DNA of 64,000 nucleotides from Puniceicoccaceae bacterium K14 (GTDB taxonomy: Bacteria; Verrucomicrobiota; Verrucomicrobiia; Opitutales; Opitutaceae), in assembly GCA_022538095.1 (NCBI GenBank), contig JAKYXN010000002.1:1-64000 (forward strand), in the 5' to 3' direction. Of this stretch, positions 1 to 64,000 are shown piece by piece (the stretch's first letter is position 1; every line of letters begins with the position of its first letter). The notes beneath the pieces were generated by a model that saw only the letters and a list, made by a program, of their open reading frames with translations, was not told the origin of the DNA and ran no database searches. A program made the translations under genes and the position numbers.

Positions 1-466
1 AAAACTGCCAAAGATTACAAACTTCGAAGCGGAACACCTCACTCCAAAGAACTGGAAGCAAAGCAAAGTCAACACGCCCTAGAACGGACGCTTACAGTAT
101 ACGAATGCTATTGTTTAAGTATCCTGCATCTTGTTCTCGTTTTTTCATGGAAATGAGCCCTTCTAGGGTTACATTTCCTGAAATATCTTCGATAAGTGCA
201 TTCTCTTGAGAAAGATGAAAAAAGTCTACGTGCATTTGGACAATGGCTTATCAGTAGTGGCTTGAGCTTCTACTGGTTTAAGCGTTTGTTACAATTATGG
301 GTCTTCGATTTGGCATCTGCACGATGTTGCCTGTTGTAAAGCGAATTCCATATGTTTTTTGAAAATTCTAAGTGCCAATAGGGCGAAGACCTTCTGACCT
401 AATACGATTATCTCCTATCGCTTCGATGCCGTTTAGGTAAGCCAAAGCAATACTCCCTAGTAAAAA
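1..466. other. Window edge, no gene assigned
   Basis: No recognisable gene. Frame +1 is open from base 1 to a TGA near 153, so the tail of a plus-strand gene could enter here, but its translation matches no family I know and is only about 50 codons long. On the minus strand, short open stretches around 330-460 (for example a piece reading AYLNGIEAIGDNRIRSEGL) are interrupted by stops and could be gene debris. I see no clear terminator for the minus-strand operon that ends at 467. Confidence 0.3.
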
Positions 467-748
467 TTAGAGTATCTGCTCTATGCTTTCAGCGATGACT
501 TCTTCAGATCCTGTTTGGGTTCTAATGAAAATTTCCTGTATCCCCTTTGCAGATTGGGTAACTGCCTTGATGCCGCCCGGCTGTATACGTTGGATCTTTA
601 TGCTTCCTGTCCGGCTATTTTTACTCAGAGATTTACCGCCATAAGAGCGCCCAATCATAACGCCCACCACACCATCGATTGATTCGATTCGTTGGATTGC
701 TTTTTGGCATTCCTTTGATGTGGATTGGTGTCTCCCGCGGGATGGCAT
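467..748 (-). CDS. Small conserved-looking protein, possibly DUF2103-like
   Basis: A 93-residue protein encoded last in a six-gene minus-strand operon, 25 bp after the preceding gene. It has no signal peptide or membrane segment and is basic in its first half. The stretch GVVGVMIGRSYGGKSL is followed by a basic SIKIQRIQPGGIKAV segment and then a QEIFIRT strand. The pattern of an alpha/beta start, a basic turn, a G-G-(I/L)-K motif and a strand ending in Q-E-(I/V)-F resembles the small DUF2103 proteins annotated as predicted metal-binding, but I recognise this only loosely and see no CxxC. ATG start at 748. Position suggests co-expression with the sugar-oxidation genes; a direct role cannot be inferred. 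Confidence 0.5.
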   Translation of the reverse strand: MPSRGRHQSTSKECQKAIQRIESIDGVVGVMIGRSYGGKSLSKNSRTGSIKIQRIQPGGIKAVTQSAKGIQEIFIRTQTGSEEVIAESIEQIL

Positions 749-773
749 GGGAGTTAGATGGACGACTTGAGTC

Positions 774-3341
774 TCAGTTACCAGCTCGTTTGAGTAATTC
801 TTCTACTGTCCAGGGCGTTGCACGACCATCGTAGGGGGCTAGGATCTCGCGAGCTTTGTCGCGATTAATAGAAGGGGCCTGGTTTGACCAAGCGTTTCTA
901 ATATAGGTTATGACTGAGCTAAACGCATGAAAGTCAACGTTGGGATGATTTATATGGCCGGGCATTACGCCATTCCAAATTTCTCCGTTTACTTCTACGG
1001 GCCCCATTAATCCGTGGGCTACTATGAGAACAACTGTCTCGTCATCTTCAGTTACCCATGGAGATCGATCAAGGGGTGGTCCAAGGCCTGTCATGCCTTG
1101 TCCCTCGTTACCGTGACACAAGGAGCAAACTTGCTGATACACTTCGGCTCCTCTTTCAAAGAGTTTCATGTCCGATTTGCTAAGAGCCTGCTTGCTTACA
1201 CCTTCTTTGCCATCCCAGACGAAGGCTCGACCGACTGTTTCTGCATAATCGACAAGCTCTTTGTTGGAACTCTTTTCCAATTTTGTTAGGAAACTTGGCT
1301 TAGTTGAAACATTTAGAGAATCCATACGTTTTGAGTTCCCTACTTCTTCAAGAGCGACATATAGAATGGAATCGCTCCAGTTTAGGTCGCTTTCGAACTC
1401 AATGGTATCGACTAGTGTCAGGACTTTCGTGTCACCCTTTTTGAAAAGCGCCTGCACGATAAAATTAAAGGCATTTCGTGTGCCTTTGGACTCTGCTAGA
1501 TCAGGCTCTTTGCTAAGCGCCACAATTATTTCAATTTCGTGTCCAGAAGAATTTGATACAAGGCAATCTATGAAGTAAGGGTTGTCTCTGTCTGAATCAG
1601 TTAAGTTTAGCCAAGCATTGGTTATTGTTTGAGGATCATTTGCGTTTCGGAAATTGCTGAATGCTTGTAGCCTTACCCTGGTCGAGTCATGCTTTAGCGC
1701 TGCATTGAAAATCGCCAGTGAAGATGGGTTCTCTTCTTTTAAGAAAATTTCAGAGGCTCTTAATGCATGAGTTGTTACCCAATCAGAGGCGTTTGTTGTA
1801 GCCTCTTGCAAAGCTGACACGCTCCACTCTCCGATTCCATGGAGGGTCCAAATAGTGTGGATACGAGCGAGTTCATTTCCAGTTCTTAGCAATTCTTTTA
1901 ACGCGGAGATCGTTTTATCATCGTGAGGAGCAGATTGAACGAGTAGCCGTTGAGCAGTATCTCGGTGCCAACCATTTTCGTGCTGAAGAGTCTGAACCCA
2001 TTCAAGGGGTGTTTGATCCCCCAATTTAGGACCCGGTTTGTTGGATTGGTTCGATTTATGAACGACGCGATAGATCCGGCCAAGCCCGACTGGTTTGTCT
2101 AGGTCTCTTTCTATGATTTGTTTACGCAGGAAGGTCGTCAGAAAAACTCTATGCTGGATAATTCCGCGATACATATCGACGATATAAAGATTCCCGTCAG
2201 GGCCGGTGTAGGAATTGACGGGTCTAAACCGTTCGTCTGTGGATCCTAAAAATTCGACCTTGCTCCATTTTGGATGAGGCTCGGTCATATGGGTGCCAAT
2301 GACGTCAATGCCTTGGTCTTCTAGCGTAAATCGAGCCACGGAGTTAATTGCAGGCCCCGGTACGAACACATTACCTCTGTATTCTGGAGGATATGTGTCT
2401 CCACGATATATTGTAGGACCGCAAGCAGCAGTAGGCTGGCGGATACGGTTCTCTTCATCTAGGTAATCGGGTGTATATCCTCGGTTTACGCCTGGGTTAA
2501 TGCGGTCGCTGAATGCTTGGCTTTCTTCGAATAGTTTTATTTCGAAACCAGTCGTTGGTGTGTGGCCAGGGTTAGCACTCGCGTTCTCCCATGGAATTGT
2601 ATCGGTGATCACCCATGAGCTGTTAGTGTTGTAAAACAAGCGGCCGTAATTGTCGTATGTGATTCCCCACTGTCCGCGAAAATTCGTATCTTCTGAAACT
2701 ATCTTACCATCTTGGAATTTAAAACGCCGGGATGACTTAGCGTTGTATAGCCAATTGTCGACATTTCTCACGAGACCGTTTTCGGAGTGCTCTATATCGC
2801 CTCGAAAAGCGTAATCAATAACTGGTTCTTTTGTGTCGCAAACGAGGTCGCCGTCGGTGTCTTGGCAATACCAGAGAGTTGGAGGATCGGCGATGAGTAC
2901 GCCTCCATCGACGATTGTGATGGCTCTTGGCATAACAAGTTGGTCCAAGAAGACAGTCGATTTATCCATTGTTCCGTCATCGTCAGTGTCTTCAAGGACA
3001 ACTACGCGACTAACCGGTTCTTCTTCACCATTCCCGTCTGGGTCGGGCATGAAAGCCCACATTTCGGTGACCCAAATTCGTCCATTTTCATCCCAAGTCA
3101 TAGCGACTGGGTCATTGACTAGTGGTTCTGAGGCCACGAGCTCCACCGAGAAACCTTCTCTTACACGAATGCCAGCAAGAGCTTCTTCGGGTGATACTAT
3201 TGGGGCAGGGGGCACATCCATCTCTTTCCAAACTTCCGTTTGAACGGTTCCGGGTGAATCTTTCAAATCGCCGTTCTGGGCGAGGCAAAATGGGGCAACT
3301 AGCGATGCAAGGTAAACGAGGGAGCGGTTAAAAATAGTCAT
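774..3341 (-). CDS. PVC-type dehydrogenase-like protein with C-terminal cytochrome c
   Basis: An 855-residue secreted protein. A signal peptide (MTIFNRSLVYLASLVAPFCLAQ) precedes a beta-propeller region of the glucose/sorbosone-dehydrogenase-like type (about 55-420; motifs include DPVAMTWDENGRIWVTEM and DGNLYIVDMYRG). A HEAT-like helical middle follows (about 450-700), then a cytochrome c domain near residue 738 with CSLCH heme-binding and VMPGH as the probable Met-ligand loop. In the family, known mainly from Planctomycetes and Verrucomicrobia, such proteins are thought to oxidise sugars or alcohols in the periplasm and pass electrons to the attached heme. Here it is co-transcribed with a Gfo/Idh/MocA oxidoreductase and a TIM-barrel isomerase, which supports a sugar substrate. 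The exact substrate is unknown. Confidence 0.85.
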   Translation of the reverse strand: MTIFNRSLVYLASLVAPFCLAQNGDLKDSPGTVQTEVWKEMDVPPAPIVSPEEALAGIRVREGFSVELVASEPLVNDPVAMTWDENGRIWVTEMWAFMPDPDGNGEEEPVSRVVVLEDTDDDGTMDKSTVFLDQLVMPRAITIVDGGVLIADPPTLWYCQDTDGDLVCDTKEPVIDYAFRGDIEHSENGLVRNVDNWLYNAKSSRRFKFQDGKIVSEDTNFRGQWGITYDNYGRLFYNTNSSWVITDTIPWENASANPGHTPTTGFEIKLFEESQAFSDRINPGVNRGYTPDYLDEENRIRQPTAACGPTIYRGDTYPPEYRGNVFVPGPAINSVARFTLEDQGIDVIGTHMTEPHPKWSKVEFLGSTDERFRPVNSYTGPDGNLYIVDMYRGIIQHRVFLTTFLRKQIIERDLDKPVGLGRIYRVVHKSNQSNKPGPKLGDQTPLEWVQTLQHENGWHRDTAQRLLVQSAPHDDKTISALKELLRTGNELARIHTIWTLHGIGEWSVSALQEATTNASDWVTTHALRASEIFLKEENPSSLAIFNAALKHDSTRVRLQAFSNFRNANDPQTITNAWLNLTDSDRDNPYFIDCLVSNSSGHEIEIIVALSKEPDLAESKGTRNAFNFIVQALFKKGDTKVLTLVDTIEFESDLNWSDSILYVALEEVGNSKRMDSLNVSTKPSFLTKLEKSSNKELVDYAETVGRAFVWDGKEGVSKQALSKSDMKLFERGAEVYQQVCSLCHGNEGQGMTGLGPPLDRSPWVTEDDETVVLIVAHGLMGPVEVNGEIWNGVMPGHINHPNVDFHAFSSVITYIRNAWSNQAPSINRDKAREILAPYDGRATPWTVEELLKRAGN

Positions 3342-3365
3342 CTTCGTAATTTGTAATTAAAGAGG

Positions 3366-4244
3366 CTAATCTCGACAAGTTGATGTATCAAGTATCTGCT
3401 GAAACTGTTTTCCGTAGCGAACATAAGATGAATAGTTTTCGTGCGAGTTCGTATTCTTTTCCGCTGCATGGAAAACAGTGGATACGTGAGGCTCGATGGC
3501 GTAGCCGCCTTTGTAGTTCTTGTTGTCTAAGAGTTGTAGGATCTCTACTAGCTTTGCTTGGCCTTCCCCTGGAAAAGTGTAGCGTTCGGGCTCGGTTTCG
3601 CCGGGCAATGGATTGAGGCAGTCTTTTACGTGTACGTGAATTACGTGATCAATAATTGTATTCAAAAATTCAAGTGGATTTTGCCAAGGATGATCGGGGG
3701 CAAGAGAACGATCCCTTTGAAAAACTGGATTTCCAGTATCGAATACAAGTTTAAGTCCAGGCACTTCTTCCAGCAGACGAAGAGTATGCTTAGCAGAAAA
3801 GCCTCCCCAATTCATGCAATTTTCGTGAATAGCCTCGAGCCCGTGATCTGAGAGTCGTTTTACGATTTCTCTTAGTCTTTCGAATCGGATACTTTCTTTT
3901 TGATCTTCCCCCCAGGGTTTTTGAGCGTAGGACATTATGCGAATCATTTTCGTGCCGAGTCGCTTCATTCTAGGAATTACTCGTTCGATCTCGCCGAGTG
4001 TTATGTCAAAATCTGATTCAATTTCCTTCGACCAACTACCAATGAGTGATCCAATTTCAACTACGGATATTTCAGCTTCGTCGAGTTGATTAGCAATCGC
4101 ACCAAATTCATCTTCTGGAAGGTCGTGAATGCTTACTCCATTAATTGTGCGAGCGGATAAATGGCTCCACCCAAGCTCTTTCGTTGCTTTAATTTGAGTT
4201 GAGAGGCCAGCTCCTGCTTCGTCAGTAAATCCTGAAAGTATCAT
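3366..4244 (-). CDS. Sugar phosphate isomerase/epimerase-like TIM barrel
   Basis: A 292-residue cytoplasmic protein of the xylose-isomerase-like (AP endonuclease 2 fold) superfamily. The N-terminal MILSGFTDEAG strand opens the barrel. Typical metal-site neighbourhoods are visible: EAIHENCMNWGG, LVFDTGNPV, HVHVKDC and YAIEPHVS, which place Glu, Asp/His and Glu at the barrel mouth. Members isomerise or epimerise sugars, inositols or 3-keto sugars using a divalent metal. It starts 2 bp after the stop of the Gfo/Idh oxidoreductase, so the two are almost certainly translated together. The pair is a recurring one in keto-sugar pathways, where the oxidoreductase makes a keto intermediate that the barrel enzyme rearranges. 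The substrate is inferred from context only. Confidence 0.85.
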   Translation of the reverse strand: MILSGFTDEAGAGLSTQIKATKELGWSHLSARTINGVSIHDLPEDEFGAIANQLDEAEISVVEIGSLIGSWSKEIESDFDITLGEIERVIPRMKRLGTKMIRIMSYAQKPWGEDQKESIRFERLREIVKRLSDHGLEAIHENCMNWGGFSAKHTLRLLEEVPGLKLVFDTGNPVFQRDRSLAPDHPWQNPLEFLNTIIDHVIHVHVKDCLNPLPGETEPERYTFPGEGQAKLVEILQLLDNKNYKGGYAIEPHVSTVFHAAEKNTNSHENYSSYVRYGKQFQQILDTSTCRD

Positions 4245-4246
4245 GT

Positions 4247-5293
4247 TTATGTAAGGAAAATTTTTGCTCCATCATTGGAGGTGGACTTGTATATGGCTTG
4301 AATTAATTCGACGCTCCGGCGTGCTTCAGTGGCGGATGGATTCGGTTCGCGCTTTTCTTTTATGGCAGCGATTGCTTCTTCAAAATTGCGTTGGTGTTGG
4401 GAAAAATTGATTGCTTTGGGGTCATTGGCACCCAGAGCCTTTCCATTTTTTTTGCCATACTGTTCACGAATTTCGCCATCTTTAGAGGTCTCGTTGGCGA
4501 ATTCCCAAACTTCGAATGACTCATCAGCGAGGAACGCAGATCCATCTGTGCCTGAGAGTTGTATACGGGCAGGGTGGCCATCCTTTGACCAGGTACAAGT
4601 ACTGGCTTCAATGACTCCACGAGCGCCGCTAACGAATTCCAAAATTATTACCGCTATGTCCTCTACTTCGATGCCGTCGTGGGCAAGGCAAGCTGTATTC
4701 GCTTGAAGGGATTTTACAGGTCCTGCCAGATGCAGGAGGGCATCGATTGAATGAATTCCTTGATTCATGATAGCCCCGCCCCCGTCAAGCTTCCAGGTAC
4801 CGCGCCACGCCCCGGAATCGTAGTAGTTTTGGTCGCGATACCACTTCATGTACATAGAGGCGGATGTCAGTTTTCCAAAGCGTCCAGCATTGGTGGCTTC
4901 CTTGAAGTGTGCCATAGCAGGGTGAAAGCGTCGATTCAATATGGCCGCCAGTAGGACTCCTTTTTCCTTCGCAGCAACAATCATCTGATCGATTCGTTCT
5001 GTGGTAATCTCAAGAGGTTTTTCGACAAGAACGTGTTTTCCAGCCTCTATTGCGGCTAAAGTTGGATCCAAGTGGGCGCCAGATGGGGTGGCTACGGTGA
5101 CGATGTCAAGATTATCGATCCCTAAGAGCTCGTTCAAACTGTCGTACGCTACTGTGCCGTGTTCTTCTGCAAAGGTATTTGCTTTTTCTTTCGAACGGCT
5201 GAATACGCCAACGATTTCACAGCCAGCGATCGCTTTGATTGCATGAGCGTGAATATCTGCGATAGTTCCTGTGCCAATTATCCCAAATTTCAT
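4247..5293 (-). CDS. Gfo/Idh/MocA family NAD(P)-dependent oxidoreductase
   Basis: A 348-residue cytoplasmic dehydrogenase. The N-terminal Rossmann fold begins FGIIGTGTIADIHAHAI, with the glycine-rich dinucleotide loop near residues 6-12. The family motif EKPLEI, containing the catalytic-site lysine, lies near residue 93. The C-terminal alpha/beta domain carries GGGAIMNQGIHSIDALLHLAG, which includes the usual active-site D and H region. The family oxidises or reduces ring hydroxyls of sugars, often at C3, through tightly bound NAD(P). It is flanked by an isomerase/epimerase and an NRAMP-like permease in one operon with a DUF1080 protein. That combination fits 3-keto-sugar metabolism, by analogy with described DUF1080/Gfo-Idh clusters. 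ATG start at 5293. Confidence 0.9.
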   Translation of the reverse strand: MKFGIIGTGTIADIHAHAIKAIAGCEIVGVFSRSKEKANTFAEEHGTVAYDSLNELLGIDNLDIVTVATPSGAHLDPTLAAIEAGKHVLVEKPLEITTERIDQMIVAAKEKGVLLAAILNRRFHPAMAHFKEATNAGRFGKLTSASMYMKWYRDQNYYDSGAWRGTWKLDGGGAIMNQGIHSIDALLHLAGPVKSLQANTACLAHDGIEVEDIAVIILEFVSGARGVIEASTCTWSKDGHPARIQLSGTDGSAFLADESFEVWEFANETSKDGEIREQYGKKNGKALGANDPKAINFSQHQRNFEEAIAAIKEKREPNPSATEARRSVELIQAIYKSTSNDGAKIFLT

Positions 5294-5308
5294 GTCAAAA
5301 AGCTCTCC

Positions 5309-6931
5309 TTAATTTGCTGAAGCGCTGTTCTTTTTGTATCCAACAATTCCAATAAGTGAAATGACAACAAGGCCGCTAATGCCTATCATGCCAGGAGTCC
5401 CTTTGTGCCAGAGAGTCCAAACAGACCCGCAAGTTGCTACGCTCGCAGAGAAGATTAGGAGAATATTTATCAGACTAGATGGTCGGTCCTTTTTCTCAAT
5501 CACTTGAGGGCTGTTGATGAGTAAGAGAATAGCGAGGTAGGCGATTGGGAGAAACAGGTTAGCGATAACGACAGCGGGGATGACCAATGCGGTTTTCGCA
5601 TCTCCAGTCCAAGCAAGAGGAGCGAATATTGCGAGCAACGCTGGCATAGCTGCTCCAACGACAAATGGGGCTGCTTTTCCGGGCTTTCCTACTGCTTGAG
5701 ATATTGCGAATCCGTTCATTAGGGCGTGTACCATCATGGTGGATAAGGCCATTGCTAGAATTCCTAAGCCGAAGACAATATTTGCAACGCGTTCCCCCAT
5801 GAGTGGAGCAAGAGTCGTCGCGAGTTGTTTAGCATCGCGGTTTGTGAGGGCAGCGGCGAGCATGCGGTCGGCTTCTGGTAATGCATTGGCGAGTACGCGA
5901 CGCTCTGTAATATCTGCTGGAAGGTCAGCTTCAAGGGCAAGGCGTTGGTCTAGTATTTTATAGTAACCTCCTTCGAGTGCCGCTCTTGGTTGTCCAAATT
6001 CGTCCAATACGTCATCGGTTTGAGCGTGGAAAGAGGCGGCTGCGCAAATAACTAAAAGGGCTGTCGCAATCGCAAAAGGTGTGAAGAGGGCGATGACGAG
6101 ATCAAACCGAGAGAGTTCGCGGTGCGATTTTGTCCAGCCGCGTTTCACCAATGTATAGGGAAGGAGAAAAGTCATATTGATTCCCACGGCACTTCCGAAT
6201 GCCGCGATGATACGGCTTCTCTGTGTGTCAGCTATGTAGTTGCTCCAGTAGTCGGCAGAAGAGCCCGTGGCGGTGATAAGCGAGTCTAGCGATGCTGCTG
6301 GAGTAAAGAGTGATTTTGGATTTGGTATCAAGCCCATGAGCACAGCGCCAATATCGATTTTTCCGCTGAAAAGTAGAAAACCGGCAGCAGCGGCAAAGGA
6401 TATCATAACCATTGCCACGAGAAGTTTGAGGACAGTTTCCAGTCTCTTAATTGCTTGGCTGCCGAGGGCGTAGAGCGTGCCTGAGCCGAAAGCGATGAGA
6501 GCGAGAGCAAGTGTTATGACGTATGGACTCACACTTCCAAGCCCGAGATTTTGCTGAGCCGTTGCTACTCCGAGCGAGGCTTGTGCGGTACAAAAAACGA
6601 CATTTGCAATAACGGTTGCTCCTAGCCAGCCCCAAGCGAGAGTAGGCGAAATTGCCTTTTTGACATTGTTGAATGGATACTCTTTGTTGCTTAGAGTGAC
6701 GTGTGAGAGAGCAATGAGCATTATGACTCCGCAGATCATTGCTAGCGGTTGTAGCCACATCAAAGAGTAGCCAGCGACAACGCCTAAGTAGAGGGCTCCT
6801 GCTAGGGATCCTCCTCCTAAAGTGACGGCAGCTTGTAACCAGCCGGGACCTGTCATTTTTCCGTAACCAAGGAGACGGCCTAGAAATCCTTTAGATTGGA
6901 TCGCTTCGAGGTGCTGTATTTCTTCTTTCAA
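5309..6931 (-). CDS. NRAMP-superfamily permease lacking the metal-binding motifs
   Basis: A 540-residue membrane protein with about 11-12 hydrophobic segments and the NRAMP architecture. The first membrane helix reads GPGWLQAAVTLGGGSLAGAL, which aligns with the GPGF...DPGN region of metal-transporting NRAMP proteins, but DPGN is replaced by LGGG. The sixth-helix equivalent, SAVGINMTFLLPY, keeps the asparagine but lacks the MPH of the MPHN motif. Both changes remove ligands used for Mn/Fe, so the substrate is probably not a transition metal. A long hydrophilic insertion (about 308-370) lies between later helices. It sits second in the operon, 18 bp after the DUF1080 gene, suggesting it serves the sugar pathway. 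Family assignment is confident; the substrate is not known. Confidence 0.8.
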   Translation of the reverse strand: MKEEIQHLEAIQSKGFLGRLLGYGKMTGPGWLQAAVTLGGGSLAGALYLGVVAGYSLMWLQPLAMICGVIMLIALSHVTLSNKEYPFNNVKKAISPTLAWGWLGATVIANVVFCTAQASLGVATAQQNLGLGSVSPYVITLALALIAFGSGTLYALGSQAIKRLETVLKLLVAMVMISFAAAAGFLLFSGKIDIGAVLMGLIPNPKSLFTPAASLDSLITATGSSADYWSNYIADTQRSRIIAAFGSAVGINMTFLLPYTLVKRGWTKSHRELSRFDLVIALFTPFAIATALLVICAAASFHAQTDDVLDEFGQPRAALEGGYYKILDQRLALEADLPADITERRVLANALPEADRMLAAALTNRDAKQLATTLAPLMGERVANIVFGLGILAMALSTMMVHALMNGFAISQAVGKPGKAAPFVVGAAMPALLAIFAPLAWTGDAKTALVIPAVVIANLFLPIAYLAILLLINSPQVIEKKDRPSSLINILLIFSASVATCGSVWTLWHKGTPGMIGISGLVVISLIGIVGYKKNSASAN

Positions 6932-6949
6932 GGGTAAAGAGGTAAACGT

Positions 6950-8233
6950 TTATAGGGAGCGAATTGTTAAGTCGCGAAACCAAACAAGGTCGTGATGATC
7001 TTGCAGTAATATTGGACCAGACCAAGATCCAAAATCGTCGTATTCCGCGTATTTGCTCTTTTCGAAGAGCTTCTTCCATTGGTCTGAGTCGTATTCAATT
7101 TCTACGACTTTTTTCCCATTGAGCCAATGTTGGAAGGTGTTACCATCGACCACGATTTTTCCACTGTTCCATTCGCCGACAGGATTTAATGGTTTCTCGT
7201 CTATCGTCGGTAGTAAATCATAAAGAGCGCCTGCTAAGTGGCTCTCGATCTTGTTGTCAGGGTGCTTTTCGTCGTCGAGAACTTGATACTCGAGTCCTAG
7301 TTTACCTTGAGTGCGGTACTTTACGCCACTATTGCCAGCTTCAGAGATTTTCCAATCGAAACGAAATTCGAAGTTATCGAAGTGTTCTTTCGAGATAATG
7401 TCACCAGCTCCTTTTTTGTGGCGAGATACAATCCCGTTTTCGACAGTCCAACCTTCACCAACTGCTGATCCGTCTACTTGTGTCCACTGGGAGAGATCGT
7501 TTGATTCAAGTAAGTTTGTGGCGGGTTCAAATTCCTTCACCTTGATGTTTTTCCAACGGATAGTGCCTTTCTTGCCCGAGTGAACTTGTAGGCCAAAGAA
7601 CCCTTCGCTGCGGGAGTAGTCGACGATACGTGCGGAGGGGGCACCGTTTATCCACGTTTTAATGACTCCTCCTCTAGCGTAGATAGTCATGCGGTTCCAT
7701 GCGTTTGGATTCTCTACCGCTGCTCTTGCGTCGGCATGCTCTTCTTTTGATAGGGGATAGATCCATCCGTCCATCGCTTCGCCATAGATCCCGCCTGTCC
7801 AAGCTCGCGGACTTGGATCCATTTCGCTTTGGTAACCGAATACTTGACCGCTATCGAGGGTGTCGGCTCGGAACATGATTCCTGAGTTACCTATAACATC
7901 CCATTTAAATTCAGCGGTGAAAATGAAGTCGCTGTAAGACTTGTCTGTGCTAAGAAAACTGTTCGGCCTGAGGTCTGGAGTGCAAGTGCCAACGATTTCG
8001 CCATCAATGACTTCGAACTTCATTTCGCTGCCTTTAACGGACCAACCAGTAAGGTCGGTTCCGTTGAAAATATCTACGAAAGTTTCGTCATCCAGGTTTG
8101 GTTCAGGAGTTGTGTTAAGTGCTAAAGTTGCTGGGTTTATACCTTTGGGCCATTCTTCTTTTGGGGCTGCTTCACAAGCGGTCACAGTTGTGTAGAGGCA
8201 AGCAAGGGCGATTAGTTGTGATACTTTATTCAT
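6950..8233 (-). CDS. Lipoprotein with two DUF1080 (3-keto-disaccharide hydrolase) domains
   Basis: A 427-residue lipoprotein and the first gene of the operon. The signal ends in a lipobox-like TVTAC (Cys near residue 20). Two copies of the DUF1080 concanavalin-like fold follow: about 48-215 (FVDIFNGTDLTGWSV ... NSGIMFRAD ... GFFGLQVHSG) and about 232-427 (DLSQWTQV ... NSGVKYRTQ ... GPILLQDH). The domain is now linked to cleavage of 3-keto-glycosides, in which prior oxidation at C3 enables glycosidic bond breakage. Two different copies on one chain suggest one catalytic and one binding or partner domain, which is inference. The gene diverges from a ROK regulator across a 180-bp region, so repression by that protein is likely. 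Confidence 0.9.
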   Translation of the reverse strand: MNKVSQLIALACLYTTVTACEAAPKEEWPKGINPATLALNTTPEPNLDDETFVDIFNGTDLTGWSVKGSEMKFEVIDGEIVGTCTPDLRPNSFLSTDKSYSDFIFTAEFKWDVIGNSGIMFRADTLDSGQVFGYQSEMDPSPRAWTGGIYGEAMDGWIYPLSKEEHADARAAVENPNAWNRMTIYARGGVIKTWINGAPSARIVDYSRSEGFFGLQVHSGKKGTIRWKNIKVKEFEPATNLLESNDLSQWTQVDGSAVGEGWTVENGIVSRHKKGAGDIISKEHFDNFEFRFDWKISEAGNSGVKYRTQGKLGLEYQVLDDEKHPDNKIESHLAGALYDLLPTIDEKPLNPVGEWNSGKIVVDGNTFQHWLNGKKVVEIEYDSDQWKKLFEKSKYAEYDDFGSWSGPILLQDHHDLVWFRDLTIRSL

Positions 8234-8290
8234 TTTGAGCGCAAGGGGTTGTTTTTTAAATAGGGCATTGGGGAGTGTGGTAATTGGTAT

Positions 8291-8331
8291 ACGAGGTTCT
8301 CGTTAAAAATCAAATGTTTAATAACTAAACA
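8291..8331. promoter_or_regulatory. Two inverted repeats between the DUF1080 operon and the ROK gene
   Basis: The 180-bp divergent region contains TGTTTA-N5-TAAACA at 8315-8331 and ACGAG-N3-CTCGT at 8291-8303. The first is AT-rich and dyad-symmetric, as expected for a ROK/NagC-type operator. It could control the divergent regulator, the operon, or both. No experimental consensus is known for this protein, so this is inference from position and symmetry. Confidence 0.4.
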
Positions 8332-8417
8332 AATAAAAAGACGGATTGTATGCTCATTAAACAAACAATAGAATTGATGCACGCAGTTCTGTTGGGATGA
8401 TGGCGTTTTAAATTGTG

Positions 8418-9623
8418 ATGGGATTGCAGGACAAATACGATAGGAAGGACATTCGGCGACTTAACGCGGTGAATGTCCTCAACCAGCTGCGTATCAATCG
8501 AGAATTGTCGCGAGCCAATATCGCAGCGAAGCTAGGGCTCACGCGTGCTACAGTGTCAAATATTGTCTCCGAACTAATTGCAGCCGGGCTTTTGCTTGAG
8601 GCGGAATACCTTGAAGGGCAATCGGGCAGACCTGGATTATTGCTGCAGTTGAATCCAAATTTTGGGGCTATGATCGCGTTGGAGATCGATGTCGATCGCG
8701 TTGTTATCATGCTGACGAATTTCAAACAAGTCCGTTTGTGGCGACAGAGTGTGGCAATGCCTAAGGGAGCGAGTGTCGATACTGGGCTTGGGTTGGCAGA
8801 GGGCTTGTTGAGTCGGGCCTTGAAAATAGCAAAGGACAAAGCTTTGAGATGCCTCGGGATCGGAGTGGCTTGGGCGGGCTTAGTGAATCGGAATTCTGGA
8901 GAATTGGCGTATGGACCGACCTCTAGGTGGGAGAACGTGCCATTGCGTCAAGTGTGGGAGGATAAGTATGGTCTACCCGTTTATGTTGAGAACGAGGCCC
9001 ACGCAGCTGCAATTGGGATGTATCATTTTAATAATGACGCTGAAAAGAACGATATTGTTTACCTCAGTCTGGGGGTGGGCTTGGGAGCTGGGGTAATAAT
9101 TGACGGCAATTTGTTGAGGGGTCGCCAAGGCTACGCCGGGCAAGTGGGGCACGTCTCGCATTCACCGAATGGTCATCCATGCAGCTGCGGGAAAACGGGT
9201 TGTTGGATAACAGAAGTAGGAGCGGTTGCGATATTGCGGGAGCTCTCCAATGCGAATGTTTCAGTGAATCATGATGCCAGCGACGAAGTTGCTTGGATCG
9301 ATCAAGTGTGTGAAATGGCGGAAGCAGGAGATGAAGCGGTTTTATCAACCCTTGCGAATATTGGGCAGCATTTGGGTGAAGGTATTGCTCGTCTGGTAGA
9401 AACGTTTAACCCGAGTTCTGTTATTGTTGGAGGACGCCTTGGTAAGGTCATTAAGTATGCCAGTCCTTCAATTGCTGAGGTTTTAAAGAATAGACCGATG
9501 CACGCGATGGGCGAGTCGGTTGAATTGACTGTTAGCTGTTCCGAGGAGGATTCGTTAGTGGGGTGCTTGGCGTCTGTGTTTGATGCAGCTATGAAAAACC
9601 CAGTTTTTGATAGTGTGAGCTGA
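8418..9623 (+). CDS. ROK family transcriptional repressor
   Basis: A 401-residue regulator. Residues about 10-75 form a winged helix (LNAVNVLNQLRINRELSRANIAAK, then LTRATVSNIVSELIAAGLL). The rest is a ROK sugar-kinase-like fold with the glycine-rich LSLGVGLGAGVIIDG loop, followed by the family zinc site, an upstream GHVSH histidine plus CSCGKTGC. ROK repressors of the NagC/Mlc/XylR type bind a sugar or sugar phosphate and release DNA. A GTG at 8415 lies immediately before the ATG at 8418; I use the ATG. The gene is divergent to the 3-keto-sugar-like operon and is its obvious candidate regulator. Confidence 0.93.
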   Translation: MGLQDKYDRKDIRRLNAVNVLNQLRINRELSRANIAAKLGLTRATVSNIVSELIAAGLLLEAEYLEGQSGRPGLLLQLNPNFGAMIALEIDVDRVVIMLTNFKQVRLWRQSVAMPKGASVDTGLGLAEGLLSRALKIAKDKALRCLGIGVAWAGLVNRNSGELAYGPTSRWENVPLRQVWEDKYGLPVYVENEAHAAAIGMYHFNNDAEKNDIVYLSLGVGLGAGVIIDGNLLRGRQGYAGQVGHVSHSPNGHPCSCGKTGCWITEVGAVAILRELSNANVSVNHDASDEVAWIDQVCEMAEAGDEAVLSTLANIGQHLGEGIARLVETFNPSSVIVGGRLGKVIKYASPSIAEVLKNRPMHAMGESVELTVSCSEEDSLVGCLASVFDAAMKNPVFDSVS

Positions 9624-9768
9624 GTTAGCTAGTGCGCTGAGAGTTGGCAGATATCGCTATTCGTCTCTGCTTAGCTCTAAGTGCTAATTAGTCGCCCCTC
9701 AAGAATAGTTCAACACATTGGCAGTCAATTGCTTGTGATTGTATATATGGCTTCCAGTCGACCAGTTA

Positions 9769-9794
9769 ACCGGTTTTAATTGCCAAAAACCGGT
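9769..9794. repeat. Inverted repeat beside the transposase remnant
   Basis: ACCGGTTTT at 9769-9777 and AAAACCGGT at 9786-9794 form a perfect 9-bp dyad with an 8-bp spacer. It lies just before the readable start of the transposase fragment and may derive from the end of the lost element, or may be a terminator for the ROK gene. No opposite end was found. Confidence 0.35.
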
Positions 9795-9811
9795 CGAAAA
9801 CGACGAAATCA

Positions 9812-10090
9812 AAACCTAAGCATCAAGAATGCGAGCACCTTTTTCAACAGAACCTCGATCACTTGCTCGATCAACGGCAGCCACTTTACAAGCTCGCCAA
9901 CAAACTACCATGGTCGAGCCTAGAAGAGTCTTTCGAGAGCTTTTACAAACAAGGCGGAAGACCGGCTTTGCCGGTCAGGCTGGTGACAGGCCTACTATCG
10001 CTTAAGCAACTGGAAAACCTTTCCGACGAAAGAGATTTTTTCTGCAATGAAGCATGCGCACACGAATTATGGGAGAGGAGTGCGGGGTGA
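9812..10090 (+). pseudogene. IS5-type transposase, N-terminal fragment
   Basis: The readable frame begins KPKHQECEHLFQQNLDHLLDQ and continues through RPALPVRLVTGLLSLKQLENLSDE, the N-terminal dimerisation/DNA-binding (DUF772) part of IS5/IS1182-like transposases. No ATG precedes it in frame and the frame ends at 10090. The DDE catalytic domain is absent, so only roughly the first 90 residues of about 450 remain. Downstream sequence does not resume the transposase in any frame I could read. It is a remnant of a mobile element, not an active one. Confidence 0.8.
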
Positions 10091-10330
10091 CTCTGATTTG
10101 GGGAAAATACAGGGACTGGTCCCCTCGATGCACTTCGTTTACTCAGGACCTCGCTGTGCTCGAAGAAGAGAACCCTGTTGTTGCTATGTCATCTTCGCTA
10201 CGTTCTGTCTCGCTTTGCCTGTCGGTCCCACCCTGCCGTTTCGTCATGCTAAGCGGAACTTGCTTTAGAGATTCGCTATGATCGAATAGTATCTATAATT
10301 TGGGTATTATGTTTGCTTTAAAGGAGTCTT
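10091..10330. other. Non-coding debris with REP-like palindrome
   Basis: The region after the transposase fragment contains GGGAC-TG-GTCCC at about 10113-10124 within a CAGGGACTGGTCCCC context. This type of short palindrome is common in the repetitive extragenic elements of marine Gram-negative bacteria. The rest is open in several frames but shows no family resemblance, and I assign no gene. Confidence 0.35.
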
Positions 10331-11461
10331 CTACATTTGTTCGTTTGTTTCTTCGGGGTAGTGGGTTTTGTAGACTTTGGGGTTGGTGGCTTTCCAGTAC
10401 TCTCGGACGAGGGTGTTGAGTTCTGCTTTGGTTTCTCGCCTGCGCACGCCTTCGAGGGCCATTAGGGTGACTTCTGGGTTTTCTCGGTAGGCTCCTTGTA
10501 TGTAGTTTGAAAGTACGGCGTCATTTATCATATCGGTGTCTGCTGTCGATATCCATTTGGCTGCGGCGATGGGATCAGATTTGGCCCAATAGCGTATGGC
10601 TGCGGCTGCGGCTTCTTGGCGCAGGGAGAAACGTTGTAGGCTTTCTGCCCACTTGATGGTGGCAACTGGATCGTGCTGGGCGAGCTGGTCGGCGACGCCA
10701 TGGGTAATAGAGCAGGCGTAGCTGCCACCAGATTCGAGAGAGGCGGCCCATGCTTTGGCTAGGGTTGGGTCTTGCTCTGCTGTTTTGTAGGCGAGGTGTT
10801 GTGCGGTATCTTCTTTAAAGCGCGTGGATTCTTGTTTTTCGATCCAGTCGATAGAGCCTTTAGGGCCTTGTGAGTCCATTATGCCGTAGGCGAGGGCTTC
10901 GATGGCTTGCTTGCGTTCTTCGGGGATGGGGTAGTCGTTGACGAATTGTGCGGCTTCTGTGGGTGCTTGTTGAAACCACTCGGCGAATACGAGTTGGAGG
11001 GGATCGCGCTTGCCTTGTATTTGAAGTTCGGCGTTGAGTTCGTAGGTGGCAGCGTCTTTTGGGGCGAAGGTGGCCCAGGTCGCGGCGAAGCGTTCCATGG
11101 CATATTGGTAGTTTTCGTGGTCGGGGAGCTTGAAGTAGAGTTCTTTGTAGAGGTGGACGTTGGTGGCGTTCATTTGGGCCATCGCTCGATCTATTGCTAG
11201 TTTGTTGGCTTCGGAGTCGCCCTCTTTTATGGCACGTCTAAGTTGATCTAGGGCTTGTTTGAGGGGGGGTGATTCTTTGGGGGCTGTTTGGGTTATGAGC
11301 GGGTACTTCTCAATTTCTGGTGAGATATTTTTATCCTGGAATTGCTGAGCAGCAGTAGTGTTAGGTGGCGTTTCTTTTTTATCAGATGATAGGTAGAGTG
11401 AGACGACTGCGACAGAGAGAAGCGTCAGAAGGAGCACTTTGTAGAGGGGAATCGTTTTCAT
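10331..11461 (-). CDS. Membrane-anchored helical repeat protein of unknown function
   Basis: A 376-residue protein. One N-terminal membrane segment (KVLLLTLLSVAVVSLYL, residues 8-24) is followed by a low-complexity spacer and an all-helical region. Degenerate repeats contain D-P-x-A/T-x-x-x-W cores: KDAATYE, DPTLAKAWAASLE, DPVATIKWAESLQ and DPIAAAKWISTAD. Tandem 'DP-x-AA-x-W' repeats of this kind recur in secreted or anchored Verrucomicrobia proteins without assigned function, and probably form a TPR-like solenoid. It is transcribed separately from the alginate lyase upstream, with a strong hairpin between them. No catalytic motif is visible. Confidence 0.75.
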   Translation of the reverse strand: MKTIPLYKVLLLTLLSVAVVSLYLSSDKKETPPNTTAAQQFQDKNISPEIEKYPLITQTAPKESPPLKQALDQLRRAIKEGDSEANKLAIDRAMAQMNATNVHLYKELYFKLPDHENYQYAMERFAATWATFAPKDAATYELNAELQIQGKRDPLQLVFAEWFQQAPTEAAQFVNDYPIPEERKQAIEALAYGIMDSQGPKGSIDWIEKQESTRFKEDTAQHLAYKTAEQDPTLAKAWAASLESGGSYACSITHGVADQLAQHDPVATIKWAESLQRFSLRQEAAAAAIRYWAKSDPIAAAKWISTADTDMINDAVLSNYIQGAYRENPEVTLMALEGVRRRETKAELNTLVREYWKATNPKVYKTHYPEETNEQM

Positions 11462-11506
11462 CTGTAGTTGAAAAGGGGCTTTGTTGGTGTATTTCTAAAA
11501 GGTAAG

Positions 11507-11536
11507 TGTGCTGCCGAGGTAGACCTCGGCAGCACA
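11507..11536 (-). terminator. Strong hairpin downstream of the alginate lyase
   Basis: TGTGCTGCCGAGG and its exact complement form a 13-bp stem around the loop TAGA. A second imperfect hairpin (AGAGAGTGAG/CTCGCTCTCT) lies at 11548-11580, right after the lyase stop. Read on the minus strand, the perfect stem is followed by only a weak T-rich run, so it may be a terminator or an mRNA-stabilising structure. Confidence 0.6.
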
Positions 11537-11588
11537 GCTGATATGGAGAGAGTGAGAACGGGGTATTGAACTCGCTCTCTTAAGTGAA

Positions 11589-12971
11589 TTAGTCGTGAGT
11601 GTGAGTCAGTGAATAGAAGGCGACTTCTGTAGTGTCAGATCCGCTCGCATTGTAGTCGTCGTTGTTTGTTTGTAGATAGTTTCCAGCTTTGAAGTACATG
11701 TACTGGTCATTTGCATGGTAGTCGGACTCAACGGTGATTGTCTTGGACTTTGTGGTTCCGTTTGACTTGGTAACGCTAACAGTGAGGGAGCGCCCTTGGA
11801 GGTCGATCTTGTAGCTGAATTGTTGTCCGAGAGGGATACCGTCGCTAGGGTTGCTGGCTGAACTGCTGTCGCTTCCGAATAGGAGGTAGATATCGTCATC
11901 AGCTCCGAAGTTTTCGTAGGCGAAGTAGACGGATCCGTTTGTATTGCCCGGTAGTTTTCTGTAGTAGAGCTTGCAGGGTTCATCGTCAGTTGCGTGTATT
12001 TGACCGATGATGACGCGTCCTCTCTTAGATGAATCTCCAGAGTCTGTTACGTCGTTAACTGAGACTGTGGCGTTCATGGTGCCGTCAACCCCACCCGATG
12101 CATTTCTGGTGGATGAAGATGCGGTGCTCATAACCCAGTTATGTGGGCCCACTTGAGTTTCGCTGGTGCTTGAGGATCCAGCGAGCATCTCGCGGAGCTC
12201 AACACGTGGGTAGGTTGACCCGCCGGTGTCTCCGTCTGGACGGCAGCGGAAGATTTGTGCTCCACCTGACTTGAAGAATTGGTTGCTGATAGAACCGCCA
12301 TTGGAGAGCCAGTTTGAATTGTATTCGTTTTGGTTTTGGTCTGTGAGTTTCCATTGGCTGAAGTTGATGCTTCCTGAGCCTGAGCCTGAGCCCGATCCCG
12401 ATCCTGATCCTGATCCTGAGCCTGAGCCCGAGCTGCCGAGCTTAACGAATTCCCATTTGAACCGGTCCATGTTGTGATAGGCCCATTGTGAGATGTTGGT
12501 TCCATTGGATGTCCCTCCGCCCTTGGCTTCGAGAGATTTTCCTGAGTCACGACCTTTGATGCGGTGATAGTCTCCGCCTACGCTAAGGATTTGGAATTGT
12601 TGATGGGTGGCTCCGGAGTAGGCTCTGATTTCGGCATTTGCTCCGTTGCTGTTGCTACCACTGTAGATGGTGATGGATTTTCCACTATCGACACCTTTGA
12701 TGCGGTAGTATCCGCCTCCTACGTCGATTACTTGCCATTGGCGGTGGGTTGAGTTTTGGGATTGTGACTCAGTGCCCCATTGTTGGACATTGGCTCCGTT
12801 TGAGTTGGATGCACCGCTAACGTCTATAACGCGGTTACTGCCTTTGTTGACGATAAGGTAGGTGCCTTCTCCGTCGAATGCAGCCTGAGATAATGAGGAA
12901 AACGCTGTGACGAGTGCGCAGAGAGAGGCAACTCGAAGGAAGCGTTTTAGGGGTACTTTGTTTTTTTCCAT
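11589..12971 (-). CDS. Secreted alginate lyase, CBM13-linker-PL7
   Basis: A 460-residue secreted enzyme using the ATG at 12971; an in-frame ATG at 13148 would add 59 residues without secretion character. A signal peptide ends at SLSQA. Residues about 31-178 are a ricin-B/CBM13 lectin domain with repeats containing GKSITIYSGSNSNGAN and GTNISQWAYHN. About 20 residues of alternating Gly-Ser follow, then a PL7 domain. The PL7 hallmarks are present: RVELRE near 254, QIH near 322-324 (catalytic His) and YFKAGNYLQ near 426 (catalytic Tyr). It should cleave alginate by beta-elimination outside the cell. It stands alone, with no other alginate genes nearby. Confidence 0.93.
   Translation of the reverse strand: MEKNKVPLKRFLRVASLCALVTAFSSLSQAAFDGEGTYLIVNKGSNRVIDVSGASNSNGANVQQWGTESQSQNSTHRQWQVIDVGGGYYRIKGVDSGKSITIYSGSNSNGANAEIRAYSGATHQQFQILSVGGDYHRIKGRDSGKSLEAKGGGTSNGTNISQWAYHNMDRFKWEFVKLGSSGSGSGSGSGSGSGSGSGSGSINFSQWKLTDQNQNEYNSNWLSNGGSISNQFFKSGGAQIFRCRPDGDTGGSTYPRVELREMLAGSSSTSETQVGPHNWVMSTASSSTRNASGGVDGTMNATVSVNDVTDSGDSSKRGRVIIGQIHATDDEPCKLYYRKLPGNTNGSVYFAYENFGADDDIYLLFGSDSSSASNPSDGIPLGQQFSYKIDLQGRSLTVSVTKSNGTTKSKTITVESDYHANDQYMYFKAGNYLQTNNDDYNASGSDTTEVAFYSLTHTHD
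12375..12434 (-). repeat. Hexanucleotide repeat encoding the Gly-Ser linker
   Basis: About ten tandem copies of a CCTGAG/CCCGAT/CCTGAT-type hexamer (plus-strand view) encode the Gly-Ser linker between the CBM13 and PL7 domains. Such repeats expand and contract by slippage in steps of six bases, so linker length could vary between strains without frameshift. Confidence 0.85.
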
Positions 12972-12990
12972 TTGGGTTGTTATTTTTTTG

Positions 12991-13020
12991 TTGGTCAGAA
13001 TTGGCCAGATTTGGCCAAAG
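12991..13020. promoter_or_regulatory. Three tandem 10-bp repeats upstream of the alginate lyase
   Basis: TTGGTCAGAA, TTGGCCAGAT and TTGGCCAAAG follow one another without gaps, 20-50 bp before the lyase ATG. A spacing of one helical turn and a TGGCCA palindromic core suggest a cooperative protein-binding site. This is inferred from sequence only. Confidence 0.4.
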
Positions 13021-13369
13021 AGAATGTAGAGAATTTGTTGGTACGGATGGTTTTTCTCTGAAGGTGGGCAGATCGAAATGAGTGTGTGTGGGTGGGGTGG
13101 GGGCTCCGTGGGTGGGAGTGAGGTCCTTGATTTTTTTGAATCGATCAAGGGTTATTTCGAGGGGCAGCGAGGGGTAATGTGGGAAAACTTTGTTCTCACG
13201 TTCACATCATTGCAAAAATTATCTAATTAGTGGTAGATGTGAGTGGATAAATGGTCGAAATGGGCGGCTGAGTGGTTGTGGCATTCGAGAAGTGGAGAGT
13301 GGGTTGTTTGAGTGCTTGGTGAGCATTACAGAAAATCTGATTAGGTTACGTAATGGTTTTTCGTTCTGA

Positions 13370-14036
13370 GATATTTCAATTTCTTATGGGCGCTCTCTAA
13401 TGGACGACGGGAAGAATGGGCATGATGAGTGGGTATCTAGGACGAAGATTCCGTTGCGTGATGAAAAGGGAGAGGTTGAGGGCTGCATTGGAATCGGCCG
13501 CGGTATTACTGAGCAGAAGCGTAAGGAACAGTTGATCGAGAAATACGCAGAAGAGCTCGGGTAGAAGAATGCCCAACTGAAGGCAAGTAATGGCCAGATG
13601 GCCGAAGACTTGCGAATCATTGGAAGTTTGCAGAAGACTTTTTTGCCTGATGCTTATCCTATTTTTTAAATGAAGCTGGTGCTCGTATGATTGATTTCTA
13701 TCGCGGCGTTGGTAACTGCGATTATTCGAGCGATAGAGCGTGATTTAACCTATAAAGAGTCTGATCCTTGTTGTGTTTTTACTGAGATGAATTCGACAGT
13801 TGATGCTGATGCTTCGCTAATGATAAATGCATTTATTGCCAGCCTTGCCCAGGGCGTGGAAAAATGGTGAGGTGAAGGGTTTGAGAGCTAGAGGAGGATT
13901 CGAAGTTGACATAAGTTAGAAGGATTTAACTGTAAGCGATTACTCGATACGTAGAATAGATGATCTGGAAAGTGCCAAGGTAGAAGTGCGGATTGCAAAT
14001 GAAGTCGTGGAAATTACTGCAAATTAGAAATTAAAC
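13370..14036 (+). pseudogene. Decayed PAS-domain gene with SpoIIE-like start
   Basis: From 13370 the frame reads a PAS/PAC C-terminus (DDGKNGHDEWVSRTKIPLRD, then CIGIGRGITEQKRK) and a helical linker. A TAG at 13562-13564 interrupts it, and in the same frame it continues KNAQLKASNGQMAEDLRIIG and SLQKTFLPDAYP before a TAA at 13667-13669. The last part resembles the entry to a PP2C/SpoIIE phosphatase domain (…Q+SLLP…). The N-terminus is missing; the frame opens only after a TGA at 13367. Further fragments (a piece ending [14 protein letters not shown], and another ending VRIANEVVEITAN before 14030) are not placed in a family. It is a dead sensory gene. Confidence 0.65.
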
Positions 14037-15572
14037 ATGAGTTTTAAGATGAAAGCGTTTTTGAGAATTGTTTTTTGTTTTGTGGTTTTGCAGTCGTTCC
14101 TTTGGGGTGAGAAGTCGGAGCGTCCTACTAATGTTATATTGATATTTGCAGATGACCTTGGGATCGGTCTCTTGGGATGCTATGGTCAGGAATTGATTGG
14201 GACGCCGCATATCGACCGCCTCGCATCCGAAGGGATAAAGTATAACAATTACTATGGGGGAGTTTATTGTGCTCCGTCGCGATGGAGCTTGCTAAGTGGA
14301 ATGCATGACGGTCGAGCGGATGCGTGGCGACACACACGTTCAGGACTGCCGATAAAAAGAGATGCTGGCGAAATCACCGAAGAAGAGTTTCAAAAAGGGC
14401 TCGTCGAGATAAAGGAGAGCGCGGTTCCTATCCCGGATCACGAAGTTTTTCTTGGGCAAGTCGCTCAGAAAGCTGGACACAAGACTGCTCAATTCGGAAA
14501 AATCGACAATGGGTTTTCAACATGGATGGAGCGAGTAGAACGCTATGGATGGGATCACCACGTCGGTTATTATGATCACACAAGGGCCCATGGGTTTTAC
14601 CCGCCTTACCTTTGGCGCGACGGAGAGCGTTTTCGTTTGAAGGGGAATAAATTGGCTGATTGCGGTAAGATGAGTGAAAAAGGGGATGAACCAGTCGGAT
14701 CGGGTGGAGAGACTTATTCGCAAAATGTGTTTATCGAAGAGATTCTAAGTTTTATTCGAGAGAACAAAGATGAGTCGTTTTTTATTTATCACCCGACTCA
14801 GTTGCCGCATGGTCCTGTAGCGATTCCAGAACTACATCCGGATTTTGAAGACGATCCATCTCTGTCTCTTGCGGAGAAAAAGTATGCTTCAATGGTCAAG
14901 ATGCTGGACGATCATGTTGGTCTGATCATGCAGGAGTTGAAAGAACAAGGGATTGATGAGAATACGGCAGTATTTTTCACTTCTGACAATGGACATGAGC
15001 TGTATTACGGCCCAAAGAGTAGTTATGCAAAGTGGTTACCCAACGGAGACAAAGCTAATTTGACGGACAAGAAATGGCGTACTTCCGAGGCTGGGGATGT
15101 CTTTGATGGATCCGACGGGCGTGCTGGACTTAAGCGTTCAGGCTATCAAGGAGGTATGCAATGTCCAATGATTGTTCGTTGGCCGGGGCGAATTGAGGCC
15201 GGTATCGAAACAGATCATTTCTCGGCTCATTTTGATTTTATGGCGACCCTAGCAGATATGTTGGGAGTTGATCTTCCAGAAGGGAAAGACGGTATTTCTT
15301 ATTTGCCTACCTTACTTGGAAAGAAGCAGAAAGAGAAGCATGAGTATGTCGTAGTGAACAATCACTTTAGGCGTATGGGTGGAGCTGCTTTGATAACGCG
15401 TGAAGGTTGGAAACTAGTGGAAGTCGAACGAAAGCGAGATGAGTTCCAGTTGTATGACTTGCGACGCGATAATGAAGAGCGGGTTGACTTGGCTTCGAAA
15501 TATCCGAAAAAGGTAGAAAAATTGAAAGCGATCCTGCTGCGAGAGCTTGAGTCCGCGCGACCAGACTTATAA
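14037..15572 (+). CDS. Sulfatase (S1-type, formylglycine-dependent)
   Basis: A 511-residue secreted sulfatase. The signal peptide (ends FLWGE) is followed by VILIFADDLGIG, whose aspartates bind Ca. The formylglycine signature CAPSRWSLLSG has its cysteine at residue 78. FFTSDNGHELYYGPK near residue 320 supplies further metal ligands. It would hydrolyse sulfate esters on a glycan in the periplasm after conversion of Cys78 to formylglycine; no maturase gene is present in the window. It is followed after 9 bp by a redoxin gene, so the two may form a transcript. Its exact substrate cannot be read from sequence. Confidence 0.93.
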   Translation: MSFKMKAFLRIVFCFVVLQSFLWGEKSERPTNVILIFADDLGIGLLGCYGQELIGTPHIDRLASEGIKYNNYYGGVYCAPSRWSLLSGMHDGRADAWRHTRSGLPIKRDAGEITEEEFQKGLVEIKESAVPIPDHEVFLGQVAQKAGHKTAQFGKIDNGFSTWMERVERYGWDHHVGYYDHTRAHGFYPPYLWRDGERFRLKGNKLADCGKMSEKGDEPVGSGGETYSQNVFIEEILSFIRENKDESFFIYHPTQLPHGPVAIPELHPDFEDDPSLSLAEKKYASMVKMLDDHVGLIMQELKEQGIDENTAVFFTSDNGHELYYGPKSSYAKWLPNGDKANLTDKKWRTSEAGDVFDGSDGRAGLKRSGYQGGMQCPMIVRWPGRIEAGIETDHFSAHFDFMATLADMLGVDLPEGKDGISYLPTLLGKKQKEKHEYVVVNNHFRRMGGAALITREGWKLVEVERKRDEFQLYDLRRDNEERVDLASKYPKKVEKLKAILLRELESARPDL

Positions 15573-15581
15573 GCCTAGTAT

Positions 15582-16145
15582 ATGCCATTGTTAGCAAGAC
15601 GTTTTGCCTTCTGCTTATTACTTAGTCTGTTAGATGTCGTCGTTTCTAGTTCTGCGGTAGAAAGGGCGAGTGTGGCTGAAGTTGAATCTTTCGAGGAGCG
15701 GGCATTGGTTTTGTTTTTCGTATCTGAAGAGTGCCCGATCGCAAATCGATACGTCCCCAGGATAAAGTCGCTTCATGAGAAGTATTCGAAGGAGGGTGTA
15801 TCGTTTAAACTCGTCTATGCCAATGGGGATAGTACTGAGCATACGGTTGAGACTCACAGAAAAGAATTTTCCATTCCAATTCCGGCTTTGATTGATCCAG
15901 AGCATGTTCTGGTGGAGAAAGCTAAGGTAAGTGTGACCCCAGAGTGCGCGGTGTTCGTCCATGAGGGACAAAAAAATCGCCGATTGGTTTATCATGGTCG
16001 AATAGATGACCAGTATGTTGATTTTGGGAAGTGGCGCCAAGTGGCTGGTAAAAAGGACCTCAATGATGTATTGACCACTTTGCTACAGGGGGAGGAAGTG
16101 ACGTATTACAGCGAGAAAGCGATAGGCTGTTACATTACGAGATAA
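15582..16145 (+). CDS. Secreted redoxin-domain protein
   Basis: A 187-residue thioredoxin-fold protein with a signal peptide (ends VVSSSAVE). The active-site region reads FFVSEECPIANRY, giving one cysteine in place of the usual CxxC. The C-terminal YHGRIDDQYVDFGKWR and a late GCYITR are typical of redoxins found in PVC bacteria together with cytochrome/copper monooxygenase proteins. The gene faces exactly such a protein (16175-18325) across a 29-bp convergent gap, supporting a functional link even though the two are not co-transcribed. The second cysteine near the C-terminus could form the redox partner of the first. Function is inferred as thiol-redox or metal delivery. Confidence 0.8.
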   Translation: MPLLARRFAFCLLLSLLDVVVSSSAVERASVAEVESFEERALVLFFVSEECPIANRYVPRIKSLHEKYSKEGVSFKLVYANGDSTEHTVETHRKEFSIPIPALIDPEHVLVEKAKVSVTPECAVFVHEGQKNRRLVYHGRIDDQYVDFGKWRQVAGKKDLNDVLTTLLQGEEVTYYSEKAIGCYITR

Positions 16146-16174
16146 TAAGGGACTGTGAGGGGGCGGACCTCCTA

Positions 16175-18325
16175 TTATTCTTCATCTAGCTTTTGGAGAA
16201 GGTTTTTCCAGATAGCGCTATCATCAAAGGTAGAGATCTGCTCCTTTGTCGGTCGTACGTCGAGGGGCAAATTTGAAATCTCAACTAAGCGATTGATCGC
16301 AGCTGTTTCGTTGCCTTCACTGAGAAGCAATTTGGCAGAAGCAAGATAGGCTAGGATGTGGTGGGGCATCTCTTGGATTGCTTTCGCAAAGTACTTTAGA
16401 GCGGATTGATTTTCATTCATCGCCGCGAAAGCACTCCCAACCGAGTAAAGTGCTTCAGACTTTAATTTGCGCTTATCAATTTGGGATGACGGTTGAGATG
16501 AAATGATTTCGTTTTTGTAGGCGACATGCATGTGCTCGATGCCTTTCAGATATTCTCCGAGTTCCGAGTAGAGCTTGCCTATTTCCAATCGGTAGTAGGG
16601 GTTCTCGTCGTGGTATTGACGTCCCCTTTCGAGCAATTCGATGGCCTCGCTTGTTTTATTTTGCGATGCCAGTATGCGTGCCATGTAGAGTCGCGCTTCG
16701 TAGTTGTTATCTTCCCAATTTAGAACTTTCTTGAGTTCCCACATTGCGAGTAGGTCGGAATTATTGTGGTAGTAAACTCGGGCAAGGCCGAGGTGCGCTG
16801 GCACGAGTTCAGGACGGGTTGCCAGAGCATGATTGTATCGAGATTCTGCTTGTTGATAGTCACCGAGACGTTCGGCGATGTGTCCCAATTTGTAATGAGC
16901 GCTAGCCAGTTTATTGTCTTCTCTAATTGCTCGGAAAAACATGTCGCCTGCTTTCTCATAGGAGCCATGGAGTTCATAGAATGAACCAAGGTTGTAAAAA
17001 TAGCGAGCTAGGCCTCCAGCTGATTTGATATCGTAGGCGGCTTGAGCGTTTCGAATTATATCAACTTCTTCTTCATCTTTCAGGATCAATTGGATCATGG
17101 CCTCTGCCATCTCGTCAGTTGACTTCCATCCGCTCTGTATGTGCCTAGGCGGATTATTGGGGTTTCGCGGGTTGTCTTCTGAGTTATCGTAGCGGTAGTC
17201 TAGGTGGACCGTTGACCCGGCAGGGATTTTCATTGGTTCGACGAATCGATAGTCTGACTGCCAATTGAAATCCCAGTCTGAAATTTTTATGAGCCAATGT
17301 ATACTGCCATCTGGAAAGACGCTGTAGATACCTAGCTCTTTACCTATGTAGTGAGCATGTGGATAAACACCGGCTACTTCTACATCGATGGGGATCTCCA
17401 TTTCTTGTTCAACATGGTAGTCGCTTTCCCCTGCAGGAATATCCAGCTCGAATTGGCGCAATGAAATTACTTGAGAAGGGCGTGTGGGGGGCGTGTCTGA
17501 AAAATAGAGACCAATCGATGGATTTACCATCTCCCTTTTTCCAGAAGGTAGCATATGTAATTCGAGGACTAGGTCGGAGTCTGGCTCTATAGTCCAGGCA
17601 GTTTCAGGATACGCTTCATATGGACTTTGGCCAGGAGTCCAGCCAACGAATTGACCATCAGGAATTGAAGAGCTGCCAAAGCCCATTCCATCAAACCCTG
17701 GCTCTGGATCCAACGCATCGCGCTCTCGAGAGCCAGATGTTTTATCAACCATCAAGACCGCATGATGAATCACCAAGTGAGAACTTGGCTTAAGTTCCAT
17801 GGCACGAATGTGTTTTGTTTCTTCGAGGTTCAGGGGAATGACGAAATTGCGATAAATATCGGTGCCGTCCTCAGGGAGTCGATAAACTTCAGGAAAAGTA
17901 ATGACAAGGTCTGGTTCGCCGAGTGCCCAGTTGCTGGAGAACTCAGGTTCTGGTGGAGCTTTTTCTAAATCGCCAGGTTTAGCTCCGGAATCGTGCCAAG
18001 CTTGCAATAGGGCTATTTGTTTCTCCGTAAGCTTTCTTTCTCCAATTAGTTTGGGACCGTAGTTGTTATCTGGTTTCCAAGGTGGCATAAAGCCGGAGGA
18101 AACTACCTCGGAAATTTGACGCGAGCGTCGCTTGACTTCCTGGTAACCCAATAGGCTGAATGGGCCAACGCCTCCTGGTCTATGGCAACCGGCACAATTT
18201 TCATAAACTATCGGGGCTATATGTTCTGCAAAAGTGATTTCGCCATCGGATGAAGATGTTTCTTTGGCTAAAAGGCTTATTCCAAGCGTTGCCCAAAGAC
18301 CTGCGATCGAAAGAGAACGGGCCAT
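16175..18325 (-). CDS. Cytochrome c / copper type II monooxygenase-like protein with TPR tail
   Basis: A 716-residue secreted protein. After the signal peptide, residues about 28-95 form a cytochrome c-like segment with CAGCH and a FMPPW motif providing a likely Met ligand. Residues about 150-400 resemble copper type II ascorbate-dependent monooxygenases: SSHLVIHHAVL and VYPHAHYIGK offer the histidine clusters expected for the two copper sites, and ELHMLPSG adds another. From about 430 to the end are TPR repeats (ASAHYKLGHIAERLGDYQQA and so on). Members hydroxylate unknown substrates. It lies 19 bp after the acetylesterase gene on the same strand, so the two probably share a transcript. Confidence 0.85.
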   Translation of the reverse strand: MARSLSIAGLWATLGISLLAKETSSSDGEITFAEHIAPIVYENCAGCHRPGGVGPFSLLGYQEVKRRSRQISEVVSSGFMPPWKPDNNYGPKLIGERKLTEKQIALLQAWHDSGAKPGDLEKAPPEPEFSSNWALGEPDLVITFPEVYRLPEDGTDIYRNFVIPLNLEETKHIRAMELKPSSHLVIHHAVLMVDKTSGSRERDALDPEPGFDGMGFGSSSIPDGQFVGWTPGQSPYEAYPETAWTIEPDSDLVLELHMLPSGKREMVNPSIGLYFSDTPPTRPSQVISLRQFELDIPAGESDYHVEQEMEIPIDVEVAGVYPHAHYIGKELGIYSVFPDGSIHWLIKISDWDFNWQSDYRFVEPMKIPAGSTVHLDYRYDNSEDNPRNPNNPPRHIQSGWKSTDEMAEAMIQLILKDEEEVDIIRNAQAAYDIKSAGGLARYFYNLGSFYELHGSYEKAGDMFFRAIREDNKLASAHYKLGHIAERLGDYQQAESRYNHALATRPELVPAHLGLARVYYHNNSDLLAMWELKKVLNWEDNNYEARLYMARILASQNKTSEAIELLERGRQYHDENPYYRLEIGKLYSELGEYLKGIEHMHVAYKNEIISSQPSSQIDKRKLKSEALYSVGSAFAAMNENQSALKYFAKAIQEMPHHILAYLASAKLLLSEGNETAAINRLVEISNLPLDVRPTKEQISTFDDSAIWKNLLQKLDEE

Positions 18326-18344
18326 TTATGGGTATTGGGTTGCC

Positions 18345-19886
18345 TTACTTGTGTGCATTGTGAGTGATGCCGGGCCAATTGTCTGAGCGGAAAGGAGTAA
18401 GTGGAAGCCCTTCGCGATTGATCACGTTGCAGACGGGATTATCAGCCCAGGCGTAGCGAACGGCTGCGGGCGTTTCTACGGAATCGCTCCAAATTTCGAT
18501 TGTATCTTTATCGACAATTTTAGCTTCTGCCCAAACAAATTGCTTGTCTTCCCCGGCAATGGCGAAACCGATTACTTCCTTTGTGTCGAACGCGTATAGT
18601 CCCTTGCCTACGTGATCAAAGTCGATAGTGGCTTTGCCGTTAGCAAAGGAAACATTTTTGTAAACAGGAGAGTGATACGATACTTGATTGTAACCATAGT
18701 CGTTGGCAAGAGCCCAGCGAACGAGGCGATTAGCTACCGTGTTTTTGTCAGTTGGGTGGATGTCGCGACCTTCGCCAACATCGATGATAACCGCCTGGCC
18801 TAGGTTAGGAAGGAGGTTCATTGCCATGGTTTGGGCTTCGCGCAGTTCTGCCCAATCGCTATCACCCGGTTCTGCTTGTTCTTCTCTGTAGTCTGCTAAC
18901 TGAACGTAGTAGAAAGGAAAGTCTCCTTGTTGCCACTCATCGCGCCAGTTTTCGATCATAAGAGGAAACAGTTTGCGATATTGGTAGGCTCGTTTTGCGT
19001 TGGATTCTCCTTGATACCAGATGACGCCTTTTATTCCAAATCCAATAATTGGGTGTAATACTCCATTGTAAATGTTTGCTGGGCGATGACGATCTTTCAG
19101 AATATTACCAGGTTTTCTCGGACGCCTTTCAGATTGATCGGATTCTTCCCATTCTTTTAATGTAAGCTCGTATTCTTTTAATACTTCTTCGTAGTCATAG
19201 GTCGCTTCTGTTTCTTCCCATTGCTGCATTAGCGGGGTATAGAATGCATCTGATTCTAGAATATCACGTCGTACCCAAGCTTCGGCAGCGGATCCTCCCC
19301 AGGCATTGTTGATGAGTCCGATAGGTACATCGAGTATTTGATGCAGTCGGGTGCCGAAATGATAGCCCACTGCTGAGAAGGATTCAGCCGTTTCAGGTGT
19401 GCAGACTGACCATTCTCCTTCGAAATCGTCTTGGGGCTCTTGAGTGCCTTTGCGAGGAACGGATATGAGTCGGATTCTTGGATGGTTTGCGGATGCTATT
19501 TCGAGTTCTGAGTTTGATGAGCGGGTGAGGCTCCATTCCATGTTTGATTGTCCGGAACATATCCAAACTTCGCCTACCAATACGTCGGTGAAGACCAAAG
19601 TGTTTTTACCTTTGATTTTGAGCTCGTAGCTTAGCTTTGTGTCGAGTGGATCTAAAACAATCTTCCACGCTCCTTCCGAGTCTGCGACTGTTTTGTGTTT
19701 TTGCTTTCCTATCGAAAGGGTAATTTTTTCGCCAGGATCGGCACTGCCCCAAACAGGATTTTTTTGCTTTTGCTGAAAGACCATGTGGTCTCCGAATATG
19801 GAGGGTACCTTAACGTCGGCTGTGAGGGAAAGGCTCGTGACGAGGGTAGCGGCGATTGTTAAGAGTAAACGATTTCGTGTTTTCAT
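18345..19886 (-). CDS. Sialate O-acetylesterase-like SGNH esterase
   Basis: A 513-residue secreted carbohydrate esterase. The signal peptide (ends LSLTA) is followed by a jelly-roll start (VPSIFGDHMVFQQ). The SGNH nucleophile sits in SGQSNMEW (Ser114), oxyanion-hole residues in INNAWGGSAAEAW and VIWYQGESNA, and the Asp/His pair in DIHPTDK. Enzymes of this family remove O-acetyl groups from sialic acids or from acetylated plant and algal glycans. With sulfatases, GH2 and GH30 around it, a role in deacetylating an algal polysaccharide is more likely than sialic acid. It precedes the cytochrome/monooxygenase gene by 19 bp and is separated from the GH2 gene by a terminator. Confidence 0.92.
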   Translation of the reverse strand: MKTRNRLLLTIAATLVTSLSLTADVKVPSIFGDHMVFQQKQKNPVWGSADPGEKITLSIGKQKHKTVADSEGAWKIVLDPLDTKLSYELKIKGKNTLVFTDVLVGEVWICSGQSNMEWSLTRSSNSELEIASANHPRIRLISVPRKGTQEPQDDFEGEWSVCTPETAESFSAVGYHFGTRLHQILDVPIGLINNAWGGSAAEAWVRRDILESDAFYTPLMQQWEETEATYDYEEVLKEYELTLKEWEESDQSERRPRKPGNILKDRHRPANIYNGVLHPIIGFGIKGVIWYQGESNAKRAYQYRKLFPLMIENWRDEWQQGDFPFYYVQLADYREEQAEPGDSDWAELREAQTMAMNLLPNLGQAVIIDVGEGRDIHPTDKNTVANRLVRWALANDYGYNQVSYHSPVYKNVSFANGKATIDFDHVGKGLYAFDTKEVIGFAIAGEDKQFVWAEAKIVDKDTIEIWSDSVETPAAVRYAWADNPVCNVINREGLPLTPFRSDNWPGITHNAHK

Positions 19887-20000
19887 TATGATAGCTGAGG
19901 AGTGGGGTGAATTTCTTTAGATATGAAAAAGTAGGTTTGGTTATAGGGGAACTGGTTGGGACAATGCGAATTCAAATATCCGGATAGGGCGAATATTAAT

Positions 20001-20031
20001 AAAAAAACCGTAGCGGGTAAGGCTACGGTTT
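20001..20031 (-). terminator. Rho-independent terminator of the GH2 gene
   Basis: AAACCGTAGC (20005-20014) and GCTACGGTTT (20022-20031) form a perfect 10-bp stem with a 7-base loop. Read on the minus strand the stem ends in a run of seven T residues. It lies about 30 bp after the beta-galactosidase stop, so that gene is transcribed separately from the acetylesterase. Confidence 0.9.
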
Positions 20032-20059
20032 GATTTTAAAAGAATTATTCAGCGTGCTA

Positions 20060-23514
<3,455 letters not shown>

Positions 23515-23567
23515 CCTAATAAATAGCTTTTAAAGCTAAAAATTAGGAAATAACCTAAAAATTTAGG
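23515..23567. promoter_or_regulatory. Two adjacent dyads upstream of the GH2 gene
   Basis: A 33-bp inverted repeat (23515-23547) pairs CCTAAT with ATTAGG on the outside and AGCTTT with AAAGCT around a central T. Seven bp later CCTAAAAATTTAGG (23554-23567) forms a second dyad. The latter is nearly identical to the palindrome 190 bp before the TonB-dependent receptor. The sites lie about 320-370 bp upstream of the GH2 start and just past the end of the LacI-type gene. They are probably an operator pair or array. Confidence 0.5.
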
Positions 23568-23685
23568 ATTTGGGAATGTGAACGATGTAAGGAAAGACGC
23601 GGAAAACTCTAAGCTTGAACGAGTTGGAGCGATCGACCGTCGTTAAAGAGATTGCCTGGAATTTATTGAACGGGAGATGAGTGTC

Positions 23686-24702
23686 CTATTTCTTCGTACG
23701 ATCAATAACTGTGCGTCGTTCGATAATGCTGGTTTCGATGGAAACCTCGGATGACTCTATTTCTTGTTTGTCGATGAGTCGCATCATGTGGTCCGCACAT
23801 CGTTTTGCGAGTTCTGCGTAGGGTACGTCAATTGTCGTGAGAGGAGGGTCGGCAACATCCGACCAATTTGGAATTTCACCTGCTATGACGGAAATATCCT
23901 CAGGGATTCGAACCTTCATGATCTTCTGAAGTGTATTCAGGGCTAAAATACCGAGACGTTCCTGGCCTGGGAAGTAGATCGAATCAACTTGTCGATCTAC
24001 GAGTCTAGCGAGCGCCGGGACGAGATTTTCTGGGGTCTCTACTATTTCCAAAAGTGCAGAGTCGAATTCTAATCCTGCTGCTTCAAGGCTCTCTGAGAAT
24101 CCTTGCACGCGGCTTTTGGTATTGTCTTGCGATTTGGGGTGTACGGTAACGATTCCGGTACGCTTGTGCCCCCGCTCTATCAAAAAATTTGCTGCAGTGC
24201 GTCCCTCAGCGACGTGGTCCCATCCAACAACGTCGAACCGACTCGACAAACTGAATCGATTGATGGCGACCATTGGAGTGTCATTTATCGCGCTGAGTCG
24301 TTCTATAACGTTTTGGTCCCAACTGAAAACGAATACGCCGTCAAAAATTTGCCGACTCAGTTCATCGATTTGATCATCGCTAAAGACTGTGAGTCCAATT
24401 TTTCGAGCGGAAAGTTCACGTAGCAATTCAAAGGTAACGCTCATTACGTACCCGCCTTTCCAGTAATCGGTCCCGTCGGTCATCGCGAGCGCCAATTGAA
24501 TTTGGCGCTTGGGTGGTCTTGGCTTAACGCCTAAACGGCGGCTTGTCTCAAGGATCCGTTCACGCATTTCCGAATTGACGCCAGAGGAATTGTTTAAGGT
24601 TCGGCTAACTGCGTAGACTGAAATGTCGAGCTCATCTGCGACGTCTTGAATAGTTGGTTTGCTAGACTTTGATCGCTTTTTTTTAGGAGATGGGTTTGGC
24701 AT
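23686..24702 (-). CDS. LacI family transcriptional regulator
   Basis: A 338-residue regulator. A basic N-terminal extension precedes the LacI helix-turn-helix and hinge helix (TIQDVADELDISVYAVSRTL, then NNSSGV, residues about 16-40). The periplasmic-binding-protein-like sensor domain follows, with VAINRFS, HVAEGRTAANFLIERGHKR and PPLTTIDVPYAELAKR at the positions usual for ligand and dimer contacts. It is transcribed away from the sulfatase at 25000 and toward the GH2 gene. It is therefore a candidate regulator for either side; the dyads at 24800-24832 sit in the divergent promoter region. The inducer is unknown, probably a galactose-type sugar given the neighbours. Confidence 0.93.
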   Translation of the reverse strand: MPNPSPKKKRSKSSKPTIQDVADELDISVYAVSRTLNNSSGVNSEMRERILETSRRLGVKPRPPKRQIQLALAMTDGTDYWKGGYVMSVTFELLRELSARKIGLTVFSDDQIDELSRQIFDGVFVFSWDQNVIERLSAINDTPMVAINRFSLSSRFDVVGWDHVAEGRTAANFLIERGHKRTGIVTVHPKSQDNTKSRVQGFSESLEAAGLEFDSALLEIVETPENLVPALARLVDRQVDSIYFPGQERLGILALNTLQKIMKVRIPEDISVIAGEIPNWSDVADPPLTTIDVPYAELAKRCADHMMRLIDKQEIESSEVSIETSIIERRTVIDRTKK

Positions 24703-24799
24703 ATTTTCTACTGTTACGTTTGGTATGAGCGATTGTCTGAATTAGATTAATAAATCAATTAAGCAGTCAATAGAAAGGGCATCTGTCAAAAAGTTTTGC

Positions 24800-24832
24800 T
24801 TGCAGTTGCAAATATTGCGCATGATTGTGCAA
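24800..24832. promoter_or_regulatory. Tandem dyads between LacI gene and sulfatase
   Basis: TTGCAGTTGCAA (24800-24811) is a dyad with arms TTGCA/TGCAA, and TTGCGCA-N4-TGTGCAA (24815-24832) is a second with one mismatch. They lie in the 297-bp divergent region, 3 bp apart. The TTGC...GCAA form is usual for LacI-family operators, so autoregulation and control of the sulfatase/MFS genes is plausible. This is inference from sequence. Confidence 0.5.
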
Positions 24833-24999
24833 ATTTTAGTTGTCCCGATGTGGAATTCATTTTCACGTGTCCATCTCTGGCTTCGAGGTTGGCTGCTTTT
24901 GAGTTTAGAAACAGTTGATCATTCGTTTCCGAGTAGAGTGGCGGTTTCGTGTTACCCTGGTTTTCGATATCCTATTTTACCTTATAACTATTTACTGAA

Positions 25000-26463
25000 A
25001 TGAAGATGACTCGTTTGTATTTTCGTACCGTCGTTGTGGTCATGAGTTTAGTCTCGTGCGTGGTCATGAGGGGTGAAAAGGCCGCTCAGCCAAACATTAT
25101 ATACATTCTCGCGGATGATCTCGGCTATGGAGATTTGAGCATCAATGGTCAGATACATTTTGATACGCCGAACATAGATCGAATGGCAGCTGAAGGGATG
25201 TTATTTACGCAGCATTATTCCGGTAGTACGGTGTGTGCCCCGTCCCGCTCGAGCCTGATGACCGGACAGCATACTGGGCATACTCCAGTGCGCGGTAATT
25301 TAGAAATAATGCCCGAGGGTCAGCACCCTCTGCCTGCTGATACTGTGACCTTGCCGCGTGTTCTCCGTGAGGCGGGCTACGTAACCGGGGCGTTTGGTAA
25401 ATGGGGATTGGGCTATCCTGGTTCGGAAGGTGACCCTATGGAGCATTTCGACCGTTTTTATGGGTTTAATTGCCAGCGCTTGGGTCACCATTATTATCCG
25501 TTTCATCTGTGGGACGACGACGAAAAGGTGGTGCTTGAGGAAAACGCTGGAACGGCGAAAGGAATATATGCCCCAAGCTTGATTCATGACGAGACTCTTC
25601 AGTTCATAAAGGATAACAAAGACAGCCCGTTTTTTTGCTATGTCGCCTCAATCATTCCACATGCTGAGTTGATTGCTCCCGAGGAGTATATGGAAAAATT
25701 TAGGGGAAAGATCGAAACTGGAGCCGCTTTCACAGGTGTTGATGAAGGTGAGGAACTGAGACTTGGAAAGTATCAATCTCAAGAGGAGCCTCATGTGGCG
25801 TTTGCTGCAATGGTGGCTTTGTTGGATGATCAAGTGGGTGAAATCTTAGCGACCCTTGACGAGCTCGGCATAGCTGAAAACACGCTTGTTGTTTTTACAT
25901 CCGACAACGGACCTCACGAAGAAGGGGGAGCAGATCCAAGTTTTTTCAACAGCAATGCAGCGTTTCGCGGTCTCAAGCGTGATTTGTACGAAGGCGGAAT
26001 TCGCGTTCCGATGGTTGCTCGTTGGGAGGGAACAATTGATGCTAGCTCGAATTCGGATCACGTATCCGCATTTTGGGATATGATGCCGACTTTTGCGGAG
26101 ATGGCCGGCGTGGCTAGCCCAGAGGCTATAAACGGAATTTCTATGTTGCCGACCTTATTGGGCCGCTCGGCTGAGCAAGAGGAGCATAACTATTTGTATT
26201 GGGAATTTCATGAGCTTGGTGGGCGGAAAGCGCTCAGGAAGGGAAAGTGGAAGTTAGTTAAATATAATGTTTTGAGTAATCCAGATGCACCGGCCCAATT
26301 GCATAATTTGGACAAAGATCCTGGGGAAAGTCATGATTTAGCATCGGCTCGGCCGAAAGTTTATAAGCGATTAATGGAGCTGATGGAAAGCGCTCGCGTA
26401 CCCTCCGATGTATTTACTTTCTCGAGCGTTCAGTTCGAAGGAGGGCCAGGAGACCAAAAATAA
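25000..26463 (+). CDS. Arylsulfatase (S1-type), probable lipoprotein
   Basis: A 487-residue sulfatase. The leader ends in LVSC, a plausible lipobox (Cys20). IIYILADDLGYGD supplies Ca-binding aspartates and CAPSRSSLMTG is the formylglycine signature with Cys79. VFTSDNGPHEEGG near residue 300 and the C-terminal LYWEFHELGG/ALRKGKWKLV block are typical of arylsulfatase A-like enzymes. It should remove sulfate from glycans at the cell envelope. It is the first gene rightward from the LacI-type operator region and is followed after 118 bp by an MFS transporter, possibly exporting or importing the freed product. Confidence 0.93.
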   Translation: MKMTRLYFRTVVVVMSLVSCVVMRGEKAAQPNIIYILADDLGYGDLSINGQIHFDTPNIDRMAAEGMLFTQHYSGSTVCAPSRSSLMTGQHTGHTPVRGNLEIMPEGQHPLPADTVTLPRVLREAGYVTGAFGKWGLGYPGSEGDPMEHFDRFYGFNCQRLGHHYYPFHLWDDDEKVVLEENAGTAKGIYAPSLIHDETLQFIKDNKDSPFFCYVASIIPHAELIAPEEYMEKFRGKIETGAAFTGVDEGEELRLGKYQSQEEPHVAFAAMVALLDDQVGEILATLDELGIAENTLVVFTSDNGPHEEGGADPSFFNSNAAFRGLKRDLYEGGIRVPMVARWEGTIDASSNSDHVSAFWDMMPTFAEMAGVASPEAINGISMLPTLLGRSAEQEEHNYLYWEFHELGGRKALRKGKWKLVKYNVLSNPDAPAQLHNLDKDPGESHDLASARPKVYKRLMELMESARVPSDVFTFSSVQFEGGPGDQK

Positions 26464-26581
26464 CTGAGTTATTGGGTCTTTTGAAAGAGGGCGGGGTACG
26501 TTGTTGCGTGCCCTGCGTTCAGTTTAGAGTCGCAGATTATCTGTGAATTGCCATTTAGCTGAAAGTTAGAGAGCGTTGGTC

Positions 26582-27778
26582 ATGCGAATTCTCTCGTGGC
26601 AGTTTTTTTTGATTTATGGGTCTGCGGCGACACTTGGTCCTTATATGGCTCTATTCCTTAGAGATCGCGGATTCGGAGAGATTCAAATAGGTCATATCAT
26701 CGGTTTTTCGGGCTGGGCGATTATGCTTAGTCCGGTGGTGATAACCGGATTAGCAGATTTGAAGGCATCCCCAAAATGGCTATTGGGTGGGCTGAGCCTG
26801 CTTGCTGCTCTGTCAGTAGGTGGGATTCTGGTGTCGGTCGGGTATTGGCCCATCTTGGCCTTCTTTTTTCTTTTTACCTTATCATACGCAGCGATGAGCC
26901 CTCTATTGGACGGTCTGTTTTTCGGCGTGAAGAAGTCTCGTTCTTTGGGAGGTGGGCGTGAGCTGCACTATACCGACTTTAGAGTATGGGGAACGTATGG
27001 ATACGTCGTATTGTTGCTACTTATGTTTTTTCCGATTCGGCAAACTGGAGCAGTGTCAGCGGCACTCTTGGCAGGCCTGATTTGTTATATCTTAATTGCA
27101 CTGGGAGCGATGTTTATTCCAGAAGGGCAGCGTGATGAGGTTACAAAGAAAGTTAGCGTATTGCCGTCGAAGTCGGCACTGGTAGCGTTGCTCAGACGTA
27201 GGTCTGTCCTGTTTACTGTAGCGATGTTTCTCTTGATCTGTGTGTCGGCGGGCTTTCATGCAATCTATCCTGTATACGTGGTGGAAGAGTTGGGCCTGCC
27301 TAGCCATTGGATGAGCATTGTTCTGATGCTGGGCTCTATTGTAGAAATATTTTGGATACTTGGTGTTAAATCATTTGAGATGCGTTGGGGACAACGTGCT
27401 GTTATGCTTGGAGCGGTGTTCCTGACGGTGGTTCGTTTTGCTTTGTTGTATGCATTTCCATCGCTTGCCGTCGCGGTCTCTACCGAGCTCCTGCATGGGG
27501 CGATGATTTGCGCTATGTTTGTTATTCCTCCCTCGGTGTTAGATGACTTTGCTAACGATGGGAATCGAAACTCTATCCAGGGCGTTTTTACGATGCTTGT
27601 TATTGGGGGAGGCAGATTAGTGGGAGCGGTGTTAACTGGGTATGTTGCCGAGTGGGATCATCGTGCCGTTTATTTGCTGTATGCATTGATAACTACCCTC
27701 GCTCTTGCCATCCTTTGGGTGGGGTTTCGCCCGGGAGTTAAGGAGAAGTTTGATGCTTTAGACGCTCGGGGTGACTGA
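26582..27778 (+). CDS. MFS transporter (LacY/nucleoside-symporter-like)
   Basis: A 398-residue membrane protein with 12 hydrophobic segments. It resembles the MFS_1_like/oligosaccharide-nucleoside proton symporter group: GPYMALFLRDRGFGEIQIG at the end of helix 1, a charged TDFRVWGTYGY motif before helix 5, and GGGRLVGAVLTGYVAEW near the C-terminus. I use the ATG at 26582; a TTG at 26576 is also in frame. Between a sulfatase and a TonB-dependent receptor it probably carries a sugar or small oligosaccharide across the inner membrane. Substrate specificity is inferred from context only. Confidence 0.87.
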   Translation: MRILSWQFFLIYGSAATLGPYMALFLRDRGFGEIQIGHIIGFSGWAIMLSPVVITGLADLKASPKWLLGGLSLLAALSVGGILVSVGYWPILAFFFLFTLSYAAMSPLLDGLFFGVKKSRSLGGGRELHYTDFRVWGTYGYVVLLLLMFFPIRQTGAVSAALLAGLICYILIALGAMFIPEGQRDEVTKKVSVLPSKSALVALLRRRSVLFTVAMFLLICVSAGFHAIYPVYVVEELGLPSHWMSIVLMLGSIVEIFWILGVKSFEMRWGQRAVMLGAVFLTVVRFALLYAFPSLAVAVSTELLHGAMICAMFVIPPSVLDDFANDGNRNSIQGVFTMLVIGGGRLVGAVLTGYVAEWDHRAVYLLYALITTLALAILWVGFRPGVKEKFDALDARGD

Positions 27779-28169
27779 GTCCATTAGGGAGATTCAGTTT
27801 AACTGGGATCCGACGTATGTGTTCCATCTTGTGGGTGGTTTGTGCGCATCCGTAGGGAAATCAAAGCCTACTTCATCGAAGGGGAATGGTTGTGGAATGG
27901 GGTCAAAAAACGATAAGGAAAACTAAGTTTTACATAAGCAAAGGCGAAAATTAGCTTGCTATCCTAAAATTTAGGATAATACATATTTTGGCCTCGTTCT
28001 GTTATGAGCGAGTTTTGGATATCTACTTCGAACCCCGCCTGAATAAATCCCCCCTTTTTTTCTTATTCAGCCATAGTCGTGCCGGTTTTCGGCCAATTAA
28101 TCTCTGTGCCCTGTTTTGTATCAGCAGGACTGAATTTCCCCTAAATAACACTAAACTACAAAATAACCT
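27779..28169 (+). promoter_or_regulatory. Receptor upstream region with a 17-bp palindrome
   Basis: A 391-bp gene-free stretch before the TonB-dependent receptor. At 27961-27977 ATCCTAAAATTTAGGAT is perfectly symmetric around its central base, about 190 bp before the ATG. Its core recurs upstream of the GH2 gene at 23554-23567. No open frame in this stretch looks like a gene. The palindrome is the probable control site of the receptor. Confidence 0.6.
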
Positions 28170-31100
28170 ATGAGCTATAATTTTGTTTCTCCTACAAAAC
28201 TTAGACGGCCTTTGAGGTCGGCTAGCTTAGGAATCACATGTTCCTTATGTTTGGCATTGTCTGCCGGTCTTTCTGAAGAAGAGGAAGATGAGGATGTCTT
28301 TGAACTGTCGCCATTTGCGGTAGAAGCATCAGAAGATGTTGGCTACCGTGCTACCAGTACTTTGGCTGGCACGCGGGTCAAGACTGAGATGAAGGATCTT
28401 GCGAACTCGATTACCGTTGCAACGAGTGAGATGATGGAAGACTTGAATGCGAACGATGCTTCTGCAGTCCTTCAATTTCTCGGTAATACCGAGTCGGGAG
28501 GTATTGATGGTAATTTTTCAGGTGCGGACACAAGTTCGACCTTCATTGATCATGCAGATGCGAATCGAAATCCGCAAAACTCGAATCGTATCCGTGGTTT
28601 GGCTCGGGCCGATAACACACGGAATTTCTTTCCTACGAATATTGCTTTCGATGGATACAGTATTGATCGTATTGATGTTAACAGAGGAGCTAACTCGACG
28701 TTATTTGGGTTGGGGTCGCCAGGTGGTATTATTAATCACCAAAGTTCGGCTCCGGGGTGGTCGAATAAGAATAAAATATCTATGAACTATGGTTCGTTTG
28801 GTACCCATCGATTCAATTTTAATCTTAATCGCGTTTTACTTGAAGACAAGCTAGCTGTCCGTGCGGCAGGGCTCTATGAACAGAGAGAATGGCGCCAAGA
28901 ACCGACCTATGATCGTGACAAGCGTGTATTCCTCGCTTTGACTTATAAACCGTTTGAACGGGGAAGTTTGAAAGTAAACTACGAGAAAGGGGTTGTCGAT
29001 GCTCGTCGTCCTCGAGCAAACGCTCCTTTGGATACACTTACTCGTTGGTGGGAACCGCAATCAATTGATTCCAATACGGGGGAGCGCATAGTGCATGACC
29101 CTTCGACAACGAGTTTTGGTACGATTGATCGTGACATAATAAGAGCTCCTGGAAATTGGTTTGGTCAGACAGGGGTTCTCTATTACGGGGATAGCGGAGA
29201 GCCAGATCATGCTCAATTGGCATGGTACAACTATGATGGTTATCAAAACTATTTGGTATCTCTTACCTCGGGCGAGCAATACTATCCTTCGGAAACGGCG
29301 GCAGCTAACGGTATTGTGGATGGATCATTCTGGGGAAACCAGGAGGTCGTAGATACATCGATCTTCGATTTCGTAAATCACCTGATTGAAGGGCCTAATA
29401 AAAACGAGTGGGAAGATTTTGATGTATTCAATATATCATACGATCAAAACTGGGTTTTTGATTGGGGTGCCACTGGATTCGAGCTCTCATATGCCAATGA
29501 GGAGATGAATCGCGGTTGGTATGACTTGTTCGCCGGTAATCGAGCTTATGCATTACAAATCGACATCAATACCCACCTTAACGATGGTTCTGAAAATCCT
29601 GGCTTCGGCCAAGTTTTCCTTGCGGCTCCTGGGCAAAGGCGCGACTTGCTTAATGAACTAGAAACCAAACGTGCTACTGGTTTCTTCGAATTCGACCTTC
29701 AGCATTCGGACAGTAAATGGGTTAACTGGATCGGTAAGCAGACTACTACTCTTTTCGCTCAAGACTATCAGAATGACTTCCGTCAATTAAATAGTCAAAA
29801 CCGCATGAACGAAGCCTACGTTCAGGCAATAAACGGTACGACGGATCTAAATAGCGGCCTTGGCCAGGCACGCACAATTGTCCATTTAGGGCCTGATTTC
29901 TCTCTTTTGGATACGCCAGTAGGTTCGAATATTCAGCCAGTTACTACACAATTACTGGGCGGCTCAACAACGGGGTGGAGTCAATCTGGTGGAGTTTTTA
30001 CTACTGGCATTCCTGGCGAAGTGTACGATGTTCGAGATGACGATGTTGCCTTAAGATTGATAGACGGTTTTACGCGTAATCGATCTGTGACGAAATCCAA
30101 GGCTGTGGTTCACCAAGGCAAATTTTTCGATGGTGGGATTGTCGCAACCTTTGGTGCTCGCAATGACAAAGTGGAAAATTTTGACCGCAACGATTTCGAT
30201 AGAAACGAGCTAGATATGGTGTCGTTGTCTGAAATTACACTAAATACAAGTGAAGTAGATCAAACCTTCGAAGCTGATACGAAATCGCTTGGTTTGGTGC
30301 TTCATCTTGACGAATTTGTAACGCTTCCAGATGGCATGGGTATTTCTTTCCATTGGGGTGAAGCCGAGAATTTCCAGATTGCGTCTCCAAGGCAGGATAT
30401 GTTCGGCCGAGCAATCGCCCCTCCTGGTGGTGAGACGACGGATCAAGGCGTGACGATTTCCCTTTTTGACGGGAAATTAGTGTCTCGCTTCAATTGGTAT
30501 GAATCGGCTTCAACGAATGTGTCTTTCGGTATCCCGAATTTCCTCTTTGAAACCGATAGACGTATCATTGCCTACAATACGCCGGAAGAGCTAGCGGCCG
30601 CTGGTTACGAGGGGCCGCCAGAGTTTTATAAAACTCTTACGAACTGGCAGATAGAAACCGGGGATACGGTTAACACGATTAGCGGATATCGAGTAAGTCA
30701 ATCGGGAGCTCCTTCTTTAAGCGATACACAGTCAACCACATCGGAAGGGTTTGAGTTGGATTTGACGTACAATCCGAATAGGCAATGGCGCTTTTCTTTT
30801 AACGCAGCTCAACAGAAAGCGACTCGAAGCAATCTTGGTCCTGCTATTAAAGAGTATCTCGATTATCGTTTCGATGAGTGGGTGAATGGAGCGGGGAAGG
30901 TGTTGATTGCAGATGAATCTGGTCAAACAGTTGACGTGCGCGTTTTTGACACACTGCTGAATTCATTGAATGCTTCGTTTTCTCGCGATGGGCAAAGTGT
31001 GCCGGAACTAGCGGAGTGGCGCTGGAATTTCTTGGCTAATCACAAATTCGCAGATGATTCTCGCCTGAAAGGATTTAATGTTGGTGGGTTGCTTAGTTGG

Positions 31101-31400
31101 ACCGACAGCAAGGCAATTGGGTTCTCTTACATAGATGTCGAGCAGGAAGATGGAAGTGTTATCAGAGGTCCCGATTTAGAGAATGCTTGGGAAGACGACA
31201 GTACTTATAAATTGAATCTGTTTGTTGGATATGAGACTGAGCTTACTCGGGATGTTGATTGGCGTATCCAGTTGAACCTAAACAATGTGTTGGAAGATGG
31301 AACGATTGTTCCAGTTTCAGTTCAGCCAGATGGTTCTACTCGATCGGTGGTTTACCGCGAAGGAATCACTTACAACCTGCGTTCGACCTTTTCTTTTTAG
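28170..31400 (+). CDS. TonB-dependent outer-membrane receptor, Opitutae type
   Basis: A 1076-residue outer-membrane protein. A signal peptide (ends LSAGLSEE) is followed by an acidic stretch with FELSPFAVEASED, probably the TonB-box region. The plug domain runs from about 62 to 195 (RVKTEMKDLANSITVATSEM, SNRIRGLARADNTRNFFPTN, RIDVNRGANSTLFGLGSPGG), and a 22-strand barrel extends to the terminal aromatic strand YNLRSTFSF. It lacks the carboxypeptidase-like N-domain of SusC. It would import an oligosaccharide or siderophore-like ligand. The flanking sulfatases, GH2 and GH30 make a sulfated glycan fragment likely. A palindrome shared with the GH2 leader lies upstream and a strong terminator follows. 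Confidence 0.95.
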   Translation: MSYNFVSPTKLRRPLRSASLGITCSLCLALSAGLSEEEEDEDVFELSPFAVEASEDVGYRATSTLAGTRVKTEMKDLANSITVATSEMMEDLNANDASAVLQFLGNTESGGIDGNFSGADTSSTFIDHADANRNPQNSNRIRGLARADNTRNFFPTNIAFDGYSIDRIDVNRGANSTLFGLGSPGGIINHQSSAPGWSNKNKISMNYGSFGTHRFNFNLNRVLLEDKLAVRAAGLYEQREWRQEPTYDRDKRVFLALTYKPFERGSLKVNYEKGVVDARRPRANAPLDTLTRWWEPQSIDSNTGERIVHDPSTTSFGTIDRDIIRAPGNWFGQTGVLYYGDSGEPDHAQLAWYNYDGYQNYLVSLTSGEQYYPSETAAANGIVDGSFWGNQEVVDTSIFDFVNHLIEGPNKNEWEDFDVFNISYDQNWVFDWGATGFELSYANEEMNRGWYDLFAGNRAYALQIDINTHLNDGSENPGFGQVFLAAPGQRRDLLNELETKRATGFFEFDLQHSDSKWVNWIGKQTTTLFAQDYQNDFRQLNSQNRMNEAYVQAINGTTDLNSGLGQARTIVHLGPDFSLLDTPVGSNIQPVTTQLLGGSTTGWSQSGGVFTTGIPGEVYDVRDDDVALRLIDGFTRNRSVTKSKAVVHQGKFFDGGIVATFGARNDKVENFDRNDFDRNELDMVSLSEITLNTSEVDQTFEADTKSLGLVLHLDEFVTLPDGMGISFHWGEAENFQIASPRQDMFGRAIAPPGGETTDQGVTISLFDGKLVSRFNWYESASTNVSFGIPNFLFETDRRIIAYNTPEELAAAGYEGPPEFYKTLTNWQIETGDTVNTISGYRVSQSGAPSLSDTQSTTSEGFELDLTYNPNRQWRFSFNAAQQKATRSNLGPAIKEYLDYRFDEWVNGAGKVLIADESGQTVDVRVFDTLLNSLNASFSRDGQSVPELAEWRWNFLANHKFADDSRLKGFNVGGLLSWTDSKAIGFSYIDVEQEDGSVIRGPDLENAWEDDSTYKLNLFVGYETELTRDVDWRIQLNLNNVLEDGTIVPVSVQPDGSTRSVVYREGITYNLRSTFSF

Positions 31401-31446
31401 TAAATAGGTTTGGTATAGGATTGATCCGTATTCATAGGAACAATGG

Positions 31447-31478
31447 TGCTTGGTCGCAATGGCGGCCAAGCATTTTTT
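31447..31478 (+). terminator. Rho-independent terminator after the receptor
   Basis: TGCTTGG (31447-31453) pairs with CCAAGCA (31466-31472), with an inner CGC/GCG extension, and is followed by six T residues on the plus strand. It lies in the 97-bp convergent gap between the receptor and the sulfatase. Confidence 0.9.
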
Positions 31479-31497
31479 GTGACTGAGTAGAATCGGT

Positions 31498-33108
31498 CTA
31501 CTGATCGTATCCTTCTTGGTTTGGATACTTTTCTTTGTAGTGATGTATCCGGTTTGACCAGGTGCGAACCTCGAATGGTTTCACATTGTGTTGCTCTGCC
31601 CAAAGATCCCATGATTCCTTGAGTTGGGAAACCTTTTGGGGATTGGATGAGGCGAGGTCAATTTGTTCGAAGGGATCATTTGAAAGATTGTATAATTCCC
31701 ACGGTTCGGCGATGTGACGTGAGACGAGCTTCCACTCGTCCTTTATTATTGCCCTGCTTGTTTGATGTTCGAAGAAAAAGGTCCGCTTTTCGATTTCATC
31801 ATTCCAAAATGTGGGTACGAGGCTGTGCCCATGAGGAGTTGGAATCGGGCTGCCATTGAAGCTGTCAACTTGGGTTATTCCAATTGCATCTAATATTGTT
31901 GGGACTAAGTCGGTAATATGTGACTGTGCGTTTCGAAGTTCTCCTGTGTAGTTCGCAAGCTTAGCAGGCCAGTGGACGATAAGCGGTGAACTAATTCCCC
32001 CATTGAGCGTCCATTTTTTGTAGCTTCGATAAGGTGTGTTACTCAGGTCAGCAGCAAGCTGAGAAATAAACCCGCCTTCTCGGGTTGCTCCATTGTCACT
32101 TAGATAGAATATGAGCGTATTTTCCAGTTGTCCCTTTTCTTGGAGAGTGTCTATGAGGAGGCCGATCCCGTCGTCCATTATTTCAATCATGGCTGCATAG
32201 GTTGCCATTTCTAGAATCCATTCAGTTTTTTGTTCTTTGGATAGATCTTCCCACATTGGGCGACCGCCATCGTAAGCTTGAGGATGTTTGGGTAGTGTTT
32301 TGTTTTGCGGGATGATGCCAATTTCCTGCATTCTTTTGAATCGGTTCTGTCTCAAAACGTCGTAGCCTGCTTGATATCTTTTCTTGCAACGTTCAATACG
32401 ATTTTCTGGAGCTTGGAGAGGACGATGGGGCGCATAGTGGGCTGCGTATAGAAACATTGGAGACTTAGAAAAATCGTGTTCCTCGACGTACCCTTTAGCT
32501 GCTTGCGAAATTGCATCCGTGTAATACCAGTCATCGGATAACTCTTCTTTGGGTATAAATGACTCGCCATTCAATATGTCATTTCCAGGTTGGTATGATG
32601 CTCCCCCTGTGAGTTTTCCGAAAAATTTCTCGAATCCTCGATCCGTTGGCCATGAGCCATTGGACTTGGCGGTGCCATTTTTGTTGGAGTAGTTTCCGTC
32701 AACAGTAAGATGCCATTTCCCGGCCATATAGGTCTTGTATCCATTTGTTTGGAGTGTTTCTGCAATTGTTGGGTAGGATTTTGAAAGTTGACCTCGGTAT
32801 CCGTCACGATGCTCGTCTACGGCTGTCATCCAACCCATTTCGACGCTGTGTTGATGGCGGCCTGTTAAGAGGGACGCTCGACTAGGACAGCATCGCCCTG
32901 TGTTCTTAAATTGAGTATATCTAAGGCCACTTTGAGCTAACTGATCTAGGTTGGGTGTTTCGATCTCGCTCCCCCACGAACCAAGGTCTGAGTAGCCCAT
33001 GTCGTCTGCCATGATAACGACAATATTGGGCTGCTTTGCCATTAGCTCGTTTGATGGGAAGGCTAGGATAATAAGTGTGTTTATAGAAAGTGTCAGAATT
33101 CGGATCAT
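31498..33108 (-). CDS. Arylsulfatase (S1-type)
   Basis: A 536-residue secreted sulfatase. After a signal peptide, IVVIMADDMGYSDLGSW provides Ca ligands. The formylglycine motif is CCPSRASLLTG, with Cys73 as the residue to be modified and a second Cys in the variable position. KWHLTVDG and FYLSDNGATREGG are further active-site motifs. The C-terminal TSRAIIKDEWKLVSR is standard. Its ATG overlaps the stop of the GH30 gene by 4 bp (33105-33108), so the two are translationally coupled. Together they probably attack one sulfated glycan, with GH30 cutting the chain and the sulfatase removing ester groups. Confidence 0.94.
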   Translation of the reverse strand: MIRILTLSINTLIILAFPSNELMAKQPNIVVIMADDMGYSDLGSWGSEIETPNLDQLAQSGLRYTQFKNTGRCCPSRASLLTGRHQHSVEMGWMTAVDEHRDGYRGQLSKSYPTIAETLQTNGYKTYMAGKWHLTVDGNYSNKNGTAKSNGSWPTDRGFEKFFGKLTGGASYQPGNDILNGESFIPKEELSDDWYYTDAISQAAKGYVEEHDFSKSPMFLYAAHYAPHRPLQAPENRIERCKKRYQAGYDVLRQNRFKRMQEIGIIPQNKTLPKHPQAYDGGRPMWEDLSKEQKTEWILEMATYAAMIEIMDDGIGLLIDTLQEKGQLENTLIFYLSDNGATREGGFISQLAADLSNTPYRSYKKWTLNGGISSPLIVHWPAKLANYTGELRNAQSHITDLVPTILDAIGITQVDSFNGSPIPTPHGHSLVPTFWNDEIEKRTFFFEHQTSRAIIKDEWKLVSRHIAEPWELYNLSNDPFEQIDLASSNPQKVSQLKESWDLWAEQHNVKPFEVRTWSNRIHHYKEKYPNQEGYDQ

Positions 33109-34706
33109 AGCTTAGATGCTTCTACAATTGTTACAATGGATTGGGGTGGGAGGGTAATTGTGTTTTGAATAAGGAGCGAATTGCGTAAACTAAGATTGAA
33201 TTCGCTATCGGTTAGGTAGGTTTTTCGTTTGGTGGAAGAATTCTCTTTAAGAATTGGAAGGCTAACTTCGATTGGGCTCTTCGATAGATTTGAAAGGACA
33301 CATATCATTTCAGATTTGTCTGGGGAAATAAATGCGCTCACGAGGAGAACGGTTTCGTTTTGCTCGTTGTAAACCGGAGGATGAGTTGCTTCGATTCTTT
33401 GGTAACCAGGTCGAATGAATCGACTGTAGTTTCCGAGTGAGAACAGAGATTTGGTTGCCTGATGTGTTCCGCCACTGGCGAGGGCTTTATCCTTTTCGGG
33501 TAAGAGGCGTAGGAGAATGTAGCGGTTTAAGTTATTGTTTTCGTAGGCCATGGAAGTCCAGAAAGACCAGGAAGCGACGTTTGCGTGTGTTAGATCATAG
33601 TGAATAATTTTTGCAATGAACTGAGCAACTTCCCACCCATTGCTCGGCTTATTGTGCTCAATACGATCAAGGGCGATGAGACTGTATTCAGTTTGGTGTA
33701 GCTGGACGCCGAGTTTCTGTGCGAGTGCCAATGATTGCGACCGTGATTCGACTATCGATTTTTCACTTTGGTTTGTCCAGTAGCTGTGGACTGCGAAGCG
33801 TTTGCCGACTCTTTCAATGTTGCCGAGATAGGTCTCGCTTGAAGGGTCAAAGAATGCTCGCAATTGATGGCTATGCGTATCTTGGCCTTTTGTCTTATAT
33901 AGGTTTCGCCAATCTGCGGCTTCGGGGAAGAGGATTTTAGTATCAAGGTTTCTTTCGATGAGTTCTTTGTTAAGCGCTCGGACGACCTTGAAAATTTCTT
34001 CGTTGGTCCAGGGTGATCCTTCTTGTTTGGTGGTTTTCCACTCGTATTGCGGCTCGTTGATTGGGCTGATTTTGTCGAAGCAGATTCCCTCGTTTGCGAA
34101 ATGTGAGACTACATCGCATAGAAAAGAAGCAAACAGAGGATAGTCCTTTTTATTGAGGTTTGAAATGTATCCACCGTATCCATGCGCAATACCGTTGCGA
34201 GTCATTGAAATCGGAGGGCTATTGGAAAATGCGATCAGCGATTCGACCCCGTAGTCCCTTGCCCTTTTAAAAAACCACTGTTGGCCGTTTTGCTTCGACC
34301 AGTCGTAGCTACCATCGGCATTTAGGAAGCCTTCTGTTCTGCGTGTGTGGTTTTTAATTTGGCTCGAGTCGCCCTGTGCAGCACTGCCAGCGCCTATGTT
34401 AAACCGCCAAATGGATAGGCCGATGCCTTTAGGGCTCCCTGTTGAGTCAAGCTCCTTGCTAAATAGCCTTTCCGCCATTTTCGATTTTTCTTCATGGCTC
34501 CAATGTTTACCAACGAAGTTGACATTCCAAGCGTCAGAGGCTCCGAAGCCTTCAATTGTTTGGTGTCGAATATCAGGGCTTATCGTCAGTGGAATGGGTT
34601 GGGATCCGTTTACAAAGAGTGAAGGAAATGACAGGAAAATCGTTAAAGCTGAGGCTCGAATAATCTGAAAATAATGAGGTATAAAAACGCTAGGGAATTT
34701 TTTCAT
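33105..34706 (-). CDS. GH30 glycoside hydrolase, endo-beta-1,6-galactanase-like
   Basis: A 533-residue secreted enzyme. I use the ATG at 34706, which gives a signal peptide (ALTIFLSFPSLFVNG); the frame stays open to an ATG at 34802. The (beta/alpha)8 barrel begins QTIEGFGASDAWNVNF. Acid/base Glu218 lies in SPINEPQYEW and nucleophile Glu340 in LHQTEYSL, numbered from this start. The C-terminal beta-domain ends ITLPPQSIVTIVEA. Motif spelling is close to the endo-beta-1,6-galactanase group of GH30, but neighbouring subfamilies act on other beta-linked glycans. The gene overlaps the sulfatase downstream by 4 bp. Confidence 0.9.
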   Translation of the reverse strand: MKKFPSVFIPHYFQIIRASALTIFLSFPSLFVNGSQPIPLTISPDIRHQTIEGFGASDAWNVNFVGKHWSHEEKSKMAERLFSKELDSTGSPKGIGLSIWRFNIGAGSAAQGDSSQIKNHTRRTEGFLNADGSYDWSKQNGQQWFFKRARDYGVESLIAFSNSPPISMTRNGIAHGYGGYISNLNKKDYPLFASFLCDVVSHFANEGICFDKISPINEPQYEWKTTKQEGSPWTNEEIFKVVRALNKELIERNLDTKILFPEAADWRNLYKTKGQDTHSHQLRAFFDPSSETYLGNIERVGKRFAVHSYWTNQSEKSIVESRSQSLALAQKLGVQLHQTEYSLIALDRIEHNKPSNGWEVAQFIAKIIHYDLTHANVASWSFWTSMAYENNNLNRYILLRLLPEKDKALASGGTHQATKSLFSLGNYSRFIRPGYQRIEATHPPVYNEQNETVLLVSAFISPDKSEMICVLSNLSKSPIEVSLPILKENSSTKRKTYLTDSEFNLSLRNSLLIQNTITLPPQSIVTIVEASKL

Positions 34707-34931
34707 TAAAATATTTGTGGATACGTAAATATATTGGATTACGAACATCCAAAATAGCCCGAAAGGCTTGGTATAGTCGATCATTATACTCAATACTTGC
34801 ACATGCGCTTGGGTGTTTAAATAGGAGATAAGCGTTCGAGTTTTTGATGATGGATTTGAGCGATTATCCTGTGGTTCAGAATTCTTAGAGCATCGCAGAT
34901 ATTAAATTCTGTAGGATAACGATCTAGAAAT

Positions 34932-34968
34932 ATATTCACTTGACTGTACTTGCAACTATGTGTATATG
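34932..34968 (+). promoter_or_regulatory. arsR-type promoter overlapped by an operator-like dyad
   Basis: TTGACT (34940-34945), a 17-bp spacer and TATATG (34963-34968) form a near-consensus sigma-70 promoter. ATATTCAC (34932-34939) and GTGTATAT (34960-34967) form a 7/8-matched inverted repeat spanning both elements, suitable for an ArsR-type repressor. The GTG start at 34976 is only 8 bp after the -10 element, so the message is probably leaderless. Confidence 0.65.
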
Positions 34969-34975
34969 CGGATGA

Positions 34976-35353
34976 GTGAAATTGGTCCAAATTTACAAAT
35001 GTTTTTGCGATGAGTTGCGACTTCGGATCCTTAATTTACTTAAGGATGGCCCGTTGTGCGTCTGTCATCTCGTAGAAATTTTGGATTGCGATCAGATAAA
35101 AATGTCGAAGCAACTTCGATACATGAAGGAGCTTGGCATGGTAGAAAGTTCGCGCCAGGCACAATGGATGGTCTATCGCTTAGCGGATGCAAATCATCCT
35201 CTTTTGCAGGAAAATCTTAAGTGCCTGCAAGACTATGCAAGTGATGAGCTAAGCTTTTCTGCTGATATTAAAATGAGGAAAAAAGTAATTAAGAATTTGC
35301 GTGCAGAGGAAAGCGCTTGCGCAAGTGTCTTGTTGTCTGCGCAAAGTGGATAA
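34976..35353 (+). CDS. ArsR/SmtB family metalloregulator
   Basis: A 125-residue winged-helix repressor. The start is GTG at 34976, because an in-frame TGA directly precedes it. The recognition region LVEILDCDQIKMSKQLRYMKELGM follows the metal site PLCVCHL, the CxC on helix 3 typical of ArsR proteins that sense As(III)/Sb(III). A further Cys lies near the start (KCFCDELRL) and another near the C-terminus (ACASVL). It heads a three-gene set with a Cys-rich miniprotein and an ArsP-like permease and probably represses all three through the dyad over its own promoter. Confidence 0.92.
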   Translation: MKLVQIYKCFCDELRLRILNLLKDGPLCVCHLVEILDCDQIKMSKQLRYMKELGMVESSRQAQWMVYRLADANHPLLQENLKCLQDYASDELSFSADIKMRKKVIKNLRAEESACASVLLSAQSG

Positions 35354-35373
35354 CCATTAAGAGGAAGTTTGTG

Positions 35374-35550
35374 ATGAAAGAAGAATCAGTAAAAAAAGAA
35401 TCTCCTGTTGTATCCAAAATTGAAAAGAAACCCGGCTTGTTTGGGCGACTGTTTCAAAAACTGGATAACTCAATGAAGGAAAAAGCCGATGAGAAGGCGG
35501 AGCAAGGGTCTTGCTGCGGCGATGATGGCAAGGGCGGGAAATGCTGCTAA
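35374..35550 (+). CDS. 58-aa protein with paired C-terminal cysteine pairs
   Basis: A small cytoplasmic protein starting at the ATG at 35374, 20 bp after the regulator's stop. The N-terminal part is basic and amphipathic ([27 protein letters not shown]). The tail ends [13 protein letters not shown], two CC pairs seven residues apart. The 3' end overlaps the permease start: its last codons and TAA fall inside ATGCTGCTAA. No family name is known to me. The vicinal cysteines suit binding of As(III) or another soft metal, and the position between ArsR and permease suggests a carrier or chaperone, which is inference. Confidence 0.75.
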
Positions 35551-36494
35551 GGTTTGTAGACCTGCTTGTTTACGAATGGATAGGCCTTGATCCGGAAAGT
35601 AGGCTTGGTGGGACTATTCATTTTTTTATCTATGACACGGTGAAAATCTTTCTGCTGTTGGCAGTGATGATTTTTGCTATTGGGGTGATTCGCACTTGGA
35701 TGCCTCAAAAGAATCTAAAGAAATGGATGGGCTCTGGCGGTATTTGGGGAAACCTTGTAGCTGCTCTTTTTGGCGCGATTACTCCGTTTTGTTCCTGTTC
35801 TTCGATACCCATTTTCATTAGCCTGCTTAAGGCTGGGGTCCCTTTGGGGGTGACATTTTCTTTCTTGGTTACGTCGCCGATCATAAACGAGTATTTGGTG
35901 ATCTTGATGATTGGAGAGTTCGGGATGCCGATTACAGTAGCGTATGTTTGCAGTGGCTTATTTATTGGGACGGCTTCAGGAGCTATTCTGGGGCGGATGA
36001 AATTGGAGCATTTTTTGGAGCAAGATATTATAAATTCCTCCAGCGAGGGTGAGGATGAAGGTGATTATACTTTGGGATCACGATTGCGTTTTGGATACAG
36101 AGAATCGCTTAGTGTGATTAAGCAAATTTGGGTATGGGTTCTAGTAGGTGTCGCTATTGGAGCGGGTATCCATAATTACGTTCCTCAGGAAAGTGTTCAT
36201 AGCTTAATGGATGCAACGGGAATATTTTCCGTTCCCATTGCCACGGTTTTGGGTGTGCCTATGTATGGGAGCTGCGCAGCGATTGTACCGATTGCGGTTG
36301 TGTTGTTTCAAAAAGGCATACCGTTGGGAACAGCTTTGGCATTTATGATGGCGATGGCTGCTCTGAGTTTGCCTGAAGCGATTATGCTACGTCGTGTGAT
36401 GGGGTTGGGCTTGATCGCCTTGTACTTTGCGATTGCGACCTTGGCGATTATCGCAACTGGTTATCTTCTGAATGGACTTTCTCAATTTTTGTAA
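35541..36494 (+). CDS. ArsP/DUF318-type permease
   Basis: A 317-residue membrane protein with about eight hydrophobic helices. The hallmark [10 protein letters not shown] lies near residues 80-90, within a helix-loop conserved across the family (formerly DUF318), and a second [15 protein letters not shown] half follows near 235, giving an internally duplicated look. ArsP members export trivalent organoarsenicals such as methylarsenite and roxarsone derivatives; other family members have less certain roles. Translation is coupled to the Cys-rich miniprotein by a 10-bp overlap, and regulation is probably by the upstream ArsR. Confidence 0.88.
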
Positions 36495-36529
36495 AGTCCT
36501 GATAGATGCATGTTTGCAGGTTATAGGCT

Positions 36530-36640
36530 AATTGGGGGAATTTTGAGGGTTGACCCAATTGGGGGAACTTTAGACGTTTTAAGTAAAATTGCTTACCTCA
36601 ATTGATTGAGCTATTATTCCTTCCGTTGGCTTTAAAGCCA
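36530..36640. repeat. Direct repeat and 14-bp palindrome
   Basis: AATTGGGGGAA occurs at 36530-36540 and again at 36557-36567, within a GACCCAATTGGGGGAACTTT context reminiscent of an insertion-sequence end. TGGCTTTAAAGCCA, a perfect 14-bp palindrome, follows at 36627-36640, 21 bp before the next gene. No transposase is present nearby. The first may be a mobile-element scar and the second an operator. Confidence 0.4.
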
Positions 36641-36661
36641 GAAAACTAATCAAGTGTTGTT

Positions 36662-37867
36662 ATGAATTTATCCCTATTTCCTTCTCTAAAAAGTCAGATT
36701 TGCAGTGCTCTTGTCGCTATAGTAACTGCGGTTACCCTCAATGCTCAGCCTACCGACGAAGTTGTTCTGAACGATATGACAAATCCTACGATCATTTCTG
36801 TTAAACTGACCCCGAAGAACGGGCAGAAGCAATGGAATAGCGATTATGGGATATGGGAATATGTAAGAGGGGTGGAGGCGATTAAGAAATATCCAAAGGA
36901 TGAAAATGTAACTATCAAAATATTGGGCGATGCCGTTTACCAAATGTATGGAGAAACGGATTACAAGTATTGGAAGTTTCGTGTGATTTCGAACGAGTAC
37001 CTTGGTATGGACGCACCGAGTAGCGAGGATTTGATGGCGATTGTAGAATCAGACTTACCCAAATTTCTGTCACCTTATTGGTATAATAGAATCATTGGAG
37101 AGTTGGGTTCATTGTATATCGCAGACGACCCAAAATTCACCTGGCATACAACGAATTCAATGTCGTTTAATGTAGTTGCGGAATACCGTGCAAGAACTAG
37201 CGATATTCATGTGGAGGATATCGTGCAGCCGATTACTGTTCGGTTGTATCGAGAAAACGAGGAGTCGGAGTGGAATAATTTTATTTCAACGAGAGGACAG
37301 CAAAAATCCCTAAACAGAGCGGAGTATAGTCGCGATGAAGTTAAGTCGATGAAGACTTTGGCGTTTTTGGTAGAGGAAAAGAAGGCGGCCTCGATTGAGG
37401 TACCGGACTTGAAATTCGAATCCGCCCGTGATCTGGCGTTGGCATTAAGCGATAAACTTGTGAATGGCACTCCAGAAGAGGTAGAGGTGTTCTTATTGGC
37501 GACGCTAGCTCCAATGCATAAGGTTGAAGGTAGTGAAAAGCAATTTTCTCCCTTTGGGCAACAAACGGTTTCGCAGCTTATCCAAGAAGCCTTTACTGGA
37601 AAGTCTACTTACAGAGAGCAATTTTGTGAACAGCCATTTGTAGATGAGCAGCGTTCTTCTTCAAAACGGGTTTATTTGTCGGGGATCGGAAAGCGGGCTA
37701 AGCTTCAAGTAGCCTGTCAGCAGTACGGCGGCGGATACGTAGATGGTGTTAAGCAGGAGGGTAGTTTTAAAATAACTACGATTCAGATTTATATGGCGAA
37801 AAAGGCTGACGATATGGAGTTTTTCAATTCCTTCTCTAGTCGTTCGAAGGCTTGCCCAGGAGAGTGA
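36662..37867 (+). CDS. Secreted protein of unknown function
   Basis: A 401-residue protein with a clear signal peptide (ALVAIVTAVTLNAQ). The remainder alternates beta-rich and helical segments without a family motif I recognise. Visible features are a Tyr/Trp-rich stretch (YGIWEYVRGVEAIKKYPKDE and YKYWKFRVISNEY), an ELG...SMSFNVVAEYRARTSDIHV strand set, and four cysteines confined to the C-terminal half. The pattern is that of a lipid- or envelope-associated protein rather than an enzyme, but this is a guess. It stands alone between the ArsP-like permease and a convergent chemotaxis/kinase fusion. A perfect palindrome precedes it. Confidence 0.7.
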   Translation: MNLSLFPSLKSQICSALVAIVTAVTLNAQPTDEVVLNDMTNPTIISVKLTPKNGQKQWNSDYGIWEYVRGVEAIKKYPKDENVTIKILGDAVYQMYGETDYKYWKFRVISNEYLGMDAPSSEDLMAIVESDLPKFLSPYWYNRIIGELGSLYIADDPKFTWHTTNSMSFNVVAEYRARTSDIHVEDIVQPITVRLYRENEESEWNNFISTRGQQKSLNRAEYSRDEVKSMKTLAFLVEEKKAASIEVPDLKFESARDLALALSDKLVNGTPEEVEVFLLATLAPMHKVEGSEKQFSPFGQQTVSQLIQEAFTGKSTYREQFCEQPFVDEQRSSSKRVYLSGIGKRAKLQVACQQYGGGYVDGVKQEGSFKITTIQIYMAKKADDMEFFNSFSSRSKACPGE

Positions 37868-37959
37868 GTGTAAGTTGTCCGCAAGCTGTATAGACTGAAT
37901 GGAAACACCCTGTTAGGTGTGTGTCGATTTCGTACGTTTTTAGGCTGGGCAGGATTCCA

Positions 37960-40900
37960 TTAAAAAGTGACAGCTAGTGGAAAGTGTTTTTGTAGGCACT
38001 CCTTGAGAATTGTGATCGTCATTGGCTTGGCTATGAAGCCGTTCATGCCGACCTCTACGCATTCTTTACGACATTGGGGAGTTACGTTTGCTGTTACCGC
38101 GACGATAGGTATGTCAGAATTAAGCTCTCGAATTGCGCGTGCTGTTTGCAATCCATTGAGCTTGTCCATGTTTAAATCCATGAATACGATGTCATACTCT
38201 TTCGAAGTCAACAGTTCGATCCCTTGGTGGCCGTCAGCCGCTTGGTCTGACTGAATACCTAAGGAATGTAGAATTTTAATGAAGATTTCTCGGTTGAGTT
38301 CGTTGTCTTCGACGATAAGAGCATTTAAATCATGGTCTATTTTGTCAGAGGGATTTGAGGTATCGCCGATGCCCATATTTTCATCGAAGCTTGCAAGTGT
38401 GATTTCAAACCAGAAAGTAGAGCCTTTGTTCGGTTGGCTTTCGACCCCAATTTTGCCTCCCATTATTTCGACTAAACTTTTGCATATGCTTAGTCCAAGT
38501 CCAGTTCCGCCGTATTTTCGCGTTGTAGAGCTATCACTCTGAGTGAAGGGCGCGAAGATTTTTGATATTGTTTGAGCGTCTATGCCAATACCTTCGTCGA
38601 TTACTTCGAACCGCAGTTTTGTTCGCTTTTTATTTTTATCCAAAATTTGGGCATTAACGGTCACTTGACCAGTTTCGGTGAATTTAATCGCGTTGCCTAT
38701 CAAGTTCATGAGTACTTGTCGCAAGCGGGTTGGGTCTCCGACTAGCCATATTTGCTCTGAGATTGGATTGCTTTTGCTATCGATAATTTTTTCAGAGGAG
38801 GAAACATTTGGCTTTGGGAGAACGGAGCTTCTCGATTGAATGATCAGATCTTGCAGATTGAAGGGTACATTCTCTAGTTCAATGGATTCTGCTTCGAGTT
38901 TTGAGAAGTCAAGTATATCGCCTATGATCGCCAAGAGGCTTTGGCCAGCGAGATTGATTGGTTCCAAGCTTTCGCGAACCCGAGTGTCAATTTCCGATCC
39001 GAGTAGCAGCTCTGAGTATCCAATTATTGAATTCAAAGGTGTTCGAATCTCATGAGACATCATGGCGAGGAATTCGCTTTTTGCCCTGCTAGCGGTTTCT
39101 GCTTTTTCTGCGAGATTTGCTAGTTTCCTAGCGGTTTCTTTGGTCTGGCATAAGAGAATTTCGTTTTCGTCGCATTTGTCTCGAAGACTAAGTTCGAGCA
39201 GTTTCTGGCTGTGAATATTCTGGGTGGTTCCCACCATTTTGAGAGCTTTACCTTCGGGGTCTCTTGAGATAACTTCCCCTAAATCCTTAACCCATACCCA
39301 ATTACCGTCGTGAGCACGATAGCGGTGCTCGGAAACCCAGCGTTTTGTTTTCCCATCTAGGTGGTCTTGTAATCCCTTGCGCACTCTTTTGATATCCTCG
39401 GGATGGGTCGCATTGATCCAACCTTTGAAAGTGTTTGGAATGTTCATCTGGTCGTATCCAAGAATACATTCGAATGATCCCTGACTGGCCGAATAGGTAA
39501 GAAGTTTATCTAGGTTCAGATCCCAATCCCACCACACAAGATGGGAAACAGTTACCGCCATTTCCAATCGGTTTTGGGCCTGCTTAACATCGGTGATGTC
39601 GGTAAAGGTAACAATCACTCCACTGGTAATGTTGGCCTCTAAATTAAAGGGAAACATGCGCACCATGAGTGACTTGTCGTCTTGAGTCTTGGCTTCGAAC
39701 GAGATTGGCTCTTTTTGCTCGAGAACTTTACCTACGCGGCGAAGGAATTTTTTGTGATTGCCGAGGGCATAGGCAATATCTTCTAGCGGTCGGCCTATAT
39801 CTTCCGGCAGTAGATTAAAGATCGAAGTAACTGCTTCATTGTATTTTCTAATTCGAAGGCCAGAGTCCAAATATATGATACCAATATCGACCAAGCTAGA
39901 AAGGAGTCGATCGTGGTCTTCGTTGAGGTGTTGCAATTCGCAGTTTTTAAGCTCGAATTCCGAGTTTACGGAAAAGAGTTCTTCGTTGACCGAATGTAAT
40001 TCTTCGTTGGTGCTTTGTAGTTCTTCGTTGGAAGCGAGTAATTCTTCGTTGGCAGCTTGTAACTCTTCATTGCTAGTTTGTGCCTGTTCGATGGCAGCTT
40101 GCATGTTCTCACGACTCGCTTGCAGCTCTAGTTCTAGTTCTGCAACCCTCTTACTCAAGCATTCGCCCGACTCATATGATTCCTCTGGCGTTCCATCGGA
40201 AAGGGGTTCACGATTTTCTGAATCCTGTGGTGCCCTGGCGGTTCTTAGTAAAGAAACGAAGTAGTGGGGTTCCTGCGACTTTGTTGGCAAGGGGTCGACT
40301 CGTAAGTCAACGAGAGAGCGCGTGTCAGAGTTGTCGTCTCGGACACCTCTCATTGTGAATGGACCATCTTTGGTTCTCGAACGTTGCAAGCAGGTGCTGA
40401 GCGCTAGATGCAAATCGCCTGCTAGTTGATCGAAAAGAGAGTTAGCAGCTCTGCCAGAAACCGGTTTGAGGTAGGGATTGGGGTCTCCTACGTAGTGTAG
40501 GACCTGGCCCTGCTCGTCGATGATGAATCCGTCTCCAACTTTTGAGGATATGATCGTATCGTAATCGTGCAAGAGTTGGGGGTCGATAGAGACTCCTTTT
40601 TTCGATTCCCATTTGCGCAACACCGGCTGGGTTGCGTGTGGCGATAGGCTAGAAGGTAGGCCGATTACAGAAATATTTTTATTTTTCCGAAAAATGCGGC
40701 CGCGCGAATCGAGAGTGTCTAATCCGAGCTTATTCGTATCAGGATTTTCACTCGCACCCAAAGTGAGGCATCCTCCTTTTCTGAGTCCGTAGAGGAGCAT
40801 TGAAATTGCTCGATCCTGCGCATTGGGTTCAAGATAAATGAGGAGATTGCGACAAGTGACTAAGTCGAGTCGCGTGAAGGGGGGATCGGCTAGTAAATTG

Positions 40901-42063
40901 TGAGAGGCGAATACAATTTTTGATCGTAGATAATTGGATACGCGATAGGAACCTCCTTTGAGAGTAAAGTATTTGTCCCTCAAATTTTGAGGAACTGGTT
41001 TAAGATCTTCGCTTGTGTAAATGCCTTCAGATGCAGCGGCGAGCGAACCTTGGTGCAAATCTGTAGCGAATACACTTATATCCCCGTTGTATTCGATTTT
41101 TTCAGCCTCTTCCAAAAGTAACATGGCCAGAGAATAGACTTCTTGCCCGGTTGCGCATCCGGCGACCCAGGCTCGGAATTCTGTGGGTTTAGCTTGGCTG
41201 AGCAATCCGGGGATGGTTTCCTTTTTAAGGAATTCCCACATGTAATCGTCGCGATAGAAGGAGCTGACGCCGATAAGTAAGTCTCGAAATAGCTCGTCGA
41301 TCTCCTCTGGATTGTCGGCAAGCATCTTTCCGTACTCGACGATGGAGGCGTTGTTTGTCTTTTCGATTCTGCGTTGAATGCGTCGAAGTACAGTCGAATC
41401 CTTGTAATTCTCAATGTTCAGGCCGTAGCTACGTTTCAGTGCATTTGTGACCAGTTGGATGCCGGTGGCTGTTGTTGAGTTTGGGTGTGAAATTGGGGTG
41501 GGTTTGAAATCCGGGTTTATTAAAACTTCTGACATTTGGTCAGGACGAAGAATATGATCGTAGGCTCCGCTTACGATAACGCTGCGAGGCATCCCATCGA
41601 ACTCAGCTGAGTCCGGATCCTGCACAAATACTGTTCCACCTGCTGCCTTGATTTTTTGACAACCTTTCATTCCGTCCGAGCCGGTACCAGAAAGGATGAT
41701 CCCGTGGGAGCTCTCGCCAAATTGTTCTGCGAGCGAGTTGAAAAACACATCAACTGGTAGCGATGGCGTCCCTGTGGATGCTTCTAGCTGAAGTCTGTTA
41801 GCGATGACGCGTAGGACTTTTCGTGGAGGTATCAGGTAGACGTGGTTAGGATAGATTTTTTCTCCGTCTTCTGCGGAGGAAATTGTCATCTTGGTGTGAC
41901 GGGCTAGGAGTTCTGCCATCAGACTTTTGAAGTCAGGCGAGAGGTGTTGGATGACAACGTAGGAAATGCCCAAGTTATCATCAACCGCATGGAAAAACGA
42001 CTCGAGCGCTTTTAGGCCACCCGCTGATGCACCGATTCCGATAATTTTGGGCTTAGTCGGCAT
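37960..42063 (-). CDS. CheB-CheR-PAS-histidine kinase-receiver fusion
   Basis: A single 1367-residue cytoplasmic signalling protein. The CheB methylesterase domain (about 1-190) has Ser13 in GASAGG, His40 in QHLSP and Asp130 in GSDGMKG. The CheR methyltransferase domain (about 200-460) shows [14 protein letters not shown] and [15 protein letters not shown]-like segment (about 495-600) and a coiled coil built from NEEL heptads (about 640-705) precede PAS domains (about 715-960). A histidine kinase carries His1004 in SHEIRTP and ATP-binding motifs NAIKFT and [10 protein letters not shown] receiver has phospho-acceptor Asp1296 in VFMDLNM. Such fusions occur in environmental bacteria; no chemoreceptor lies near it, so it probably senses through its PAS domains. 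Confidence 0.94.
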
Positions 42064-42429
42064 AGGTAAGAGTATTGAGTTAGGACGCTGATTATGGATG
42101 GTGTAAAAATCAGTGTTTAAACTTAGGAAAAATCCCGAAAAATCAACTCATCCAGGGACTTATTACGTTTTACTGAAGCCAGGTGAAGTACTTATGAACA
42201 ACTACTGAGACAAAACGCTGAATAAAAAGTCGATTAAAGTTCACGAATTAACCGTGTGGCTCGGTTTCCGCTGAGGAGATGGGATGCTAGACGTTTTGAT
42301 TTTATTCGCTGTTGGTGTTGGGGCCCGTGTGTTTAATCTGTTTGAATAGCTGATTACTTTTGAGGAGGATCAATTTCGAAGCCCGATTGTCTGGCATTGA
42401 TGGCTTTTGATCTTAAAGCGTGTTACCAA
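42064..42429. other. Divergent intergenic region, no gene seen
   Basis: About 330-365 bp between the CheB-CheR fusion and the ABC ATPase gene. No open frame resembles a protein and no strong hairpin was found. An AGGAGG-like sequence at 42363-42368 is too far from the chosen start to act as its ribosome site. I looked for a Zur-like operator for the ABC module and did not find a convincing one. Confidence 0.35.
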
Positions 42430-43128
42430 ATGCTCTTGTTGAATATTGAGAATCTCGAAAAAAAATTCCGATCAGGAAAGTCTTGGTCGGACCCGGTTCT
42501 TACTGTGGATAGCTTCTCATTGGAAGCGGGACAGCAAATTGCGGTTAAGGGGCCGAGTGGTTGTGGAAAGACTACCTTCCTCCATTTGATCGCAGGTATC
42601 GCAACGGCGACGAGCGGAACTATACGGATTGGAGATTCGGAGCTTACCGATTTGAGCGAAGCTGAAAGAGATCAATTTCGGGCGAAAAATATCGGATACG
42701 TTTTTCAGAGTTTTCATCTCATGCGCGATTTTACCTGCTTGGAAAATGTTGAGCTTGGAATGTCTTTTGGAGCGACGGTCGACCAGGAGTTTGCTCGATC
42801 ACTTTTGGTTCGGGTGGGCTTGGAGGATCGCTTGAACTACCGAGCATCGGAACTTTCTATTGGCCAGCAGCAGCGAGTGGCGGTGGCGCGTGCGTTGGCG
42901 AATCGGCCTAAGCTAGTCTTGGCGGATGAACCTACGGGGAGTTTAGATGAAGTTGCGAGTCGAAGGGTCGTTTCTCTCTTGCAGCAACTTTGCCAAGAAA
43001 ACGGGGCTACCTTGTTGCTTGTTAGTCATGACAGGCAAGTTGTGGATAGTTTCGAGGAGAAGATCGATTTTGCGAATCTGAACAAAGCGACGCTTGGGAA
43101 AGGGGGGGGCAGGCATGAATCCGTTTAG
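42430..43128 (+). CDS. ABC transporter ATPase, LolD/MacB type
   Basis: A 232-residue ATPase from the ATG at 42430; in-frame starts at 42397 (TTG) and 42400 (ATG) would add about ten residues. Walker [10 protein letters not shown]-loop YVFQSFHL, signature LSIGQQQR, Walker B LVLADEPT and the switch His in LLVSHDRQ are all present, so it should hydrolyse ATP. The spacing and sequence match LolD/MacB-type subunits that pair with FtsX-like permeases. Its 3' end overlaps the permease start by 14 bp, so the two are made together. Confidence 0.93.
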
Positions 43129-44317
43129 GATCGCAGCCAAAGGTATTCTTAGCCGGGCAGTCAGCAGTTCGGTGACTGCTGCTTCGATTGCTTTGTCGGT
43201 TTGCCTGCTTTTGCTTGTCTGGGCATTTAAGGCGGAGGCGGAGAGGAGTTTCGCGTCGGCGGATGGTGGGTTTGATGCGGTATTGGGGCCACGGGGCTCG
43301 AAGTTGCAGATTGTCCTCAATGCGCTTTACCACATCGATGATTCGCCCGGCCTAATGGGTTGGAGCGATTACGAGCAAATCAAGGCAAGCCGTGCTGTGT
43401 CTGCTGCGTACCCTATTGCTGTTGGAGATAATTATTTGGGCGTTCGTTTGGTGGGTACAGTGCCTGAGTATTTGGCGGATCATAAATATCGAGAGGGGGT
43501 CGGGTTTGAATTGGAAGAAGGAGGACGCTTGTTCACAGGCGAAAAGCTGGAAGCGGTTGTGGGAAGTCAGGCTGCGAAGCGTTTAGGCCTAGGCATTGGC
43601 GACACCTTTCAACCGTATCATGGATTGATCTACGATCCTCAAGCGAAGCATCAGGAGATTTATAGCGTGGTGGGCGTATTGGGTGCAACCGGCACACCAG
43701 CTGATCGGGTAATTTGGATTCCGGTTGCCGGAATCCAAAACATGAGTGGTCATGCAGCAGCTGCCGCAGAATCAGTTAACGCGGTTCTGTTGAAATTTCA
43801 CGAAGGAGCTCGTACAGCAGGTTTTCAACTGGACATGCTATACAATCGACGGGGCGATCGCTTGACCTTGGCTTGGCCTGCGAGTCAAAGCGTTTTGAGA
43901 TTGTTTGAAAAGCTCAGTTGGTTTGATTTGGCTCTTCGTTCAATCGCAGCATTGGTAGCAGTGATTGCAGCTGCAGGCGTAACTGCTACGTTGTATAATT
44001 CGATGAATGAACGAAAAAGGGACATCGCAGTGTGGCGAGCATTGGGGGCCCGTAGACGAGTTGTGTTTGGTATTATCACTTTGGAGTCGATGGGGATTGT
44101 TTTAGCAGGCTTAGTAGCAGGATTCGTTTTGTATTTAGTAGTCGGTTATGCTGCGGCTGGCTTGTTGAGGGAGCGATCTGGAGTTGTCTTCAGTGTTCTC
44201 GCTCCCAATAGTGCCTTCTGGGGCGTGCCTCTCGGAGTGTTGGGAATTGGTTTTCTTGCGGGCCTCGCACCCGCAATCAAAGCGTATACGGTAAATGTGA
44301 CAAAGGATTTAGTATGA
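43115..44317 (+). CDS. FtsX/MacB-type ABC permease
   Basis: A 400-residue permease using the ATG at 43115, preceded by a G-rich ribosome-binding stretch (AAAGGGGGGGG). One N-terminal membrane helix (ASIALSVCLLLLVWAF) is followed by a large periplasmic domain (about 40-270) with LGPRGSKLQIVLNALYHI and RVIWIPVAGI. Three C-terminal helices (from about 282) end the protein, the FtsX/MacB topology. The ERKRDIAVWRALGARRR loop is the coupling motif typical of this class. Partner genes on both sides overlap by 14 bp and 4 bp. The system may extract or hand over a lipoprotein or metal-loaded protein rather than pump ions. Confidence 0.9.
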   Translation: MNPFRIAAKGILSRAVSSSVTAASIALSVCLLLLVWAFKAEAERSFASADGGFDAVLGPRGSKLQIVLNALYHIDDSPGLMGWSDYEQIKASRAVSAAYPIAVGDNYLGVRLVGTVPEYLADHKYREGVGFELEEGGRLFTGEKLEAVVGSQAAKRLGLGIGDTFQPYHGLIYDPQAKHQEIYSVVGVLGATGTPADRVIWIPVAGIQNMSGHAAAAAESVNAVLLKFHEGARTAGFQLDMLYNRRGDRLTLAWPASQSVLRLFEKLSWFDLALRSIAALVAVIAAAGVTATLYNSMNERKRDIAVWRALGARRRVVFGIITLESMGIVLAGLVAGFVLYLVVGYAAAGLLRERSGVVFSVLAPNSAFWGVPLGVLGIGFLAGLAPAIKAYTVNVTKDLV

Positions 44318-44823
44318 AGATGAGAAAGAGGAAAAAGTGTTGGGAACAAAGTCTTTCTGCGTTGGCAATCTTGGCCGCTGCATTTGTAATGACTGGTTGC
44401 GGAGGTGAAGAGAAGCATCATAACCACGACCATTCGCACCACCATGTTCATGCCCACCACGCACCTCATGGAGGAGCGTTGTCTATGCTTGGGGATCATG
44501 CTTTTCAGTTGGAGCTAGTGCCAGACGGAGATTCTGGGAACCTTGCCCTTTACGTACTTGATGGCGAAGCGGAAAATTTTATTCGAGTTTCAATTACAGA
44601 ATTTGAAGCAACCGCAATTGCTGGAGAAGGGCAATGGAACCTAAAGTTTGAAGCGGTTGCAAGCGAGGCGACTGGGGAGACAGTGGGGAGTAGTTCATAC
44701 TTCATTGCTTCAGCTCCTGAAGTTTCTAAATTGGCTCAGTTCGACGTTCAGATTGGGAGTATCGAACTTTTAGGCAATTTGTTCGAGAACGTTTCGATTC
44801 CGTATCCGGAAGGGAAGCACTAG
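44314..44823 (+). CDS. Histidine-rich lipoprotein, probable metal binder
   Basis: A 169-residue lipoprotein. The lipobox MTGC puts the acylated Cys at 29. Immediately after it, within about 18 residues, 11 histidines are concentrated (HHNHDHSHHHVHAHHAPH), a pattern typical of zinc or nickel buffering. The remaining beta-rich domain (LELVPDGDSGNLALYVLDG, then QFDVQIGSIELLG) resembles periplasmic metal-handling proteins with a His-rich lid. It overlaps the permease by 4 bp and precedes a DUF3299 gene by 5 bp. ABC ATPase, permease, His-rich protein and DUF3299 are together reminiscent of the zrg zinc-uptake clusters of Vibrio, recalled from memory and not verified. Confidence 0.85.
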   Translation: MKMRKRKKCWEQSLSALAILAAAFVMTGCGGEEKHHNHDHSHHHVHAHHAPHGGALSMLGDHAFQLELVPDGDSGNLALYVLDGEAENFIRVSITEFEATAIAGEGQWNLKFEAVASEATGETVGSSSYFIASAPEVSKLAQFDVQIGSIELLGNLFENVSIPYPEGKH

Positions 44824-44828
44824 GGATT

Positions 44829-45365
44829 ATGAGTAGAAAAAAAATAACTACTTCGATTTCATTGGGAAAGCTAATTCTGGCGCTACAGGCGTTATTGCTA
44901 GGAGTTGTTGCGGCCCATGGTGATGCTTACTCTATTGTCGATTTCAATCAGTTGGCATCGTTACCGTATGACCCTGTCGTTCCGGAGAATGTGAAGAAGA
45001 TCTACGTACGAGACGACCGCGAGTACCTTGAGCAATATGTGCCGGCGGAGGTATTGGCTCTTGATGGCAAGCCAGTGGAGATTGCTGGCTATATGCTACC
45101 GCTAGCGATAAAGGACGAAAAGGTGAGCGAATTTTTATTAATGGCTGACACGACAGCGTGTTGTTACGGTATTATGCCTGCCTTTAATGCAATGGTTTTC
45201 GCTAAATCGAAGAAGGGGGTAAATCTCTTTGACAATCTCCCTGTTCGAATTCGAGGAGTGTTGAAGGTAGAGGAAGTGTGGCAGCAAGGGTTCTTTAGTC
45301 ATTTGTACTATTTGGAAGTTGAGGAGCTCGCATTTGGTTTTGGCTTAGGGATCCCAATGAAGTGA
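44829..45365 (+). CDS. Secreted DUF3299-type protein
   Basis: A 178-residue protein with a signal peptide (ends LLGVVAAHGDA). The DUF3299 pattern is evident: a central PAEVLALDGKPVEIAGYMLPL, then VSEFLLMADTTACCYGIMPAFNAMV with the family's paired cysteines, and LPVRIRGVLKVEEV. The fold is OB-like and the CC pair may bind a metal. It is the last gene of the ABC/His-rich lipoprotein operon, 5 bp after its neighbour. Function in metal transfer is inferred from the operon. Confidence 0.85.
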   Translation: MSRKKITTSISLGKLILALQALLLGVVAAHGDAYSIVDFNQLASLPYDPVVPENVKKIYVRDDREYLEQYVPAEVLALDGKPVEIAGYMLPLAIKDEKVSEFLLMADTTACCYGIMPAFNAMVFAKSKKGVNLFDNLPVRIRGVLKVEEVWQQGFFSHLYYLEVEELAFGFGLGIPMK

Positions 45366-45525
45366 TTTCTGTTTCTGCATCTTTTTGCGGTTAGGGTTGG
45401 CTTGAGTCTTGTCTTTTGACTTTTGATTTACGCGAGGGACGAGATTAGAGGTCGCAGTGACTTCGTAGTTATCTATTCTCATACTCGTTGGCGTTGATTT
45501 TGTGACCCGCCCAATCTTGTATACC

Positions 45526-48000
45526 ATGACTATCCGTCGGAAATTTCTTTGTATGGTTGTGCCATTGGTGCTTGCGCCTGTGATCACGTTTTGGCTGACA
45601 TTTCAATTTTCTATTTACCCTAGGCTAAGTGATACAGCTTATTTGGAGTCGAGCATAGGAGGCCTTGCCGAATTGTCGGAGACGACGCAGCGCGAGGCTC
45701 GTGATCGTTTTGAGCTGGCTATGAAGGAAGCCTATTCCTTTGCCTTGGCGAATGTAGGGGCGAATATTGACGGCAAGTTGGATTCGGTGGAAAAATCGCT
45801 TCTTTTGTCGGCTCAAAGGAAAGACCTGCCCATCTTGTTGCAAAAAGAAGACACGAGAGAGGAACGTGAAGGAATAGATCAATATTTCAGAGATTTGATT
45901 GAAACGCATTCTCTCGCCAGTGTTGCATTGGTAGATGACTCTGGCCTGACTTTGATTCGGATGGACAAGCCGGAACTTTCGGAAGGGCCTATTGAAAGGA
46001 AAATAGGATACGGTCGGAGTGAACGCCGAAAGACTTTATTAGAACCTTGGTTTATCAAGGCCTTGGGCTCTGAGCTTGGCGAAACCAGTTGGCAGGCTTA
46101 TTCGATGAGCGAAACGGAGTTGGCGCAATCGCGTTCTGTAATTGCAGGAACAATACCAATTCCGAATTCAACGGAGAAGACCAAGACGGTTGGGTATTTG
46201 CAATTTTCACTCCCTGTGGAGGGACTTGCTGAAGTAATCCATGGGCCGGACGAGCTTACTTCAGCCATTCGGCTAGTGGACGAATCTGGCGTGGTTCGTT
46301 GGCTAAGTGAGGGAGCAGAGCAGGTGAATGCTGAGACGAGAGCACTGTTTATTTCTCAGACGATTCGAGAGGGCGCTTTGATCGCAGAGGTTTCGATTCC
46401 ACAGGAAATGGTAAACGCGAATCTGGCGCCGTTCAATATGCTTTCAGCAGCTATGGATGAGGATGTCGCACGCATTCGAGAACAAACGGAAGATTTGCGT
46501 CTGGCGATGGGGAATATGTCAATCGTCATGTTGCTCGTTAAAATCGCTCTGCTTGCGATTGCGGTTACCTTAGTTTGGATGCTTTTGAGTCGTATTGCAT
46601 CACGTATTGAACTTTTGAATAAAGGTACGATGCGTATTCAAGAAGGTAATTTGGATATTCCTGTGATATTAGGCGATAGGGACGAAAAGGGAGATGAACT
46701 TGATTCGCTTGGAGTTGTTGTTGAAGAGATGCGTTTGAGAATTAAGGCAAGTATTACGAAGCTCGACAAACAAGTAGAGGAAAGAACTGCAGAGCTTGCT
46801 TCGACAAATCGAATGCTCGAAAAAGAGATCGTTGAACGCCGTAAAGCAGAAGAGCAGGCGAGTGCGGCGAATAGTGCCAAGAGTGAGTTTTTGGCAACGA
46901 TGTCTCACGAAATTCGCACGCCACTTAATGGAATATTTGGAGGTATTAGTCTGATTTCAAAATCTGAGTTGAATAACGAGCAAGAGACGCTTTGTGGGAT
47001 TGTGATGAATTCGACGAAGACACTGAATGCCTTGGTTGATGATATTTTAGACCTCGCCAAGATTGAAGCCCGGAGGGTTGAACTTTCTGTTGAGCGTTTC
47101 GATGTCGCGAATACGGTTCGCGAAGTTTGCGATACTCTTCTTTTCAAGGCGAATGAGAAAAATGTAGAGCTATCTGTCGAGAATGAGTTGGAGGATCTCT
47201 TGTTGCGCGAGGGGGATCCGACTCGGGTGAGTCAGATAATTTATAATCTAGTTGGGAATGCTGTGAAATTCACCAATAAGGGTAAGATCTCGGTTCGGCT
47301 TTCAACATCGTATACGGATCCCGATTTTGTTAATATTCAAATTGAGGATACGGGAATCGGGATGAGCGAAGAGCAGGTCAAAGGAATTTTCGACCCATTT
47401 ACCCAAGCGGATTCGACGATTAACGGTCGCTTTGGGGGGACGGGCTTGGGCTTGGCAATTTGCAGCCGCTTGGCAGAGCAGATGGATGGAAAGATCGAAG
47501 TTGAGAGTAAAGTGGGGGAAGGCTCTACGTTTAGCTTAGTTCTAAAGCTGCAGAGGGAAGGAATTCAGTCTTCATCTGCAGCGGATGAAAAAGACGATGA
47601 TTTGGAAATTGTCGAACAGTTTGGAGGACGAATCTTACTCGCAGAGGACAATAGCTCTAATCGTCTGGTGATGTCCAAGGTGCTCTCTCAAGCAGGCTTT
47701 ACCGTTTCAGCGGCTCGTAATGGCAAGGAGTGTGTGGAAGCGTACGATAGCGATAAATACGATCTGATTTTATTAGACTGTGCAATGCCCGTAATGGATG
47801 GATACACTGCAGCCCAATCTATTCGCTCAATGGCTAGTGGTGGGGATTCTATTCCGATTCTTGGAATTACTGCGCACGCCACCAGCGATCAGCAAAAGCG
47901 TTGTGAAGCTGCGGGCATGAACGAGGTTCTATTCAAACCATTGGATGGTGCGGTGTTGGTCGAGTCTTGTCGCAAACTGGTAAGCGAGTGTCGTGTTTAG
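45526..48000 (+). CDS. Membrane hybrid histidine kinase with receiver
   Basis: An 824-residue sensor from the ATG at 45526; a GTG at 45502 is an alternative. Two membrane helices (about 8-26 and 337-357) bracket a periplasmic sensor region of Cache type (about 30-335). HAMP (about 360-410), a coiled coil, HisKA with His461 in SHEIRTP, an ATPase domain (NAVKFT; DTGIGM; GGTGLGLAI) and a receiver with Asp751 in LLDCAMP follow. It should autophosphorylate and pass phosphate to its own receiver; a separate output protein is not in view. It follows the metal-handling operon after a 160-bp gap and may be independent of it. Confidence 0.93.
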   Translation: MTIRRKFLCMVVPLVLAPVITFWLTFQFSIYPRLSDTAYLESSIGGLAELSETTQREARDRFELAMKEAYSFALANVGANIDGKLDSVEKSLLLSAQRKDLPILLQKEDTREEREGIDQYFRDLIETHSLASVALVDDSGLTLIRMDKPELSEGPIERKIGYGRSERRKTLLEPWFIKALGSELGETSWQAYSMSETELAQSRSVIAGTIPIPNSTEKTKTVGYLQFSLPVEGLAEVIHGPDELTSAIRLVDESGVVRWLSEGAEQVNAETRALFISQTIREGALIAEVSIPQEMVNANLAPFNMLSAAMDEDVARIREQTEDLRLAMGNMSIVMLLVKIALLAIAVTLVWMLLSRIASRIELLNKGTMRIQEGNLDIPVILGDRDEKGDELDSLGVVVEEMRLRIKASITKLDKQVEERTAELASTNRMLEKEIVERRKAEEQASAANSAKSEFLATMSHEIRTPLNGIFGGISLISKSELNNEQETLCGIVMNSTKTLNALVDDILDLAKIEARRVELSVERFDVANTVREVCDTLLFKANEKNVELSVENELEDLLLREGDPTRVSQIIYNLVGNAVKFTNKGKISVRLSTSYTDPDFVNIQIEDTGIGMSEEQVKGIFDPFTQADSTINGRFGGTGLGLAICSRLAEQMDGKIEVESKVGEGSTFSLVLKLQREGIQSSSAADEKDDDLEIVEQFGGRILLAEDNSSNRLVMSKVLSQAGFTVSAARNGKECVEAYDSDKYDLILLDCAMPVMDGYTAAQSIRSMASGGDSIPILGITAHATSDQQKRCEAAGMNEVLFKPLDGAVLVESCRKLVSECRV

Positions 48001-48031
48001 ATAGTTCGCTGACTGACTGGAATTAGACGTC

Positions 48032-48916
48032 TCAGCTAATTGATTGGCGGTTTTGCATGAGCCATGATTGTGGGGATTGGCCGTAGGCATTACGAAAGGC
48101 GCGGGAAAAGTAATGTAAGGAATTGAACCCTAGAGCTTCCGCTGTCGCTGAGATGTTGTAGTTGCCAGAGAGAAGCAGATCATGGGCTCGTTTTAGGCGA
48201 ATCATATTTTCGAATTCTCGGGGAGCGTAGCCGGTTTGTTTTTTGAAGGTGGCTCGCAGATGGGAGTAGCTTGTACCGAGCTCACGAGCGAGGGCTTGCA
48301 AGTCAGTTCGCTGCGATAGGTCGCTGAGCATTTGCATCTTAGCTTGCTGGACGAGTGTGGAATCGTCGGAGCTCACGTGAGCCCCCGCTTCAAGGAATGC
48401 AAGGATCATCGGAACGTGGCTTGCCAAGAGCTGAGATGTGCTGCTTGAGGGATGTGCTAACCAGTGGAGTAGTTGGTCGAAAAGGCGTATGAGTTCACCA
48501 GTGTGCGGACTTCTTCGGACGGGATCCTCGGGGTTGAAGAAGGCTTCCATGACGCGCTTTGCGTCCGTGCCCGAAAACCCCATCCAATATTCATTCCAAC
48601 CAGTTTGGGGATCCGGTTGGTAGCTATGAGCTTCGCCTGGAAAGAGAAGGATGGTGTCGCCTGCGTTGATTTGTTTTTTTTCAATCGAGTCAGACGAGAA
48701 GGTCCCTTTACCCGAAGCAATATGTACAACTTGGAATTCGTCCAGGACGCGATTACCATCTTTTCGGAATTTGTATGAGAGCGGGTGAGCTTCGCTTGGA
48801 TAGGGAGAGTTTGGAGGGACAAGCTGCCTACCAGCGTCAATCAGATGCCAACCCCACACTATGGATTGTGAGCTCACGGGGAGATAACGGGTAAAAGTTT
48901 TGGAGACGCTCGTCAT
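48032..48916 (-). CDS. AraC family regulator, probable rhamnose regulator
   Basis: A 294-residue regulator. The N-terminal cupin-type sensor (about 20-170) has HIASGKGTFSS and GDTILLFPGEAHSYQPD. The C-terminal double helix-turn-helix runs from about 195 (LQALARELGTSYSHLRATFK, then NISATAEALGFNSLHYFSRAFR), with the second helix-turn-helix typical of AraC/XylS proteins. It diverges from the L-rhamnose isomerase gene over a 116-bp region, matching the arrangement of RhaR/RhaS-type regulators. It is the likely activator of the rhamnose locus; the inducer is inferred. Confidence 0.92.
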   Translation of the reverse strand: MTSVSKTFTRYLPVSSQSIVWGWHLIDAGRQLVPPNSPYPSEAHPLSYKFRKDGNRVLDEFQVVHIASGKGTFSSDSIEKKQINAGDTILLFPGEAHSYQPDPQTGWNEYWMGFSGTDAKRVMEAFFNPEDPVRRSPHTGELIRLFDQLLHWLAHPSSSTSQLLASHVPMILAFLEAGAHVSSDDSTLVQQAKMQMLSDLSQRTDLQALARELGTSYSHLRATFKKQTGYAPREFENMIRLKRAHDLLLSGNYNISATAEALGFNSLHYFSRAFRNAYGQSPQSWLMQNRQSIS

Positions 48917-49032
48917 TTCGGCTTTCGGAAATTGTTAGTGTTTATCAAAAAATGCAAACTTTCTGTCAACGCGTGCATTGAGATTTAGAGCCGCTTCCTC
49001 TATTCTGTTCGATTCGACCCAATTGATTACCT

Positions 49033-50271
49033 ATGTTTGACCAAGTAAAAGAGAAGTACGCTGAGCTGGGCGTGGATGTGGAAAACGCATTAGAAGTCTT
49101 AGCTTCTACGCCGATATCGCTTCATTGCTGGCAGGGCGATGATGTCGGTGGATTTGAGTCTGATTCAGGAGAATTGGGTAGTGGCCTTGCGGTTACGGGA
49201 AATTATCCAGGAAAGGCTCGGTCGATAGCTGAGCTTCGGCAGGATTTGGAACAAGCCTTATCTTTGATTCCGGGTACGCATCGTTTGAATCTCCACGCTA
49301 TTTATGGAGATTTTGATGGAGAAAAAGTAGACCGTAATGAGATTGAAGTGAAGCATTTCCAAAGCTGGATCGACTGGTGCAAGGACCAGGGGATTGGGAT
49401 GGACTTCAATTCATCATGTTTCTCTCATTCTAAAGCGGAAGATGGATTTACCTTGAGTAGCCCAGACGCGGGCACGCGGCAGTTTTGGATCGAGCATTGC
49501 CAGGCGAGTCGAAAGATTGGCGCAGCGATCGGGGAGCAGTTGGGGAGTTCATGTGTCACGAATATATGGGTACCCGATGGGATGAAAGATTTGACGGTCG
49601 ATCGTTTGGGTTACCGGAAACGTCTTGAATCGAGCCTGAATGAAGTTTTGGCGGAAAGGCTGAATCCGGATTTCAACATCGACGCGGTGGAGTCGAAGCT
49701 TTTCGGTATTGGATCGGAGAGCTTTGTTGTCGGCTCGCATGAGTTCTATATGGGTTATGCTATGCGAGAGCAGACCGCGCTTTGTTTGGATGCAGGGCAT
49801 TTTCATCCAACGGAAGGAATTGCCGATAAAATATCAGCGGTAATGATGTTTGTGCCGGAATTGTTATTACATGTGTCTCGAGGTGTGCGTTGGGATAGCG
49901 ATCATGTAGTTCTTTTGGACGATCAGACTCAAGCTATCATGCAGGAACTGGTACGAAGTGACGTCTTGGGTCGCACTCATATTGGTCTCGACTTTTTCGA
50001 TGCGTCGATCAATCGCATTGCCGCTTGGGCGATTGGTACACGCGCCGCTCAGAAGTCACTCTTGCTCGCTTTACTTGAGCCATCCAAGAGGCTCAGGGAG
50101 GCCGAGTTGGCAGGAGATTATACAACTCGATTGGCCCTTCTTGAGATGAATAAGGCCCTCCCTTGGAGCGTCGTTTGGGAGGAGTTTTGCCAGCGCCAGA
50201 ATTCTCCAGGCGAAGTTGACCTATTGAATTCAGTGAAAGACTATGAGTCTGCGGTACTCTCCAAGCGCTAG
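49033..50271 (+). CDS. rhaA: L-rhamnose isomerase
   Basis: A 412-residue cytoplasmic isomerase that converts L-rhamnose to L-rhamnulose with Mn. Sequence blocks match RhaA closely: [59 protein letters not shown] and [11 protein letters not shown], which contain the metal-binding Glu/Asp/His set and the substrate lysine region. Family length is about 420 residues, so it is complete. No rhamnulokinase or aldolase lies in the window, so later steps must be encoded elsewhere or use another route. It is the first gene rightward from the AraC-type regulator. Confidence 0.97.
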
Positions 50272-50410
50272 GTTTGTAATGATGTTCGCCTTGATTATGT
50301 AATTTTCTCTGCTATACAGACACAATTCCCCGTTGAGCGGCATTGGTTTAGGTAACTTTTGTTGATCTCGACATACCCCTTAGAAATTTCCCTGAACCAC
50401 TTATTATCCC

Positions 50411-51811
50411 ATGGAACAAATAGACCCTCCTTCGTCGGTTGAAGCTGCAATCTCCGATACTACTGTAAATGAATACGAGCGTCAGCCGGTTCCCAGCAAA
50501 TCGCATAAGGGTGCGGGCAAGTTTTGGGGAATGTATGCTGGCGAGCATGCGGCTGGCACAGAGTTTATGATCGGACCTCTTTTTTTGCTGAATGGAGTGA
50601 CATTGCAAAACGTATTCATTGGATTACTGCTAGGGAATCTGTTAGCGGTACTTAGTTGGCGTTACCTTTGCGCTCCGATTGCGACGAGTGCCCGAATGAC
50701 GCTTTATTTCCAGTTAGAGAAAATCGCTGGGGGAGGATTGGTAAAGGGTTATAATTTTGCGAATGGAGTGCTGTTCTGTTTCTTGGCAGGGGCGATGATC
50801 ACAGTTTCGGCGACGGCGGTGGGCATCCCCTTTAATATGGAAATGCCGACGATCGAAGCGGTTTATCCGAATAGTTTCTTGTTTGTCGTTATCGTTTTAG
50901 CAGTAGGTGCTTTGATTGCTGTTGTCGCTACTCTTGGATACGAGTCGGTAGCGAAATTTGCCAATGTAGCATCGCCTTGGATGGTATTGGTATTCGTTGC
51001 TTGCGGCTTAGTTGCTTTCAAGGAGTTAGATGTATCCAATTGGTCAGAACTGAATGCGCTTTGGGATGGTTCTATTGCCTTTGCTCAGGAGGGTAAGTCT
51101 GAGTCAGCAATGGGCTTTTGGAGTGTCGTCTTCTTTAGTTGGTTGTGCAACGCGGCAATGCATGTAGGAATGGCTGATTTGTCGGTCTTCAGGTTCGCTC
51201 GAAAGTCGAGCTATGGTTGGGCAACTTCAGCGGGAATGTATGTGGGGCACTATGTTGCTTGGATCGCGGCTGCATTCATGTTGGCCGCTCAAATTAAGAT
51301 TGCCCAAGATGTTAATCCAGTACCTGGACCGATGGCGGATCGAGTCGTCGGTTTGGCAGGTATCGTCTGTGTTGTCATCGCGGGATGGACTACAGCGAAC
51401 CCGACTATCTATCGCGCGGGGCTAGCGTTTCAAGCAATGTTACCGTCGGTATCGCGTCGGGTGGCGACTCTGGCTGCGGGATGTTTAGCTACTGTTGCGG
51501 GTGTTTTCCCAGCGTTTGCTTGGAAGCTACTTGGGTTCGTCGGATTGTATGGGATGATACTCGCACCGATTGGAGCTATAATATTTTTCAACTGGCACTT
51601 CCGAAGTAACGGAGATGCGAGCGAGCTGGAATCGAGAGAATTCAAAGGATCTTTTAATTTTGCGGTCTTTTTCGCTTGGTTGCTGCCTGTGGGAGTGAGT
51701 CTATATTTTATCCAGGTTAAGGGAGTGTCGCCTTGGTTTTTGACGATACCCTGTTGGTTGGTTTGTGGCTTCCTTTATCTTCTCTTTAGCCTGAAGTCGG
51801 AACAGGCATAA
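50411..51811 (+). CDS. NCS1-family permease, candidate sugar importer
   Basis: A 466-residue membrane protein with about 12 helices. The fold is that of NCS1 (cytosine/purine/allantoin) transporters: a long N-terminal segment, the helix-1 motif KFWGMYAGEHAAGTEF and AGWTTANPTIYRAGLAF near residue 325, the family's substrate/cation region. Classical NCS1 members carry nucleobases. Here it lies directly after rhaA and before a DASS-type carrier, so a role in rhamnose or related sugar uptake is suggested. That would be unusual for the family and is inference. Confidence 0.85.
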   Translation: MEQIDPPSSVEAAISDTTVNEYERQPVPSKSHKGAGKFWGMYAGEHAAGTEFMIGPLFLLNGVTLQNVFIGLLLGNLLAVLSWRYLCAPIATSARMTLYFQLEKIAGGGLVKGYNFANGVLFCFLAGAMITVSATAVGIPFNMEMPTIEAVYPNSFLFVVIVLAVGALIAVVATLGYESVAKFANVASPWMVLVFVACGLVAFKELDVSNWSELNALWDGSIAFAQEGKSESAMGFWSVVFFSWLCNAAMHVGMADLSVFRFARKSSYGWATSAGMYVGHYVAWIAAAFMLAAQIKIAQDVNPVPGPMADRVVGLAGIVCVVIAGWTTANPTIYRAGLAFQAMLPSVSRRVATLAAGCLATVAGVFPAFAWKLLGFVGLYGMILAPIGAIIFFNWHFRSNGDASELESREFKGSFNFAVFFAWLLPVGVSLYFIQVKGVSPWFLTIPCWLVCGFLYLLFSLKSEQA

Positions 51812-51845
51812 GTTTCAGTTAATAACAATTTAATCGTATAGAAAA

Positions 51846-52028
51846 ATGACTATAGTATTCAAAATTTTAGGTTTAACTGGACTCTTGTTAACGATACTTC
51901 CTGCTGTTGTGTACTCGTTTGATTTTGTGGAGTTGAGTTTCGTGAAAACTTCGATGACTCTGGGAATGTTTTTTTGGTTTGCCTCTTCGATCGTAGGACC
52001 TCGCTTGAGCTCTCGGGCGGGCGAATAG
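51846..52028 (+). CDS. 60-aa small membrane protein
   Basis: Two hydrophobic helices (about 3-23 and 33-50, LGMFFWFASSIVGPRL) in a 60-residue protein, 34 bp after the permease gene. The same-strand spacing and the downstream DASS gene place it in the rhamnose operon. Small two-helix proteins accompany several bacterial transporters as accessory subunits. No known family was recognised. Confidence 0.65.
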   Translation: MTIVFKILGLTGLLLTILPAVVYSFDFVELSFVKTSMTLGMFFWFASSIVGPRLSSRAGE

Positions 52029-52077
52029 GCCGTTTCTGTTTATCTCTCAGTTTTTGGGAAATCCAACATTCCTGTTC

Positions 52078-53505
52078 ATGAAAATAGATTTAAAACGATG
52101 TGGTTTCTGGCTCGGTTTTTTGGTGCTTGGGATTACTTTAGTGATGGACTCTCCTGTCGAAGGTTTGTCTCCGATGGCCTGGAAGACGGCTGGCCTGGGA
52201 ACTATGATGGCTTTGTGGTGGATGACGGAGTGTTTGCCGCTAGCGGTGACTGCATTCATGCCTCTGGTGATTGTTCCGTTTGTGGGACTTTCGCCAATTA
52301 AGAGTCTTTCGAGCTCGTATGCTCATCCTTTGATATTTCTTTTCTTAGGTGGGTTTTTGCTCTCGATCGCGATGGAAAAGACTGGTTTGCATCTGCGGAT
52401 CGCTCGCGGGGTTGTGAATGCAATTGGGTCGAGTCCAAAACGTCAAGTCGGTGGGATGATGTTGGTGACTGCATTTTTAAGTATGTGGATGTCGAATACT
52501 GCGACAACAATAATGATGTTGCCGGTGGCAATGTCTACTATTGCGGCTGTATCAGCATCAAGCAAAGGGTCGATTTCTCCTTCGTTTGCACCCACTGCTC
52601 TGTTGTGTATTGCTTACGGCGCGAGTATTGGCGGAATGGCGACTTTAATCGGGACGCCTCCCAATGCTTTGTTGGCTGCTTACCTTGAGAGTAGCTACGG
52701 AATTGAAATAGGATTTGGGCAATGGATGTTGTTTGGTGTGCCTTTCAGTGTCATTCTTTTGATTTTGACTTGGTTTTTAGTAGCTAGTCGAGGGTTAGGA
52801 GAAGTATCTAATGAGGCATTTAAAGATTCGTCGGTAGAACCGTGGAAGAAGCTAGGAGCGATGTCGCGTAGTGAGCTATTGGTTGCGATTGTATTTGGAA
52901 CTACAGCGATTTGCTGGATGTTGCGTTCTTATTTGAATAGCTCGTTGGGTCTGAGTATTTCCGATACGGGAATTGCGATGACAGCCGCAACTCTTCTTTT
53001 TATGCTCCCATCGTCTGAAAAGGATGGTGGGCGTTTGATGATTTGGGAAGATACAAAAAAAGTGCCTTGGGGAGTTTTGATTCTTTTTGGAGGTGGCTTG
53101 GCTTTGGCTGGGCTAATGAAGAGCTCTGGTTTAACTGAGTTCATTGGTGGATTGTTTGAAGGCCTGGCCGGTTGGGATCCGATTTGGGTTATTGCGGCTG
53201 TGGTTCTTGCAGTCGTCTTCTTGACCGAGATCACTAGTAATACGGCTACGACAGCGGGGCTCTTGCCTTTGATGGGACCTATTGCAGTTTCTATGGGTGG
53301 AGAGCCGGTGTTGCTTGCTATTCCGGCAGCAGTGATTGCGAGTTGCGCGTTTATGTTGCCAGTGGCGACGCCTCCCAATGCGATTGTCTTCGCTTCGGGA
53401 GAGCTGAAGATTAGCCAGATGGTTCGAGCGGGGATTCGATTGAATGTTCTGTCAGCGATTTTGCTCGTCATATTTGCCCGATGGCTGGCTCCCTTGGTTT
53501 TTTGA
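52078..53505 (+). CDS. DASS/SLC13-type sodium-coupled anion transporter
   Basis: A 475-residue permease starting at the ATG at 52078; a TTG at 52054 is in frame. The two repeated halves of the divalent anion:Na symporter family are present: MSNTATTIMMLPVA and GTPPNALLAAYLES in the first, and ITSNTATTAGLLPLMGP with TPPNAIVFASGEL in the second. These SNT motifs bind sodium and the anionic substrate. Substrates in the family include dicarboxylates, sulfate and phosphate. In a genome with many sulfatases, sulfate or a sugar acid is a reasonable guess. Confidence 0.93.
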   Translation: MKIDLKRCGFWLGFLVLGITLVMDSPVEGLSPMAWKTAGLGTMMALWWMTECLPLAVTAFMPLVIVPFVGLSPIKSLSSSYAHPLIFLFLGGFLLSIAMEKTGLHLRIARGVVNAIGSSPKRQVGGMMLVTAFLSMWMSNTATTIMMLPVAMSTIAAVSASSKGSISPSFAPTALLCIAYGASIGGMATLIGTPPNALLAAYLESSYGIEIGFGQWMLFGVPFSVILLILTWFLVASRGLGEVSNEAFKDSSVEPWKKLGAMSRSELLVAIVFGTTAICWMLRSYLNSSLGLSISDTGIAMTAATLLFMLPSSEKDGGRLMIWEDTKKVPWGVLILFGGGLALAGLMKSSGLTEFIGGLFEGLAGWDPIWVIAAVVLAVVFLTEITSNTATTAGLLPLMGPIAVSMGGEPVLLAIPAAVIASCAFMLPVATPPNAIVFASGELKISQMVRAGIRLNVLSAILLVIFARWLAPLVF

Positions 53506-53651
53506 AGTGCCTAATACAATCGAGGCTGTTGGCTCTTTTCTTTGCCTAAACTGAAACTACATAACGCGATAAGTGAGTTTGAGGATTTTTATTGAAGAGC
53601 TTGTCTGCTTTTTGATCCCACTCTTAGTTTTCTTTAAACCTGATTATACGG

Positions 53652-54716
53652 ATGTCTAAAGTGAAATGCGCTGTAATTGGCTTGGGGATGGGGAAATTCC
53701 ATGCTCAAAGCTTCCTTGAAAATGAAGATGCTGAAATAGTTGGTCTTGCTGACGTGAATCCAGATCTATTAGCCGAAACAGGGAAACGCTTCGAAGTAGA
53801 AGCCTTGTTTTCCGACTATCGAGAAATGTTGGATTCGGTTAAGCCAGATTTAGTGACGGTGGCATTGCCAAATTTCCTGCATGAAGAGGTTGTCGTCGAC
53901 GCCTTAGATTCCGGTTCTCATGTTCTTTGCGAAAAGCCGCTGGCGATGAAGCTGGAGCAAGGCGAACGGATGCGTGAAGCAGCAATCCGCGCCGGGCGTC
54001 AATTGGGAGTGAATTTGAGTTATCGTTTTACACCAGCAGGGCGAGCATTGAAAGCGTTGGTGGACGATGGTTTTCTGGGCGAAGCGTATCATGCGTATAC
54101 TCGCTGGACACGTTGCGATGGCTTTCCGAAATTTGGCGGCTGGTTTGGGCAAAAGAAGCTTTCAGGTGGCGGTCCTTTAATTGATTTGGGCGTGCATCGT
54201 ATTGATTTAGCTATGTGGCTAATGGGTTCGCCCACTCCGGTTACGGTATCGGGTGTAACGCATCATCGAATTGGAGTCGAACGGGCGAAGATTGAAAATA
54301 AAGCCTTTGACGTAGAGGATTTTGCCTCGGGCGTAGTTCGTTTTGATAACGGAGCGTCACTCATTTTAGAAGCGTCGTGGGGAGGTTATCAGGAAAAGAA
54401 GGAAGACATGCATACGCGTGTGATGGGCGACAAGGGTTGTCTTATACATCAAAACATTGGGGAAAGTTATGACTTCGAAGGGCGTTTCGTAAAAACTGAA
54501 GGTGGACAGCTTTTACGCGGTGAGGTCGTTGTTAGCGATCAAGGCGTTACCGATTCCTACGGCGAGATGGTTGCCTGTTTAAAGGAAGATCGCCCGTTTT
54601 CAGTTACAGTGGAGGATGGAATGCGTATTCAGCGAGTGCTTGACGGTCTCTATGCTAGTGCTGAATCAGGCTGTGAAGTTTCCTTCGAGAAACCGGTTAT
54701 GTCTCATACGGCATAA
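53652..54716 (+). CDS. Gfo/Idh/MocA family oxidoreductase
   Basis: A 354-residue dehydrogenase. The Rossmann start reads CAVIGLGMGKFHAQSF, and the catalytic-site lysine lies in CEKPLAMK near residue 98. GGGPLIDLGVHRIDLAMWLMG forms the active-site helix of the C-terminal domain. It precedes a ThuA gene by 55 bp and a GH1 gene further on, so it may oxidise a sugar released by the latter. It differs clearly in sequence from the Gfo/Idh protein at 4247-5293. The substrate is unknown. Confidence 0.92.
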   Translation: MSKVKCAVIGLGMGKFHAQSFLENEDAEIVGLADVNPDLLAETGKRFEVEALFSDYREMLDSVKPDLVTVALPNFLHEEVVVDALDSGSHVLCEKPLAMKLEQGERMREAAIRAGRQLGVNLSYRFTPAGRALKALVDDGFLGEAYHAYTRWTRCDGFPKFGGWFGQKKLSGGGPLIDLGVHRIDLAMWLMGSPTPVTVSGVTHHRIGVERAKIENKAFDVEDFASGVVRFDNGASLILEASWGGYQEKKEDMHTRVMGDKGCLIHQNIGESYDFEGRFVKTEGGQLLRGEVVVSDQGVTDSYGEMVACLKEDRPFSVTVEDGMRIQRVLDGLYASAESGCEVSFEKPVMSHTA

Positions 54717-54771
54717 TGGTTAAAGCATTCGGGTAATATTCAATTGTTTAGTACAATTCCAAAAAAATATC

Positions 54772-55563
54772 ATGTCGGATAGAAAATTAAATGTAGTTGT
54801 TTGGGGCGAAAATGTCCACGAACATAAGAATAAGGTAGTTAACGAGCTGTATCCAGACGGCATGCACGAGACTATTGCGTCAGCTTTAAGGGAAGCTGGC
54901 ACTGAATTGAACGTAACAACCGCCACTCTCCAGGAGGACCAATGTGGTCTCACGGAAGAGCGGCTTGCGAAAACGGACGTATTAACTTGGTGGGGGCATT
55001 GCGCTCATGGAGACGTGCCGGAGGAGGTCGTTGACCGTGTGCAGAAGCGAGTCCTTGAGGGGATGGGATTGATTGTACTACATTCAGGTCACTACTCTAA
55101 GATTTTTAAGCGCCTGATGGGGACTACTTGTTCTTTGACTTGGCGGGAGGCTGGAGAAAAGGAGCGTCTATGGGTTTGTAACCCCGGACACCCAATTGCC
55201 CAAGGTATCGATACTTACTTTGAAATTGAAAATGCGGAAATGTACGGGGAGCCGTTTGGAATTCCTTCTCCCGACGAGCAAGTGTTTATATCTTGGTTCG
55301 AAGGCGGAGAGGTTTTTCGTTCTGGTTGCTGTTGGCATCGCGGGAATGGAAAGATCTTTTACTTCCGACCAGGTCACGAAACGTATCCAGTATATTATAA
55401 TAAAAACGTACAACGCGTCTTAGTTAACTCTGTGCTGTGGGCTGCTCCACAAGGCAGTGTTTGGAAAGATGGAGCTCCGAATATTCCAATAGAGAAGGCT
55501 CCAGAAAAAATCGTAAAGCGCGGGGGATCTTTGCATCAAGAGGGAGAGGATGGATTTAAGTGA
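54772..55563 (+). CDS. ThuA-like (class I glutamine amidotransferase-fold) protein
   Basis: A 263-residue cytoplasmic protein of the trehalose-utilisation ThuA family. The N-terminal [18 protein letters not shown] strand opens the fold. [18 protein letters not shown] and [14 protein letters not shown] contain the region where class I amidotransferases have their catalytic Cys, here not conserved. [19 protein letters not shown] contributes a conserved His/Glu. ThuA proteins take part in disaccharide catabolism through keto-sugar intermediates together with Gfo/Idh enzymes. It follows such a gene by 55 bp. Confidence 0.92.
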
Positions 55564-55631
55564 AGATTGGCGGGATCTAGAAAAGGTGACTGAAAACGGT
55601 TCTTGTTTCGATACATACTTATAAAAGACGA

Positions 55632-56966
55632 ATGGATTTTCCAAAGGAATTTGTGTGGGGTACGGCAGCAGCAGCTCCTCAAATAGAGGGTGCAGCTTTT
55701 GAAGACGGAAAGGGAGAGTCCGTTTGGGATCGTTTTTCACGCAGCCCTGGTAATACGCATGCCGGGGCCAATTTGGATGTAGCCTGTGATCACTACCATC
55801 GTTTTGAGAGCGACTTCGCTCTCATGAAGGAACTCGGAATTAAGCACTATCGATTCTCTATTGCATGGCCGCGTATCCTGCCTGTAGGTACGGGTGAGGT
55901 GAATACTAAAGGAGTTGATTTTTACAATCGTCTCATCGACTCTATGTTAGACCATGGCATACAGCCCTGGGCTACTATGTTTCATTGGGATTTGCCTCAA
56001 CCGCTGGAAGACGCAGGAGGTTGGCGTGTTAGGGATACGCCCTTGGCTTTTGGTCGATATGCGGACACAATTGTTAAGGCCTTTGGAGACAGAGTGAAGC
56101 ACTGGATTACACTAAATGAAATGAGATGCTTCACCCAGCTAGCTTATGGCCATACGAGCCGCCCTCCAGGCGTGGTGGAGTCTGAGAAGGTGGTGAATCA
56201 AACCTATCACCATGCTTTGCTTGCTCATGGCTTGGGAGTCCGATCTGTGCGAGAGTATGGGGGAGAAGGCGCGGAGGTAGGAATTACTGACGATTCGATT
56301 GTCCCTGTTCCTATAATGGAAACGCCTGAACATATTGCGGCGGCACAGGCCGCCTTTTCGGAAATGAATATACGATCCATCGATCCTATATTACGAGGAG
56401 CGTATACGGATGATTACTTCCGTATCACGGGAGCGGATGCGGCCGAGATTTCGCCAGGAGATATAGAGATTATAGGATCTTCCACTGATTTTTTTGGGAT
56501 GAATATATACACAGGGGTGTATGTTCGCGCTGGGGAGGACGGTAAGTCAGAGACGCTTCGCTTCCCAACTAATTACCCTTCAGCAGATGCAGATTGGTTA
56601 AAACTAATTCCGCAAGCCATGTATTGGGGGCCGAAATTGGCTCGATTAGTTTACGATGTCCCTGGAGTATATATCACGGAAAACGGAGCGGGTTATGATG
56701 ACGTACCCGATGACAATGGGGAGATTATAGATTTGCATCGGCGTCAATATGTGAGGCAATGCTTGTGTGAATTACATCGCTCGCTAAGTGACGACGTACC
56801 AGTGAAAGGCTATTTTCTTTGGTCGTTTATGGACAATTTCGAGTGGAACGATGGATACACCAATCGGTTTGGGATTTGTTATACCGACTATGAGACGCAG
56901 TCTAGAGTCCCTAAGTTGACTGCTCTGTGGTACAAAGAAGTAATGGCGAAAAATCGTATTTTGTAG
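55632..56966 (+). CDS. GH1 beta-glucosidase-type glycosidase
   Basis: A 444-residue cytoplasmic enzyme. It starts FPKEFVWGTAAAAPQIEGA, a GH1 N-terminal signature. The catalytic acid/base is Glu163 in ITLNEMR, where most members have N-E-P instead of N-E-M, and the nucleophile is Glu350 in YITENGAG. WSFMDNFEW near residue 397 is the conserved sugar-binding tail motif. It should hydrolyse beta-glucosides, beta-galactosides or beta-mannosides taken up as short oligosaccharides. It lies after ThuA and Gfo/Idh, and faces the GH130 gene. Confidence 0.95.
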   Translation: MDFPKEFVWGTAAAAPQIEGAAFEDGKGESVWDRFSRSPGNTHAGANLDVACDHYHRFESDFALMKELGIKHYRFSIAWPRILPVGTGEVNTKGVDFYNRLIDSMLDHGIQPWATMFHWDLPQPLEDAGGWRVRDTPLAFGRYADTIVKAFGDRVKHWITLNEMRCFTQLAYGHTSRPPGVVESEKVVNQTYHHALLAHGLGVRSVREYGGEGAEVGITDDSIVPVPIMETPEHIAAAQAAFSEMNIRSIDPILRGAYTDDYFRITGADAAEISPGDIEIIGSSTDFFGMNIYTGVYVRAGEDGKSETLRFPTNYPSADADWLKLIPQAMYWGPKLARLVYDVPGVYITENGAGYDDVPDDNGEIIDLHRRQYVRQCLCELHRSLSDDVPVKGYFLWSFMDNFEWNDGYTNRFGICYTDYETQSRVPKLTALWYKEVMAKNRIL

Positions 56967-56981
56967 GATGGCTTTTTACTG

Positions 56982-57001
56982 GCCAGCTGCGAGGAGCTGG
57001 C
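56982..57001. terminator. Hairpin between convergent GH1 and GH130 genes
   Basis: GCCAGCT (56982-56988) and AGCTGGC (56995-57001) form a perfect 7-bp stem with loop GCGAGG. There is no clear T-run on either strand, so termination is possible but not certain. Confidence 0.4.
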
Positions 57002-57070
57002 ACTTATGCCTTTGAAGTGAGTACTAAGTGCACCGCTGAATAGGGAAGGAACCTTTGGTATCCTAGACTT

Positions 57071-58300
57071 TTAATAATCGCAGATTTGAAGGGCTTTGAT
57101 TCTTTGACTCAAAGAATCATCCTTCTCTTCTAAGTAAGCGAGATTTCGGTCGATGAGCGCATTGCGTTGTTTGACGCAGGCTGCGGTGTAAAGAGGGTCA
57201 GCGGGTGTGTTGGTAACGTAGTCTACAAGCTTTTCGACGGTCGTTGTGGCAACGTGGAGCCTTGTATCGCTAGATGCGTAGTAAATGAAGACTTCGTTTC
57301 GATCGTTGACAATTGTACCGTTAGTGAAGGCGACATTCATGACATCGCCAACCAGCTCTTCTCCTTCAGGGGCGATGAAAAATCCCCCTGGAGAATGTAT
57401 CTGATTTGTGGGGTCGTTTAGATCGGTCATGAATGCATAGAGGACGTAACGCAGGCCGCTCGCGCAACCTCGGACACCATGAGCTATGTGAAGCCAGCCT
57501 TTATCTGTTTTTATTGGTGCGTCGCCTTGTCCGTTCTTTGATTCTTTAATTGTGTGATAGGCTCGTTGATCGATGATACTCTCTTTTTCGATAATAGCCT
57601 GGGTCATGTCATGGCAAAGTCCCCATCCAATACCTCCTCCAGAACCGGCGTCTATGAAGCCATCTTGTGGGCGTGTGTAGAGAGCGTATTTGCCGTCTAC
57701 GAACTCTGGATGAAGAACGACGTTCCGTTGCTGTGGAGAGGGCGTCTTTAGGTCAGGAAGTCGTTCCCAGGTTTTGAGATCTTTGGTGCGAGTAATCCCG
57801 CATTGGGCGACTGCGGATGAGAGATCAGAGGTAGAGGCGTTCGGATCTTTGCGTTCGGTGCAGAAGAGGCCGTAGATCCAACCATCTTCGTGTTTCGTCA
57901 GTCGCATGTCGTAGACATTCGTATCCGGAATCTCGGTTTCCGGCATAGTGACTGGATGATTCCAGAATCTAAAGTTATCTACCCCATTTGGACTTTCGGC
58001 GATAGCGAAAAAGGATTTACGATCATTCCCTTCTACGCGTGCGCATAGATAGTACTTGCCGTCGAGGAAAAGAGCTCCTGCGTTGAATACGCAGTGAACA
58101 CCAATTCGTTCCATAAGGTGTGGATTACTTTCTGGGTCTAAATCATAGGACCAAAATAGTGGAGCGTGTTTTTCGGTGAGTACAGGATACGAGTGTCGAT
58201 GAAAAATGCCGTTGCCTGGGTGGATTGGCGGATTCTCTCGATTGAGAAGAGTCTCTTGGTCTTCAATGAGTTGAATGAGGCGTTTTTGGTAGGTGTTCAT
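57071..58300 (-). CDS. GH130 4-O-beta-D-mannosyl-D-glucose phosphorylase
   Basis: A 409-residue cytoplasmic enzyme. The sequence follows the GH130 subfamily 1 mannosylglucose phosphorylases: [75 protein letters not shown] and [14 protein letters not shown]. Aspartates in DTNVYD (acid region) and the basic residues that hold phosphate are retained. It would phosphorolyse mannosyl-glucose to mannose 1-phosphate and glucose. In the bacterial mannan pathway this acts after an epimerase that is not in the window. Its gene is convergent with GH1. Confidence 0.93.
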
Positions 58301-58387
58301 CGTGTTGAAAAAGTGTATACTAAACTGTCTGCAAACTGTTGAATATTAGTAAAAGGGTGTCGGTTTGAAGTGACGTGTGAGGTACGA

Positions 58388-60946
58388 CTACTGGACTTCG
58401 CTTAATATCTCTAAAAGATCGACACGATTGATTTGCTGGGCTCGCTCGGTAGGCAAGTAGCCATCGCTATCGCGAATGTCTTTACGAGCGCCTTTTTGCA
58501 GGATTAGCGTGACGAGTTCCGGATTGCCGGATTGTATGGCGTAATGGAGGCTCGTCCCTCCTTGCTTTTCTTTGTAATTGGGGTCTGCGCCGTCGTTTAG
58601 GAGTTGGGTCGCCAATTTGATATCGTTGACTTTGACCGCACGAAGCAGTTGTTTGTTTTGCTCAAGGGAGTAGGCGTCTTCCTGTGATTCGCTTGGGTTC
58701 TGAACCTTCGCAAAGTTCTCAAGTACGGAGACGGAATTAAGATAGCCTTCTTGCTTAGCGTATTCAATTGGTTTCATTCCGGAATTGTCTTCGATTTCAG
58801 GATCTGCCCCTAGTTCGAGCAATAGTTGAAGGGCAACTTCGTATTGTTCTATGACTGGAGAGCGACCAGGAAGCTCTTTGTATCCCCAGTGACCAATCTG
58901 GCAAACGTAGTGCAGAGCGGTACGCCCAAGATTGTCTTGTACGTTTACATCTGCCCCGGCCTCGATTAAGACTTGGAGCTTTTCGGCTGGTAAGTTTGTA
59001 TATTTGCCTCCAGGAGAATGTAAGTTGCTTGCGACTACGTGCAGAGCAGTCTGGGAATTATTGGCGGCGTACTTTGCATCGGCGCCATTTTCTAGGAGTA
59101 TCTTAAAAATTGCGTTGCTTGCGGGGGAATGGCTCGCTCCTGCGAAAAAGAGAGCGGTCCAACCTCGGTTGTCTGTTTTGTTCGCTTCTGCTCCGATTTC
59201 GAGCAAGGTACGGACAGTTTGAATATTCCCTCCGCGACAAGCATTGTGAAGTGGGGTTTGGCCATTTAGCGTATCCGGAAAATCTATATCCGCACCACGA
59301 CTTGCCAGATGTCGAACATATGATTCATGACCGTTGCTAGAAGCGATATGAAGGGGAGTCTCTCCATGAGCATCGATTGGATTTGGATTTGCTCCACCCT
59401 CTATGAGGGGATCGATGGCTTCGATGTGGCCTGGCCATGCTGAGCGATGAAGAGGAGCGAAACCTCCGACATTGGGCATGTCCGGGTTGTATCCTTCGGC
59501 GATGAGCTGGCGAATCTTTTCTGGTTGGTTGGCCCGAGCAGCGTAGTGAAGTTGTTCGTCCTGATTGCCAGATTCTTTTTCGATCGAGTATAGGGGAGCT
59601 TCGTTGTTCAGTGATATGTTTGGTGGGGCGAGAGGGGCGATCAGATTTAGTTTGCCGTCTAACCGCCCATAAAGTGTCACTATACCGCGAGCAGGAACGG
59701 TTATAGTATCTTTTACAGTTACTATTGAATTTCGGAAGCTTTCGTTCTGGTCGCTGGTGTAGAGGTTAAAGCGAGCTTTCTTTTGATTGGAGCCGACGAT
59801 CTTGAGCGTTGTTTCTAATGGGGCGTTTGTCTCGTTTAGCAAGACAACGGTTAGCGTTTCCTCTTCCGCGTGGGAAAAGGAGCTGACTTTTAGATTCTCT
59901 TGCGAAGTAAAGGTATGAATACGATGCGATCCCGGGCGAGCGTAACGCGCGTAATGCTTCATAGCGATCGACTTGGGTGCGTGTCTTCCAGCGGTCATTA
60001 GGCTTCCGATGTCAGGGACTCGAGAGTTCAATTGCCAGTAAAGGTATCCGCTTACGTTTCCGTTAACGAGTGTACGATGGATGTCAGCAGCCACAGCCAT
60101 TGCTCCATCCCAATTCTGAGGATGCCCACTGTTTTCAGTCATCCATAGTTTACGATTGTACTGCTCTGGGAGTGTCCCCATTCGTTTCCAGTTATAGTCT
60201 CCGGACCATCCGTGAGTAGCTAGAAGGAAAGGAAATTTGCTCGTTTCTTCATCGAGCATTACTGTATCAATGTATTGGCGTACACGGTCATACCAACCCA
60301 TCTCCTCAGGGATCACGATTTTTGTATTTATGTTTTCTTGTTGGAAGACTTTGCTAAACGTCCGAAAGGTTTCGCGCAGCTGTATGGGGCTGAAGAGGCA
60401 GGATCCATAGGGCTCAATAAACATTAGTTCGTTCTGAATAGATAAAGCGCTTATCTTGATACCGTCGCTTTTTTCAATGGCTCGCGCATTTTTGATCATC
60501 CAATGGGCATACTTTTCTCGATAATCAGGGTTTAGGTAGCCACCATACAATTCCGAGAGATTGGTTTTGTATTCTCCAGGCGGGGTCCAGCTCGTTGCGA
60601 GGAATGTAGAGATTTCACGTGCTTTGAATTCCTTCAAAATCATTCGAGCGTATTCAGACTTATCGATGAGCTTCTGATCGATCTCTAGATCTGAATTGAC
60701 GACTGCGATGTCTTTGAGAGGGGCCCTGAGTATCGAAAGACCGAGATCGTAGACTGCTAAGTCGTAGAACATGGGGTCCCGGTAGGCAGGCATTTGATCG
60801 TAGGCGATGAAACACGCACCGAAGCCATCGATTTCCTGCTTTTTGTCTAAGAGGTTTAGGTAGACAGTTTCTTCAGATTTCAGACACTGTAGCGACAATG
60901 TCGCTACGATTATAAATAGAAATAGTCGGCTAAGTTTGCGATTCAT
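58388..60946 (-). CDS. Secreted GH30 glycosidase fused to an ankyrin-repeat array
   Basis: An 852-residue secreted protein. The signal peptide (ends SLQCLKSEE) and a GH30 barrel/beta-domain (about 25-445) come first: QEIDGFGACFIAYDQM, acid/base Glu173 in LSIQNELMF and nucleophile Glu271 in WMTENSGHPQNWDG. The tryptophan-rich LYWQLNS resembles glucuronoxylanase-like members. From about 463 to 852 lie ten to eleven ankyrin repeats with G-x-T-P/A-L-H starts, for example ETPLHIASSNGHESYVRHL and RTALHYVCQIGHWGY, some with 10-16 residue insertions. The two parts are in one frame without stop or frameshift. Ankyrin repeats normally bind proteins, so this may be a surface-tethered or complex-forming hydrolase. 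Confidence 0.93.
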   Translation of the reverse strand: MNRKLSRLFLFIIVATLSLQCLKSEETVYLNLLDKKQEIDGFGACFIAYDQMPAYRDPMFYDLAVYDLGLSILRAPLKDIAVVNSDLEIDQKLIDKSEYARMILKEFKAREISTFLATSWTPPGEYKTNLSELYGGYLNPDYREKYAHWMIKNARAIEKSDGIKISALSIQNELMFIEPYGSCLFSPIQLRETFRTFSKVFQQENINTKIVIPEEMGWYDRVRQYIDTVMLDEETSKFPFLLATHGWSGDYNWKRMGTLPEQYNRKLWMTENSGHPQNWDGAMAVAADIHRTLVNGNVSGYLYWQLNSRVPDIGSLMTAGRHAPKSIAMKHYARYARPGSHRIHTFTSQENLKVSSFSHAEEETLTVVLLNETNAPLETTLKIVGSNQKKARFNLYTSDQNESFRNSIVTVKDTITVPARGIVTLYGRLDGKLNLIAPLAPPNISLNNEAPLYSIEKESGNQDEQLHYAARANQPEKIRQLIAEGYNPDMPNVGGFAPLHRSAWPGHIEAIDPLIEGGANPNPIDAHGETPLHIASSNGHESYVRHLASRGADIDFPDTLNGQTPLHNACRGGNIQTVRTLLEIGAEANKTDNRGWTALFFAGASHSPASNAIFKILLENGADAKYAANNSQTALHVVASNLHSPGGKYTNLPAEKLQVLIEAGADVNVQDNLGRTALHYVCQIGHWGYKELPGRSPVIEQYEVALQLLLELGADPEIEDNSGMKPIEYAKQEGYLNSVSVLENFAKVQNPSESQEDAYSLEQNKQLLRAVKVNDIKLATQLLNDGADPNYKEKQGGTSLHYAIQSGNPELVTLILQKGARKDIRDSDGYLPTERAQQINRVDLLEILSEVQ

Positions 60947-61143
60947 CGAATGTAATTGGAGTCTAGGATTTGTGATGAAAAGCCTCCGCTGCTAGTGGCA
61001 GGCTTGATAAAGAGCCGTGAAGCATCCTCAATTTGAGTCTTGATTGGGAACGGCGCTGGGCGCTTTACCCGTTTAGTCAAGGGATGAAAATCATGATCGT
61101 TGCTTTAAGCTATTTCACATGCCAAATATTGGCTATACAAGCA

Positions 61144-61922
61144 TCAATTCGCTACAAGTACGTTATCGCCAGATTTAATCTTGAAAGTAACACCGTGTTC
61201 GGTCGCTTCGGTAAAAGAGATGGGGAGGTCAACCGGAATGGCCTGATCGTTTAAGTAAATTGGTTCTTCGTTTGCGTGAATCGAATTTGTGACGAAGTTG
61301 CTTGGGGTTTGGATGGTAGCCTCAGTGTTGGCAGGAACTGAAATCGAAAGTGTAAAGGTCTCTTCTTCTAATTTTCAGTCTGAGCGGATTTTGACGTAGT
61401 TATTGTCTAAATACGAATACGAGAGTCTTCCTCAAATTTGAGGCTGTATGAAAAAATGTTTGCAGCTAGGATTGTCTGAGTCGGGTCGAATCCATTTAGC
61501 ATCCCAGTCCTGCGAGTCCAGGAAGCCTACATGAAAGGTTGCGATTTTGCTCCAAGATGATTCTCGCTTTAGATTGTCTTTGACTTTAACTTTCCAGAAG
61601 TACCGTTGATTGGAGGTGAGATCCGGGCCATCGTAAGGGATGAAGATGGATTGAGAGGAGTCGTTGGCTATGTAGCTCCATGTTGATGTCTTCGCTGAGT
61701 CGAGCTTTTCTGGACCTTCGGCTGCTCGTATTTCGTATCCTGTTTGTTGGATACTTTTTTCATTTGAAATAATTATCCAACCGAAATGTGGAGCCTCTGT
61801 ACTGAGGCCAATTGGAGCTTTTTGGCTTTCGCACCTAATTTGACCGACTCGTAAATCGGTAAATAGAGAAATGGGAAAGAGGAAAAAAAGGAAAAGATAG
61901 AACGATGAAAATTATAGCGCAT
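61144..61922 (-). pseudogene. GH78 alpha-L-rhamnosidase, internally deleted
   Basis: A decayed gene reading from 61922 to 61144. A signal-peptide-like start (MRYNFHRSIFSFFSSFPF) is in a different frame from the mature part (IRCESQKAPIGLSTEAPHFG, then GYEIRAAEG, and IPYDGPDLTSNQRYFWKVKV), which is the GH78 N-terminal domain. At about 61435 a TGA interrupts it. In the same frame the sequence continues with the GH78 C-terminal domain (LDNNYVKIRSD-stop-KLEEETFTLSISVPANTEA), where a TGA stands at the position of the conserved Trp, and ends at 61144. The whole (alpha/alpha)6 catalytic barrel, roughly 600 residues, is missing. It has one frameshift, two nonsense codons and a large deletion. Confidence 0.85.
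61430..61443. repeat. 14-bp palindrome at the rhamnosidase deletion point
   Basis: CCTCAAATTTGAGG is a perfect palindrome sitting exactly where the GH78 N-domain sequence gives way to the C-domain. It may be a scar or cause of the deletion. The TGA in the palindrome on the coding strand supplies the first premature stop. Confidence 0.6.
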
Positions 61923-62125
61923 GGGAATCGAACGCTTGCTAAAATGATTTAACAGGTGATTCAAAATCAAAGGTTAATAAATCGCCTATCGTTATCAAAG
62001 ATGGATATTACGATGGCGAGATTCAAAGTAATCGAAATGAGCTGACACTAGCTACAATTGAATGTAAGCGAATGACCGTAAAGTGTAATGTGTATGTGGA
62101 GACTTAAATGAAAGTAAGTGCCGCC

Positions 62126-64000
62126 TTACACGGGCGAGGGGAGCTGCTTTATCTCAATTGAGCCACCATTTGGGTAAGTTTTTTTAGAACCGTCGATGAG
62201 GGTTATAGTCGTAGGGATTCCGATTGGAGATTCTACGTTTATCTTAAAACCACTTGTTGGATTTCGAGTCCATGAAACTGAAATTGTGCCATGTGGGGAA
62301 GGAATTTGGCCATTGGCTGATTCGGTAGAGGAGTACTTTGGAGCTATCCCTATCTCTTTCCAGCCAGCTGAAACTGGGTAGACACCGAGAACGGTTCTGA
62401 GAAATTCTATGACGATCCAACTGCTCCAGGCGTGGCAGTCGCTTCGAGTGTTGATTTCATTTTCTGGCCAAGTGGTGAACCCGTCTTCAAGAAGTTTGTA
62501 CCAAGGGGCCAAGACGTCAGAAAAGAATCTCTCATAATTATCTAGCTTTAGAAGTGCTTGGGCTAGGTAGAATCTGTGAAAGAGAGAAACTTTGGCAAGG
62601 TCGGGATCGTCGAGGAGTCGATTCCGCAAAAGAGCTTTTTGTTCGTCGTTCGCTGCGCCGGCGAGGAGCGCTACGATTTGAGTGTGCTGTGAGAATTGGT
62701 CATCGTCTCTCGTAGGACCTTCCATGAAGTATCCGCGATCGGCTGACCAAGATTTTTGCTGGAGCGTTTCGACAAGGTCCTTTCGCAGGAGGTCCCATTG
62801 AAGTGACTCGTTTGGTCGTTTAGCGGCTTCGAATAGTTTTGATGCAGTCTCTAAGGCGATGGCGTAGAGAGCCGTCATGTAAGTGGATCCGGTCCCTGCA
62901 TCTACTGCTGGCGGTACTCCCCTTGTCCATTTACGCATCCAATCTATCCAAGGCCAACCTGACATGGTGCCGACAAAGCCACTCGAGGCAATGCGGTCTC
63001 GGAAATATGAAAGGACGAAATTGGTTGCGGTGAGATGTTCGTTGATGAAATCGATTTCCGCTTCTCCGTAGTGATTCCAATAGTCGCCAAGCATTAGTAT
63101 CCAGTGGAGTGAGAAGGCTGGCATTTCTTGTCGCCGTATCGATGGCTCACGGCTTGATATCAGGCCATTTGATGAGAGGGAGCGACTGAATAGGGCAATG
63201 CATCGTTTGCCGAGCTGGCCATTTCCAGAGAGCCAGTAGCTGGCGAGAGCCTGAATGCGGGTGTCGGCTGTGTAGTTGAGTTGCTCGTAGTAAGGGCAAT
63301 CTTCATACGTTTCGTGAGCGCATAGTTCGAGAGTACGAAGGCTGTTGTCCCAGAGCTCTTCTATATTGTCGGCTGCACAGTCAAAATTAGCTGTGAATGT
63401 TTGGGAGAAAGTGGTGTAACGATGGGCAGCGGACTTGAGAGTTACAGGAGTGTCTCCTGCTTCGATAATGATTTTAACGAAACTGAAAGGCCGCCAGTGG
63501 AAGGGTTCAAAGTAGTACTGATCGCCGGGTAGGATAATCGTATCACGATAGCCTTCTGGAGTGAGCTCGGAAAAGTCGCCGCGTGGGCGTCCCTTTTTCC
63601 ATTCTCCAGATTTTGTTTTTCTGAGTGCTTCGGCGTATACGATATGTACCGTTCGACCAGCCCCACCTTCGAATTCGAATTCAAGATAGCTGGTAACTAG
63701 TGATCCTGGATTGAGCCAAATTTCACCAAACTGGCCGGCATCGACAGTCCATGGTAAGTTACGGGGTTGTCTATTTTCTAGAATCTGATGAAAACTGCGT
63801 GGCGATTCTACGAGCGGTAGAATGTCTGCGGGGAAAAGGCAGTGAACGGGTTTAACTCCAAATTCGTCTTGTATCGGTGGCTTACCGAGGGGAACGGCCT
63901 GATGCCAATTTGCGTCATCGAACGATATGCTTTGCCAATTTCTAGGAGTTTTTCGGCCATCTATATAATCGGTGTATCCAAGCCATTCCACGGCTAGGTC
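62126..64000 (-). CDS. GH78-like alpha-L-rhamnosidase, N-terminus beyond window
   Basis: A reading frame open to base 64000 (625 codons), so the N-terminus lies outside. The visible part has an accessory beta-sandwich (TVDAGQFGEIWLNPGSLVTS; DTIILPGDQYYFEPFHWRPF), an (alpha/alpha)6 barrel (HETYEDCPYYEQLNYTADTR, with the acidic residues of the GH78 active site; GTMSGWPWIDWMRKW; TTWPENEINTRSDCHAWSSW) and a C-terminal beta-domain (NGQIPSPHGTISVSWTRNP). It should cleave alpha-L-rhamnosides. It sits next to a dead GH78 copy and in the same region as rhaA. A GTG at 63991 is not the true start. Confidence 0.9.
   Translation of the reverse strand, partial: DLAVEWLGYTDYIDGRKTPRNWQSISFDDANWHQAVPLGKPPIQDEFGVKPVHCLFPADILPLVESPRSFHQILENRQPRNLPWTVDAGQFGEIWLNPGSLVTSYLEFEFEGGAGRTVHIVYAEALRKTKSGEWKKGRPRGDFSELTPEGYRDTIILPGDQYYFEPFHWRPFSFVKIIIEAGDTPVTLKSAAHRYTTFSQTFTANFDCAADNIEELWDNSLRTLELCAHETYEDCPYYEQLNYTADTRIQALASYWLSGNGQLGKRCIALFSRSLSSNGLISSREPSIRRQEMPAFSLHWILMLGDYWNHYGEAEIDFINEHLTATNFVLSYFRDRIASSGFVGTMSGWPWIDWMRKWTRGVPPAVDAGTGSTYMTALYAIALETASKLFEAAKRPNESLQWDLLRKDLVETLQQKSWSADRGYFMEGPTRDDDQFSQHTQIVALLAGAANDEQKALLRNRLLDDPDLAKVSLFHRFYLAQALLKLDNYERFFSDVLAPWYKLLEDGFTTWPENEINTRSDCHAWSSWIVIEFLRTVLGVYPVSAGWKEIGIAPKYSSTESANGQIPSPHGTISVSWTRNPTSGFKINVESPIGIPTTITLIDGSKKTYPNGGSIEIKQLPSPV

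Follow-up and report, generated by a model that had tools for sequence, protein, structure and literature searches.

The modules usually attached to bacterial glycosidases bind carbohydrate or anchor the enzyme to the cell. In the GH30 glycosidases (CAZy clan GH-A), which hydrolyse beta-glycosides by a retaining mechanism, a (beta/alpha)8 barrel is fused to a side beta-sandwich, and the two catalytic glutamates sit at the ends of strands 4 and 7. Solved xylanase-like members include AcXbh30A (a GH30_10 xylobiohydrolase, 7n6h/7n6o), EcXynA (1nof), BsXynC (3gtn/3kl0), CtXyn30A (4ckq) and CpXyn30A (4fmv). Ankyrin repeats have been described on none of the solved GH30 structures matched in this study. 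Ankyrin proteins that accompany an enzyme are known from a different setting, the katA-ank arrangement of other bacteria, in which a small ankyrin gene immediately follows one for catalase. A close comparison, and an experimental precedent, is AnkB of Pseudomonas aeruginosa, which, as a later paper cites the original work, is a periplasmic ankyrin protein that KatB requires to be fully active (Howell 2000, cited in PMC7567364).

The window analysed here, 64,000 nucleotides of contig JAKYXN010000002.1 from Puniceicoccaceae bacterium K14, a verrucomicrobium of marine type, contains a gene in which a GH30 enzyme and an ankyrin array are one protein. A single 852-codon open reading frame with an ATG start and no internal stop occupies 58388-60946 on the minus strand, exactly where the first-pass annotation of this DNA had placed it. 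From N- to C-terminus the product has a predicted export signal, a complete GH30 (barrel and side sandwich), a linker and about 11 ankyrin repeats (Table 1). The AF2 full-length model (mean pLDDT 88.7, pTM 0.80) has the same layout: the GH30 barrel and sandwich, then a short linker, then roughly 11 helix pairs of the ankyrin type. As in AnkB, the ankyrin repeats would be exported to the periplasm and would serve an enzyme; AnkB, in the account cited above, differs in being a separate protein that serves a catalase, is thought to supply heme and is not a glycosidase.

Table 1. Features of the GH30-ankyrin locus and of other ankyrin genes in the lineage. Plain coordinates are positions in the window; the others carry a locus number.
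Feature	Coordinates	Strand	Basis or remark
GH30-ankyrin fusion gene, 852 aa	58388..60946	minus	ORF, Pfam, AF2 model
Sec-type signal peptide, residues 1-24	60875..60946	minus	predicted by eye from sequence and alignment
GH30 catalytic module (barrel and beta-sandwich), residues about 25-428	59663..60874	minus	phmmer, profile, AF2, Foldseek
E173 codon, acid/base glutamate (SIQNEL)	60428..60430	minus	27-sequence alignment; aligned with NE of solved GH30s
E271 codon, nucleophile glutamate (WMTENSG)	60134..60136	minus	27-sequence alignment; aligned with solved GH30s
Linker, residues 429-462	59561..59662	minus	alignment and AF2 model
Ankyrin repeats 1-8, residues 463-749; long loops in repeats 6 and 7	58700..59560	minus	Pfam, AF2 model
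Array break and ankyrin repeats 9-11, residues 750-852	58391..58699	minus	alignment, AF2 model
GH130-like phosphorylase/hydrolase, downstream of fusion gene, same strand	57071..58300	minus	Pfam
GH78 rhamnosidase gene remnant	61264..61839	minus	tblastn against intact P. mobilis GH78
GH78-type alpha-L-rhamnosidase, 776 aa, runs past window end	62126..64000	minus	Pfam
Ankyrin-TonB_C family, ~760-780 aa	L009:3919-6240, L010:4246-6576, L011:4908-7199, L107:1666-3939, L109:1093-3405		apparently exported
ThuA and C-terminal ankyrins	L110:1916-3319, L111:1096-2679	minus, plus	P. mobilis and congener
Ankyrin stretch between N-terminal domain and beta-lactamase-fold serine hydrolase (PF00144)	L013:3397-5781	plus	
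N-terminal ankyrins, squalene-cyclase-like stretch, planctomycete cytochrome domain (PSCyt1)	L106:2369-4762	plus	P. mobilis
Small ankyrin gene directly downstream of catalase gene (katA-ank)	L014:5517-5999	plus	K14 genome

Pfam placed Glyco_hydro_30C above its cut-off, with the GH30/GH59 barrel models sub-threshold. Despite this, sequence comparison makes the presence of a GH30 barrel certain. This is because phmmer with the fusion protein matched the GH30 xylanase 1nof at 5e-23, a profile built from three sequences matched GH30 crystal structures (best AcXbh30A, E = 3e-40; the GH30_8 enzymes 1nof, 4ckq, 4fmv and 3gtn at 1e-34 to 3e-30), and E173 and E271 are invariant in 27 of 27 aligned relatives, both aligning with the solved GH30s. 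Two hallmarks of the family, the barrel with its fused sandwich and the pair of catalytic glutamates, were thus found. In Foldseek the GH30 half of the model matched GH30 crystal structures with target TM-scores mostly of 0.75-0.87. Fold, module limits and catalytic glutamates are shared with the five solved enzymes named above (profile E 3e-40 to 2e-30, target TM-score 0.80-0.86), to which the K14 module is only ~20% identical.

The enzyme is best read as belonging to the xylanase-like branch of GH30 and as hydrolysing a beta-glycan. Glucuronoxylan specificity in GH30_8 is conferred by a conserved prokaryotic arginine, which binds the glucuronate carboxylate and is absent from some GH30_8 enzymes (PMC8347883). 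The EcXynA region holding it, WYIRRSYG, aligned with WQLNSRVP of the fusion protein, and the alignment gave no clear counterpart common to the three fusion proteins described below, a nearby arginine being present in two and absent in PLM2.Bin11. The closest match by overall profile score was AcXbh30A of GH30_10, a subfamily of xylobiohydrolases that act at the non-reducing end.

The C-terminal half consists of tandem 33-residue helix-loop-helix repeats, the defining form of an ankyrin array. Pfam Ank_2 matched the fusion protein at E = 1e-51, and the AF2 model predicts about 11 helix-pair repeats over residues 463-850 with one break near 750. This break, before the last three repeats, is helical and poorly conserved. 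Foldseek matched the remainder of the model beyond the GH30 to ankyrin proteins. At the other end of the protein, the N-terminus MNRKLSRLFLFIIVATLSLQCLKS/EE reads by eye as a Sec signal peptide, and its putative cleavage site LKS/EE lines up with LQA/EN in P. mobilis and LPA/ET in PLM2.Bin11, these sites also being read by eye. A lipoprotein reading was rejected on inspection, the residues preceding C20 (SLQ) not fitting a lipobox. The earlier description of a GH30 with a signal peptide and both catalytic glutamates, running in frame into ten or more ankyrin repeats, therefore holds, with the signal peptide as a prediction.

The same full-length fusion is present in the cultured type strain Pelagicoccus mobilis KCTC 13126 (Pelagicoccaceae, Verrucomicrobiota; G126, contig 92), as an 860-codon frame from an upstream TTG. 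Its GH30 is 58% and its ankyrin region 56% identical to K14, or 56% each when the halves were searched separately. A third genus, represented by the MAG PLM2.Bin11 (G041, contig 71), has a diverged fusion with 36% BLAST identity in the GH30 half and ankyrins recognised by Pfam; the break in its array falls where that of K14 does. Module order is constant in all three proteins. The K14 genome was assembled in 358 contigs, which might favour an assembly error or frameshift having united two genes. That reading is ruled out, since the join recurs in the separate P. mobilis assembly, with a similar join in PLM2.Bin11. The frame is also uninterrupted, and G+C across the GH30, linker and ankyrin regions (46.5, 47.1 and 49.7%) reveals no base-composition break at the join, as had been noted on first inspection.

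The architecture is rare, being found in three genera across all searches made. A GH30 match at 1e-10 was obtained in 49 genomes among 282 relatives. Ankyrins were on only three GH30s, and the 33 other GH30 relatives examined (the loci being distinct relatives from the 282-genome set plus two genomes of other families of the phylum) were without them; other long GH30 frames of relatives never carried ankyrins, having GH43, CBM9/golvesin domains or nothing recognised instead. No further GH30-ankyrin member was detected in 373 genomes of the order and 388 of the phylum at the thresholds used. Nor did these sets or the 282 relatives, which overlap, yield an ankyrin-free GH30 orthologue beside a separate ankyrin gene, the arrangement that the first-pass annotation had named as evidence against a fusion. 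Absence elsewhere from a contig scan is weak evidence, as only two short peptide patterns were used.

Maximum-likelihood analysis of 36 GH30 domains grouped the three ankyrin-bearing members in one clade (support 100/98), and the simplest history suggested by these sequences is one fusion event within it. By BLAST, a common origin of the PLM2.Bin11 and K14 ankyrin halves was inseparable from general ankyrin similarity, the former being no nearer to K14 ankyrins than unrelated ankyrin proteins are. The argument for shared origin therefore comes solely from GH30 monophyly and module order, and the divergence of the PLM2.Bin11 ankyrins means that a common ligand in all three genera does not follow.

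The GH30 and ankyrin halves have diverged alike between K14 and P. mobilis. With dN of 0.33 and 0.40, respectively, and saturated dS, both halves are under purifying selection. In designed ankyrins, positions 2, 3, 5, 13, 14 and 33 are randomised for binding. We compared these positions with the exposed back (18, 21, 22, 25 and 26). When the seven regular repeats were taken together, K14 and P. mobilis were identical at 27 of 41 positions of the binding set and at 9 of 35 on the back (Fisher p = 6e-4, for one sequence pair and positions that are not fully independent within a repeat); a first pass over all eleven repeat anchors gave 38/65 against 12/55. Because the binding positions were kept and the back was not, the face probably still binds something, and the pattern points to a conserved ligand for the concave ankyrin face. 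The only other pair tried, of ThuA-ankyrin proteins, had the same bias (20/24 against 8/20), so the pattern could be a general ankyrin tendency.

The fusion gene belongs to a glycan locus linked to rhamnose. Upstream of it, a gap of 1.18 kb holds the GH78 remnant, which contains stops and in which pieces corresponding to P. mobilis GH78 residues 1-117 and about 766-843 abut with the middle missing. The K14 locus also encodes the L-rhamnose isomerase RhaA, a GH1, a sialate-type acetylesterase, a TonB-dependent receptor, a LacI regulator, and MFS and sodium-solute (SSF) transporters. In P. mobilis, an intact GH78 (by Pfam) of the remnant's type lies 29 bases behind the fusion gene, and the neighbourhood also has a GH4, additional genes for GH30 and GH78, related transporters and a TonB-dependent receptor. 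Marine Puniceicoccaceae are documented to feed on glycans that contain rhamnose (PMC8857213). Taking that diet together with the locus content, we infer that the GH30 most likely acts on a xylan-like chain or on a beta-linked portion of a glycan bearing rhamnose.

Exported ankyrin proteins, several of them fused to enzymes, are common in the K14 genome and its relatives, export being judged by eye from their N-termini. K14 encodes three ankyrin-TonB_C proteins, an exported protein in which only ankyrins are recognised, a serine hydrolase that includes an ankyrin repeat, and a katA-ank pair. The ankyrin-TonB_C proteins (several copies per genome; Pfam TonB_C confirmed for L009) resemble the fusion in apparent export, long ankyrin arrays and presence in the same genomes, but have a C-terminal TonB-like domain in place of an enzyme; as partners for the fusion they are a possibility only. 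The ThuA-ankyrin proteins likewise have an enzyme-type domain followed by C-terminal ankyrins with a conserved face, in the same lineage, but with ThuA for GH30 and four repeats found as against about 11. The surprise expressed in the first-pass annotation, which knew of no such enzyme, is thus only partly warranted. No enzyme of this kind was found in the open-access literature searched, which covered ankyrins alongside GH30, xylanases, CAZymes and Verrucomicrobia and lacks most subscription journals, and the architecture is apparently new there, though built of known parts; with ThuA-ankyrin, ankyrin-TonB_C and ankyrin/serine-hydrolase proteins in the lineage, it is not an isolated oddity.

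Our preferred reading, held with somewhat better than even confidence, is that the product hydrolyses a beta-glycan after export, probably in the periplasm, while its ankyrin face docks it to a partner protein. The signal peptide would take the enzyme through the inner membrane, a rhamnose-containing glycan would enter by a TonB-dependent receptor, and the GH30 module would cut its beta-linked backbone or an oligosaccharide of it. The partner gripped by the ankyrin face might be a neighbouring enzyme, an uptake protein of the outer membrane or a further exported protein with ankyrins, and such docking would put cutting, GH78 de-rhamnosylation and uptake close together. Of the two roles first suggested for the fusion, anchorage in a periplasmic complex would fit best, and nothing found favours a host or algal target over a partner in the cell's own envelope.

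Counting against docking to a partner, the conserved face might instead contact the protein's own GH30 module. The main rival is an intramolecular or architectural role, in which the array packs on and stabilises the GH30, gives form to its active-site cleft or covers it, or makes the enzyme dimerise, with no separate partner. Packing on its own enzyme would also yield a selectively conserved face, and the constant module order and a linker of just ~34 residues agree with it. However, the linker has 32% identity to that of P. mobilis and pLDDT falls to 47 at its end, which suggests a flexible join, and the 33 related GH30s manage without ankyrins; we regard this role as rather unlikely. Distinctly less credit is due to an enzyme released outside the cell, whose ankyrins would bind an algal or other host protein and target it to that surface. 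Ankyrins of symbionts are often host-directed, the window has alginate-lyase and sulfatase genes typical of users of algal glycans, and secretion past the outer membrane is possible. Yet the protein has only a Sec-type N-terminus, its C-terminus being ankyrin repeats with no recognised outer-membrane sorting element, ankyrins are common on the lineage's own envelope proteins, and three genera from different sources would need one common foreign target.

That the ankyrin half is a functionless, passive leftover of a chance fusion would suit its rare and patchy distribution, the fusion being missing from two Pelagicoccus relatives that do have ankyrin proteins. We consider this very improbable given the lack of stops and frameshifts, the dN of 0.40 beside saturated dS, and a face-biased conservation that persists with identity down to 56%. 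What weight is left over beyond docking to a partner and its rivals belongs to roles we have not thought of.

A glycosidase with a large conserved protein-binding module suggests that degradation machinery may be physically assembled in the verrucomicrobial envelope, and the presence of the same fusion in a cultured type strain makes the idea directly testable. A bolder proposal, which we think has only a small chance of being correct, is that exported ankyrin arrays form a general envelope docking code in Opitutales-type Verrucomicrobiota, with enzymes (GH30, ThuA-type, serine hydrolase) and TonB-like ankyrin proteins forming glycan-degrading complexes. If true, this code would be functionally comparable to cohesin-dockerin, but ankyrin-built.

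Elsewhere in the window, a second GH30-type gene at 33105-34802 on the minus strand (Glyco_hydr_30_2, E 1e-105) adjoins a sulfatase gene; more sulfatases, together with an alginate lyase that bears ricin-type lectin repeats, are encoded at 11589-15572, 25000-26463 and 31498-33108. A single 1367-aa open reading frame at 37960-42063 on the minus strand combines CheB, CheR, PAS, histidine kinase and receiver domains.
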